From: Trileptium ribeirensis
Lineage: Eukaryota > Nematoda > Enoplea > Enoplida > Thoracostomopsidae
Assembly: GCA_030248225.1 (NCBI GenBank)
Contig: JASANE010016246.1
Coordinates: 1 to 64,000, forward strand
DNA: 64,000 nt
Reading direction: 5' to 3'
This document shows, piece by piece, positions 1 through 64,000 of the stretch (position 1 is the stretch's first letter; each line of letters begins with the position of its first letter). A program made the position numbers and the translations under genes. The notes beneath the pieces are model-generated. The model had not been told where the DNA came from. It did no database searches and saw only the letters and a list, made by a program, of their open reading frames with translations.

Positions 1-1425
1 ATTTTCATAAAATTTGCTGAATTACTGTTCGCTACAAATTCCTCAAATGCAGGGACATGCCAGATTTTTCCCTAATAGGATAAGTTCAGGGAGTCGCAAT
101 AGCTTACACTTGGAAAATGCGCAGGTCGGGAATGGTAAGGTACCCCAAAATACCCACCAAACACGGCCAGCCGTATATAATACGTATATACAGCGAGACA
201 ATACAATTTCCGAACCAATGCAATAATCGTCAATATACAACGAATAAACTAAATGGGTCGGACCGATACGGTACTGGGCTCTCCATTCGCTGAAAATTTT
301 GCTAGGGGGCATGAACCGAACCGGGGCACTCGATTTTGCCAGGGGGCATTTTGCCAAGAGAAAATCGGTAAGGAATCGTTTCAGAAACACGGACAAAACG
401 CTTTTAATGGAGAGGAAAAGTGATTTTGAAGCTTGAGAAATTTTTGGCTTCATGAAGGCATTTTAGTGCAAATTTTGATCAAATTTTATGTACTGTGGAC
501 CGGTTAAATACAAAAAAATTTGCTAAGAGGCGGCGTACCAGGGGAACCCAAGATTTTGTCAGAAGGGCATTAACCAGACGGAACCGAAAAACGGCAGGTT
601 TCTCACTCCCCGCCCTCACAATTTCTAGAACGACGAATTACCTCACTCAACTCGGCCGACCACTAACAGATTATCGATCCACAAAACTGACAAGGGTCAT
701 GCGAGTTTTGCATGATCTACGCAAGTGTCAACAATTATCAAGGGATTAATAACGATTCGCACAATATGGTACGAATAAGATAAGGAACAAAGATATGTAT
801 ATTCAAGTTCATACAATTAATTATCTGCAAGGGTAAAATGACAGCTCATTCACAATGGCAACAATAGAGTGCTGTTACAACAAATATTACATTTAGATAT
901 GCCTTTATGGCGACAATAGATGGTACACTAAGTTAAATAATGGTGGTAACGATGCATGGTAATGGTACAACAGGGTACATAATAGCAACGATGATGATGG
1001 TAAATAATTATAACAGCAACGAATAATACGGAAACTTCAAATCGTATAATTACAAAGGAGTAAGATAAAATCAAATGGTTCATGCAGTTATACCAGCAAC
1101 AAGCTGTATGCCCACGGATGCTCGTTCGGGAAGGGTCTCAGAAATCGTTCAATATCGTTCATTTTAAAAATTAAATTCATGACAGTTCGGGGATTCGTAA
1201 ATGTTGCCCATTGTTCTGTGGTACGGGTTAAGCTATCTCGCAACTCTCCATAATGGATCTGTTACATAACCAACTTGCTCCACCATGATTTTTCAGTAGT
1301 TAAAGAAACTAGAATGCCGCAGGGGCTAAGATGTAAAGGCTGATCTAAACATCTTTTCAAAAGTGCAGTGGTTTCGTATCGGGTTTGCAGGCTATAACCG
1401 GGAAATTCGGGTAGCTACCTTTCCT
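1..1425. other. Non-coding sequence, no gene seen
   Basis: No reading frame here resembles a known protein. A motif like TTTTGCCAGGGGGCAT recurs in degenerate form near 297-350. The stretch is probably intron of the beta-COP gene or sequence upstream of the exons seen. Confidence 0.4.
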
Positions 1426-1500
1426 TGCGTGGCCAAATGGTCTAGCGCGCTGCCCCATCTTAACAGTACAGAAGGTGCCTGTTCAACTCCCGCCGGCACC
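1426..1500 (+). other. tRNA-like sequence (degenerate; pseudogene or SINE head)
   Basis: An A-box-like run at 1430-1452 (TGGCCAAATGGTCTAGCGC) resembles the D arm of Leu/Ser-type tRNAs. A B-box-like GTTCAACTC lies at 1481-1489. No convincing acceptor stem or anticodon stem forms. Instead AGGTGCC and GGCACCT make a 7 bp hairpin at the 3' side. I therefore read it as a tRNA-derived relic, not a working tRNA gene. Confidence 0.3.
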
Positions 1501-3264
1501 TGAATTTTTTCATTTGCAGTTTTTTATTCCAAGCATTTACTAACATATAAATTCATTATAGGACTAACATGGCACTAAGAAAAGGTAATTGAAGTCGTTG
1601 CTATGCCGTCTATTCTATTGACTTGAATTGACCATAAATGAATTTATATGCCACAAGCTAGATTGTACTGGTTCACACATATTAATGGGCAGAACTATAG
1701 AAGCATAGATCACAATATAACAGCTGTTAGGTTAAACATTATGACTCTAAAATTGGAGAAACCCAACGGTCCCTGCGAAAAATATAGTCTCTGGTTGTTT
1801 TTATACAGATACATAGATTTTGTCTTTTCATCTTGAACACTTTTCTACCGCTTAATATTTCAGTGTTTTAATTTAATTTTTTAATGTTCGTTGACTAAGT
1901 AGGCCTTCAGCAGCTTAACGTGACATATATATTGTATCATAGTTTAGTTACTTATATTACATTTTGATTTATTTCTTATTACAAATTATTACATTTTGAT
2001 TATTACAAATGATTGATGTGATAGTTAAGTTTCGGAAAATGTACATAACAGTATTTAGCCAGGCAACTCTGTTCGCTGAATAATGTGTTTAAGAAAAGCG
2101 CTAAAGTTAAAAATAGTTTCAGAAAAGCAGCCAAAAACGAGATAAAACAACTACGTACTACAAGCGAATTATTTTACGAAGTTTAATGGAACTAATGATA
2201 TTGTAGTAACATTACTGATATTGTTATTATTATGCTTTACAATATAGCATGTGCATATACATACCAGTTTATTTTAATATTCGTGTTTTCATTTAATTTC
2301 CAGCGATTCGCCAGGCTTCTAGCATATAGTGTGGGGACTGTCGAGGTCAAGTCTAACCCCGAATTGGGGTATGCATTTTGCCACAGTAAACTTAATCCAC
2401 GCCCATCAACCATCCTATTTCGGTTAAAAATCCGTTACCGAACGTTTTTTGTAATCCGTAATTGGGCGGTAAACTGTTTGCGGTCACTCAGCTTTGCGAT
2501 AGAAATTCTGTCAATTTGTGTTTGCCGAAGTTCAACGAAAATATACCGGTTTTGGATTGAGCTGACTTTGTTCGCGAACACTGTGCGCTAAGCTAAAGGA
2601 CCGAATAATTTATGGCGTCAGTATTACTTTAAATTTATTCGCGAACATAGACAAATACAAATCAAAAGCTGATAGGCATTAACCGTTTTCCTGCAAATTG
2701 AAAATCGTCAAGACTGTTCGAACAAAAGGTGCAATTTTTCGTATTTGTTGCTAATTTTGCCAATTTTGTGTTTGCAAAAAAAACCGATAAAATTTCTGCA
2801 TTTGTTTTGTAACAGGGGTTTCTGATTCGCTATCGGCTATTACAAAATATGATTCTCGATGGGCGTAGGTTAAGTTTACTTGCGCATTTGTATCAAATTC
2901 AAATATTTCTTGAAGAATATTCGGTAGAATTATGTGATTGAAGAGCTTCGAAGATTTCTGTATGAATATATATTGTGGCGACATGATTTTTAGTAATCTT
3001 CGTACACACAGACTTAGGAAATGTGGTGATTAGTGGCGTTTCTATTACTATGGTGGTGTTACAAATGAAACAACAAGTTTGTATGCATGGAACAGTTATA
3101 CTAATAACTTTTTTAGTTGACGCAACATTTGATGGTTTATGTTGCATCGGCTATGCCTTCACTTTTGTAGTTTGATTAACACTGCAGCTATAATTTGGTA
3201 ACCTAATCTATAGACTTTGCGCATAAGTGAGGAAATCTATCATAACCTGTTGTGCTAAACATTT
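1501..3264. other. AT-rich non-coding sequence
   Basis: Only short, low-complexity frames occur. I see no splice-supported exon and no recognisable element. Confidence 0.4.
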
Positions 3265-5010
3265 GCTGTGTTTCTTGATATAGGAGGAGCCTTTAACAGC
3301 ACAATGCGTGAAGCATTTAAGCGATCTTTTGACAAGTTCAAACTTGAGAAAACTATAAGCAGATGGCTGGTCAATTTAGTTGGTACAAGATGAGCTACCG
3401 CAAAATTAGGTAACTCATCAGTAAGGTTTAAGCTTGAGAGGGGCAGTCCACAGGGAGGTGTATTATCACCCGTGGTGTGGACTGTAGTACCGCATGATTT
3501 ATTAAGTAACATTAATAATACCTATGTCTATGCACAAGCATACTCAGACGATGTTGTTATCATAACTAGCAGCAAAGATGCGGAAGTTAACACTAGACGA
3601 ATGCAGAACAAACTGACAGTTCTTTAGAAAAGGTGTACTGACAGAGGATTAAAGGTAAACCCTCTAAAGAGCACAGTCTTAGAGCTTTCAAAAAAGAGGA
3701 CAGTTATAAGAAATGTGAATCTGAAATTGTACGGTGAGGACTTACTTATATCTAACACAGTGAAATATTTGAGAGTTATAATAGATCACAAACTGTTATG
3801 GAAAGACCACGTGGATTCAGTTGTGATGACCAGAGGTTTATAAGAATTAGAACACGGTGATGCAAAGGGTCCTACTATTGGACCTGTGCAAAACTATCAC
3901 ACCGTTACTCAAGTCTAATCTAATGTACGGGTGCTATGAAATCGACACCAATACTGGCCATGGAAGTTCTGTTAAACAGTCTTCCCATTGATCTGTCAGT
4001 AGTCCAAGAGGGCATTCGAGAACTACACAGATTAAAAATGTGTGTTTCCAGAAATGTACAATGAGATGACATGTAAATATTGGAATATGAATGATATAAT
4101 ACGCTAAATACCCAGTTTGAACTTCCCTTGCGATCTAATTTCATCGCAGGCTGCAGGAAGAATCAGCTGGCAAACTGTGTTCCCCAGTCGTGAAGGATAG
4201 ATGAGGGAAACAGAATGTATCAGGAAGAGTACGGATAACACCATTATATGTTATACGGATGGTTCACTTGTGAAGGTAAACGATGTTAAATCTGCTGGAG
4301 CAGGTTTCCTGCAAGGAACGAAAAGCTAAAGCTATTCCTTGGGCCAATACTGCACTGTGTTTCAAGCGGAGATTTCTGCGATAAAGATGTGTGTAGATAA
4401 TGTCGTGGACAAAAATGTTCGTAATATGAAAATTTGTGTATTTACAGACAGCCGTGTTGCTATTATGGTACTCGGCGTAGATCAAGCTAGGTCAAAGCTA
4501 GTTATGACATGTAAAGCAAGCTTGGAAAAATTGACCAGACAGAATGAAGTATTGTTAGTATGGGTGCCTGGTAATAGTAATATTGAAGGTAATGAAAGCG
4601 CTCATGAGTTGGCACGAGCGGGCTCTTCTAAGAGCCCAATTGGGCCTGAACCTATTTTGCCAATCGCCAGAACAGAAGTGACTACAATGATAAAGTCACG
4701 GCTACATAGGAAATTCATCACAAGATGGAGACAAGAGGTAGCGTGTAAGCAGACGAAGAGCATGATAAGTATTCCAGATCGTAAACGTGCCAGTTTTCTT
4801 ATAAGTCTCTCGAAGGACAAACTACGGCATTGCGTTCAAATAATTACTGGACACAGTTGGTTAAATTACCACCTACATAAGATAAAAAATAAAAGAAGAA
4901 AAGAAATGATGAAACATCAGAACACTTTCTGTACAATTGTGAACGCTTTGCACATAACAGGCGAATAATACTAGGAGATAAAATACTGAAGAAAGGTAGC
5001 TACTGAAGAA
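3265..5010 (+). pseudogene. 5'-truncated non-LTR retrotransposon: reverse transcriptase and RNase H remnant (I/LOA-like group)
   Basis: The + strand between about 3271 and 3840 encodes reverse transcriptase signatures: LDIGGAF, GSPQGGVLSPVVW, and a catalytic YSDD at 3541-3552. These are interrupted by in-frame stops (a TGA near 3391, a TAG near 3627). A longer open segment at 4339-4968 follows and carries an RNase H domain with AEISAI, FTDSRVAI and WVPGNSNIEGNESAHELA. It ends in a Cys/His-type tail typical of this LINE group (EHFLYNCERF, frame-shifted near 4920). Presence of RNase H points to the I/LOA/R1-like assemblage, not to CR1. Endonuclease and ORF1 are missing, so the copy is 5'-truncated and inactive. 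It probably sits in an upstream intron of beta-COP. Confidence 0.8.
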
Positions 5011-5791
5011 AGGTAGAAAGGTAGGTTTGTAAATTTATCATAAGTAGAGGGGTTAAGGCGCCCTACATATGAACGCATCACCCGTCGACCTCTCAGGTAT
5101 CTCAAGCCAAAGTAATGGTGTTCTCTTTGCTATATATTATAGATATGAATGGGCTAATGCAATGTGCAAAGATTAATTTGCTTCCGCATGTTTTCTATGA
5201 CCCAATAACTCATTATCTATCTATATAACCTGGTACCAATAACTGATCTGCCGTCTAGTGTGATTAAATTACGAAAACAAGCGGTCGATTGAGGTATGTA
5301 GTAGCCATGATAATGTTTTCATGCGAGAATAGTTATCTTGTTTTAAGGAAAACAATAGGCTTTGTAAGTTTAAATGTAGGTTAAGTTTAACTTAACCACA
5401 TTAATATATTTACATCCCGGCAGACCTTATTAGATTATGAGAACAATGATTCGAAATCCAAGCGCGTCTTGTTTTAGAGCAAACATTTATGTGTAATGGA
5501 TTGACACCCATAGCCGAACATCTAGTATTTTATTAACTTGCCATCGCACATTGTAATATATTACCTTTACCGGTGATATATTTGTACTGTATATGGTTAA
5601 CTACAATGCTTGTTATTTGGAGTCTATTACCAGCGTATAATAAACTGTAATCGTTTGTGGATATTATTACACAGCTTCTGTTTCTTTTCAGTATTTTTGC
5701 TATACTATGAAGATATGCTGAACGTACCCGTATCGTATAATATAAATACTCTGAATCTATAATAATAGAAAGATTGTTTAATATAATATAG
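5011..5791. other. AT-rich intron sequence upstream of the first visible beta-COP exon
   Basis: No coding potential is seen. The stretch ends in a T/A-rich acceptor (ATATAG) directly before the exon at 5792. Confidence 0.5.
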
Positions 5792-5885
5792 GAGACGAAG
5801 CATCAGGTGAAGACACTTCGATGACCGCACAAGTGAAACAGCTTGTAACGGCCGATGGTACATATGCGTCTCAAAGCGTATTTAC
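5792..5885 (+). CDS. COPB1: Beta-COP (COPI coatomer beta subunit), internal exon a
   Basis: This 94 bp exon encodes the linker just ahead of the conserved helical block of beta-COP (…QLVTADGTYASQSVFT). The acceptor is ATATAG/GA and the donor AC/GTATGT. The exon enters with one nucleotide of a codon supplied upstream and leaves after two nucleotides of a Thr codon. That Thr is completed by the first base of the exon at 7957, so the junction reads VFT-NPTTIKKGEK without a break. The linker is poorly conserved between phyla, so on its own the call would be moderate. The phase match with the next exon raises confidence. Exons upstream of this one were not found in the window. Confidence 0.72.
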
Positions 5886-7956
5886 GTATGTTGTTTATTG
5901 TATTTTTGTTCTATCTGTGACAATCCGGGTGTTTTTAAAGTTGATCGACAGGATAATTGAAGCCCTGTTTATTGACTAACCTCTCTACGTGACCAAAATT
6001 ACAACTGGTACGCTTTGAACTGTGGGTATCACTCCAATCTGGAATATCCGGCGTTAATTTCGCCCAGGTTAGCTAACGGAAAAACAGAAAGATTACCGCT
6101 AAGTTTTAATGTGTAGCGGTCTCTTTACTGTGATGTCTTCGTGCTCCCGTACATCGGTGTCGGAACTATTCTGAACTGGAAAATGGAACATAAAATACTG
6201 ATAAGGTTTCCAACAGCGAGTTTAATATTTGTCGTTTTGTTTGTACATTGATTTTTTTCTACGTAAAGAAAAAACCCAATCTCAAGGTACAACTGGCTCA
6301 CTTAAAAGCTTATCATTTCTTATTATGATGGCCACGCTTCAAGCTGGAAGCGCCGAGATACGAGAAATCTTTCTTTTCTTTCACAACAATTAAGTTGTTA
6401 TAAGAACCCTTAAAAATTTTAAGCATAATAGATGTAGGGTTTTCGATATTGTTATGCGAATTCTATACGGGCGGAGGATAGAAAATGCGATCGATGGTCG
6501 GCATTCGTACTATAGATGTGTCTTTTTGCCGAGTGTGCGCTATATGTTCACTCATCTCACACTGGAATGAAATTGGTGCCGCAATTTCTGTCTTTTTGTC
6601 ATTGCCGTATTTTGCGACAGTTCAAACAGGTTTGCCGTCGGCGTGTCGAACCATCAAACGGTATACCGATATTAGTGTGAATCCCGATAGAAAAACGTTG
6701 CACATGTTTTTCACATTACGTTCCAATATAGAATACTGATTTTTGCGTTTTGATGATTTAGCACAACTCAGTGCGTATCGGAAGACCTGCAGAAATTCCT
6801 CAGACAGTCCATTAATAAGTATTGAACAAACAACAGTGACCTACCCGACAGCGATAATTAATTTTTTTAAAGTTCAGCCTCAGTGTATTATCCAATCACC
6901 GGCTTCCTTAATTTGTTTTAGGAGCTGCTCATTTTTTGCAAAATATTTGGCTGTCCGCGCTTAAACCGAAATGTAATATTTTAGAATTTATTGGGATTCT
7001 GGGTTGTGCAAAAAGTGTGGTTCTATTCACGAAGTCAAAAATATTTATTATCCAGGAACTACTATCATAATATGATATTATGTTTAGGCATTTTGTGGGA
7101 CACTATAAAACTACTTGGGCTTGTGGAAAAGGCGTAGGTGTGATTTTCCATTCGTTAAAAACTTGCCTTCTGTTAATTTTTATGTGCTGCCACAAATCCT
7201 ATAAGCTATAAATTTAATGCATTTTCCAGGTTTTGAGGCATTTTTAGGACACTAATTTTTCGAGAAGCTGTCGGCTTACTTGACCATCCCGTCTCCTTTT
7301 CCATATATGTAACAGCCAGTTAAATATATCTCAGTAATACCAAAAATTTTCGGGCCTTCTTTAAAATTAAATCAAACACAACATTGTTTCTTTCGCTTTC
7401 ATTCGTCAGTGGTTCGGTCACAATAATTGGACATTGAACGAGTCACCACCATATCCCATACATGAGTGATGTCTGAAGTCTCAGGAGGATAGCCGGGCGA
7501 CGGGCTAGGAGGAGGTATTGCCAGGGGGATCAGGCTGTCAACGGGTGGATAAATATTATAAATTTTTTTGAACTCAAATCTTCAAAATATTTTGGCACTC
7601 ATTTTACCAATTTTCTCCTAACGTTTGCCTGTTTTTGTCAAAATTCTCCGCGCTCCTTTAGCACGGGAGGAGAAGTGGAGGTGCAGAGCCTGCAGGATCA
7701 AGCTACCTCTGGGAGGCTGCAGGATCAGGCTACCTTCCAGAGGGAATCAGTTATGCCGCAAAGGGGGCTCGGAGCCGCAGGAGTATAATCCACCTTTTCC
7801 CTGTGAGCATGTATAGCCATATCCGGTGTTACTCATCCGAGTGTGGAATATTGCTTCTTACAAGCAAGTTTGTCCTCGTTATTTGGACTAGTTCTTATTC
7901 ACGTCGATGTCTTCTCTGATTGTCAGTTAATACGTGCATGAAAAGTTATATTTTAG
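5886..7956 (+). other. Beta-COP intron (~2.1 kb)
   Basis: It starts with GTATGT and ends with a T-rich ATTTTAG acceptor. No gene or complete element is recognisable inside it. A GC-richer patch at 7480-7810 (GGGAGGCTGCAGGATCAGGC-like repeats) stands out by composition only. Confidence 0.5.
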
Positions 7957-8168
7957 GAATCCAACAACGATAAAAAAGGGAGAAAAGCCAATATTGCGTA
8001 AATTTTTGCTGGATGGAGACTTTTTTGTTGGTGCAGCACTTGGAACTGTGCTCGTTAAGCTAGCTTTAAATTATCAGCGCTTGGCGGGGGAGACTGACAA
8101 GAAAAAGAATCGTATTTCTGGGGAAGCGATGTTCATTTTGGCTTGCGTCATACATTTAGGAAAATCTG
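7957..8168 (+). CDS. COPB1: Beta-COP (COPI coatomer beta subunit), internal exon b
   Basis: Beta-COP is a large subunit of the COPI coat that buds vesicles from Golgi to ER. The exon encodes the conserved stretch LRKFLLDGDFFVGAALGTVL, followed by GEAMFILACVIHLGKSG, which aligns closely with the trunk region of animal beta-COP. The acceptor is TTATATTTTAG/G and the donor TCTG/GTAAGC. It ends in phase 1 (first base of Gly), which the next exon completes (GG/CTG). An upstream in-frame TAA at 7928 rules out a longer exon from the CAG at 7926. Confidence 0.93.
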
Positions 8169-9729
8169 GTAAGCCAACGTGGTTAGATCTGATTTGTAAA
8201 ACGACCATTATATTGTCTGCTGGTACAGTTGAACATGCCTGCAGGAAGCAACAAGTGGCCAGTTTAGCAACTAATGTGGTGTGAGAGATGTTTTCGAATC
8301 ATTATTGTGAGGAAAAAAAATTTTTACAAGGGTGAAGTCAACTATATACGTGTTCACATTGTAACACATGGACGGCGCGCCAGATATGTCTGTCGCCTTT
8401 CGTGTAAGCGAAGATCGAGCGAGCACTGTTACAGATCTTTCGACGAGCGAGCGAACAACGTTGATTTCTGGCGAGTACTGTGCAGTGAGCACACGAGTTA
8501 AGCAAAAAAACTTAAATTCCGCAGCAGCAATAGTCACACGGTTTTGTCACCAAAACCTAGTTATTGCAGACTAAGGTTAATTTCATGGTGTCACGTTTGT
8601 AGATGTGATACATAAGATGTGCTGCAAGGGGAAAATTTGAATCTAATCCTGTTTGTAGTTACTTCGCTGCAGACGATAACACTAACAAATGATCGTACGA
8701 ACTTCGACTAAAAATGGGCATTAATTTCGTGGAAGGTTAACTTTTTTCATACGAAGACACCTGTCAATACCTGACTTTTCCAAGGGTGGGCTCCGGGAGA
8801 CTGGCATTTTCGGGCTCCCCTGATTCAATAGAGATGACAGAGTTTTTGTCTACCTTGCAAAAATGCATTTGAAATAATATAGACCAAATTTTTTATGAAC
8901 ATACTCCCCTGCATTCGATTCATATACGTCAAAATTTAGTTATAAAGTTTGTTGTTACCTCAGTAGAGTGGGGTATCTTGTTAACTATTATGTTTTATGT
9001 TCAAAAATTTTTAGTGGGAGCCCCTCGGTAGCCGGGTTTTAACCCAATAGCATTCAGCATTGTGTGTTCAACCGTATCGTTTTAACAATGAACAGCTCAT
9101 GATTCGAGGGTTTTGACGACTATAACAATGACCCTATTGATATAGATACAAATTCGAATATTGTTACAGGTAGAACTTCGGTTTGTATATTTTTAAAAAA
9201 ATCGGGAATTATACCTTAAAGATATTTCAGTAATACATTCCGATAGTTACTGGACAACTCATTGTAACCCATTTCCTGCCCTGTGGTAAAATCCGGCGTT
9301 GCCTTGTTCCTAACCAGGGACCCAAAGCTATGCCTTAAAACAGAGTGAGCGGAGTTGCCACTCAGGGGGCTAGGGGAAAATCTGGAAAAAGTTTTTTGTC
9401 TTTTTGTCATCCATAACTCATCTTCGGATGGATGGATTTTTTATTCGATAGCAAAAGCGACGAGGAGGTGCCCTTTAGTTGAACGCGAACAACTCCGACA
9501 CCATCTTCCGGTTCAAAATGCCAAAAAAAATTTTAAGGGTTCTTTGCTAAATCTAGCCATACTGGTACCAGTGTTTCGCAGCCTATATGTCGCGACGCAG
9601 GCTTCGCATAGAAAAATGAAATTTTGCTGATCAAGGCTTTTTTGTGCGACCATTCACTAGGCCGCTGTCGGGCGAATATTAGCTATTTTCAATTTTCGGC
9701 ATGTTATTGTATATATATGTTTACAATAC
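8169..9729 (+). other. Beta-COP intron, 5' part
   Basis: The donor is GTAAGC. No gene is visible. Short frames near 8270-8570 overlap on both strands and have no family resemblance. Confidence 0.45.
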
Positions 9730-10400
9730 AATGACTGGCTTTTAGGTTATGAAGCACGCTGGATACGATGGCTTTGCTATGAAGGGTCTAACTTGATTAT
9801 ATTGTACCTTTTCATGTGGTTTCAAGGGTTTTAGGGTCGCCGAACCCGATTTCCGAAATAAAGTGGGGTTTCATTTGTCTGAATATTTTTTGTGCAGGGC
9901 ATCAAGAATGGACTATATAGGTTTTCCGGTAGGTTGAGTACGACAATTTGGTTATCTACAGTTAAGCACAATTATGTCTTTTCAAATGTTTTCATTGGGT
10001 TTAAGGTCCAATGAACCCGATTTCCAGAATATAGTCGGTATTCAGTAGTTTCGTATATGGCATCAAAAGTAGTCTAGGTTTTTCGGTATGCTGAATGTAA
10101 TTATTTGGTTATCTAGAGTCCAGTGTGAATACTTCATGCTTATTTATGGGGTTTCAATGTTTTTAGGGTCAATGAACCCGATTTCCATAGTATAGTCTGT
10201 CTTCACGTTTGATTTGTATTGGGTACAGGTCGTTGAGAATTGTCTATATAGGATTTCCGGTAGGTTGAATACGATGGTTTGGTTATCTAGAGACCAGCAC
10301 AAATACTTAATACGTTGTCAGTTGTTTTCGATGGGTTGAGGGTCAACGAGGTATTCGCATTTTCAATGCGTTCAGGGTTCAATAGGTTTTGGTGGGGCAT
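9730..10400 (+). repeat. Degenerate tandem repeat, period ~165 bp, about 3.5 units
   Basis: The sequence GAACCCGATTTCC returns at about 9842, 10014 and 10174. Each time it is preceded by GGGTTT(A)AGGGTC-like sequence and followed by an ATAGTCxGTxTTCA-like run, a GGTTTTCCGGTAGGTTGA-like run and TTTGGTTATCTA. The units differ by roughly one base in five, so the array is old. Confidence 0.7.
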
Positions 10401-10599
10401 ATATATGCGTCAAACACAGCCTGTTACTTGTCATTAAATAAAATGATAAAAATGAAGCCGCGGTCGGTCCGTTTCCTCCTCACTTGCGAGTTACTATTTT
10501 TACCTGTGTGAATTAGAAGTAGCTCTGGTTACAATTATTTGCTTGCTGCATACTATGGTGATTTGGTGTCATATAAAAATATTTTTGTAGATATTTTTT

Positions 10600-13500
10600 T
10601 GTGTGCTGGCGCGAATTTTTAATTTAGAGAGAACCAGGCATTAATGTCTATTCAGAACGTAGTGAAACGTAGTGGAGATTGTGTGTTGCAGGGGTGAAAT
10701 CTTTTGAATTCCGTGTGTGTGCGTCCGTGCGTGTGTGTCTGTGTGCGAGTGGGTGTGACCGGCCATAAGTCGAGAACGCCTTAACCGACTTTCATGATCT
10801 TGGGCTCATTCGAACCGGCATACTCGATTTACCGTGTACATCCGGAGCGTTTTGTGATTTGGGGTCTGATTCCGGGGTCAGGGGTCAAAATGTGGGTTTT
10901 TGCCCCATTTTAGTACCCTTCACGGAAGCAAGGTTATTTTTATAATAACTATCGAATTTTTTTCTCTGGATGGTTTTATTTTATAATTAAATGATAAATG
11001 CCGATGCCTCTTTTTTGTTTTTCGATTAAGGCTCCCGTTCTGGATTTATGGGGTTTGAGGTGCGGGGGTATGGCGCCGCAATAGTTCCTCGACTCAAAAT
11101 TTGAAAATTTGATCTGCCGTCTCGGGCGGCTGATAAGTTTTGCCGGGGGTTTTCGGGCATGGCAAACTTATTGCCGGTGTCGGTTTTGCTCTGCAACCCG
11201 TGGTTCCTTGCGTACCCCGGTTTTTTTGCCGTATGGTCGGGGTCAGAGGTCAAAATTTGGGTTTTTAGTACCCTTCACTGAAGTAAGGTTATTTTTATCT
11301 TAGCATTCGAATTTATTTCTCTGGTTGATTTTATTTCGCAGTAAAATGATAAATGCCGATGCCTCTTTTTTTGTTTTTCGATTAAGGCTCCGGTTTTGGA
11401 GTTATGGGGTTTGGGGTATGGTACTCTCATGGTTTCTCGTCCCAAAATTAGAAAATTCGTTCTGACGTCCTGGGCGGCTGAAAAGTTTCACTTGGGGGTC
11501 TACGGGCATGAGAAACTTATTGCCGGTATTGGTTTTACTCTGCTACCCATGGGTACGAGGGTATGGCGCCCCAAGGTTCGGGGTCAGAGGTCAAAATGAA
11601 GGATTTTCACTCCGTTTTAGTATCCTTCATGGAAGCAAGCTTACTTTTATCGTAACTTTCGAATTTTTTTCTCTGGTTAGTTTTATTTCATAGTAAAACT
11701 AGCTGTACTGTTGTGGCCTGGCGCTTCGCGCCAGGCCTTTTTCGTTGTTCCGGGCCACAGCAGTAGTGCCCGAGAAATGTATTCACTTTTAGTACAGTAC
11801 TGTTCGGTGTTGCGTGTGAAATAAAATACAACATTTATTTGTATGCTCGCGCGAATTTCTAATTTAGAGAGAACCAAGCTTTAATGTCTATTCAGAACGT
11901 ATTGGAGATTGTGTGTTGCAGAGGTGAAATTTTTTAAATTCCGTGTGTGTGCGTTAGCGTGTGTGTGTGATCGGCCATAAGTCGAGAACGCCTTAACCGA
12001 TTTTCATGATCTTGGGCTCATTCGAACCGGCATAGTCGATTTACAGTGTACATCCCCGAGCGTTTTTGATTTAGGGTCTGGTTCCGGGGTCAGGGGTCGA
12101 AATGTGAGTTTTTTGGCCCATTTTAGTACCCTTCACGGAAGCAAGGTTATTTTTATCTTGACTATCGATTTTTTCTCTGGACGGTTTTATTTTATAGTAA
12201 AATAGTAAATGCCGATGCCTCTTTTTTTGTTTTTCGATTAAGGCTCCCGTTCTGGATTTATGGGGTTTGAGGTACGGGGGTATGCAGCCCCAATGGTTCC
12301 TCGACCCAAAATTTGAAAATTTGTTCTGACGTCTTGGGCGGCTGATAAGTTTTGCCTAGGGGTTTTCGGGCATGGGAAACTTATTGCCGGTGCCGGTTTT
12401 GCTCTGCGACCCAGGTTCCATGGGTACCCCGGTTTATTTGCCCCATGGTCGGGGTCAGAGGTCAAAATGAGGGTTTTCAGCACTCTTCACGGAAGCAATG
12501 TTATTTTTATCTTAGCATTCGAATTTATTTCTCGTGTTGGTTTTATTTCACAGTAAAATGATAAATGCCGATGCCTCTTTTTTGTTTTTCGATTAAGGCT
12601 CCGGTTTTGGAGTTATGGGGTTTGGGGTATGGCACCCTCATGGTTCCTCGTCCCAAAATTAGAAAATTTGTCCTGACGTCCTGGGCGGCTGAAAGTTTCA
12701 CTTGGGGGTTTTCGGGCATGAGAAACTTATTGCTGTATTGGTTTTACTCTGCTACCTATGGATACGGGGGTATGGCTCCCCAAGGTTCGGGGTCAGAGGT
12801 CAAAATGAAAGGTTTTCACTCCGTTTTAGTATCCTTAATGGAAGCAAGCTTATTTTTATTATAACTTTCGAATTTTTTATGTGTGAAATAAAATACAACA
12901 ATTGCTGCAGAAGAAATTTGTAGGTTCCTCTAGAAAAACCGAAGATAGTGCTTAACAGTTACAGGTTATATGAAGATGAACATAGCGACGCTTTTCCGTC
13001 CGCCTTACAGGAAAGCTGGCGACAGCAGCATAATGGCTGCAAGTACAATGTAGAATAAACAATACAACAAACAAACTTATATAAACAAACAAATATACAA
13101 CTGCTGCCAACTAAACTTTGAAACAGAGTATACACAGCAGAACAACACTAAATAGTTAACACAACAGAGCTAAGAGATCGTTCTGAAAAATAGCTATGCA
13201 CTAAACTACCTCTGGAAAAAATTGTCGCAGAAGAGAAAGATTAGACACACAGGATTTTGCTTTTATATATAAGATTTGTGGCCTAATATCTGTCACTGAC
13301 ATGTCAAATTTCAGTGCGATCAGACTTGTAGAATATGCAGATAATGCAAAAAGTACTGTTTAGTACTTAGTAAATTACTTTTTAAAAGCAGTTAACGGGA
13401 TAAAAAGTAGCCTATGTCCTGACCCATGATGAGTTGTACCACTGTGCCAAATTTGGTGTCAATCTGACCAGTAGTTTTGGAGCCTATTGCGAACACACAC

Positions 13501-14010
13501 AGACAGACAGACACACAGGATTTTGCTTTTATATATATAAAATGAATAATGCCGATGCCTCTTTTTTGTTTTTCGATGAAGGCTCCGGTTCGAGAGTTAT
13601 GGGTTTTGAAGTATGGTGTCAAATGTTTCCCCGACCCAAAATTCGAAAATTTGTTCTGACGTCCTGGGCAAACTCATTGCTGGTGTTGATTTTGCTCTGC
13701 GATCCATGGTTCTATGGGTACTGGGGTATGGCGCCGCCACGGTTCATCGACTCAAAATTCCTAATTTTACTGTTATATACGTCCTGGGGGGCTCATATTT
13801 TGCATTTGGGGATTTTGAGGCATGGGAAACTTACTGCAGGTGTTAGTTTTGTTCTAACTTGTGCGGTATTGTGTGATATCCACATATAGCATATCGACGC
13901 GTGTTATTGATAGCTGATTGGCTGTGCATGCAAAAGGCGTAGGTGTACCTATGCTTCACTACGTTCTGCAATCTCGATAGAGTTACTAGTTGTATGATGT
14001 GACACTACCG
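10600..14010 (+). mobile_element. Repeat-family cluster with ~355 bp internal units and inverted end motifs (non-autonomous element, class uncertain)
   Basis: Five internal units begin with ATGATAAATGCCGATGCCTC-type sequence near 10990, 11345, 12200, 12555 and 13545; adjacent units are ~355 bp apart. Two leader copies (10600-10850 and 11820-12060) contain GTGTGTG-rich sequence and CATAAGTCGAGAACGCC. The outer ends carry AGAACGTAGTGAA (10654-10666) and its reverse complement TTCACTACGTTCT (13955-13967). Just inside the 3' end is a hairpin, GCGTAGGT-GT-ACCTATGC. These features fit a Helitron-like or MITE-like non-autonomous element with amplified internal units. No transposase coding is seen. 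Confidence 0.6.
11715..11742 (+). other. Perfect 10 bp GC-rich hairpin followed by five T (terminator-like)
   Basis: GGCCTGGCGC, loop TTC, GCGCCAGGCC, then TTTTT. An outer pairing (TGTGGCC at 11712 with GGGCCACA near 11753) extends the structure. It lies between two copies of the 355 bp units. It looks like a bacterial intrinsic terminator, but in this context it is more likely a structural end of a transposable element. Confidence 0.5.
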
Positions 14011-14135
14011 AACATGTAATATTTTTACTTAAAATAAAGCGGCTGCTGCGTCGTGTTTAAGGGTTTAATATTTGGTATTAAGTTGCCATGAAGTCAACAA
14101 TGTTATTATAATGTGTTACGATCTATATATTGAAG

Positions 14136-14326
14136 GGCTGCCCAAAAAAGCGATAACTGAAGATGATGTGGATCGCCTTGCTCTATGCATTAAAGTACTT
14201 GCCGAGCAAAATCCACTGGCGCAGCAAACATTTGTCGAACGATGTCGAAGCGCTCTGGATTTGATGTTGGACTCTAAAGCATCGAATGAAAAGCATCGTC
14301 TGGCAGCGGCCGCGGAAAAGCGGAAG
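14136..14326 (+). CDS. COPB1: Beta-COP (COPI coatomer beta subunit), internal exon c
   Basis: The exon encodes GLPKKAITEDDVDRLALCIK and continues to EKHRLAAAAEKRK. This matches the helical region of beta-COP (LPKKPITDDDVDR in vertebrates). The acceptor is TATTGAAG/GG. The two leading bases complete the Gly codon begun in the previous exon. The donor is AAG/GTTTGA, a weak but acceptable GT site, leaving phase 0. The exon is embedded between two copies of the same repeat family, so the surrounding introns are almost wholly transposon-derived. Confidence 0.93.
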
Positions 14327-15214
14327 GTTTGATAAAATATGTTTGTGCTACATTAATCTTAATAGAGTTTTTCATATTCGAGTGTCTGTTTGGATAATGA
14401 TTATGTTTGACAATAATAATTACTATTACAGCAGTAATTCGAACGACAATGGGAAATTAACCGAATGTGGCAAGTGTGCTCTCAGTAATAATGTGTTTTG
14501 AAGTTTGAAATTGAGCTTCCTTAGCTCCATTCAAAGTCCTTGAAAAACAATACACGGGCAGTACAACAATGTTGCGATCGTTTTCAGTAAGCGTTAGAAC
14601 CATGACACCCTTCTTGTAATATTTTATTCATGAATAAAGCTTACAATTCTTTGACACTTCATGACTTTGGAGAAAAATTGGAATTTTAGGTATCATATTT
14701 TCAAGTTATAGCCTTATTATGAAGCATGTCTGTTTTCTGTATCTTTATTTTTGAAATATGTCCTCTGTTTTAGCAATTCCCCTTTAAGTGTTCTATTTGC
14801 CTCATCGTCGATTTTTTTAAATTTTTCCTTTGGAATCAGGGCATATAAGTAGGTTTTCTGAAAATTTTCCACATGGATCTCAGTGTTTGTTTAGATAGAC
14901 AATTATTGTAATGCCTTCCTTTCGAAAATATGTGTTGCTTAGCCTGCACGACGTGACTGCCTTGTTCTGCATTGTCATTAACTTCAAGACTAAAACTTTA
15001 TTACGTTAAAAGCGATTTCATCTCCAGCTGCTTGAAAACTAGGGAGCTTATAATAGTAAATATTAGATTACCAATTTGATTCGTAACCGATATTTTGAAA
15101 AAATTAAGTAGCAGGAGACGTTATTTTTAAACATCCTGCGATCGTCGAATTTATACTCGCTAGAAGTATTAAAGGTCAACTAACTAATTGCTTCAGGATA
15201 ATAACATACGTTTT
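14327..15214 (+). other. Beta-COP intron, non-repeat part
   Basis: AT-rich sequence with no coding signal and no clear element. Confidence 0.45.
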
Positions 15215-16436
15215 AATCATAACGTAGTGGAGATTGTGTATTACATGGGTGAACACGGAAGCAAGGTTATTTTTATCTTAACTTTCGAATTTTTTCTCTG
15301 GATGGTTTTATTTCTTAGTAAAATGATAAATGCCGATACCTCCTTTTTGTTTTCCGATTAAGGCTCCGGTTCTATAGTTATGGGGTTTGATGTATGGTGC
15401 CCAATGGTTCCCCGACCCAAAATTCGAAAATTTGTTTTGATGTGCCGTGCGGCTGCAAACAAAGTTTCACTTGGGGATTTTCGGGCATGGGGAACTTATT
15501 GTCGGTGTTTGTTTTGCCCTGTGGCCCATGGGTACGGGGACATAAGGGCACCCACCAGGTTCGGAGTCAGAGAGCAAAATAAAGGTTTTTTACCTCATTT
15601 TAGTGCCCTTCACGCAAGCACTATTTTATCTTAACTTTCGATTTTTTGTCTTTTTGGTTTTATTTCGTAGTAAAATGATAAATGCCGATGCTTCTTCTTT
15701 GTTTTTGATTAAGGCTCCGGTTCATGGAGTTGAGGTATGGCACCCCGATGGTTACTCGACCTACTTTAGAAAATTCATTTTGACGTCCTGGGCGGCTGAA
15801 TAGTTTCACTTGGTGGTTTTCGGGCATGATAAACTCATTGCCGGTGTTGGTTTTACTCTACGACCTTTGGCTTCATGGGTACGGGGGTATGGCGTCCCAA
15901 TGGCTCGGGGCCAGAGGTCAAAATGATGTTTTTACCCCCATTTTACTACCCTTTGCTGAAGCAAGGTTATTTTTATCTTAACATTCGATTTTTTCTCTGG
16001 TTTGTTTTATTTCATAGTAAAATGACAAATGCCGATGCCTCTTTTTTGTTTTTCGATTAAGGGTCCGGTTCTAGAGTTATGGGTTTGAAGTGTCCCAATG
16101 GTTCCTGGCTCCAAAATTTAAAACTTTGTTCTGACGTCCTGGGCGGCTGAAAAGCTTCACTTAGGGGTTTGGGCCATGGGGAACTCATTGCCGGTGTTGG
16201 TTTTACTCTGTGACCATTGGTTCGTGGGTACATGGGTATGGCGCCGCCATGGTTCATCGATCCAAAATTCCTAATTTTTCTGTTACGTCCTGGGAGGCTG
16301 ATAGCTTGCACTTGAGGGTTTTGGAGCATGGGAAACTTATTGTCGGTGTTAGTTCTGTTCTAACTTGTGCAGTATTGCGTGATATCTACATATAGAATAT
16401 CGGCTTATGCTAGCGAGAGCTGATTGCCTGTGATTG
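15215..16436 (+). mobile_element. Second copy of the 355 bp-unit repeat family, 5' shortened and split by the solo LTR
   Basis: A truncated leader (CATAACGTAGTGGAGATTG near 15220) is joined directly to three internal units starting near 15322, 15677 and 16020. The copy breaks off after GATTGCCTGTG. Its remaining 3' end reappears at 24402, on the far side of the 8 kb solo LTR. Confidence 0.7.
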
Positions 16437-17490
16437 TGTATTAGATCGACGTGACGCTGCTGCATTACGCACTTCCACAAACGTAATGCCCATATGACCC
16501 CGGCTATCGTGACTTCCAGGGCGGACCTATTGGGTTCATATTCTTAAATCTTCGTTTTATTCGGGTCAGGCCCAAGAAATTACGGAGCTTAGCATGTCGC
16601 AGGAGCGCTTCACAGGATGTGTTCTGATCCTGCCGGACGGGTTGCACACGTAGCCTAAGAGGTACTACCTTTGAGGTCCCCAGGGAGCTCAGCTCCGTCA
16701 CCTGCTCACAGGCCAAAAAGACCACACCGTTATTCCATATCTTCGTTTAGCCGGGAAGTGTATTGAATTGCTATTTGGGTTGGATCGACTTTCCTATTTT
16801 TTCCTGAAGGTTAATTTATTTAGCCAGTGGCTCCAACTAAGGTCCGACAAATCCCTAGACGTTCAACGTCGGGTACGCGTGTAATTTCCTATTATGGGTG
16901 CTCAGCGTGAGTTTAAGTTTTTGCGCTAGTTTTACCGTATTAGTCAAACGATTCGTACTCACACAGCAATATATTTAACACAATTATAAAATCGGCGAGT
17001 CACGCTAAGGTTTGATTCTTCAATGCGTGTGTCAAACCTGAACGTGGGTCGTGGATAGGTGTGACGGATTTCAAACACCTTTGAATGAATATCTATCGCT
17101 ACTAAAGCTAAGGGTCAGAAAAACACTTGGACACATTGGGTTTGATTGAGCATTTATTGATGAGTCAAAATCTTACATGAACATAAACATATTGTACGGG
17201 CGTATACAACAGGTACAATGTCACCAACATGGCACGCTATTAGGAGAATGAGCAGGGTGATTAACGGGTAAGTTGCGGAGTCATCGCCTTTTTCACTGCA
17301 CTCTCACAGCTGAGTCAAATCACGGCGTGTACTGCTAAGCTTTTTCTAATGACAGCTGCGCTCACCTTACTTATTAAAATTGGGTCAGGTTAGAAGCAAA
17401 TACCGGTAAGTAATACGGAGCGTACAACGGTTAGTTATCGATAAAGAAGCGCCATTCAACTAAATACTCGCTCGGCACTACGATTGCTAC

Positions 17491-17860
17491 GAGAGGGTAC
17501 TCCGACAAAACAGCAGGTTCAGGTAAGCGAAAGGCGGTAATATAACTGGCACAAATGGGGCATACGGGACTCAATCTTGCTCATCCTAATCACTGCTATG
17601 GTACATGATAAATAGATGCGGTGAAGTAGCGATTGGATTAACATACGACAAAATGTTACAATTACATACGACAAAATGTCTATGTCGAGAGGGTACTCCG
17701 ACAAAACAGCAGGTTCAGGTAAGCGAAAGGCGGTAATATAACTGGCACAAATGGGGCATACGGGACTCAATCTTGCTCATCCTAATCACTGCTATGGTAC
17801 ATGATAAATAGATGCGGTGAAGTAGCGATTGGATTAACATACGACAAAATGTTACAACAA
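17491..17860. repeat. Recent 196 bp tandem duplication inside the solo LTR
   Basis: The run starting GAGAGGGTACTCCGACAAAA at 17491 is repeated almost base for base from 17687. The corresponding part of the LTR at 36420-36600 has a single copy, so the duplication is private to the solo LTR. Confidence 0.85.
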
Positions 17861-20800
17861 ACGATTAATGATACATATCGATATAACGGTAAGTTTGGGA
17901 GCTGATCATCGGTACGACTCATAATTTTCTCTGGTGCGACAATGGTACGATATCCTTTTTCCTACTCGCATACATACATACGTACGGTGACCATAAGTAA
18001 GAGATAAAATTTTTAACAGGTTGCGGAGACATAACTGGTGACTTTTAGGTTCTAATTTCCTATAAAATCACTTCTCAAACATGGTAGCAAAACGGTAGAT
18101 TCTGGCCTTAAACCGAGGCTCATCTGTAACCTAAACAGCTACAAAAACGGACTTTTTTCTGATCCATAAACATGAGCTAGAGTAATGCTGAAAATGGTCG
18201 GGTAGACTTCTCTGCGATATAGCTTAGAGGTCCCGGTAGACTGAAGTTGGGACCGAATTTCTAATTTTCCGAAACTTGCAACTGCAAAATTTGCACTATG
18301 CTTATTGCTAAAATTTACTGTGTTGTATACAGTAACTGCACTTTATCAACACTAGGGAAAAGAATATTTCGTTTTGGCTGCGGAATTTACTTAATTTTAG
18401 AAGATGTTGGATCGAATCGGATTTTGGGAAAACTGATAATTCATCGATTCTAAGCATAATTCGGGGTTCACTTAGGATCGTAATTCACGCTGGGCTCAGC
18501 GAAACAATATTCTATATCCTTATCAAAAAGTACGGCGATACTATAAGCGATGTAGCAAAGAATCCTAATATTTGGACGTTGACGTGCAAGTCAGGGCATT
18601 TCGCGTCCTAATGCGATTCGGGTAATATTCGGTTTGGTTTGACTCGTAATTTCATCTAACTTATTGCGAAGTTCCAAACGGACTCCTACTAATTTTATAA
18701 ACGAGTTGAAGGTGTTGCCTTAGCCTTCAACTTTCATGGCTAGAGAATAACTCGGTGCTCGACGGTAATTCTATCAAAAAGTGCTGCGCTCTACAACGGA
18801 GTGCAGATCCAATGGCTCATAAGCGCATTGTGTACTAAATGTAGCGGTCGGTTCAGGATCAAAAGATCATACTATGTTAATGGTTTAAAGTTCACGGTTT
18901 GCTTACGAGTTTCAATAAACGCTTGACAATCTTATTTGGTTCGTCCAATCACAGATTTCCTAGTTAAAAATTAACTACTCGTTCAATAATTCGCTGGAAC
19001 GTATAAGTAGGCCGCTACCGAAGTAATGAGCTACTATGGGGCGTTCCCAATTCCTACTAGTTCAAATGGTACAAAAAATTGGCTCACTTAATTGATTTTC
19101 CTTAACTGATTGGATATCTCAACTCAATTCCTAAATGTGGATATTATCCTACAGCGATCGAATCATTTATTGCTACTAGACAGCGGTACTATTGCGGACC
19201 AAGGGACAAGCTCGGGCGAGTGTTATTCGGATTGCTAATTTTCGACCGAGATTTTGCGTCCAACTCGGTAGGGACTGTGGGAAAATCTATGATTTACCCT
19301 GACTTTCTAATTTGCCAGCCTTTCTCTGTGAAATTTTGCATAGGGGCTGGGCTTGACCTTATTTATCGATTTACTAGGACCAGGTTAACGGTCCTCACAA
19401 AAATTGATTCGTCGGGCCGAAACCCGATAGACCCGATATCGCGTCTAGCGACATCGTCGATTTTGCTATACTAAAATTTTGCCACTGCTATTAAATTTAC
19501 CAACACTGGTAAATTTAATATTTTCATTGCAGCGGCCGTATATAGGAGATTCGAGTCTCCGACGGCATGTGTGCTGCATTGATGTGAATACACATACAGA
19601 GGAAAGAGACTCAGAAATATCAGACTGAAAACTTGCAGAAATACGTGTAAAAGCTAAACCAACGCCTAACTATAAATGTGCTTATGCGGGAAAGAAAATT
19701 GCGAATTCTGTGTAAAACCTGAGCGGCTTTTGCGCTGCTCGGGTTTATTTTTCCTATAACTTTTGAACGCGCCACGGCTTTGCCGGGCTCAATAGCTCAA
19801 ATGGAATGCCTAACGGGCCTCTATTTGTAGGAAAAAATATTGAAATTACTGAAGGAAGTTTTAAGTTATTGATATTTGAAGTTTTGCATAGGAGCGGACC
19901 CCTATCGGGCCGTCGGGTTTGTGATTCGGACTCGATAGTGTTAAGTTTTAGAATGGTGTCCGGTAGCGGACATTTCTACGAAGAAAAGGCGAAAATTTCA
20001 AGAAAATTCCTGGAGAGGATCTTAAAATATTTCAATTTTACGTTTTCAGTGGGGGTAGGCCCCTTCAAGGTGGTGGGGTTTGGGGTTCCGACGCAAAATC
20101 GATAAGTTTTAGAATTGCACTCATGAGCAGACATCACTACAAAGAAATGGCCAGAGTTTTAGCAAAATTCCTGGAGTAGATCCTAAGATATTTCAATTTT
20201 CATAATTTGGCGGGGGCAAGCCACTTCAGGGTCGTCGGGTTTAGGATTCCGACGTGGCATTCGGAGATTTTAGATATTGGAGCAGTAGCTCGGATCCTAG
20301 CTGAGATCCGGGTAAAATTATAACCAAATTGCTGGGGTAATTCTCGAGATATGCGAAATTTCCAATCTAAGTGAGCTGTCTTGCTCACAGGGCGTTGAGT
20401 CAGTATGACTACTTGTGGTTCGATACAATTTTTCAGCGTGTGGGCAATGCCTAGAGCACTACTGCATTATTAATAAAACTTGACTGACTTCCTGAGCTAA
20501 CTTGGTCTCTACAATATCTAATTTTGTCCTAGATTCCTACTTACAAAATATCAAAACAGGCGGATGAACTTGCGTCCAAAGAAATCGTAAATCGAGTAAA
20601 ATTTTGAGTAAAATCATTGATAAATACTTAATGAAAATAGTGTGACCACGGATGATTCGGAGCTCTACTGTCAATTTTCAACCAAAATGTGTTTTGTTTA
20701 ACCTCGTTCGGCTCAAGGATTATATTTCCAAATCCTAACTCTACTCAGGGAATCATGTAAAACTAAGTCTTAACCCGGGTGTCGCGTTTGTTGATACCAT

Positions 20801-23800
20801 AACTCATCGACCGAGGGAGGTTCGGTATGACTACGGGCAAATAATTTAATCATGTGTGTGGCCAACTATGGCTACGAGTCTGCGGGACTAGCTAGGACGG
20901 ACAGGGCTATCATGTAAAACAAAGTATGGACATGGAGTCTACGGAGACTTAACGTTACTTCTAATTAACCTACGTTTTACTATACCCTAGTTACTTCTAC
21001 GGACTGATTAATCTAACTGGCTTCAGTGACACTGGATTCTAAGGTCGAACCTCCCTGTCCACGCTTACAGAGTCGGATCCTTTGCTTTAACGTCCATCGC
21101 CCATCCATCCATACGTACGACCAACGCAAAAACCAAAATCAATTAGAAAACTCCAAAGAAGAAAACATACAAAGTAAGCGCCAGAGCCGGTCTGCAAAAC
21201 GTCAGCGGATGAGGACTCGGCACAACTTTGATGCTAACGTTATATTAATCAGTAAACCAATATAAAACTAATATTAACCGATGTCGGCCGTTATAGTCCT
21301 TTTATTGACGCAGCTAACTTGATGGAATGCTAATAAAGCACACTAAACGACCGATGTTAGCTTAACTGATGACTACCAAGCCGTGTACTGATAGACCACT
21401 GCGCATCAGTTTAATATTATATTCTTTATTTGCTTAATAAAACTACCAAGTTCATACCGAAGTAAGCATCCAGCTCATACAAACTTTATATACTTGGAAC
21501 CGGTGTTAGAAGACGCGGCTTGTGTGAACAAAGAAAAGAAAGGGGTATTAAAAGAGGCCGCTGTTCCCTCAGCGATGGTCAAAGTGCCACAGGAGTCTCG
21601 GATTCGGACTCAGCGTGTCCGTCCACGCAATTTACTATGTAACAGGTCCGTATTCGGATAACAAAAGTGCGGGTGGTTTCTCGGGATAAACTCATGACAA
21701 ATTTTCCAAAAATTGGGGTGTTTTAAACGATTCCCGTGGTTCGGGGTACCTTTCTCTGGGGTACTAGGTATATATTCGGGTTAGTTTTGACAAGGGGAGT
21801 CCAACGCCGGTCGGGGCGTTATTCCCGAGATTTTCACGGGGGCACAGCGGGACCAGTCCAGGCTCAAAAGAAAACCTCGGATCTGGGGATTACAACGGTA
21901 CCCTACACATATACTTACGTTTAATATTCTTCAAGTTATTTGTGTTTTTGTTTGCTTACGGACATACTAATTTACCCAAAAGTTCGTGGATCCGGGTCGG
22001 ATCTCTACGAAACCGGTCTCGTTAGAAAGATCGTAAAAATTTCTAGCAGAAATGTTAAGTGGTAAATTTGCGATTTCTCAACGGTTCTGGAGTTATGGGT
22101 CGGAGCCGATACTTTTGATACCAAATTTTCATAAATTTCTTTAATTTTATCTTATATTTCGACCAGCGAAAATGAACGCTGGTAATTTATATTTCTTTTC
22201 GCTTTGTAAATTACCAGTGTAGTTGTGAATACTGAACGCTGGTAGAGGATATTTCACTTTTCGCAACTTTTCAGAAAATTTGTTCGTTTGCTGTTCGCTA
22301 TAGGGCGAACAGCCATATTTTTTTGTGGGCCTCATTCGTGAGGACGGTCGTGACGGGTATCCGGCTATCAAAAATAGAAGTCAACTTTGCTGTCTTACCA
22401 CGCGGGGTAGGGCTGTCCCTACGTATCGGGGCGGGCGAGGAGTCGTACCGTCCTAAACTCTACGATTTGAGTATGGCAAGAGCTGGCCATACTCACAATT
22501 CTACCTATAAAAACACTGATTTATAAGCGTAAAAGTCCCTACATTTTTCCTTAAAAACATCCTAAACAAGGCAAGTTAATCCCGATTAATGGTACCTCCA
22601 AACTTATAAATTACAAGGGTACAATAAAGTATAACAATTATCATATAAATGGCATGAATTTACAACGCAAATTGACCAAGAAAATGGTACAATTATCGTG
22701 CAACAAGTATACGTTCACAATCAGTGGTACAATACATCATTATAATCGTAAGAATGGTACAAAATCATGATTTTACGGCCTTTAATAACGCAACATATGG
22801 TATAAATATAAGGATCATAAAACAGTATGGAACCAGTCGTAGTGGAACAACATTTTTTGACGGCATTAGTAATATGAACGTACTCAATGTCTTGGGAATA
22901 TATTATTACCTAGACAACAATGAGTAAATGAAAGAATAGTTTTATTCAGTTCGAACGAAAAGCAAGACAAAGGAAGTCACGTGGCTTATATAGCATGGTA
23001 ATGAATGGTAATCGAAGCACAGCAATGAAATCGTAGGACACGGAGTCTGAAAATAATTTTGCCTATAATATTCGTACTATACTGTTCCTGTATGTACAAT
23101 GCATCTAATTTCTTATCTCCCCATGGAAAACTCAACGTATATGCCGTTAAAACGACCCTACGACCAATGATTGGGCTGTTGTGAGCTTAATCAGGGTGTT
23201 AATTAGTTAATTAGCTTAATTAATGATAAAATTGGCAAGTTGCCAAACTTCTAAAATATCAGGTGCACATCCTCACATGATAAGCTTTCAAACAAAAAAA
23301 GTTTTTTGAAAAAGTTTCAGTGGTTCTTGAGATCCATGAAAGACGAACGGACATCCAATTTTTTGTTCCCAGACAGAAAATAAAAACGCTTCGCTCGATC
23401 GCCTCGGTTCGCTTGGCGGCCTCGCTCCGCTCAATCATGATAAAATATAGGCGCTTTTATGGCCTTTAACAACTCAAATGTATGGTGTGAATATGGTACA
23501 CACAAATATATAATGCGATCATTACCATACGAATCAAGCGAATTAATACGCGTCTTTATGGCCGTCAAACATGGTACAACAAAACAATGGTAACGGTACT
23601 ATACATATATATACATTATACGCAATTTAAGTATGTCAAAGTAGCCGTTATGGCTCGATCGATAATTATATGTCTACGTATATACGGTAACAACATTTCG
23701 ATGATTCTTTATCCCTGAAATGTTAACAACGATACCCATTTTGATCACTGAGAACTGCCGGCGGTGCAGGCCGAAATATGACAAAAATCTCGTGTACGTA

Positions 23801-24059
23801 TCGATGTTAATGGACGTAACGATCCATGATTTGTGCGAAATATATATGTATACGGTTTATAAACATGGTAACGACAAAGTCTTGCGGTCGGTTCGTATGT
23901 GCAGGGGAAAACCGGCTTATGTATTCGCTTGCACTGAGAGGTTATGGATGGGTTCTAATCCCATTTACGTACGTGCTTCGATGTTACAGTGAGGTCCGTA
24001 CCCGGTCGGGTCATCTCCGTTGGGCGTTCTACGTTGGGGGACATTCGCAACTAAATTCG

Positions 24060-24380
24060 AAAATGTCGACCATTACGCTATGGCCATTATTATTTCGGAA
24101 TTCGCCAAAATGTTGGCCATTACACTGTGGGCAGGATTATTGGTAGTCGATAAAATGTTGGCCATTACACTGTGGCCAGGGTTATCGGGGTCTTCGATTA
24201 AATGTTGGCCATTGGACTGTGGCCAGGATTATTTGGATTTTTGTAAATGTTGGCCATTAGACAGTGGCCAGGATTATTGGGGTTTCCGTAAATGTTGGCC
24301 ATTAGAGTGTGGCCAGGATTAAGGGTTTTCGACAAAATGTTGCCATTAGGCTATGGTCAGGATTAATCCACCTCGTAACG
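24060..24380 (-). repeat. 45 bp tandem array at the LTR 5' end, seven units
   Basis: Units begin AAATGTTGGCCATTA at about 24060 (diverged), 24108, 24153, 24200, 24245, 24290 and 24335. Each holds the partial palindrome TGGCCATTxxxxTGTGGCCA. In LTR orientation the array lies just inside the TG terminus, the expected place of U3 enhancer repeats. The 5' LTR (29240-29290) has about one unit and the 3' LTR (60735-60845) about two, so copy number varies between LTRs. Confidence 0.85.
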
Positions 24381-24401
24381 ATCCAGTATGGATCTGTTAC
24401 A

Positions 24402-24470
24402 CATGCGAAAGGCGTAAGTATACCTATGCTTCACTACGTTCTGCAATCTCGATAGAGTTAGTAGTCTATT
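24402..24470 (+). mobile_element. Displaced 3' end of the 355 bp-unit repeat copy
   Basis: CATGCGAAAGGCGTAAGTATACC and the following TTCACTACGTTCT and CTCGATAGAGTTA match the end of the copy at 13929-13985. It is the right-hand fragment of the copy split by the solo LTR. Confidence 0.8.
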
Positions 24471-24538
24471 AGAAAACCAAAATATAGGTACAACAGTTAC
24501 GGATGGAGTTAACCGCGCAAGCACGCAAACGTTTCAAC

Positions 24539-25377
24539 CAGCGTTTTTTTTTCAAATCTGACCCTGAGCAAAAAGTTGAGCATTTCTAAGGAAAGTTGAG
24601 CATTTCTAAGAGATATTGAGCATTTTGGAGCAACCCCAAAACTGCATGCTTTTAAATTATTAAATGTTTCAGCAGTTCTTACGTATAGCCATAGTCTTAT
24701 ATAATTGACATAGTAATACACTAGTTATACTTATTGTAGTAACACGTTCTAAAATCTAGTATGTATAGATTTGTAACACGGGACTCTAGTACCATTTTTA
24801 TTGCTTTTAGGTTTTAAAACGGCCTTACGTAAATCGTCCTGATTATGCTGTTTAGTAATTGCTACTACAATATAGATAAATTCTATTTTAGCTTGTGCCT
24901 TATTTAAGGTTAAGGTCTAATTTTGATTTTCGAAGACTGACCACATTTATTTTATTACAATTGTTCTCCGCTTTTACACAACATCGTGGTCAGAATGTTA
25001 TTTTGTTTGGTTTCGATGGGGGTAGGGGTTGGACGGTATTTTTATTATGACGGCTATCGGAATTAAAATTGGGAAGAGATTCGTCACTAGTAACCACTAG
25101 TAACTCTATCGAGATTGCAGAACGTCGTGAAGCATAGGTGCACCTACGCCTACGCCTTTTGCGATCAGATGTCGATAGCATTCGTCGATATCTATATATG
25201 GACATCACACAATACCAGCACAAGTTAGAACAGAACTAACACCGGCAATGAGTTTCAGATGCAAATCAGATTTTTTCAAATCTGACCCTGAGCAAAAAGT
25301 TGAGCATTTCTAAGCAACCTTGAGCATTTCTAAGAAAAGTTGAGCAAATGCTCAGTAAAATGCTCAAAAAAACCCTG
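24539..25377. mobile_element. hAT-type non-autonomous element with 8 bp target duplication
   Basis: The element begins CAGCGTTTTTTTT and ends AAAAAAACCCTG. It is flanked by a perfect 8 bp duplication GTTTCAAC (24531-24538 and 25378-25385), the size typical of hAT transposons. Both ends carry the same sub-terminal block (CAAATCTGACCCTGAGC plus repeated GTTGAGCATTTCTAAG) in direct orientation. It contains a nested inverted fragment of the 355 bp-unit family (25096-25258). There is no transposase. Confidence 0.82.
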
Positions 25378-25499
25378 GTTTCAACGCATTTGCATGCGTG
25401 TATGTGCGTTTTTGTGCAGTTGATTCTGCTGTGACTATAACACACAAAATAAAACTTGTACCTCCCAACTGTAATTTATTTTTATTCAGGACAAAGTGC

Positions 25500-25670
25500 A
25501 AGCAGATTCACCTATTGGATTTACGCAACTTGCAAATCGATTCGGGCTTGGTGGGGGCGAAAATTTGTTCGATTTGAGCCTTTCGCAGGCTCTCGGTCAT
25601 ACGGCAGCCAAGCCGGAAACGAGTTTGGATTTCGCCACTTCAAAGCTGGGCAAGGTTACTCAGCTTACTG
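25500..25670 (+). CDS. COPB1: Beta-COP (COPI coatomer beta subunit), internal exon d
   Basis: The exon encodes DKVQADSPIGFTQLANR and ends LASKL-like …SKLGKVTQLT, the end of the trunk and entry to the appendage region of beta-COP. The acceptor TTTATTCAG/GAC joins in phase 0 to the exon ending at 14326. The donor ACTG/GTAATT leaves phase 1, completed by GT at 27368 to give Gly. The middle (SLSQALGHTAAKPETSLDF) is variable, as in other animals. Confidence 0.93.
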
Positions 25671-25998
25671 GTAATTATTTGAAAACAATGTTATGTTTAT
25701 ATTATTCTAAGCGTATAATGTCAATGTGTTTAACTAATTTAAGTTACAGTGGTCTCGTAACTGAGCGTTGGAACAATTTAATGCTGTATCATCGGTATAC
25801 CGGTAGACTTCTGGTCATGGTTGCTCAGAAAATGACGCTTGAACTGCGGTTCGGGCATTCGGGATGAACAAAAGATCATCGGGGTAGTGTTTTACATACG
25901 CATTACAGTATAATTCTCTTAATATATTATTATGTATTAATATTTTTCGATTTATGCGCGTCTGCGTTAGCATTATATTACACGACATGTATTGGTGT

Positions 25999-26408
25999 CC
26001 AGGGTTTTTTGGTCAAAAACATGTTCCTTTGAACACAATTTCTTATAAATGAACACCAAATTTAAAAAATGACCATATAAATGAACAGGAATATTTAACC
26101 CCACCAAGCCATCGTTCGAAACCGAGTTTTGTTTGCAATACTTTTGACTGTATGATTCACAATGTTCATAAGGTATTATTCATATGTATGTATAAAGCAG
26201 TACACCAAACACGTTATGTATGTATGTATAGCTTAAGTAATACAGCCACATATACCTATGTAATATATGCTAGTTTGGTTACGTATAAGGGCACATCTAA
26301 GCGGTCATAGCTATGTAGTTGTAAAATAGACCAGTCATGCTTAAAAATGAACACTCACGGTTATAAATGACCAAATTTTTGCACAGTGCAATTTTTCAAA
26401 AAACCCTG
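25999..26408. mobile_element. hAT-type MITE, 410 bp
   Basis: Perfect 12 bp terminal inverted repeats, CAGGGTTTTTTG and CAAAAAACCCTG, are flanked by near-identical 8 bp duplications, ATTGGTGT (25991-25998) and ATTGGGGT (26409-26416). The interior has repeated ATAAATGAACA motifs in both halves. Its termini resemble those of the element at 24539-25377, so both may have used the same transposase. Confidence 0.8.
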
Positions 26409-27367
26409 ATTGGGGTACGCTGCCTACTGATGTTACAAACTTGCCGTGGTTGTGTCTATTTAAATCTCGCATATCTTGTGTCATATTTTCGCTTGAAGTC
26501 GCTTGATCATTCGGTGTATTCGTAAATCTCTCTGGCCTAGTTTACACGTGTTTTTTATTCTTAATTATGTATGTTTTTAGTCACATGATATTTTGTAATT
26601 TTCATTACCATTAACCGTTTATGGCTAGTAAATAAACAAACTACATTTTTGATTTAAGTGTGCAGTTATTACCAAAATACAATAAGATTTATCCTTACGT
26701 TCGTTGGAGATGACAGTTACAGGTGAAAATTAATGAGGTCAATTCTTCAGGAGAGATAGATGATAATGCAGGGAATAGCCCTTGGACATGGGCATGGACC
26801 CGCACAGTCATCGCCAGAAATAAGAGCAAGATAATCAAAGGAATTTCGATAGATTTCCATTAAACGAAATTTCAATCAATTTTGATGTTGGATCAAGTAA
26901 ATTTCTAATTAATAAAATTTCGATTAACTGAGATTTCTATACATTGTGGTTCCTACCGTTTTCGGTTCTATTTATTTTTGGTCTGTACTATATTTTCTTT
27001 ACATAGGAGCGCCGTTGCTACACTACTAAACACGAAATTTAAACACTAATGCAAATACAATAGAAACATTGTATCTGCCAGAACTGGAAAGGGGGATGAA
27101 TTTGGCTCCAAGTGTATTTAATTAAGCTGTATCTTTTGGAAATTTAAAAGAAAAAGACATGTGACTGATATTAAATTCTAGTAACAGAACAGGGTTTTAT
27201 CGACATCTGGGTTTTATGCATGCTGCTATGTAGCGAGTTTTGGTAAGAGAAGCAAGTTAACAATAATTTGGGCAACCGTGCTTGTCATTTATAAAATTTA
27301 ATTCAATTTAAGTGTAGTGATTTTTTAATATTTACTAATCTGCATGTGTGTACTGCATTACTTTAAG

Positions 27368-27576
27368 GTTTTTCCGATCCAGTGTATGCTGAAGCGTACG
27401 TCAACGTAAATCAGTACGATATCGTTCTTGATGTATTGCTTGTAAACCAAACGTCCGACACACTTGAAAATTTGACCTTGGAACTTGCAACACTTGGAGA
27501 CCTGAAATTGGTCGAAAAGCCGGCTCCAATTGCATTGGCGCCCAACGATTTTACCAACATTAAGGCTAATGTAAAG
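27368..27576 (+). CDS. COPB1: Beta-COP (COPI coatomer beta subunit), appendage exon e
   Basis: This is the most conserved exon seen: [20 protein letters not shown], then [20 protein letters not shown], then [20 protein letters not shown]. These belong to the beta-COP appendage domain and are nearly identical to vertebrate COPB1. The acceptor is TTTAAG/GT and the donor AAG/GTAAGG, phase 0. The roughly 190 further residues expected at the C terminus were not found downstream in the window. The following intron contains the giant retroelement and exceeds 36 kb. Confidence 0.97.
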
Positions 27577-27813
27577 GTAAGGCATGACAATTAGTGAAAA
27601 TCTAAACGAATTCAGAAAAAAACCCAATTTTGCTTTTATTAACAGCCTAAGCTGTATGAGTCATGTGACGCTTATGAAATGGTTATCACTTGTATTGTGG
27701 TCATAAATGCTGCTCGCAATAATTGTTACTTTCTTAAAGGTGGATATGTGGTAGGTGTTGATGTAGGTCCGTTAAATAATATAGTTCAACGTTTCAAATA
27801 ATCTAAGCAGTAA

Positions 27814-28004
27814 TGTCAAACACTAAAAAATAGCCATGATAATAGTGAAATATTTGTGGATTTTGTATGCTGCATTATATCGCAAGGCAATATCTATAAA
27901 GACTATGATACCATATACATTAAAGCTACTGATGCAAACTCATTCTGCGAAGGCCGGTTCTACATGGGTCGTTCTGGGCCACCGCTGTTCAGATTTACCC
28001 GGAG
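27814..28004 (+). other. Unidentified coding-like segment A (possible exon or captured gene fragment)
   Basis: One frame is open from 27814 to a GT donor-like site (GGAG/GTAATA, exon end 28004). It encodes a compositionally protein-like stretch containing YIKATDANSFCEGRFYMGRS. A CAG acceptor-like site lies at 27808-27810. I do not recognise the family. It does not match the next expected beta-COP exon. Its phase (2) does not join cleanly to segment B. Confidence 0.35.
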
Positions 28005-28271
28005 GTAATACCATTATTCGGGGTCCTGAAACTCCTCCAAAACCTAGTTTCCGCTTTGACCCCGGGGCCCGGGGGGAGCACACAATCGGGATCAATCATG
28101 TTAGGCATGTCAATCAATCAATCAGTCATGTTGGACAAGTCAATCAATCATGGCTATATATTTTCAGGAATTGGAAGCTCAATTTTTTCAGAAATTTGTT
28201 AATCTACACATAAATAAAGACTGATTAAATGTGATTTAGGGACATAAATTTTTTTTTCGAATTTTTTATAG

Positions 28272-28517
28272 AAAAAAGTAAAGTTCATTACTGTTGAAGC
28301 CAAAAATATTTCTGTCCCACGGATCATAGTTGAAAAACATCGGAGTCCAAATCCCAGTTATGGAGCTGGCTTCTTCGGAGTAGTGGCGAGCCAGGTCGCC
28401 ACTGCCCCCGCACCCAGCGTGGGAACCACACGAAACGTGACCAGTGCTACCGACCTCTACCAAGAACGCACCCTTTCACTGGTTAATCTGCTGACCAAGG
28501 CTTTCGTCAGAAAATAA
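28272..28517 (+). other. Unidentified coding-like segment B, ends in a stop codon
   Basis: After a T-rich acceptor-like TTTTTTATAG, one frame is open for 81 codons to TAA at 28515-28517. The segment is markedly GC-richer than its surroundings, as coding DNA is here. It encodes ISVPRIIVEKHRSPNPSYGA, an Ala/Thr/Val-rich part and an amphipathic end (LYQERTLSLVNLLTKAF). It could be a terminal exon of an unknown gene or a fragment of an inserted gene. No family recognised. Confidence 0.35.
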
Positions 28518-29213
28518 TGCTATCGCCATATGCTGACTACAGAAATTTTGTGAAAATAGGTATTTATGTTTACTGAAATTCAAAGAGAAACGATGATTAC
28601 TAACTTATAGAAAACGGTTCGTCCAATTATAGATACTGGGTGCAGTTGGAAGTATTGTTGGGTCACTTGAATATCGATGACTGATGTTGGTTGATACGCG
28701 TTACTAATTTTATACAGTTTTTTAATAAATTTAGTCCTTTTGACCAATAAGATACACCTTCCGTTTGCTGACTATTGAATCTATTGAATTTGATAGACAA
28801 TTATGGTGCAGTAGAAATTTTCCAAAGATTTTGACATATAGGCATCCCGGAAACGCAGTGACATTATGTTACGTATGTTATTCAGACTGAAAAGTAACGT
28901 GAATTACAATCACTATACTTAGATTGCGCCCAAACTCTGAAAGTGATCAATTTTCTTGATTTTAGTCTGCTCTATGTAACTGAATACTGTTAAATAAATA
29001 TTTCCTTAGCTGCGCGGTAAATTAGCGATGCAGCGTGACTGATTAGTCAACACAACGAATGTTTCTTATCACAAGCAGCAAGCGTTTTAATGTTCAAGAA
29101 AGCACGGAACGATAACCTTAAAATACTCTATTACTGGCAAAAGCCACAGTAACAAGTTGTTGTTGGTTGTGATATTATTGTGTCATTAAAAGAAATGGCT
29201 AAAGAGAACATAG
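28518..29213. other. AT-rich intron sequence before the retroelement
   Basis: No coding signal or repeat is recognised up to the TG that opens the 5' LTR. Confidence 0.45.
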
Positions 29214-30100
29214 TGTAACAGATCCATGCTGGATTGTTACGAGGTACATTATTCCTGGCCACAGTGTAATGGCCAACATTTTCGAATTTAGTTACGGATG
29301 TCTCCCCAACTTAAAATACCTAACGGAGATGACGCAGAAGGATATGAAACCAACCCCGCTTCGAACCACATACGTACATAATTTATGATCTCTTGGCGCA
29401 AATGAATACATAAGCCGAGTTCCCCGGTACGTACGAACTGACCTTGCGATCCTGTAGTCATCCTATTTATAGACAATATATACGTGCTACAAACCATGAA
29501 TTGTTACATGTGTTAACCTCGCTAGGAATAAAGACTTTTCGTCATATTTCGGCCTGCACCGCCGACAGTTTTTGCGATCAGGATGGGTATCGTTGTTAAT
29601 ATTTCAGGAATGGATAATCGTAGAAGTATCGCTACCGTATATATATGTTGATTGTAGAGCCATAAAGGCACCTATTGGTATACGTAACCTGTATATTATT
29701 ACCATTGTTGTATCCATATTGTTGTTGGCCATAAACGCTTTATTGGAGAACTGGAATTATAGATATATATTACTATTACCATTGCTCTTGTGTACCATGT
29801 TGGTTGCCATAAAGGCACGTATTACGTATTCGATTTGTATAATCATAATCATAGCGAATGATATGTATATATGTATATCAGTGTACCTTTGGAATCGTTG
29901 TTGATATGCATATGTGTTTTTAGGTGAAAGTATATGATTTATCAGCCTGGTTACCGTCGTATATTCGCACTGTACCCTCGTTTGTACACGTTTATAACCG
30001 TTTATCAATACTTGTCGTACCTTATCCATATCGTAGGACCGCGAAACTCATCACGATTTTTCATAGGAAAGAGTGGTCGCGACGGATACCCGTCAAGATC

Positions 30101-30154
30101 GTCCTCACGAGTGAGGACCATAAAAATATGGCTGTTCGCCATATAGCGAACAGC
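30101..30154. promoter_or_regulatory. Two adjacent perfect hairpins conserved between LTR copies
   Basis: GTCCTCAC-GA-GTGAGGAC (30101-30118) is followed by GCTGTTCGC-CATATA-GCGAACAGC (30131-30154). The solo LTR keeps the second stem intact with a different loop (GCTGTTCGC-TATAGG-GCGAACAGC, ~22287-22315, opposite strand). The 3' LTR keeps the first (~61974-61991) and adds CGTGACGG/CCGTCACG beside it. The role is unknown; RNA packaging, transcription or processing are possible. Confidence 0.55.
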
Positions 30155-30233
30155 AAACGAGCAAATTTCCTGAAAACATTAATAAGAAAAGTGAAATATG
30201 ACTTTACCAGTGTTGATATTGAGATGTACCCTG

Positions 30234-31757
30234 CAGGGAATAACCGGAACCAGCAACCGGAACCGTCCATTTAAACCGGAACCTGGTCTTCGAAATTTAT
30301 ATATAGTAAAACAGATGATGGAAGAAATGAAGGTATAGTGGATTTAAAATGCATTAAAAATAACTTTTACATTAAACTTAAATGTATTGCGATGGTATTA
30401 CTGTCTTTCTGAAACTTTAAAGAGGCTGAGAAAGCTAATAATGTTTATTTTTCGATCAAATAATTCGGTTTTTGGACATTCAGAGCAAAAAATGTCTTCC
30501 ACTATACACCATTGCGTATACTGCGTCAAATCGAATGTGCTTACAAAGTTGGAGCGTAGAATACACACTTTCGCTCTGTCTCCAGTGGCCTCCCTTTACT
30601 ACACATACGTTTGTTGCATGTTCTTTTGTAGGAAACTTAAAATTATTGGTTTATATGATTCTAAGAGAAAATAATAGATAGAAGGTAATTTTCTGATCAG
30701 TGGTCAGAGACACTGTTTAGGCTAGCGTTGGACAAACAGTGCCCGTCAGTTAGATCATAATGATGATAACTTTATCAGAATGCTATAAATGAGACACACT
30801 GTGATGCTGCTTGCACAGTTTCAATAAATACAGTTCATTGCCAAGAAAGCAGTTTCTAGCTGCGTTGCAGATAACGTTAGTTTACTTCAATCTAGACTGA
30901 TTTAAGCGCACTGGCGGGTGCTTGACGCAATTAATGTATACCCTAAGTACTTCTGCGTAAGCCATACTCTGTTACCGAGTTGGACCGGTTTAATTCAAAC
31001 GTATCCCACAGACTTCTGGATGTGTAAAATAGCTGCTACAAGCATCGACCTGGCTTTGATTTAACAAACTCCTGCAAGTTATTATGAAAAATTCCTGCTC
31101 AAATTATGTGCCCTACTTACGTTTCACACGGCAAATTGGTTAGTTAATCTTTTCTTTTGCTTGGTTGTATTGGAGCTTGATCATTGTATAATATATATTA
31201 CATATGTTTGGATTATAGGATGAAGCAAAAAACGTGGAAAATTTCAAACAAAGTTTTTAAGCCGGAATTCCGGTTCCGGTATGGTTTTTGCCCTTGGCCG
31301 GAACACGATTTTCGCCGGAACCGGAATTACGGTTACTCCCTGCGGCACGGATGTCAAAACTGTGTTTACGTATAAATTTGCGAAGCTTTTCGGTTTTCGG
31401 AGCTTTAGCTTTAAACTATTGTATTAATATTATGAATTCAAAGCTAGCGCTATGTCCGTCTCCCTTACAAATTAGGAATTTAAAAGTCACAACACGATGA
31501 GCCTTTTTCAGGGGCGACTCCTCGGAGATGGAATATAGACTATTTGGAATAAAACTCCGTACCTTCCTGGCCGTGTTTTATCTTTTCGAGTTTCGATAGG
31601 TGATTTTCATTCGCAATTTTCATAGGCGTTAAAGTGAATGAGTGCCGAGCGGCTCGCACACTCGCATTGTTTTGTTTACTGAGAACCAAATTGCTCGTTC
31701 CATGACGGGATTTTGGCCTTTTCGCCTTTTCGCTGGAACCGGAACCGGAAAGCCCTG
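30234..31757. mobile_element. hAT-type element nested in the 5' LTR (composite), 8 bp target duplication
   Basis: The duplication GTACCCTG occurs at 30226-30233 and 31758-31765. The 3' LTR at 62091-62098 keeps the empty site GTACACTG within otherwise matching sequence. The first 1.1 kb (to 31342) matches the element at 54918-56059 and ends in the same terminal TTACTCCCTG. About 415 bp of extra sequence follows, ending GGAAAGCCCTG. Part of it (31540-31720) is repeated at 33536-33715. The copy therefore appears to be two nested or fused insertions. Confidence 0.78.
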
Positions 31758-33535
31758 GTACCCTGGTAAACTGCAGTAACCAAAATTTTATCAGCTACCA
31801 GCGTTCATTTTCGCTGGCTAGGTTAGCTGATAAAAGTATAAGAATATTTATGAAAATACGGACTCAAAAGTAGCGGTCCGGCCCATAACTGCGGGACCGT
31901 TGTGCATTCGGGATTTGAGGCCTCAGCATTTTTGGTAAATATTTTAAACGGTCTTTCTAATGAGATCGGTCTCGTTTAGCACGTTGATTGTCACCGAGGG
32001 AACGGCACCCTCTTTTCGTACCCACCGCCTTCGTATGTTTATACAAGCCGCGTCTCCCTTTTCGCAAGCTGATCCTAAGTACGCGCGCCTTCAATATTAA
32101 CTTTATTTCAGAGCTAAGCCAACATTTAGAGTAATATCAAATCTATATAAAAGTGGATAGTTCACAATCACCTGTGTTGGTACTTCATAGCAGTTAGATT
32201 AAGCCGACGCTTTCTTGAGTAAACAACGTAGAGCTTCGACGATGATGGAAAACTTCATATAAAGTTTAACCTCGGCTAATATGTACTTCCAGAAACTTAA
32301 TATTAAAGTTTCTTATCAGTAAAGCAGAATCGGCTTTATACGAGTTTAATATTAATTTTGAAGTTTATTTCATAGCCGTCAGGACGAAGTATCGGCATCA
32401 TTAGCCAAACAAGCGCGACCTCGAAGTTGATATATATAATGCCTTTATTAATGTTGGTGGTTTACTGTGAAGTTGGATAGCTGAAACTTCTTATCAGTCG
32501 ACACTTTATATTAGCCTGCTATAATATTAATATAAAGTTTGGGATTTTAGTAGCAGATTTTCGAGGAAACAGAAAGTCAAGTTGGTAGAACCGCCGTGTT
32601 TTAAGCCCTAATGTAAACGACCTCGACCTTTCACGATGATTATAAACTTAATATAAAGCTGGCTTACTATTTATAGTTTAAAATAGAATTCAGATCCATA
32701 GTTTGAAGTTTATACATAATTTGTTGGAAGTTTATAGAAGTTTTGTATTAAGTTTAAAGCAATTTTATATAAAGTTGGTGTAAACAAAGTAATAAATCAC
32801 TTTGATTATGTAAAATTTCATATAAAATCGGTCATAAATTTATCGAAATTCGGACCGATAAGAAAGTTTTCTTTTCAGATCAAACTTTGGGGTCAAGTCG
32901 TCCCAAAAGTGTTGACCAAGCACTTTTATTAAAATTTAATAGCATTTTAATGGCCCCAGTAATCAAATTTAATTGCCGAAATTTGGAGTATTTAAGCAGA
33001 GCCTCTCGAGCGTTCAGTGTGACTTCGGCAGCGCAGAGTTCGGTGGTTTTGCAGACCGGCTCTGTCGCTTATTAGTTCAGTTATAGTTTTACTTGTAGTT
33101 TTTCGATTCTTTTCCTGGCGTCAATCTTGCGAATGGGTGGACGCACGATTGGACCCAAGATTGTAAGTGTGGACAGGGAGGCTTAGTGTAATCACCGAGT
33201 ACTGCGGATGTAGGATAGGGCTAGCCTTGAGAGTAGTTAAGATAGGACGGAGAAGTTTGCATCGATTAGCCTTAAGCGTAAGCCTTCATGGACTCCCTGT
33301 CCATACTTTTGTTTACATGATAGCGCTGCCTGTCCTAGCTTGTCCCGCAAACCCGCAGCCGTAATTAGCCACTCACACGATTAGATTAGACGACCGAAGT
33401 CATGCTGAACCGCCCTCGGTCGTTGAGTTAAGGCACAAATAAACGCGTCAGTCGCGTAGTGATCTATTTTTACATGCATCCCTGAGTCGAGATATGACTT
33501 CTGAGCCGACCTAGGTTAAATAAAACTTTCCTCAA

Positions 33536-33720
33536 CGCATATTTGGAATAAAACTCCGTACCATCCTGGCCGTATTTTATTTTTTCGAGTTTCGATAGGT
33601 GATTTTCATTCGCAATTTTCTTAGGCGTTAAAGTGAATGAGCGCCGGGCCGCTCGTACACGCGCATTGTTGGAAACTGAGAACAAAATTGCTCGTTCCAT
33701 GACGGGATTTCTTTTAGGAA
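33536..33720. repeat. ~180 bp repeat shared with 31540-31720
   Basis: Both contain TTTGGAATAAAACTCCGTACC, TTTCGATAGGTGATTTTCAT and GCTCGTTCCATGACGGGATT at the same spacing. I see no copy at the matching place of the solo LTR (20.4-20.9 kb), so it is probably a small dispersed element inserted into the LTR. Confidence 0.65.
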
Positions 33721-36700
33721 CGTTATCGTGATTTATTCGGATATGAGTAGCAATCGGCACCTCCAAATTAAGCCTAGAATTCAAATTAACCCATAACCGC
33801 ATTCGCTAATTTAATACCCTGAGAGTGAGGTAGTTCATCCTGAGAGGAAATTCAAAATTTCTCAAGAATCACTCCAGGAATTTGGCTGAAATTTTGCCCG
33901 GACTTCTGTAAGGATCCCCGCTGTTGATATAACTTATAAAAGTTTTCAATATCTGGTCGGAAGTACAAACTCGACGACCCTGAAAGGGGCTCGCCCCCAC
34001 CGAAAAAGTAGATTTGAAATATTTTAAGATTCTCTTTAGGAATTTTGTTGAAACTCTCGCCGTTTCTTTGTGGGAGTGTCCGTCACCGGACACCACCCTG
34101 AAACTGGACAATACCGCGTCGGAATCACAAACCTGACGACCCGACAGGGGTCCGTCCCTACCTAAAACTTCAAATATTAATAACTCCAAATTCCTTTCAC
34201 GAATTTTGATGATTTTTGTCGTGCAAATAGAGGCCTGTTAGGCTTTCCATTTGAGCTATCGAGCGCGGCAAAGCCGTGGCCCGTTCAGAAATTATAACAA
34301 ATAAAAACCCGAGTAGCGCAAAGGTTTTTACACAGAATTCGCAGATTTTCTTTCCCTTATAAGCGTATTCATAGTTACGTTTCGGTTTAGCTTTTACACA
34401 TATTTCTGCAAGTTTTGAGTTTCATATTCGTCTCTCTCTGATTCTGTATATTTGACATCAATGCATCACGAAAGCCGTCGGAGACTCGAATCTCCGATAT
34501 ACGGCCACTGCAATGAAAATAATAAATTTACCAGAGTTGGTAAATTTAGTAGCAGTGGCAAAATTTTTGTATATCAAAGCTGACGATGTCGCTAGACGCG
34601 ATGTCGGGTCTCTCGGGTCTCGGCCCGACGGATCAATTTTTGTGAGGACCCTTGACCCGGTCCTAATGAATCGATAAATAAGGTCGAACCCAGCCCCTGT
34701 GCAAAGTTTCACAGTGATAGGCTGGCAAATTATAGGTTTTGCCCAGCCCCTATTGAGTTAGACTAAGAATCTCGATCGAAAACTAGGAAACCGAGCAATC
34801 TAAGAATACAACCCGAGTGGAACCCAGTTAATAATTTTTTACGGTTGTCCCGACAACCGGGGTCGCCACTTACTGGCTCGTTTCGTTGAGTAGGAACCGC
34901 TAGCAATACAACTTAAATGCTACTATTCCAATAGAGCTCTTTTCGAGAGCCGTTTTCAAGTCAAAATAGTATGAGCTTTAGTACTTTTAGGATGGCGCTG
35001 ATAACCTATGAGGCATCGACACTTATAGTTCTAGCTTCAGACAAATTTGTAGGTATCTGAATACAATTTTAACCGTTGCCCCCATGCCCTGAAGTTGGCA
35101 TAAAGTTTGCACAATGACAACGTATAGCCAATGAATTGGCAACAATTAATCGGACTCAGAGAATTTATAGGTTGTGTCGTGAACTAGGGACGCACCCAAA
35201 CTCGTCCCTTGCCCCACGTTAGTGCCTTTACGTAATAGCAATAATGAACGATACGATCTTTTTAGAATAATTTCCGCATTAAGGAATTGAGTTAAGATAT
35301 CCAATTAGTTAAGAAAATCAATTAAGCAGGTGAAGTTTGTCAGCCCGTTGAACCAGTAGAAACTGGAAATGCCCCAGAGAGCCTCTTTGTTTCGGCAGTG
35401 GCCTACTTGCCCACTTAAGCTTAATGTTTTTGTCATTGATCAAGGATGGAGCAAGCAGTTAATACTTAAACTTAAGAAACCTGGCATAGGACGAACAAAT
35501 AAAATTGTCAAACGTTTGTTGACACTCATAGGCACACCATGAGCCTTAAACCGTCAATTTAGTTTAATCTTTTGGTCCAAACTGAGTAATACAATCGGTA
35601 TACAATGTTCTTGTGCAAGTTATTAAACCTGCATCCAGTTTTGGGGTTTTACCTGTTAATTGAATTACCGCCGAACACGAAGTTAAGGCTTTACTTGTGG
35701 ACGTTGAAGGCTAAGGCAACGCCTTCAACCTTTTTGCAAGATTCGTAAGAGTCCACTTGGAGCTTTGCAATAGCATGAGCTAGGTTTATGAATTGCCCGA
35801 ATCAGACATTACCTTTTCCCTGCATCCGGCTCGATCCAGCGTCCTCTAAAATTGGGTAAATTTGGCAGTGAAAATAAAATATCAAAATGCCTAGTGTTAC
35901 TAAAGTACGATTAATGTACACAACACAGTATAAAATTTAGTAATAAATTTAGTGAAAAGTTAGAAAATTCGGCCTCAACTTCAGTTTACCGGGACCCATA
36001 AGATACTCGTAGGATAATTTTGACCGCCCTATTTTAGCACTATTTTGGCTCACGTTTATGGACATGAAAAAGTTCGTTTTTGTAGTTTGTATTTATATAG
36101 GTCACAGGTGAGCATCGATTTAAGGTCGAATTTTACAGTTTTGTTACCGTGCTTGAAGGGTAATTTTGCATAGGAAACTGGAACCAAAGCTAACCAGTCG
36201 TATCTTTGTAATTTGCGGAAAGCTTTATCTTATACCCACGGTTATCGTCCATATGTATGTATGCGAGTAGGAAAAGTACCGTTGTACCGTTGTTGCATCG
36301 GAGAAATTTAGGAGTCGTACCGATGATCACCTCACAATCTTACCGTTGTATCGATATGTACCATTATTCTGTTGTTATAATACTTTGTCGTATGTTAATC
36401 CAATCGCTACTTTTCCTCAGTTACAAATATTCACTTATTTTGTACTATAGCCGTGATTCGGATGAGCAAGATCACTCCCCGCAATCCCACTGTGCACACT
36501 TCGTCCCGTTAGCCTCATTTGTGCCCCTATTATTTTTACCGCCTTTCGCTTACCTGAACCTATTGCTTTGTCGGAGTACCCTCTAATAGCAAGTGTAGTG
36601 CCGAGCGAATAGTTAGTTGAATGGCGCCTCACGGTGACTAACTGATTTACGCCTCGTGTTACTCACCTGTGTTTTCTTTTGACCTGACCCACTTTTGATG

Positions 36701-37609
36701 AGTAAGGTGAGCGCAGCTGCCATTAGAAAAGGCTTAACAGTTTACGCCGTGATTTGAATCAGCTGTGAGAGTTCGATGAAAAAGGCGATGACTCCGCATT
36801 TACCCCATTGGTTGCCCTGCTCATTCTCCAAATGGCGTACCATACTAGTGATCTTATACCTACTGTATTAGCCCGTACAATATATTCTTGTCCGTGATTT
36901 TGTCTTATCAATAAATACTCAATCCAACCCAATGTGTCCATGCGTTTTGCTGACCCTAGTAGCGATAGATACCAGAAAAAGGGGTTTGAAATCCATCACC
37001 CCTATCGACGACCCACGTTCAGGTTTGACGCACGCATTGAAGAAGCAAACATTAGCGTGACTCGCCGATTTCAATTTAATTGTATTATTGTGTGAGTAGG
37101 ACTCGTGCGACCAATAAGGAAAATTTGCCTCAAAATTAAAACTTTCGCTGAACGCTCAGAATAGGAGATCACACGCGAATCCGACGTTAAACGTCTAGGG
37201 ATTTGTCGGACCATAGTGGGGGCCAGTGGCTAAATTAAATAAATTATAAAGCGTTCAGGAAAATAGGAAGGAAAACTTTACTCCGAAAACACTTCCCGGT
37301 TGAACGATGATAGGGACTAGTGGTATGGTTTCTTTGGCCTGAGAGCAGGTGACGGAGCTAACCTCCCTAGGGACCTCAACGGTAATACCGCTTAGGCTAC
37401 GTGCGCAACTGTCCAGCAGTATCAGAACATATCCTGTGAAGCGCCCCTGCGGCTTGCTACGCTCCGTAATTTGTTGGCCCTGACCCGAATCAAAGAGAAG
37501 TAGAAATTTGAACCCATTAGGTCCGCCCTCGAGGTTACGATAGCAGGGGTCGTATGGGCATTACGTTTGTGGAAGGGCTTAATGCAGCAGCGTCACGTCG
37601 ATTACAAAT

Positions 37610-37627
37610 TGGAGGCCACGTCGTGAC
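37610..37627 (+). promoter_or_regulatory. Putative primer-binding site
   Basis: Three bases after the LTR end comes TGGAGGCCACGTCGTGAC. It begins with TGG, as a site pairing with a tRNA CCA end would. The primer tRNA was not identified. The position is right, but the pairing is untested. Confidence 0.4.
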
Positions 37628-38897
37628 ATTATTTTACTCGTTTAACCCGCACGCCGTGCAAAATTTGTTTCGTTCAGCCCATACGACGTGAGAAAAGCTT
37701 GTTTTGTTGTGTAAATATTGTTTTGTATCTTAACTTTATAAATTATTTTGAGTAAGTAGTGACCTCTCGCATACATACGAGGTGACTGCGCTGGGTCGTA
37801 CAAGAGCATTGTATGATTAAATGGATAAAGTTTAAGTGTCTGGCCAAGGATGGTACCGTTCGTAGTATTCGTGAATTGGTATTTGTATGATATGGTTTTA
37901 TCGAAATTGTTGTTGTGTTGACGTATTGCTGTGCCCATATGTCTCAACGTTTGCCCGCGTATATTTGGAACAACTCGACCACAGAAGTAGTAACTCGGTG
38001 CTAAGGTACATTGCAACGGGCACTTTTTCAGGATCTATAGTCACTAAAACGTGTACTCAGCCAATTGTTTAACTATCATTGTGTTCTCAAGAGAGAACAA
38101 TTTCGTTAAGGCTCTACCCCAAGTCATCGAGAGACATTGCTGCCCTGCGCCTGAGGAAGATTTGGAACTACAGTTATTACCATAGTGGTGGACAGTCGGA
38201 ACTATTATAATTAACCAGTGGATCAGTATCGTATTAAGAATTATTGTTAATTAGTGGGTTATCGGTATCGTCGAAACCATTATTGTCAACTAGTGGGTTA
38301 TCGGTATCGTCGAAACTATTATTGTCAACTAGTGGGTTATTGGTACCGGCAGGTAAACTACTACTATACATAGTCGGGTTAGTGGTATCGGTGGAATTAT
38401 TATCATTAGTTACTCGGGTTATTGGTGTTAGGTAAACTGGTTATTGACCATTTTGGAACAGTTTGCTCGAGGACGTTCAGTAACTTTTCAACCATCGTTG
38501 GATTTCGAGGGTTCGCCGTTAACCGTAGCATTGATTCGTACAAGACGCTGCTGGTCCGCCGCGTCATCGAAATAAAGAACGGTGGGAAAATCGGTGCCTA
38601 TGCAGCTGGTGTGCCGTACCGGTCTCGAAGAGCGAGTGGAGAAGCCCGTGGAAAAAGAATGCCGCGATCGTTGGATTTGGACGTTGTAAATTTTGAACAC
38701 TATCGTTTGTAAATTTCGTTGTTGTAATATAATTTATATTGAATCGTGTTAACTATTGAAGCGAATTGTCATTGAACGAGTGAGCAAATTTTTAACGAAA
38801 TAAGGTCAAATTTTTCGAGGAATAGTTCCTGAGTTTTGGAGAAGCTGGTAATAACTTGGTAAAATTGTAAAATTTTGACTAGAGAAGATAGTTTTTG
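37628..38897 (+). other. Leader between PBS and gag, with a 39 bp minisatellite
   Basis: Tandem copies of AACTAGTGGGTTATCGGTATCG-like sequence lie at 38205-38440. AGTGGGTTAT recurs at 38253, 38292 and 38331, an exact 39 bp period. A small ORF at 38422-38712 (about 96 codons, basic C-terminal part RSRRASGEARGKR) precedes gag. I cannot assign it. It could be part of the packaging leader and not a protein gene. Confidence 0.45.
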
Positions 38898-40366
38898 ATG
38901 GCAAACCGACAGGAATACCCCATGACTGATCTTGGAGAGTATGTAGAACCGGAATACAACTTTGTTAGTAACCCTGTTTCTTGTAATGCCCTCGCATTTG
39001 GAGGAAGTCATAACCCGCCTCTCCCTGAAGGTAATAATGGAGATTTATCGCCTCTCCCTGATTCCTCGACGGGTACTCTAAATGCTCTATTGCACCATCT
39101 TGTTAAAAAAGCCTCTACGACGACTATTATACCCCTTCGTGACATTCCGACCTTCGAAAGAAAACCTGGAGGTCAGGATTTTGAAGATTGGATTCGAATG
39201 TTTATGTGATTGTCTAGTGCAAATAATTGGATTGATGAACAAAAGTTAACATGCATACCCGCACTATTGTGAGCACCAGCTCGAGAGGCCTATGCAGGCC
39301 TCACTCCAGCTCAATGACGAAACTTTGACTGTCTGGTTTATAGTATGCGCTTCTTATTTTCTTTTTCGCGCCGCCAAGAGAAATTGCTAGCAGGCCTTTA
39401 CACTAGGAAGCAAGGTGTAGGGGAAACCGTCACAATATATGGCTTAGAAGTGCAAAATTTGTGTGACCGAGCATTCCCCGACGTTGTCCGTCCACAGAGG
39501 GGTTCGCTCCTCCGTAAATTCTTTCAGAGAGGATTACGTGTAGAATTACGTAGGCAATTGTTAAACCAAATTTATGAATGTCTCAGTTTTCGCGATATGT
39601 TAGAGGTTGCTAAGCGATATAAGGATGCGATATCTGACTGTCCTGAACCGGACACCCTCGCAGTAGGATGTAAGCGGCGTCCCACTAAGGCAGTTAAAGC
39701 CCATCTCGAAGATCCCGGAGAAGGATTGGTCACACAGCTTCAATCAGTGTTAGAGGACCACCGCCGTGTAAGTAATACTAATAATGATACGATAAACCGA
39801 TTAGTCGATGTAATCGATCGCCGAACAATAATCCCGCATCAATTGAACGCGCTCGCGCAGCAGTACGCAAGCAATCGGCAGCCAGTAGCATCGCGCCCGT
39901 AGACGCATTTAGTAGATTGTTTTCGTTGTGGCCAGAATGGTCACTATGTCGCTATTGCCCGACAGTGGCATACCCTACGCCAGAACCAGCAGGCGCTGTA
40001 GCGCGAAGACAGCAGCCTGTCGACGCATATGTCTCCAGCTATGTACATCGTTTAGCCCAACCTAATCGCTCAGGAGGCTCGAGCGAGCCTTATCGTAGTA
40101 ATCAACTCAACAATTGTGCACGCCGTCCCGAGAATAGTCGCATGAATGGTCAGCCGTATCGACCATATCAAGGTCCGAACAATAATACGCGAAGATATTC
40201 CGATGGTTCTATGATCGGACCAATGAACGCATCTAACAACTACCCGCCGCAGAATAACGCATTCCAACGTCCACGTAATGATCGCGTGTCCATGGGACCC
40301 GCGTATCCCTCGAATAGACCACAGTTCCAGAATAATTACGGTCAAATGAGAGAAAGACCCAATTAG
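38898..40366 (+). pseudogene. gag: gag (capsid and nucleocapsid) of the giant retroelement, broken
   Basis: The ATG is at 38898. One frame runs to about 39958 apart from four stops: TGA at 39207, 39270 and 39315, and TAG at 39900. The capsid-like part resembles Ty3/gypsy retrotrans_gag (FEDWIRMF near the start; GETVTIYGLEVQNLCDRAFP; KFFQRGLRVELRRQLL). A zinc knuckle CFRCGQNGHYV begins at 39918. Its last Cys is reached only after a 1-base frame change, into the frame that stays open to 40366. That end is rich in Asn, Pro, Arg and Gln (RPYQGPNNNTRR), as RNA-binding nucleocapsid tails are. All three TGA stops could derive from CGA by C-to-T change. Confidence 0.85.
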
Positions 40367-41075
40367 TGGAATGGCGCTGTGCAACGCCAGCGTAACCAAG
40401 TTCATTGTAATGCAACCCGCCGCACCGGAGCTAGAGTTCCCAGCCCCGCAGCGAATCATTGGTTGGAGGTTTTGAGCCGAGAATTAGGAATGATCCAGAA
40501 CAGACTAGGGTTTGGTGAACAGTCTGGACAAGTGAACGCAATTGCTGTAACGGACGAACAATACGATAATGGCGGATATTGAACCGCTGCGGACGACTGT
40601 AGTAACTATGACGAAACTGATGGTGGTGATGTGTTCGCTCGACAAGTGAACGTGATCGTAACCGCTCCGTTTGATGATGCTACGGGTCACACTCAGAGTC
40701 GCGGGTCGTTGCACTCGACCGACCATGTTATCACCGATGAATTGATGGAATTGGACGAGGACACTTGTGAACTTGAAGGAACATATTACGATTGTGAGGG
40801 CGAACTTGTAAATAGTGTAAATAGTATTAAAGTAAAGAAATGTAACGAAGAGGGAGCATCTATTATTTGTAGCTATTCGTCCAAAACTGGAGAAGAACCT
40901 TCTGTGTATAGTATAAATGGTTATAAGGAGCCTTCTGTAGGTAGTTTAAATAGTCGTAAGGTATCTCAAGATGTATTACACGAGAGTATGGATGCAGTTA
41001 ATGAGAAGGTGGATATAGTATATACATGAAAATATGGATGTAGTAGATAGTTGTACTTCTAGATTCTGTGATAAT

Positions 41076-41265
41076 TTTCCGGTAGCCGGCGCCGATGAGA
41101 TAAGTCCGTGTGGTTTTGATAGTTGTCCGGTAGCCGGCGCCGATGAGATAAGTCCGTATGGTTTTGACAGTTGTCCGGTAGCCGGCGCCGATTAGATATG
41201 TCCGTGTGGTTTTGATAGTTGTCCGGTAGCCGGCGCGATGAGATAAGTCCGTGTGGGCTTGAAGT
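41076..41265 (+). repeat. 48 bp tandem repeat, four units
   Basis: CCGGTAGCCGGCGCCGATGA recurs at 41079, 41127, 41175 and 41223, exactly 48 bp apart, so it could encode a 16-residue repeat. The third unit has GATTAG in place of GATGAG, giving a stop in one frame. Confidence 0.85.
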
Positions 41266-42593
41266 TGTTAATGATTATGCCGGTATGCGCCCTGTGACCA
41301 CCTCCTGTAGAATTTCCGGGATCCCCAGCTCTTTGGAAATGATTGATATTGATGTTGGTGAAGCTGAAAATGATAATGATAATTTTAATTTTTGTTCCTC
41401 CGCTGAGACTGGCCCATTTAGTTGTGTAGTAAGAGAGAATATTGGCCACTGCGATGTATCCCGCATAACTGCCGTCAGGGCGGGCGGTAACGCTCGTAGC
41501 GACCGAATTCCGGCTACGTCGAGGTATCGCGCGATGGCGTTTACGCGCGCCGCGACCGGGTCCAATATGTATATAAGTTGTTCAGCTAGTAGTCATGATA
41601 GAGTTAAGAATCAAGGCGTGGAAGCCAGTAATTATTTTATGGTTCAATCTGCCCAGACTCCATGTGCTCTGCCGTATGAGGTATCCATGAAGCCTGTAGA
41701 GAAGTGGGATGAACTAGGAATGATGGAGATTGATTCGGCCGAAACCAGAGCTCGATCGGTAGCGATCAGTCCTAGTTCCGTTCAAGATAATAAGAATTGC
41801 ATATATCCGTGTTGTGAATGTGAGTGGGACGGAAGACAACATCAGTCGTCCTGTCGTTGAACGTGATGTGTCATGCGTATTCCCCTTTAGGCGCACTTGT
41901 GAGAATAGTAATGATGTTGATGTTATTGAAGTTTATTTTAAACCGGTGAATATTATTTTGGGGCAGGAGGTGAATTTCCCGCCCTCACCGACCATTGATT
42001 CTCCAGTCATTGGGTCCTTCTTTGATGCTGACCGGGACTGCCCTCGTCGCCTGTGTCCATGTGGAGGTATCGAGCGATTCGCGGCCGTTCGGACCGACGA
42101 AGCGGATGTGATCGTTGGGGTTGAAATTACTGCCTGGGGTCCATCCAGACATGGGAGTGAAGTAGATGGGTGATAGAATTTGACCGATTGAAACATTGTG
42201 AGGTACCATGCGTGTCCACCGTCGAAGTGGAGGAGGTGACAGAATTTGACTCGTCGACCTTAGGCGAGACTGCACCCACCGTCGTTGGAGCGCGAAACGA
42301 CGGACCCGTTGATGCAGTTAAGGCGAATTGTTGTGTGAATGTTGTTGATGTTGATTCAAATGTTGTTGTTGTGAATGTTGTTGAAACCACTGTTGATGTT
42401 GGTGATTCTGTGGGTGTTGCTGATTTAAACCCGTTGAATTCGCGAGAAGTGAAGGAGTTATCGACCTGCTGGGGTCTGTCCAGGCACGGGCCTGTTGCAG
42501 TGTTTGGTCTTCAGGAGCCTATCGATCGCAGCGCATTAATGTCGAAGTTGTAGAATCTAATGCTCTAAGTGAATTAGTTGATGTTAATAATTT

Positions 42594-42860
42594 ATTGAAG
42601 TAAGTGAAGATAGTGATGAAAATAACGTAGTTGATTATAGTGAAGTTGATGAAGATAGTAATGAAAGTAATATAGTTGATTTTAGTGAAGTTGTTGAAGG
42701 TAGTAATGAAAATAATGTAGTTGACTTTAGTGAAGTTGTTGAAGTAAGTGAAGGTAATAATGAAAATAATGTAGTTTATTTCAGTGAAGTTGTTGAAATA
42801 AGTGAAGTTAGTAATGAAAATGAAGTAGTTGAGCTAAGTGAAGTTATCAAGGATGAAAAG
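42594..42860 (+). repeat. 45 bp acidic coding tandem repeat, about five units
   Basis: AGTGAAGTTG recurs at 42639, 42684, 42729 and 42783 (45, 45 and 54 bp apart) with TAATGAAAATAATGTAGTTGA-like sequence between. It encodes SEV(D/V)E-type units rich in Asp, Glu, Asn and Ser. Confidence 0.8.
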
Positions 42861-43650
42861 GGAAGCTGATGCCTAGATTGGAGCAGATTTTGAGGTTTCA
42901 GATACAGAAGATGATGATGGTAATAGTAGTGTCGAATCAGATAATGAAAATGAGGACGAGGAAGAATTTTGGTCCAACTGGCAAGATCCCTAGAGCCTGT
43001 TATCGTAGGCATAATACGCCGCCCCCACACGAGTGGGACACGACAGGAAAATGGGAATGCCAACGACTAACCAAGAAAAGTAGTCAAGCCAGTACGGCTC
43101 AGTCAGTAGTTGAAAACGGTATAAACGAAGAGTCAAATAATAACAAAGAACCGCTGGATAGCGAAGAAATTAGGGAGGATGAGGAATGCGATCGAGAAGT
43201 TGCGGAAATTCCAGAGCGTAGTAAAGATTTAGTGCAAGTGGAGGATCCTATCAAAGGAGTGCCAAGTATGCGTCCGGGTAACTTAGGTGAATCCAACAGT
43301 GAGCCAAGGGATGTAGAGTTGGGTGACGACCCGAATTTGCTGAACTTGCATTGTAGCTCCGAAATAGAGCCCTCTAGTCGAATATCTTCGGTGGAATTTA
43401 ACACGTTGCCTGGCACGTTCTTGTTGGAAGAAACCGAAGTTGTAAATAATAATTGTATGGACAGTAGTTGGACACAAGAAACTTTGTTAGACTATGTAGA
43501 CGAGGAAAGAACGAAACGATTATGCGAACTGGATGAACGCTTGCATAAGCTATTTCGAGTGGACTTTGATAATAACGTACCTATTGAACTTGGAACTTTG
43601 AGAGCGATTACCGACGAAGAACGTAACAGACTGTTGTGACCAGAATACAT

Positions 43651-44166
43651 GTTCACCATTCCCAGTGAGCAAGTGAAAACGATGAAGTACAGTTATCCAC
43701 GTAGAATTTACTCCATTTCATCCCAATCCGGGTGACCTAAACAAAGCACGAATGGAAAATGCGGAATTTGTAGCACCCAATAAGTGTTAGGCCTCGAATG
43801 GCATTGCTTGCCGCAACCCAGAATACTCTTTTACCGACGTACCCTTATTGTGATGGAGCAACTGAATAATTTAGTTCGACTGTTTGAGATACTTTCGAAT
43901 GCATGTAGTCTCAGCCATAACTTAAATGGGATGCAATTGCTTTAGCTCATTTATTAGACGTAGCTTCACCGATAGAACATAGAACTACAGGACTTTACCT
44001 TATCGTAATAGCTCTAGTTTCCTTGGAACTTCGTTTAAGGTAAATGGGTAAATACAACACACTCCGCCAAATCATGAAGGAAACCTATAAGGCTGAGTTA
44101 AGTTACCAAGTTATTCAGGTGTTTATTTAATATTGTGTATCGAATTAGAATATATCAATTCTCTTG
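43651..44166 (+). other. Boundary zone between the post-gag region and the nested LINE
   Basis: Coding-like sequence of the host retroelement (NPGDLNKARMENAEFVAPNK) fades out after about 43800. The 5' end of the nested LINE lies somewhere in 43800-44166. No target-site duplication was recognised, so the exact junction is open. Confidence 0.35.
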
Positions 44167-45144
44167 ATGGCTAATCGTCAAACACGACAGTATCAATCTA
44201 CTAATGACCGCGAAAAGACGTGCCACCTATACACATGTGGAAAGCGCATCAACATTGAACTAACGACACTTATATCGCTTGTGGAAAATGTAAGTCTGAG
44301 TTTCATGCAACTTGTGTATCTATTCGACTGTTGCTAAAGAAATTATGAAAGTTTCTACGAAAGTTTTTTGGTATTGTCAGGAGTGCAACCCAATTGTACT
44401 TGAGCTACTTGATCGTTTCGATCGTAGTCAAGAGCGATGCGATGCATTGGAGGCTAAAATGACCAATGATCTCTGAACAAATGGCTGAGCTGCAATCCAG
44501 CATGTCCCACAGCGTTGACGGTTCCCGAAGTCGTGTTTGTAACCCATTGAATAATGTCAGTAATAGTTCCATGGAAGAGATTGCTAAAGTCACTGCTGAT
44601 AGGGCCATCAATGAGTATGGGATAGTGAACGCCGCAAATATAATTTGATGGTATTCAATTTATTACAGCAGCCGACATCACCGCCGGAACCGACAGATGA
44701 CCGTAAGCTGTTCAAAGAACTGTTACTTCAGTTGCAACTGGATGACGAAAACTTTGACATCGAATTTATCGGCCGCGTGGGTAAGGAAGCGACCACTCAG
44801 AAAGGTGAAGTCCGACCTAAAGCGTTGAAGATTTGCTTCAGTCGCCAAAAGTCCGTCTCCACAATCCTGCGAAATGTATACTTGCTGGAAAATTGTCCTG
44901 ATCCACGCTTCCAGAAAATAAGCATTAAGCCATATCGTACTAAACTGGAACAGCAACAAGAGAACGTATTGTATGAAGAATATAAGCGCCGTCGTAGAAG
45001 TGGTGAAGCAAATATTGTCATTCGAGGTCTTCGTTTTGTAACTAAGTCGCGATATAATACTGCTAATGCCCGTAATAGAAATTTTCTAGAGGCATCGGTA
45101 AACCAGCAGACAGCAACTACCTCGTCCCAATCAACTCAACAATA
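44167..45144 (+). pseudogene. ORF1 of a nested CR1/Jockey-like LINE: PHD finger, coiled coil, RRM-like domain
   Basis: The start is ATG 44167. The first part carries paired Cys and the PHD signature CGKCKSEFHATC then WYCQECN (reached through a frame change near 44290). A helical linker follows (DALEAKM; QMAELQSSM). The frame at 44645-45144 encodes a domain typical of CR1-type ORF1 (FIGRVGKEA; RPKALKICF; YRTKLEQQQENVLYEEYKRR; EANIVIRGLRFV) with a Gln/Thr/Ser tail. Several frameshifts break it. PHD plus RRM-like ORF1 proteins are known from CR1-group LINEs. Confidence 0.75.
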
Positions 45145-45168
45145 GGCTGGGACAACCAACTAAGTATA

Positions 45169-48100
45169 ATGACTCCTTCTGTTAATTTAGTTTCGTTTAT
45201 CAATTGTGATCTTGTTAATAATGTCTCCATGTCTTATAATCGTAACTCTGGTAAATCCAGCTTTAGTCTCAGTAAATACACTGTTGCTGAAAATACTAAC
45301 GTAAATATTAATACTTTAAATACTGTTGTACCTAAAACTGGAGCTCACATAGTCATACCATCTAATTCAGCTTTGTTTAGTACACCGTCAATTTATCATA
45401 AAACATTTGATATCTCTTCTAATCGGACACGTTCAGGTGAAATTTGTTGTGCTCTTTTCAATGCACGCTCTCTAGTCAATAAATTTTCACATCTTGAAAT
45501 GTTTGTGAGCGAAAACCATAACGTCAGGCTCATTTGCGTCACAGAGACGTGGTTAACTAATGATGAAAATTTTTTTGACTCCTCGTTAGATGGGTTCAAA
45601 TACTTTCGTGGGGACCGCGCATCTTGAGGGGGTGGATCCATTATATATGCCCATAACTCACTCTGTCCTACCATTGCAATTAATCTACAGCACCTCGATG
45701 ATGTAGCAGCTTGTGTTATTCATGATAACACCCGACGTATTCTTGTTTGTTGCGCGCACAGACCTCCATCTAATAGCGACACAGCGAATAATGGCCTTTA
45801 TACGTTTTTGCGTAGTCTCAGCTTTGAACCGTATCAGCCGTTACTTCTACTTGACGATTTCAATTTTCACGAAATCAACTGGGATAATTCTACTTGGCCA
45901 CATATCTGTGACAACTTTATGAACTGCATTTTCGATCTTAGTCTTACACAATATGAGCGAGAACCCATCAGACTTCGAAATATTTTGGATCTCGTTTTTT
46001 GCAGCGCTGATATTGTTGAAAATGTTCGCATTGTACCAGGTCTCGGTTGCAGTGATCATCAGGGAGTAACATTCGGTTTGTCATTCACTGCTCGTGATAT
46101 AACTGAAACACCAAAACTATGCTGGGCCAAAAGCAACTGGTGCCTTTTTGTTAGCCACGTCAGCAATAATTTAAGCTTCGACAACTTCCTTGATATAGAT
46201 TCCATGTGGCACAGTATAACCAACTGCATCAATACTGCTATACAGCTATATCTTCCTCGAGTGACACTCAGAGCTCGCAAAAGGCCTGTTTGGGCTGACT
46301 ACAGACGCTGGATTGCATTAAAGCGGCGCCAAAATGCTCACACATACTACTGCCGAACTCAAAACGTGCAAGCATGGGATATTTATCAACGAAACAGCAT
46401 CATTTGTGACATCGAAGTAAAACGTTCAAAACGACGATATCTTGCTAGCCTAAGCCAACAAATAAACTCTAAACCAAAACTATTTTGGAACCACGTTAGA
46501 TCAAAAAGTCGACCATCGCACTGCCTACAACGTCAAGACGGCACTATCACAGAAGATACAGATGATGTTGCCTTCCTTTTTAATCAGTATTTCTCATCAG
46601 TGTTTCAGCAAGAATCCATCGCCCATGCACCAGATTTTGCTGCACGTACTGCTGCCAGACTGAGTAATATTACTTTTGATCCTCTTATTGTGGCCGCAGC
46701 AATTAGTAAACTAAATTGTAATGCTGCTCCTGGACACGACGGTATTTCGAATCTTATATTGTCAAAATGCCGATTGACGCTTGCCCGCCCGCTCACCATA
46801 TTGTTTAATAAATCATTTACTTCCCATTACCTTCCTGTCGACTGGACTCGAGCCAAAGTTATTCCAATCTACAAGGCGGGCTCTAAACGCATTGCTTCCA
46901 ACTACAGGCCTATAAGCCTAACTTCGTCTTGCTGTAAACTCATGGAGACTTATCAAGGCAAATATTGTTACATTCTTTGATGATAATAAGCTAATTAGCT
47001 CATCTCAGTACGGGTTCAGATCACGTAGATCAACCACCTTGCGACTAATATACTTTCAGCATACGCTCACGGGATTCATCGACAGCAAGATGTGTGCCGA
47101 CGTCATTCTTCTAGACCTGCGCAAAGCATTCGATTTAGTACCGCACCATCGCTTGCTTCTTAAATTTGCGGCTTATGGTATCTCTGGTGATTGTCTAGCA
47201 TGGTGCCGTGCTTTTTTATCTCACAGGTCTCAATACGTCTCTGTTAACGGAGCATATTCAGCGGAACTACCTGTCTATAGCGGAGTACCACAGGGCTCCG
47301 TACTTGGTCCTGTGTTCTTCAACTGCTATATTAACGACTTAGACGACCATATCAGAAACAAAATTTGAAAATTTGCTGATGATGCTTGTATTATGAGCGG
47401 ACTACGAATACCTCATGCTGACTTAGATTGTCGTATTCTTGATGCCGACTTAAATACGGCCTCTGATTGGGCAAATCAATCACTCATGCTGTTTGGCATA
47501 CAAAAATGCACTGTTATTCATTACGGCCGGGACAACCCGAATCATACATATTTCCTAAACGGCGAAGAACTTAAAGCATCGGCGTCGGAACGCTACTTGG
47601 GAGTTACTATCTCAAGTGACCTCAAGGCCTCCCAACACTGTCAAAGCATTTCTACTGACTGCCATAAAATTCTTAGTTTACTGTTTCGCACCTTTGGATA
47701 TATGGACAAACAACCTTTTTTGCTTATATACAGATCCCTGGTGCGCTCTAAGTTAGAATATGGTTGCCAAGCTTGGTATCCACACCTACAGCGCGACATT
47801 CTTTTGCTTGAAAGGGTTCAGCGGAGAGCAACTCGTTTAGTCAGAGGAACTTTTGGCATGGACTATGAGCAACGATTGCGCTATCTACAGCTTCAATCAC
47901 TTCAAACTCGAAGATACCGGGCCGACCGTATTTTGACTTATCAACTACTACATGGCTTGGTTGACTACGACTGGCGTAACATCTTTGTATTGGCTGATCC
48001 TCTGTCTCTTCGCACTAGAAACAACACCACGAGATTACTCAAACCTCGAGCACGTCTAGGCTGTCGCATCTATTCATTCGCCTTTCGCGTAATTCGCCCT

Positions 48101-48193
48101 TGGAACCAGCTACCTGTTTCAATTGCCACTGCCCCAACACTAGCTGTATTTAAACGCAAACTCCATGTCTCTGGTGCGCTAAATGGACTCTGA
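45169..48193 (+). pseudogene. ORF2 of the nested CR1/Jockey-like LINE: endonuclease and reverse transcriptase
   Basis: An APE-type endonuclease is recognisable by LFNARSLVNK, LICVTETWL, PPSNSD and LLLDDFNF. The reverse transcriptase follows: [67 protein letters not shown], and catalytic FADD at 47372-47383. The terminal region (QAWYPHLQRDI, RRATRLVRG, RPWNQLPVS) is typical of CR1/Jockey-like LINEs. There is no RNase H domain, unlike the LINE at 3265. Breaks include stops at about 45627 and 47366 and a frame change near 46970. A 3' UTR of about 200 bp runs toward 48400, where host env sequence resumes. Confidence 0.88.
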
Positions 48194-48409
48194 CGTTTTG
48201 AATACTCGCACTTTCCTGTTCTGCCGTTCTTTGTTCTGATTCTAGTTCGACGACACTTCTATCTCCTGTCAATGGAGATCAATCCCGTCGCAGACAATCT
48301 CGATGAAATGGATCATTCAATCTCTGGCCTTTGTGTGTCTGCGACGTCGGTACGTAAAGTGTGGAGAAAACCATTTTAATCTCTCTAAGCCCTTGATTCT
48401 TCCCGAGAG

Positions 48410-50690
48410 CGAATGTTATTTTGACGGATATTACGGAAGGTAGAGTGATACCGGGACCTTATTTACCAGTTGTGCCTTTATTGATTTAGATGGAACCATT
48501 TGGCCTCGTTGGTCATACCTCATAGGATTGAGAACACAGTCAGCAAGAGTAAGCTTTCGCAATAGTAATCTGGAATTTCATGAGCTAATTATGCGAGCTC
48601 CTTATTTGTTAGATATTATTTTCCGAAACCAGGATACCAATGGTATCCCAGTAGATAAGTTTGCACAACATATAATGGAACACACGGAGTTTGAAAATGA
48701 GTCTCATCGGCGAGATCGTCAGAAATTTTTAGAAGCTAAGTTATGTCTACTAAGACACCCATACACTCGTTGACGTGTGAATCTCCAATACTAAGACCCC
48801 AGTAGAAGACCTCGACCAGCAGATAGCTGATGCGATGGAGAAGTATCTGGATGAAACGGAAACTGGCCCTAAGCCGAATGACGACCGTGTTAACGAAGTC
48901 ACAAGTGTTCCCTACCAGGATGAAGTAGGATTAGAACCAGTTCCTGAGGAACCTAACAAGATGCCGGACGCGTCCAAACCTTTAGTTGGATACAGGACTA
49001 GTATCCTGGTAAGTAGCATTTTTGGAGTTCTTGATTATGTGGTTCGCATTGATTTCAACTACTCACACCGATGAGTGAGAAAATATCTCGTCTAGGATTA
49101 GTAGTAAACTCTCAAGTAGGAGTTGTAGTATTACCCCAAGGCCTAATGATCACATTAGATCAACTTACATATTTGCCCGTAGTCTTACAGCTAACGTTAA
49201 TACATTGGAGACCAGATATGAGAGCCCCTCGAACGAAGTTACCCCTTGCCTACTGTACAACGCGGATGGCACGTGTTCATCCGATTGCTGCTATTGGAGT
49301 AACTGTACAACTGAGTAAAGTACAGTTGTACAAAACTATGCTAGAATTAGGAACTGAGTTAAGTGGAACCTATAATGGCGTTCTAGATATTAGTTATTAT
49401 TCCAAACTTATGCGCTCATTTGGTGATAATAACTTATATTTCTGTCATGATGACCCTAAGAGAAGCAAGCGTTTTGTTACGCTTATTGCAGCTGCCGTTG
49501 GAGCAGTATCAGGATTTTTAGGAATGTGAATGTCCACCTCCAATGGCATCCACATACACAATATGGAAAAACTAACGCACGCCATAAGAACGCCAGAGAA
49601 CCCTACGTAATACAAAAGAGATTAAGAAGCTAACCCAAGCTAACGAAGATTTATACGCATTTCTACACCATAGCATGCAGGAAGTAGTTGATATGGTAGA
49701 CCAGGTTAGTTGCTTACAACATAAAGCAGTAATGCAAGTGAACCAGATGTTGCTTACCCATACAGTTCCAGCTAACATTCGATCATCAGTCCAAGTCATA
49801 ATGCAATGTATATTGAGTGGAGAATTAACGTCGACCGTAGTAGACGCTCTAATGTTAAGACGCTTATTTGAAGTGGATCCAAGAATGTCCCAGTCGGTTT
49901 TATTCCGCGAACCTAATTTGGCCGAGTTTTACCTGCCAATGTTGACCTGACTACTTTTCGATTTGGATTTATTTTGCAATTACCCTTACTCGCTACTCGA
50001 ACGCATGTAAAATTACCGCTACCAGAATACGCAACCCGCGTATTTTCATCGGGCTTTGAAGTATTGAATTTAGCCGCTTGTAAACGCCGCCCAGGGATTG
50101 CATTTTGCGAACCGCACGCGCTTGTGACTGATCAACGCATACATTGCCTTGACTGGATTATCTCGGGTGACCTTGTCTCTTACTACACCAAACCAAAATG
50201 TCAAAACAGTTCCTTAATCGTACCACTTGACAATGGTACCGATGTCTACACTACTACGCAAGGAGTTCTGCCCCGTACTTCGGAGGAGAAACTTGTAATC
50301 ACTGACAAACGGCATTTCGCGCATATTACACACGGACAAAGTAGGATAGTACCCTACCATGTAGTCATTTGGATGCCACATGGTAACAACACACAGTTAA
50401 TTGTAGGATCACTTATGCTAACCAGTATATTACAACCTGAGGAATTGATGTTTAGAGTTGGCCCTAACATTACCTTAGACCAATTGTCTAGTACCACGCT
50501 AAAACCCCTTACTTGGAGTTCTTTAGAAAACGCTAAAGCAATTAACCTACAAGTCGCTCAGATAGCCAAGGACCAACTACATAAGGTTATAGCCCTTCCT
50601 GCACTCGAGTATACCGGACTATCATATATCGTAATCGGCATCATTGTACTAGGATATAACCTCTATAAGTGTAACTTACCTCCCCGATGA
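48410..50690 (+). pseudogene. env: Envelope-like glycoprotein (env) of the giant retroelement, broken
   Basis: The order fits a class I fusion glycoprotein. An N-terminal subunit of uncertain start (48410-49470) ends in a furin-type site RSKR at 49461-49472. An Ala/Gly/Val-rich hydrophobic fusion peptide follows (49473-49526), then helical heptad-like sequence (ANEDLYAFLHHSMQEVV) in a shifted frame to 49950. An ectodomain ORF at 49974-50690 has paired cysteines and four N-glycosylation sequons (NSS, NGT, NNT, NIT). A transmembrane segment (YIVIGIIVLGYNLY) and a short basic tail close it. Stops or frameshifts near 48507, 48773, 49074, 49527 and 49950 inactivate it. It lies between gag and pol, not after pol as usual. 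Whether it is of the insect errantivirus type cannot be settled by eye. Confidence 0.72.
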
Positions 50691-50947
50691 CCCACTGTCT
50701 ACCCCTATGGTTTCCTGTTGGAAAACGAGTGGATAACCGCCCGGTCGACCTAACATCGACCACCCGGTGGATGATGTCTTCACGCGACGCGTCCACCACT
50801 TCCTATACCGACGAAGCACATGCTATGACGCCGCTTCAGAAAGCCGAAAGTACAGCCTCTTTACCCTCTCCTGATAGAACCCGCAGAACCAGTAGAACCC
50901 CTCGTCGTTATACACGAAAAAACATACTCCAAGCGCCCTTACGATGA
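50687..50947 (+). pseudogene. Short Ser/Thr/Arg-rich ORF overlapping the env stop (ATGA), lead-in to protease
   Basis: Its ATG at 50687 overlaps the env TGA by the arrangement ATGA. The 86-codon product is polar and basic at its end (TRRTSRTPRRYTRKN). Protease sequence starts immediately downstream in a different frame. It may be the N-terminal part of pol, expressed by stop-restart coupling or frameshifting, or a chance frame. Confidence 0.4.
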
Positions 50948-51996
50948 AGGAAAGGTTTTCATCGATGATGGAGAGCTATTCGCTAACCCCATCCGTCGAC
51001 TACGTAGTAGGTCTCGTTCTGGTATCATAACCAAACGAGTCAACGCTATAGAAGCTAATAGCACACCGTTGACTATCAACACCACCAATCTAGGAACACC
51101 CGTAAATAGCCTTATTGACACTGGAGCAGACGTCTCCATTCTATCTCAAGCTACTGTAGCCCGACTAGGATTCGTACCCCCTTGAATCTACCAATACGAG
51201 AATAGTTTACGCAACACAAGAGCTTTCAATAAGTGGAGTGGTGAAAATACCCATAACTATAGGAACCCTTACTGTACCTTGTGAATTCCAAGCCACAAAT
51301 GACACCCCCTACGAATGTATTTTAGGAATCGATTTTATGGCCTTCTTACCACATGTTGCCATTAACTTTAAGGACCGTTGTCTGGACCTATCAAACGGTT
51401 CGGAAAAGTGCTACGTGCCTTTTGCCGATCAAGCAGATTATTATCCACCCGTCATTAACGTCGTAAGCCGACAATACGTTCAAGTTCCCCTTAATACGGA
51501 ATTATTTATCAATGCAATACCCGAAATTGCACAACCTCCTGTTGGTCAAGCCTTATTTGTACCAGACCCATTAATCCTTGATTTAGCAATCGTTCGTACC
51601 CTGGTTCTAACCGGACAGCGATTAATCCCCGTAGCCGTCATGAATTTCGGAAACCTCCCTGCAGCGATTCGTGCAGGACAGACAATTGGACATATTGAAA
51701 TACTCGATAACTCTGCAGTTGAACTTTTGTACGACCAAAATAATATCCTGTTAAGTTCGGGACCGCATTGTAATAATTTAGGCCTGATTACCAATAATGT
51801 CGTACAAGTTATTAACGAACAAAACAAAGCGACCGACACTGAACGTTTGATGCAAATTCTAAGCGATATTAATTTCTCCAATACGTCTGTGAGCCCCTTC
51901 CAGTTGAAACAACTCAAAACCGTAATTTCGGAGAATTCTGACGTCTTTAGTAACCATGCCTTTGATCTAGGCCGATGTGGCATACATCACCATTAG
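50938..51996 (+). pseudogene. pol: pol: retropepsin-like aspartic protease and linker, frameshifted
   Basis: The protease active site LIDTGADVSILS lies at about 51111-51146, preceded by a basic spacer (IRRLRSRSRSG). A stop at about 51183 and a frame change move the rest into the frame at 51238-51996. That frame has the second protease signature ECILGIDFMAFLPHVAIN (flap/hydrophobic-Gly region) and a long linker that leads to the RT. Retroviral proteases cut Gag-Pol into mature proteins. The linker (~150 residues, VNVVSRQYVQVPLNTE onward) resembles that of metazoan gypsy elements. The frame stops at TAG 51994. Confidence 0.85.
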
Positions 51997-53430
51997 ATTA
52001 ACACTGGAAGCGCCCGACCCATTAAGCAAGTTCCGTATCGTCTTGCCCACTCTTTGAGAGAACACCTCCGAGAAGAATTAAATAACATGGTTGAAGCCGG
52101 ATTAATCACACCCTGCGATTCCCCTTGGGGATCGCCCATAGTATACATAACTAAGAGCGACGGAACATTACGCCTGTGTGTCGATTTTCGTAAGTTTAAT
52201 ATAGTTGCCGAAAGAGATGTCTACCCTTTACCCGCATTGACGATATTTTAAGATGTCTCAGAGACACTAAATTTATGTCTAGTTTAGACTTTAACAAAGG
52301 ATTTTGGCAAACTAGAACTTGATCCCGAAACGAAGGAGAAGACCTCTTTCGTTACCGTCCATGGACAATACGAATACAACGTCCTTCCCTTTTATGTTAA
52401 CTCTTCCCCCGGAGCTTTCCAAAGATGCATGTCAATAGTACTCAAAGGACTAGAATGCCAACGATGTTTGATATACATCGACGATATCCTGATCTTTTCC
52501 CCTAGCTTTAATACATACCTAGTGGATTTGGTCACTGTATTAGACCAATTCCGAAAAGCCAATCTTAAGGTAAAGCCATCAAAATGTCAATTTGGACAGA
52601 GACAACACAAGTACTTTGGACACATTTTCAGTTCTGATGGAGTAAGACCGGATCCCGACAAGACCGTTGCCATCGATAATTATAAACGCCCTGAAACCCT
52701 GAAACAACTCCAGAGTTTTCTAGGTCTCGTTGGATATTATCACAAATTTATACCCCGTTACTCAGATCCCTGTGAACCCTTGAACACCCTTCGTCGAAAA
52801 GACACTGAATTTAAATGGGCACCCCAGTGTGAGGAAGCTTTTAACAAATTACGAAAAGCCCTAGTAGAAGAACCACTGCTAATTTACCCTGATTTTACTA
52901 AACCCTTTGTTTTATAGGCAGATGCCTCTGGTTATGCCTTAGGAGCTGTCATGTCTCAGAAAACCGATAAAGAAGTACAACCCATCGCGTATGCTAGTAA
53001 ATCCTTGGTGGATTATCAACGTAGATACCGCGCTATTGAAGCCGAAGCCCAGGCCATACGTTGGGCTGCATTGCATTTTAAACATTACCTATTAGGACAC
53101 GAATTCCGTGTAGAAACTGACCATAAGCCAATTAAGGTTCTTTTGACCGGCCTTTGCGAAACTCGCGTTTAGCCCAATGGAGAAATGATCTATAAATGGA
53201 ATTCGGTGGATTTGAGATCACCTACCGGCGTGGAAAGGCCAATGCAAACGCTGATGGTCTCTCTCGAGACCCACGACACGATGTCGAATTCTCATTCTCT
53301 TCTGATGAAGAATAGGACGAAGAAGAAGAATACTGTAAAAGAGTGGCAATGTTGTCACTTAAAAAGGGCCCTAGACGAAAAAGACAGGATGAAACCCCGA
53401 ACAGAGAGCAGCGAACGACGAGTTCGTTAA
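51997..53430 (+). pseudogene. pol: pol: reverse transcriptase and RNase H, broken
   Basis: RT starts right after the stop at 51994 (NTGSARPIKQVPYRLAH). It shows WGSPIVYITKSDGTLRLCVD, NVLPFYVNSSPGAFQRCM, and the catalytic YIDD at 52474-52485, followed by the thumb and connection (GHIFSSDGVRPDPDKT; LGLVGYYHKFIPRY). RNase H follows the stop at 52915: ADASGYALGAVMSQ, IEAEAQAIRWA and VETDHKPI supply the acidic catalytic residues. This order and these motifs are those of Ty3/gypsy and errantivirus pol. Stops at 52249, 52915 and 53170 and frame changes near 52250-52330 and 53170 make it non-functional. Confidence 0.92.
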
Positions 53431-54909
53431 ATAGACTCTTAAAGATTTGAAACAAATGCTGTCTAATACAGAAGTACCTAGACTAACCCAGGAACTGCGT
53501 AGGAAAATACTCGACACTTATGGTGGAACCGACCCAGCTAATAATCCTAAAGACTATGTCATTATAGGCTCAGGAGTTATAGGAAGCCCAGAACCGGATC
53601 CTAGCTAACAAAACCCTGGCCCGTCAAGTGCACCCGATCTGCCTCAAGAGGATTCCCACCTCTGGTGAGCATCCTCTTCAACCCCAAACAACACCTGAGA
53701 AGGAACCTTTCGATGCCTTAATTAAGGTGGGATACGCTTGTGAAAGCCCTATGGTCCTGTTGAAACTTGAACAAGTGAAAGACACAGGAGGTTTATACTT
53801 ACCACACTTTAGTCAAGAATCAGATAAGAGCTTAATTATTCCTCGACTACAGCAACAAGACGACAAGTTTGGTCCTATTCGAACATATTTACAAAAAGGA
53901 ACTCGTTCTGATGAACCCAAAAATGCTGTCACGCTCAAATTAGAATCACATCATTAACGTATCTGCCCTACAACGTAAATCTTGTACCTACACCCAATCT
54001 TACCAAATGATCATCGCCCTAAACTCTGCGTTCCCCATCGACTTATCCCCCATATCTTGAAGCATGAGTACGATACCCTATTTGGAAGCCACCCAGGCCG
54101 TGATCGACTTATGAGTAAGCTGAAGCAATTTTATTATTGGGAAAATATGAGTAAGCGTGTTGAAGATTATGTAAAGAGATGCGAAACCTGTCAAAAGTCT
54201 CGTAACATACCTCAGAATGTCCGAGTTGCCCTTGGCGATTTACCTCAAACGAATGCCTCTATGCATCAGATGTACGTTGACATCCTTGATATTTCCAGTG
54301 GAAACAAGTACGGTCTTGCTTTTATTGATCAATTTACAAAGTTTGTTATCGCCGTCGCCATCCCCAATCAAACAACTCGCACTGCAGCACAAGTATTTAT
54401 TAAAGAAGTTGCTTGCCGACATGTCGCACCTGCTGAATTAGTATCCGACTAAGGTCGAGGTTTCATTTCCGACCTTATACAAGCCTCATGTGCTGAACTA
54501 CTTACTTTCAAGCGTGAAACGCTAAGTTACAACCCAAAAGCCAATGGCGAAATAGAAAGATTTAATCGAAGTTTACTCTTCTTGCCTATCGTACCAATGT
54601 CCAAAGATGGCTTGCCACAATTAGAGAAAATGTATACCGTTCAATGCAAGCAGCCCGTGAATACCGTAAGCAATATTATAACCGGAAAACTAAAATTCCT
54701 TCATATAAAGTTGGAGATGAAGTGCGGGTGTATCGATATCACACAACCCCTGGTTTGTCGCGTAAACTTGAACAAAGATGGTGTGGACCGTACCAAATAT
54801 TAAAGGTCATACCGCCATGTCTCCAAATACCTCTTACAGCTCAAAGTCACGCGAAAAGACATCTTGTGCATTTTAATCGCACTAAACCTTGTTACCGCCC
54901 ACTTCGTAC
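53431..54909 (+). pseudogene. pol: pol: integrase, broken and cut by a hAT insertion
   Basis: An N-terminal extension (53628-53957) leads into the HHCC zinc-binding motif: HEYDTLFGSHPG, then RCETCQKSR near 54180. The catalytic core has Asp in MYVDILDIS, Asp in AELVSD (followed at once by TAA 54450), and Glu in NPKANGEIER near 54545. A C-terminal DNA-binding part with a GPY-like motif (RWCGPYQILKV) is in the frame 54644-54958. This frame is interrupted at 54917 by the hAT element, and the tail resumes at 56068 in a compatible frame. Confidence 0.9.
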
Positions 54910-54917
54910 CTTCCCAG

Positions 54918-56059
54918 CAGGGAATAACCGGAACCAGCAACCGGAACCGTTCATTTAACCGGAACCTGGTCTTCGAAATTTATATTTAGTAAAACATATG
55001 ATGGAAGAAATGAAGGTATACTGGATTTTAAACGCATTAAAAAATAACTTTTACATTAAACTTAATGTATTGCGATTCTATTATTACCTTTCTCAAACTT
55101 TAAAGAGACTGAGGAAGCTAATGATGTTTATTTATCGATCAAATATGTCGGTTTTTGGACATTCAGAGCAAAAAATGTTTTCCACTATACCCCATTGCGT
55201 ATACTGCGTCACATCGAATGTGCTTACAAAGCTTGGAGCGTAGAATACACACTTTCGCTGTCTCCAGTCGCCTCCCTTTACTACACATACGTTTGTTGCA
55301 TGTTCTTCTGTAGGAAACTTAAAATTATTGGTTTATATGATTCTAAGAGAAAATAATAGATAGAAGGTAATTTTCTGATCAGTGGTCAGAGACACTGTTT
55401 AAGGTAGCGTTGGACAAACAGTGCCCGTCAGTTAGATCATAATGATGATGACTTTCTAATCAGAATGCTATAAATGAGACACACTGTGATGCTGCTCGCA
55501 CAGTTTCAATAAATACAGTGCATTGTCAAAAAAGCAGTTTCTAGCTGCGTTGCAGATAACGTTAGTTTACTTCAATTTAGACTGATTTACCAAGTTTACA
55601 AGCGCACTGGCTGGTGCTTGACGCAATTTATGTTAGCCAAGCATACCTTAAGTACTTCTGCTTAAGCCATACTCTGTTACCAAGTTGGACCGGTTTAATT
55701 CAACCGTATCCCACAGACTTCTGGATGTGTAAAATAGCTGCTACAGGCATCGACCTGGCTTTGATTTAACAAATTCCTGCAGGTTATTATGAAAAATTCC
55801 TGCTCAAATTATGTGCCTTATTTACGTTTCACACGGCTAATTGGTTAGTTAATCTTTTCTTTTGTTTGGTTGTATTGGAGCGTGATCATTGTATAATATA
55901 TATTACATATGTTTGGATTACAGGATGAAGGAAAAAACGTGGAAAATTTCAAACAAAATTTTTAAACCGGAATTCCGGTTCCAGTATGGTTTTTTCCCTT
56001 TGCCAGAACCGCAACCGGAACACGATTTTCGCCGGAACCGGAATTCCGGTTACTCCCTG
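54918..56059. mobile_element. hAT-type non-autonomous element (1142 bp) inserted in pol, perfect 8 bp target duplication
   Basis: It begins CAGGGAATAACCGGA and ends TCCGGTTACTCCCTG (13-14 of 15 bases inverted). It is flanked by CTTCCCAG at 54910-54917 and 56060-56067. GGAACCGG-type repeats lie near both ends. It is closely similar to 30234-31342 over its whole length. It encodes no transposase. Confidence 0.92.
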
Positions 56060-56067
56060 CTTCCCAG

Positions 56068-57000
56068 GTATGGAAGACCCTTTGCAGGACGTACCTGATG
56101 AACAATTACAAACCCCATTGGAACGTACCACTGAAACGATCAACGCCGATCGTCTATTTATCCGCGAGGTTCAAGCCGCGGACCCTGAATCTATCGCTAA
56201 AATGCGACAATCATTTGCTCCTGAACGTTCCCGCGAACAAGCGCATGAAACCGAACCTGCGCATGACGCCGAGCCCGCAGCGAATTTAACCCAAACCCAA
56301 AGTTGATATTCACTTAGCCATGGATACGAATATACCTAACCGATTACTACTTGTGTTGACACTAACCGGACGCCCCAATATGATTGGCCCGGAATTTCGC
56401 AAGAACTCATCACTCGAAACGCATCTCAAATACCTTATGTGCCAGATAATTACACTAGACCTTTACCTGAAATTGGCGAACATACAGTACCTATAATGCG
56501 GAAAGAATACCGCTGAACCGATGAACTATTATCACCTAATTTTGAAGGATTCGATGAGTGTGTAAACCCGATCCTTACGCCCCAATTTATTTTCCTCGCT
56601 AAGGAGAAGTTCCCTCACCGGACGCCACCGTATTCAACTAGCCCATAAAAGCGCTGCGATTTAGAATTAACTGTCACTTGCGCACCGAAACCCGATTATC
56701 CCTTTGGCGTACACCCCGAGCAACTTATGAATTCACCTGAATCGAGTGAGCCTCTACCCATGGCCACGATTCCAATGCGAGGATATACAGCATTTACTAC
56801 TGTCCCTGAACAGGATGCACCTGTGTCAGCGCTATCCCAATACAGGTACCGCGAAGCACTTGCACCACCTTCACCATTATTTGAAGATGATCACGGTGGA
56901 CCCTACCATCTCCGATCCCGAAATACCCAACCTGAACCACCAACTAAACCACTCAGACGAACCGAAACAGCATGCACGAGAGACTCACCCCAGAAATAGT
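56068..57000 (+). pseudogene. Pol C-terminal extension downstream of the hAT insertion, unknown function
   Basis: One frame continues from the integrase side across 56068-57000 with stops at 56304, ~56338, 56514 and ~56646. It encodes acidic and Pro/Glu-rich sequence (LQDVPDEQLQTPLERTTETI), then MNSPESSEPLPMATIPMRGY and a polar end HLRSRNTQPEPPTKPLRRTE. No domain recognised. It may be a cleaved Pol tail or a separate product. Confidence 0.5.
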
Positions 57001-57418
57001 ATTTGTAGGAAGATATACTAGGAGAAAGATAGCTAAAGAAGTCGTACGAGACATCCTAGCTGAGGAAGAGGAACGAAGACGTAGAGCATTAGAGGGAACC
57101 GAAACAAGTTCTCAAGCTGCAACTGAACTATTGGAACACTTCACAGGAAGCACAACACTTGTACCAAGAATCATACGCTTCTTATACGAACAAGTGCAAT
57201 CACTTTTGGAGGAGACAATCACTAGGCCTCGTCGAGGACGACCTCCAAAAAAAACAACAGCAATTGAAAGCGCATCAGAAGAATCAGAACCTGAAATAAA
57301 TAGAATTAGACAAGGAATTCCGAACTACCCATGGGGACGTAGACCACTACGCCCTGAAAACTTTGGACTTCAAGCTGTTCGAACAGCGCGATCACCGCCC
57401 CGTCGAGGACGACAATAG
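56972..57418 (+). CDS. ORF with an AT-hook-like motif, unknown function
   Basis: This 148-residue frame is intact. It starts at ATG 56972, overlapping the end of the preceding frame by about 30 bp. Its first half is a highly charged helix (KEVVRDILAEEEERRRRALE). A second helix follows (PRIIRFLYEQVQSLLEE). An AT-hook core TRPRRGRPPKK begins around residue 88. The C-terminal part is basic (SPPRRGRQ). AT-hooks bind the minor groove of AT-rich DNA, so it might tether pre-integration complexes to chromatin or act as a DNA-binding regulator. That is inference. Unlike its neighbours it has no internal stop. Confidence 0.55.
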   Translation: MHERLTPEIVFVGRYTRRKIAKEVVRDILAEEEERRRRALEGTETSSQAATELLEHFTGSTTLVPRIIRFLYEQVQSLLEETITRPRRGRPPKKTTAIESASEESEPEINRIRQGIPNYPWGRRPLRPENFGLQAVRTARSPPRRGRQ

Positions 57419-57521
57419 CCGTCCAGACGTCACTTAACTATTAATCTTGTTACAATCCTCGAGCCCCGATGCAAATCCGGCCTGAAGAACCGTCAGTAAC
57501 GACGAAGAACTTAAATTCTAG

Positions 57522-58197
57522 ATGAATTACCTCAGAGGACCAAAGCGATACTCTGATGTCAGCAAATCACAACAAAATCCTGTTCCTGTGCCGTACTACT
57601 TCATCGAGTATTCGAAACTGATAGAAGTCTTTCTTTCCAGAGGCACTCGATGGCCTAATTTGTCGAACATGGCCGCCCTTAATCAAACGATTCAACATTA
57701 CCCCATCGAATACAGTTCTACGGAACATGGATATTAATTACTCGTCACTTACCTTTTCAACGAGGATCAAGCTCGACTAGACATCGAAGCCGTTAGATTG
57801 GGAGCTCGAGATGTCAAATCCATTGCCCGAAGAAACAAACAATAATTTATAGATGAGGTAAACACTCAACATCTTCGCCCCGTATTGCCTCATCTAATGA
57901 GAGCCGTTTTGCAAGTTATGCAAGCTCGATTTGCTCGTTTTAAGGAATACCCTATTGTCCACGGGAGATGCCCTGCTTCTGGAGGCTAATCCTACCGATA
58001 GCTTGTGGGGTATTGGCGTTGGATCTCACGATTTTAGGATAGGCCGTCGCCCAAGGAACTGTCACAGTGTGATGGGACGATTACTGCAAGAGATCCGCAC
58101 CTTTCATAGGGACGGAATCGTTTCATGGCCAACAACTATAATCCTCGGCGATGCTACCGCCACCTCGCTGTTAAAGCTTAACGAAAGAGCTGATTAG
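57522..58197 (+). pseudogene. NADAR-domain (YbiA-like, DUF1768) protein encoded by the retroelement, broken
   Basis: The domain order is as in the NADAR family. The surface motif WPNLSNM is followed by YSSTEHGY (EHxY motif), a helix RLDIEAVRLGARDVKSIARR, and RPVLPHLMRAVLQVMQARFA (R…VM…L.AKF-like). The signature then follows: LLSTGDALLLEANPTDSLWG, ending IGVGSHDF. It ends in an NxxG..L..IR helix (SVMGRLLQEIRTF). NADAR proteins include N-glycosidases of riboflavin metabolism and enzymes that remove ADP-ribose from guanosine in DNA. The start ATG 57522 is a reasonable choice. TAA stops at 57735 and ~57843, a frame change near 57940 and a TAG at 58195 break it. It lies downstream of pol, within the element and not in host sequence. 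Confidence 0.8.
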
Positions 58198-58656
58198 TTT
58201 GTCCATACTTTGCCAAGAGCAACTATGGAATTCCTCATCCGAATGGCTACTTGTTTAATTACCCCACAAACTCAAACTGTTGTCATTATAGGCGGATACC
58301 TATCTGCCCTAAGAAAGCAACCCCTGGAAAATCAACCGTTAGACTCTCCTCGCCATGTTTTACGGCGACTAAGACGCTACATGTGTACCTTTAATTATTT
58401 ACTGTCAGACTCTGCTACCGCTATTATGTCACCACCCCCGCTTTGTTGGGATATTGAATCTGACATAACGGCTTGGTCGACTGAGTTTCAGGAGGCCCAT
58501 GCCGAATTTCAATTGAATAAACCACATATGTTACGCAAAGTGAGAATGCCGCCCTTCCCTATGGAGCTACAGTTACAGGGGCCCCGCCATTCTATGATTG
58601 AAAATGTCACGAACAAGTGGCGGGGCCCCTGCACCCGAAGTATGGGACTGTACTAA
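58198..58656 (+). pseudogene. C-terminal domain continuing the NADAR frame, possibly SGNH/GDSL-like
   Basis: After the TAG at 58195 the same frame is open to 58656. The segment from about 58120 reads TTIILGDATATSLLKL, then TVVIIGGYLSALR about 45 residues later. These resemble block I (GDS) and block III (GGND) of SGNH hydrolases, but Ser and Asn are replaced and no block V DxxH was found. A helical C-terminal part follows (WSTEFQEAHAEFQ). The assignment is weak. It could equally be another Rossmann-like fold. Confidence 0.35.
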
Positions 58657-60701
58657 TAACAATGTAAATGGTATACGAGAACAAGTTATTAACGAGTATT
58701 TTGCTAATCACCTGAGAAAATGGTTGGAACATCAGTTAGCAAGAAAACACTAAATTTGTACGAAGCCATCATCAGTTGAGAAATGTGAGAGCCCAAAATG
58801 GGACAAATCTGTATGAACCGTTCACCGTAATCTGACGCAATTGTTGTGCCTCGTCATATCATTGATTCTGCATAAATTTGTTTGGTCTAGATATGCTGCC
58901 ATAGTGCCTTTGTTTATTGATACATGTACGCCTATTGTAGTAGACGATGCTTAGATACCCAAAATCAGGTGCAAGAATCAAGATCCGCGAGGACCTAAAG
59001 GTGTTAGAGAGTGAGAAATATAGTCATAGAATTCAGCAGCTCTCAGGTTTAAACCAAAAGATTAGTAAGATTTCCAGGATTTCTGAAATGTTGGCTCTTC
59101 TAGTATAGAGAGGACTCTGAGAAAAAGGGTCCCCGAAACCCCAACCTCATTGAAACCACTAGTTCCCCAACACCTCCTGCATGACTTCTAGTAAGTTGTT
59201 TGACCAAATTTTGCCTAAGTTTTAGCTTAAATATTGCTGGTAGGAGCAGCTTTATAAGGAAAAAGCTGTTATCAGTAACCATAGTAAAACCAATATTTTG
59301 AGTTTCTACTACCTCACACTGTCCCAAACGTCCACTAGCGCAGTATGGTCGTCGTTGTCATCATCGACATCATCGTCTTTGGAATTATATCCGGATTTAT
59401 TCTTGTCCGGGTTCCTTCACAGAAACCCTGTTTAGCCCAAACAAGAAGTATATTGGCTTCCCCAAAGCCCAGACGCGGCTAGGAAGGAGCCGCCTGAATG
59501 AGGACATTATCCTCACCAAAACAGAAAACTTACTCCCTGTTAGAAAACGCCGCATCAGCACATCGTAAATGGCACCTCGAGTTCGGTTCCTGCGTAGTTT
59601 TTATCGTCCAGAGAAAAGCAACGACAACGCTCCGAAAATGTAACAAATTTGCTAAAATCCATAAAATTTTGATATTTCAACTTACGGATACTTGAAGTAT
59701 GTATCAAGTATGCTTATCACCAACCGTGGTAAACTTAATAAGCTAAGTTTTAACCACTTTGCAAGAAGTTTCGGACAGATCATCGTGATAATTGTCATAA
59801 TATTTCGACTGTGATTACTGTTTTGTATCCCGGCTATGTGTATGTGGCAACAACCAGCAATGAACACAATTTTGTGCGAAATGTACTTCTTCCGCACTCG
59901 TCGATCCTGTTGAAAACCCACCAAAGAAAACTCCGAAAGAGAAACCCCACAACTCCAAGTGCAAAGTTAAATAATCTTCCCCAAAAAAATTAAGAGAAGG
60001 TCTTAAAGACCGTTGGAGACTTAGGGAATTTTCACACTAATTTGTAAAACAAAATCAAGAAATTCAATAGGAACCACATTAAAGTGGACCAAGGAAAATA
60101 GGAAATTCGAACACTCGTAAATTTAATATTTTATTTTAAACCACAATTTTAACATAGCCAACGGTCACAACTGAAACCCCATAAACCGCTGGTCGAAAAT
60201 TTCGCTATATAAAGCACCGAGAAAATCTACTTTTAAGATTGTACCATATTTTTATTTTACATTTTTTATTATTTTATTTTATTAATTGTAAATATTTTGA
60301 CCTGGCGACTTTTGGGGAATTTGGCACCTGGCTCTTAGGGGTCTTGTGTGCCTGGTGTCCCCACAGGTACGTAGGGTCTCAAAGTTTTGAAGGGCTCATG
60401 ACTCCAGTGAGCCCACTTTTCATGAAAGAAATCAGCGTCAAAACCCTCACGATAGTAAGGGGAAATAAAGACCTGGAAACAAATAAATTATTCTTGTGGG
60501 ATACCGTATCGATACCCGGCAGTAACCAGCGTACCAGAAGTAGCGCAGCAAATTAACTGCGAAAATGAAAAAGCCGTACAAAACGCCCCAACCAAAAACC
60601 CCAAGCCGAATGTAATAAGCACCCCGCCCCGTGATAAAATCTGCCCTAGAACTCGTACTTAATCTTCCCACCCCAAGTGAAGAGTCGAATAATTTTCCCT
60701 T
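58657..60701 (+). other. 3' untranslated region of the retroelement, no gene supported
   Basis: Only short frames are present. One at 59345-59479 starts with a strongly hydrophobic run (MVVVVIIDIIVFGIISGFIL) and could encode a small membrane peptide, but it has only 45 codons and no support from context. The remainder is C/A-rich with no recognisable domain. Confidence 0.4.
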
Positions 60702-60714
60702 AAAAATTAAGAGA
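60702..60714 (+). promoter_or_regulatory. Putative polypurine tract
   Basis: AAAAATTAAGAGA lies directly before the TG of the 3' LTR. It is purine-rich apart from two T, and the position is that expected for the plus-strand primer. Confidence 0.45.
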
Positions 60715-63700
60715 TGTAACAGATCCATACTGGATCGTTACGAGGTAGATTAATCTTGGCCACACCCTAATGGCCAACATTTACGAATATCGTTACGTGA
60801 TAGATTAATTCTGGCCACACTGTAATGACCAACATTTTCGAATTTAATTACGGATGTCTCCCTAACTTAGAATACCTAACGAAGATGACCCAGAAGGATA
60901 TGAAACCAACCCCGCTTCGAACCACATAAGTTTATGGCATTAAAACCAATTTATGATCTCTTGGCGCAAATGAATACATAAGCCGAGTTCCCCAGTACGT
61001 ACGAACTGACCGTAAGACTCTGTAGTCACCCTATTTAAAAACAATATATACGTGCCACAAACCATGAATCTTTACGCGCGTTAACCTCGCTAGGAATAAA
61101 GACTTTTCGTCATATTTCGGCTTGCACCGCCGACATTTTTTGCGATCAGGATGGGTATCGTTATTAATATTTCAGGAATGGATAATCGTAGAAGTCTCGC
61201 TACCGTATATATATGTTGATTGTAGCGCCGTAAAGGCACCTATTGGTATACTTAACCTGTATATTATTACCACTGTTGTAACCATATTGTTGTGGGCCAT
61301 AAAGACTTTATTGGAGTACTTGAATTATAGATATATATATATATATATTACTTTTACCATTGCTCTTGTGTACCATGTTGATTGCCATAGAAGCACGTAT
61401 TACGTATTCGGTTTGTATAATCATGATCATAGCGAATGATGTGTATATACCTAGAGTACCTTTGGAATCGTTGTTGATATTCATATGCGTTTTTAGGTGA
61501 AAGTATACGATCTGGCAGCCTGATTACCGTCGTTATTCGCATTATACCCTCGTTTGTGGACATATAATTATAACCGTTTATCAGTAATTGTCGTACCTTA
61601 TCCTAACGTGTTGGTCATGGCCATAAAGGTCTATATTTGGATGTAATCTTATTGTGTATTTCATTGATGTTTTCAGGATTATGGTTACATTTTATTGTAC
61701 CCTTGTGATTCATAAGTTTAGAGGTGTGAGTAATCGCGAGTAACTAGCTTCGTAGGAAAAGAGCGATTTTTACGCGTCTAAACTAGTATGTTAATAGGTG
61801 GAAAATGCGAGTATGGCGAGCCCTTGCCATAGTCGACTCGTGGAAAAATAAGACGGTACGACCCCCCGCCTGCCCCGATATATAGAAATAGCACTGCCCC
61901 GCATGGTAGGACCGCGAAACTCATCAAGGTTTTTCATAGGAAAGAGTGGCCGTGACGGATACCCGTCACGACAGTCCTCACGAGTGAGGACCACAAAAAT
62001 AGCCCTACAGCGAACAGCAAACGAGCAAATTTCCTAAAAACATTAATAAGAAAAGTGAAATATCACTCTACTAGTGTTCAATATTGAGATGTACACTGGT
62101 AAACTGCAGTAACCAAAATTCGCTGGCTAGGTTAGCTGATAAAAGTATAAGAAAATTTAAGAAAATTCGGACTCAAAAGTTGCGGCTCCGGCTCATAACT
62201 ACGAAACCGTTGAGAATTTGGGATTTGAGGACTCAATATTTTTGGTAGGAAATAACACGTTCTTTCTAATGAGACCGGTCTCGTGAAAATCCGACCGGGA
62301 TCCAAGGACTTATGAGGAAATAAGCATGTATGTAGAGCAAATAAACCACATTTAATTAAATAACTCCACGAATAGTTAACACAAAAATACGTATAGGACC
62401 TCGTTAGATTCTTTGAAACCCGGGCTTTTATTTGAGCCCGGACCGGTCTCGCTGTGCCCACTTTTAAATACCCTTTCCCATTAAAATCGCAGAAATAACG
62501 ATCCGACAGGCGTGTAACCCCTCGTTAGATTCCCCTTGTCAAAACTAACGTAAAATATACTTAACGCTCCATAGAAAGGCGACCCGAATGCGTGGGAGCC
62601 GCGTAAAACACCCTAACTCTTTATAAAATTTGTGATGGACTCGCCCGAGAGCCCACCTTCCCTTTTTGTCGTCCAAAAATGGACCTGTTACATATCATAT
62701 TACTCGGACGGACACGCTGAGTCCGAATCCGAGACCCGTTTAAGCACATTGATTATCATCGAGGGAACAACACCATTATATCACACCCTTTTCTTTTTTT
62801 TGTTTGCACAAGCCGCGCTCCTTTTTGCAAGCTGATCCCAAGTACGTACGTTTCCTATATTAACTTTATTTCAGCACTAAGTCAACATTTAGAGTGTTAT
62901 CAAATTTATATAAAAGTGGCTAGTCCAAAATCAGTTGTGTTGGTACTTCATAGCAGTTAGATTAAGCCGGCGCTTTCTTGAGCAAACAAAGTAGGACTTC
63001 GAAGTAGTGGCAAACTTTATATAAAGGTTGACCTCGTATGATGTGTACTTCTAGGGATTAAATATTAAAGCTTCTTATCAGTGTAATATCGCTACAGATT
63101 TAATACAAAGTTTTGAGCTTGCTAGCTTGATGTGGACGTTCAGCGGTTGTGGCTATAAAGCGCTATAAACAACGGATTGTGTCTTGTACACATCCACTGA
63201 GCAAACAGCTCTGATGTATATATACTTTATACGGAGGTTGTGTATTATTTATTGAGGTGTTTTATTAGAAATCTCGGGAAACTTCTTATCAGTTTCATAT
63301 CAACTTGATATTACTCTGGTACGACTGCCTAATTAAGCTCTGGAGTCAACAAGGTTGTCCTTTCGAGTTAATATAGAGTTTATAATTTATAGCTTAATAT
63401 AAGGTTTAAATTAATAATTTGAAGTTTATATCAGGATTATTAGAAGTCTCTAGAAAGTTAGTGGGGTAGTTTAAAGGAGTTTTCATATAAATTTGTTATA
63501 AACAAAGTCGTAAATCAATTTAAATTATATAAAATTTCATATTAAAATGGTGTGAAATTTACTGGAAATCGGACTAAGAAAGTTTGATTAAAGGATCAAA
63601 CTTTAGGGTCAAATCGTCCCAAGAGTGATGTCCAAGCACTTTTCTTAAAGTTTTAACGACCCAATAAATTATTTTAATGGTCGGAAAGTGGCAGAAAATC

Positions 63701-64000
63701 TGAATATTTAAACGGCATCACTCAATCTCTCGAGCGTTCAGTCTGACTTCGACAGTTCAGAGTATGGTCGGTTAGCAGACCGGCTCTGCAGCTTTTCAGT
63801 TATAGTTACAGTTTAATCAACTGATTGGCATTTTCTTTTGGCTTTCTTACCTCTGGTTTTGCGAATGGATGGACAAGCGATGGATGGACGATCGGATTCG
63901 AATCTGTAAGTGTGGATAGGGAGGCTTGATGTAGTTCTAGAGTAATATTTACGTTAGGTAGGACAAGCCCGGAGAATAGATGAGATAGATGAGCGAGTAG
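60715..64000 (+). repeat. 3' LTR of the giant retroelement, cut by the window edge
   Basis: It opens TGTAACAGATCCATACTGG with the same terminal stem-loop as the 5' LTR, then about two 45 bp units. It follows the 5' LTR through 61000-62090, skips the nested hAT (empty site at 62091-62098), and matches 31780-33200 to the window end. It adds short stretches and lacks others. About 3.3 kb of an expected 7-8 kb is visible. Confidence 0.85.

What the first reader, a model, noticed from the sequence alone, without database searches (positions are those of the whole stretch)
57522..58197. NADAR (ADP-ribose-linked) domain carried by a retroelement
Seen: the ordered NADAR motifs (SNM, EHxY, R..VM..L.A.F, EAxPxDxxWGIG) lie 2.6 kb downstream of integrase and 2.5 kb before the 3' LTR. 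Known: NADAR enzymes include hydrolases that remove ADP-ribose from DNA guanine and YbiA-type N-glycosidases. Inference: the element may use it to resist host ADP-ribosylation of nucleic acids or for nucleotide/NAD repair during reverse transcription. I cannot tell whether this has been described.
Basis: partly seen in the sequence, partly recalled or inferred. Interest (0 to 1): 0.85.

Follow-up and report, generated by a model that had tools for sequence, protein, structure and literature searches.

The report
NADAR enzyme gene in giant retroelement
A very large virus-like jumping element in this animal genome carries, just after its copying genes, an extra gene whose first half belongs to a family of enzymes that strip ADP-ribose from guanine; the copy in this window is broken, but many sister copies keep the gene open and, in the copies measured, evolution guards it about as strictly as the element's integrase.

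Summary
The window copy (57522-58750, +) is a broken gene: its C-terminal NADAR half alone passes the Pfam cut-off, and the gene aligns in pieces to open sister copies. It is not private. In the 687-Mb host genome, 26 copies with an open ORF (380-441 aa) were read, and 38 of 45 closely matching integrase loci are followed by it, two only in part, nearly all about 3.3 kb downstream.

It is a separate ORF just after Pol in two families of Ty3/Gypsy elements whose single frame (up to 4,813 aa) places an envelope-like region before protease, as in planarian Burro. Pooled NADAR dN/dS is 0.07-0.08 (0.012 in five copies, close to integrase); a decayed pair gives 1.07. Most NADAR active-site residues are kept, but the lysine needed for efficient guanine de-ADP-ribosylation is valine in 26 of 26.

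NADAR in retroelements was already reported (brown-alga Gypsy, oyster Tx1 LINEs), so this is a new variant of a known kind. Function is inferred: most likely protection of the element against ADP-ribosylation or damaged nucleotides, possibly with altered chemistry.

The parts
57522..58750 (+). accessory ORF after Pol (ORF2: NADAR + SGNH-like), broken copy
   Evidence: tblastn of open sister ORFs: 57522-57911 (81%), 57916-58620 (70%), tail to 58750 (41%, 51 aa); in-frame stops and a frameshift
57654..58101 (+). NADAR domain (PF08719), in two frames here
   Evidence: Pfam 8.9e-9 for the C-half; limits carried over from sister ORF residues 45-192, Pfam 8.8e-17
58102..58750 (+). SGNH/GDSL-fold domain, catalytic Ser mostly lost in sister copies
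54030..54506 (+). integrase core region
   Evidence: genome search row, 85% identical to a sister integrase, 1 stop inside; in 53979-54452 Integrase_H2C2 2.2e-19 (above cut-off) and rve 3.1e-5 (24.6 bits, below its cut-off of 32.6)
52288..52917 (+). reverse transcriptase and start of RNase H
   Evidence: RVT_1 3.6e-18, RT_RNaseH_2 6.6e-7
50829..51185 (+). aspartic protease start (DTGAD)
   Evidence: gag-asp_proteas 1.1e-4, Asp_protease_2 2.8e-4, both below their cut-offs; a sister copy passes (1.7e-10)
48444..50690 (+). envelope-like region before protease (broken)
   Evidence: basic cleavage site, hydrophobic fusion-peptide-like stretch, C-terminal membrane span, read from ORFs; same layout in one unbroken frame of a sister copy; no Pfam family above cut-off
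38892..40366 (+). gag-like region
   Evidence: position and reading only; no Pfam match
54913..56060 (+). 1.15-kb repeat inside the Pol tail
   Evidence: 92% identical to 30229-31343; placed in the Pol tail by reading
44615..48193 (+). LINE-type insertion (endonuclease + RT reading)
   Evidence: ORF translations; named by reading, not by HMM
60715..64000 (+). 3' LTR start, cut by window end
   Evidence: shared TGTAACAGATCC start with about 29214, inverted 24401 and inverted 1266; colinear with 29214-33245

Best explanation
Shown by sequence: the NADAR gene is a regular accessory ORF (ORF2) of Burro-like giant Ty3/Gypsy elements in this genome, lying just after the gag-env-pol frame and encoding a NADAR domain fused to an SGNH-fold domain, and it is under strong purifying selection in the copies measured. 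Inferred: the protein is made from its own start or a spliced message and acts in trans during replication; its NADAR half is a base N-glycosidase or ADP-ribosyl hydrolase that cleans the element's RNA or cDNA, or ADP-ribose-type small molecules, of host-made or damage-made adducts, while the SGNH-like half, mostly without its catalytic serine, binds a ligand, membrane or partner and places the enzyme. Because an otherwise essential lysine is replaced, its substrate or chemistry probably differs from guanine-ADP-ribose hydrolysis as measured in bacterial NADARs.
For: NADAR over nearly the full model in sister ORFs: 62.3, 60.8 and 53.3 bits in the three scanned (cut-off 35.1); sequence match to solved NADAR 8bau, E 2.2e-4; a low-confidence model of the domain has E. 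coli YbiA as its best fold match, E 9.8e-3, prob 0.98. Retention: 38 of 45 integrase loci followed by ORF2, two only in part. Selection: disjoint pairs give NADAR dN/dS 0.075 (6 pairs, family A) and 0.068 (3 pairs, family B); decayed pair 1.07. In five copies with an unbroken Pol stretch, NADAR 0.012 against 0.00-0.04 for integrase windows and 0.19-0.36 for the Pol tail. Active-site residues by the alignment: E43, R79, R93 and D130 kept in 26 of 26; E125 and W133 in 25 of 26 (numbering of PMC11543638). NADARs act on guanosine-ADPr in DNA and RNA (PMC11543638, sections read; PMC11833690, passages).
Against: K50 is V in 26 of 26, and W89 is T or A in 26 of 26. No activity, expression or splice evidence. 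All 26 ORFs were picked because they are open, which favours low dN/dS; single pairs that include a partly decayed copy reach 0.13-0.15 in NADAR. The NADAR half modelled poorly (mean pLDDT 48). No ORF2 relative was found outside this genome. Seven of 45 integrase loci showed no ORF2 in the 1.4 kb read.
Confidence: 0.5

Rival explanations
1. Counter-defence in the strict sense of the first reader: NADAR reverses host ADP-ribosylation of guanines in the element's RNA or cDNA.
For: NADARs are the only hydrolase family that reversed guanosine-RNA ADP-ribosylation in PMC11833690 (abstract and passages); viral NADAR and Macro domains of eukaryotic RNA viruses are proposed to counter host ADP-ribosylation (PMC9503650, passages).
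Against: K50 lost in 26 of 26; no host guanine ADP-ribosyltransferase was looked for here.
Confidence: 0.25
2. Pseudoenzyme: both halves are binding modules (ADP-ribose, nucleotide, RNA or membrane) with a structural or targeting role.
For: NADAR lysine lost in 26 of 26, SGNH serine lost in 25 of 26; SGNH derivatives without catalytic residues are known in Athena retroelements (PMC5408684, passages).
Against: E43 and E125, which hold the distal ribose, are kept in 26 and 25 of 26, and NADAR is more constrained than the C-terminal domain in the pooled pairs and in the five-copy set.
Confidence: 0.25
3. Nucleotide-pool cleaning: a YbiA-type N-glycosidase on damaged nucleotides during reverse transcription, like the dUTPase of related elements.
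For: Glu at position 125 as in the YbiA family (25 of 26); best NCBIfam match is the riboflavin-intermediate N-glycosidase model, 52.9 and 51.0 bits; Burro carries a dUTPase-like domain (PMC6431247, passages).
Against: Both scores are below that model's cut-off of 73.7.
Confidence: 0.2
4. Chance or private insertion of a host NADAR gene next to a retroelement.
For: The genome has very many other NADAR copies.
Against: Same place, order and 2.9-3.8 kb spacing in 31 of 45 integrase loci, the window's own included, ORF2 also found at 6 of the 13 without a row, two element families, and only 23-28% identity to the four other NADARs sampled.
Confidence: 0.01

Closest known systems
Burro giant Ty3/Gypsy elements of planarians (PMC6431247, passages)
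   Same: one giant gag-env-pol frame (4,873 aa there; up to 4,813 aa here), env in frame between gag and protease, accessory domains, long LTRs
   Different: no NADAR or SGNH named in the passages and no hit for the word NADAR in that paper; here a separate ORF after Pol. BCL2, BIR, ankyrin and MATH domains not seen in the gag-side window pieces scanned. Total element length here not settled, because the 5' LTR is not
Ectocarpus Gypsy lineage with NADAR (PMC12477816, passages)
   Same: YbiA-family NADAR carried by Ty3/Gypsy elements
   Different: [quoted passage not shown] here a separate ORF after Pol fused to an SGNH-like domain
Tx1 LINEs of the Pacific oyster with NADAR in ORF1 (PMC12477816, passages)
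   Same: NADAR in an animal retroelement
   Different: non-LTR element, ORF1
GDSL/SGNH ORF3 of bdelloid Vesta LTR elements (PMC5408684, passages)
   Same: SGNH-fold accessory ORF in LTR elements
   Different: invariant residues intact there, no hit for NADAR in the paper; here the serine is mostly lost
DarT1-associated and Phytophthora NADARs (PMC11543638, sections read)
   Same: domain family and most ADP-ribose-contacting residues
   Different: K50 present and needed there; V here

Membership tests
NADAR superfamily (PF08719) | profile match above the curated cut-off | tested here: met
   62.3, 60.8, 53.3 bits against 35.1 in 3 of 3 sister ORFs scanned; window C-half 36.2
NADAR superfamily (PF08719) | distal-ribose glutamates E43 and E125 | tested here: met
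   E43 26 of 26, E125 25 of 26
active guanine-ADPr NADAR hydrolases | K50 (essential lysine) | tested here: not met
   V in 26 of 26; alignment to 8bau has no gap at that place
active guanine-ADPr NADAR hydrolases | hydrolase activity | not testable with these tools
   needs a bench assay
riboflavin-intermediate N-glycosidase (TIGR02464) | equivalog cut-off 73.7 bits | tested here: not met
   52.9 and 51.0 bits in 2 of 2 ORF2s scanned
SGNH/GDSL hydrolases | fold | tested here: met
   [not shown]
SGNH/GDSL hydrolases | catalytic Ser in block I | tested here: not met
   A 19, T 1 of 20 in family A; N 5, S 1 of 6 in family B
Burro-like Ty3/Gypsy | env in frame between gag and protease in one giant ORF | tested here: met
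   one unbroken 800-aa frame of one family B copy runs from cleavage site, fusion-peptide-like stretch and membrane span into protease (gag-asp_proteas 1.7e-10); frames to 4,813 aa at integrase hits. Env and gag are named by layout, no family hit
Burro-like Ty3/Gypsy | common descent by RT phylogeny | not tested
Ectocarpus-type NADAR Gypsy | NADAR at the Pol N-terminus | tested here: not met
   NADAR lies in a separate ORF after the end of Pol in the fetched copies

The most novel reading that the evidence does not exclude
The NADAR-SGNH fusion is a dedicated retroelement counter-defence with changed active-site chemistry, which would mean that ADP-ribosylation of nucleic acids, or an ADP-ribose-derived signal, is used by animals against transposons and retroviruses.
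Probability: 0.2. Interest if true: 0.88.

Novelty: new variant of a known kind. Interest (0 to 1): 0.62.

Why it matters
NADARs are the one enzyme family reported to erase guanine ADP-ribosylation, and their roles in animals are unknown. An accessory retroelement gene kept under constraint close to that of integrase says that some ADP-ribose-linked or N-glycosidic step matters for retroelement replication in an animal, and it gives a natural set of sequences in which to test that. It also adds a domain fusion (NADAR with an SGNH-like domain) and a second setting for Burro-like giant elements with envelope inside the polyprotein.

Tried and rejected
No relative of ORF2 was found in the large protein collection (the last scored 7,999 candidates and is limited by length) or in IMG/VR (with the ORF2 alignment; with a Polinton-type NADAR; with the RT piece). 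The phage collection gave distant matches: 238 records at E up to 1, best E 1e-5 to a phage protein annotated as hypothetical, several weaker ones annotated YbiA.

A chance reading of the motifs was rejected. A private insertion was rejected. Seven of 45 integrase loci showed no ORF2 in the 1.4 kb inspected; I cannot say whether it was deleted, interrupted or truncated there.

Host identity was tried and left open: only a decayed COX1 fragment was found. Read by eye, its AGR codons fall against both Gly and Ser positions, so the mitochondrial code is unclear. A search for GH6, which I recall as a tunicate marker among animals, found nothing, but its control rang nowhere, so this shows no absence.

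A first try at dN/dS by plain register failed because of indels and was redone on codon alignments. In one search I counted one arginine under the name R93 that the alignment does not place there; one search counted the aligned one (also 26 of 26). The NADAR fold was predicted poorly. The envelope piece found no PDB relative (best E 0.39) and no Pfam family above cut-off.

Not in print: searches of the open-licence library listed no paper on NADAR fused to SGNH or NADAR in a Burro-like element; each listing shows only 10-20 of up to 1,860 papers, and subscription papers are mostly not held.

Full report
What is there. In the window, frame 57901-58197 (+) matches Pfam NADAR with 36.2 bits, E 8.9e-9, above the curated cut-off of 35.1. 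The N-terminal half lies in another frame (57522-57911) and gives no Pfam match alone, but open sister ORFs align across both pieces and on to about 58750. The copy is dead: in-frame stops and a frameshift break it. By tblastn the C-terminal piece reaches phage proteins at best E 1e-5, some of the weaker ones annotated YbiA.

It is part of the element. The window is the first 64 kb of one contig of a 687-Mb genome held without a name. A search with the NADAR piece scored 150 of 1,990 candidates; all 150 matched, and 138 of the 150 matched stretches have no stop. They fall into two groups, about 64-82% (family A) and mostly 53-63% identical (family B), assigned by me from identity. I fetched 20 family A and 6 family B copies, all chosen for an open frame. 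In family A the ORF has 380-397 aa and, where the Pol frame reaches its usual end, begins about 110 bases after it. In family B the open frame is 413-441 aa and begins next to, or overlaps, the end of the upstream frame. The frame relation of the two ORFs is not constant in family B, so a separate start or a spliced message is more likely than readthrough (inference).

Asked from the other side: of 150 scored rows for an integrase query (4,461 candidates), 45 belong to family A (82-100% identity). Thirty-two of these 45 have a NADAR row downstream, 31 at 2.9-3.8 kb and one at 18.6 kb (which used 67 of the 150 NADAR rows). Of the other 13, six encode ORF2 at the expected place, four nearly whole but frameshifted and two only in part, and seven show none in the 1.4 kb read. 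So 38 of 45 carry it, two of these only in part.

What kind of element. Domains in order are protease, RT with RNase H start, and integrase; in the window the protease and rve matches are below their cut-offs, in sister copies above. In a family B copy one unbroken 800-aa frame runs from an envelope-like region (basic cleavage site, hydrophobic fusion-peptide-like stretch, C-terminal membrane span) into the aspartic protease (gag-asp_proteas 1.7e-10). The envelope label rests on layout; no family matched above cut-off. Integrase hits lie in open frames of up to 4,813 aa. Env in frame between gag and pol in one giant polyprotein is what PMC6431247 describes for Burro of planarians, calling it the first such case (passages read). 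I could not compare RT trees, and the gag label rests on position and reading. Four repeats in the window start with the same TGTAACAGATCC, among them the 3' LTR at 60715. The colinear copy from 29214 is the candidate 5' LTR, but its identity to the 3' copy is patchy (67-88%), so the total length is not settled.

Active site. With the residues named in PMC11543638 (section 12 read) placed by the alignment to 8bau: E43, R79, R93 and D130 are kept in 26 of 26; E125 and W133 in 25 of 26; K50 is Val in 26 of 26, and W89 is Thr or Ala in 26 of 26. The R93 and W89 places rest on a stretch next to a gap and are less sure. That paper found the lysine at K50 needed for efficient guanine-ADPr hydrolysis. 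The four other NADARs sampled in the same genome keep a lysine there. Either the substrate or chemistry has changed in the retroelement lineage, or the domain binds without cutting.

Selection. In disjoint pairs, dN/dS is 0.075 for NADAR and 0.142 for the C-terminal domain in family A (6 pairs), and 0.068 and 0.123 in family B (3 pairs). A pair of decayed copies with broken Pol gives 1.07 and 1.28. Single pairs range from 0.01 to 0.15 in NADAR, the highest being those that set a decayed copy against a healthy one; A-B pairs are saturated at silent sites. In the five of 15 examined stretches with an unbroken Pol frame, windows of integrase give 0.00-0.04, NADAR 0.012, the C-terminal domain 0.091 and the Pol tail 0.19-0.36. 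Copies were chosen for open ORFs, pairs within the five are not independent, and the method is Nei-Gojobori; but the contrast with the decayed pair and with the Pol tail is large.

How it may work. Shown: retention, constraint, domain families, residue pattern. Inferred: a trans-acting accessory protein in replication. NADARs remove ADP-ribose from guanine in DNA and RNA (PMC11543638, abstract, sections 11 and 12 and part of the discussion read; PMC11833690, passages), and YbiA cleaves riboflavin intermediates. PMC9503650 (passages) lists NADARs in phages, large DNA viruses and RNA viruses and proposes countering host ADP-ribosylation; it has no hit for retrotransposon or retroelement. I favour protection of the element's nucleic acid or of its nucleotide supply, with an altered active site, and rate the strict guanine de-ADP-ribosylation reading at about one in four.

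Known or new. [quoted passage not shown] SGNH-type ORF3s are known in bdelloid LTR elements (PMC5408684, passages). New here, as far as the listings of searches of an open-licence library show, are the position after Pol, the NADAR-SGNH fusion, its presence in Burro-like giants, and the measured constraint.

Noticed in passing
L039, L040, L041, L042 (other contigs of the same genome): High-scoring NADAR matches elsewhere in the genome sit beside packaging-ATPase-like genes of Polinton/adintovirus type (Pox_A32 6e-6 in L041; the others by reading); L041 also has a gene matching the TATA-binding protein family at 1.1e-32, and L039 and L040 a similar reading. All 150 scored of 2,317 candidates pass the NADAR cut-off; only four were looked at.
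   Followed up: partly
window 48444-50690; L058 1-2400: Envelope-like region in frame between gag side and protease, as in Burro; no family match above cut-off.
   Followed up: partly
L025 and L028: Two copies with broken Pol but an open ORF2 whose mutual dN/dS is about 1: neutral decay that has not yet hit a stop.
   Followed up: yes
window 16445-24401, 29214-37602, 60715-64000, 1193-1266: Several copies of a very long terminal repeat; two colinear copies suggest a length of up to 8.4 kb, with patchy identity between copies.
   Followed up: partly
window 44615-48193: LINE-type element inserted into the giant element between its gag-like and envelope-like parts.
   Followed up: no
window 10593-16255: Large tandem repeats, including a 347-bp unit at 15254-16243.
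   Followed up: no
   Followed up: partly
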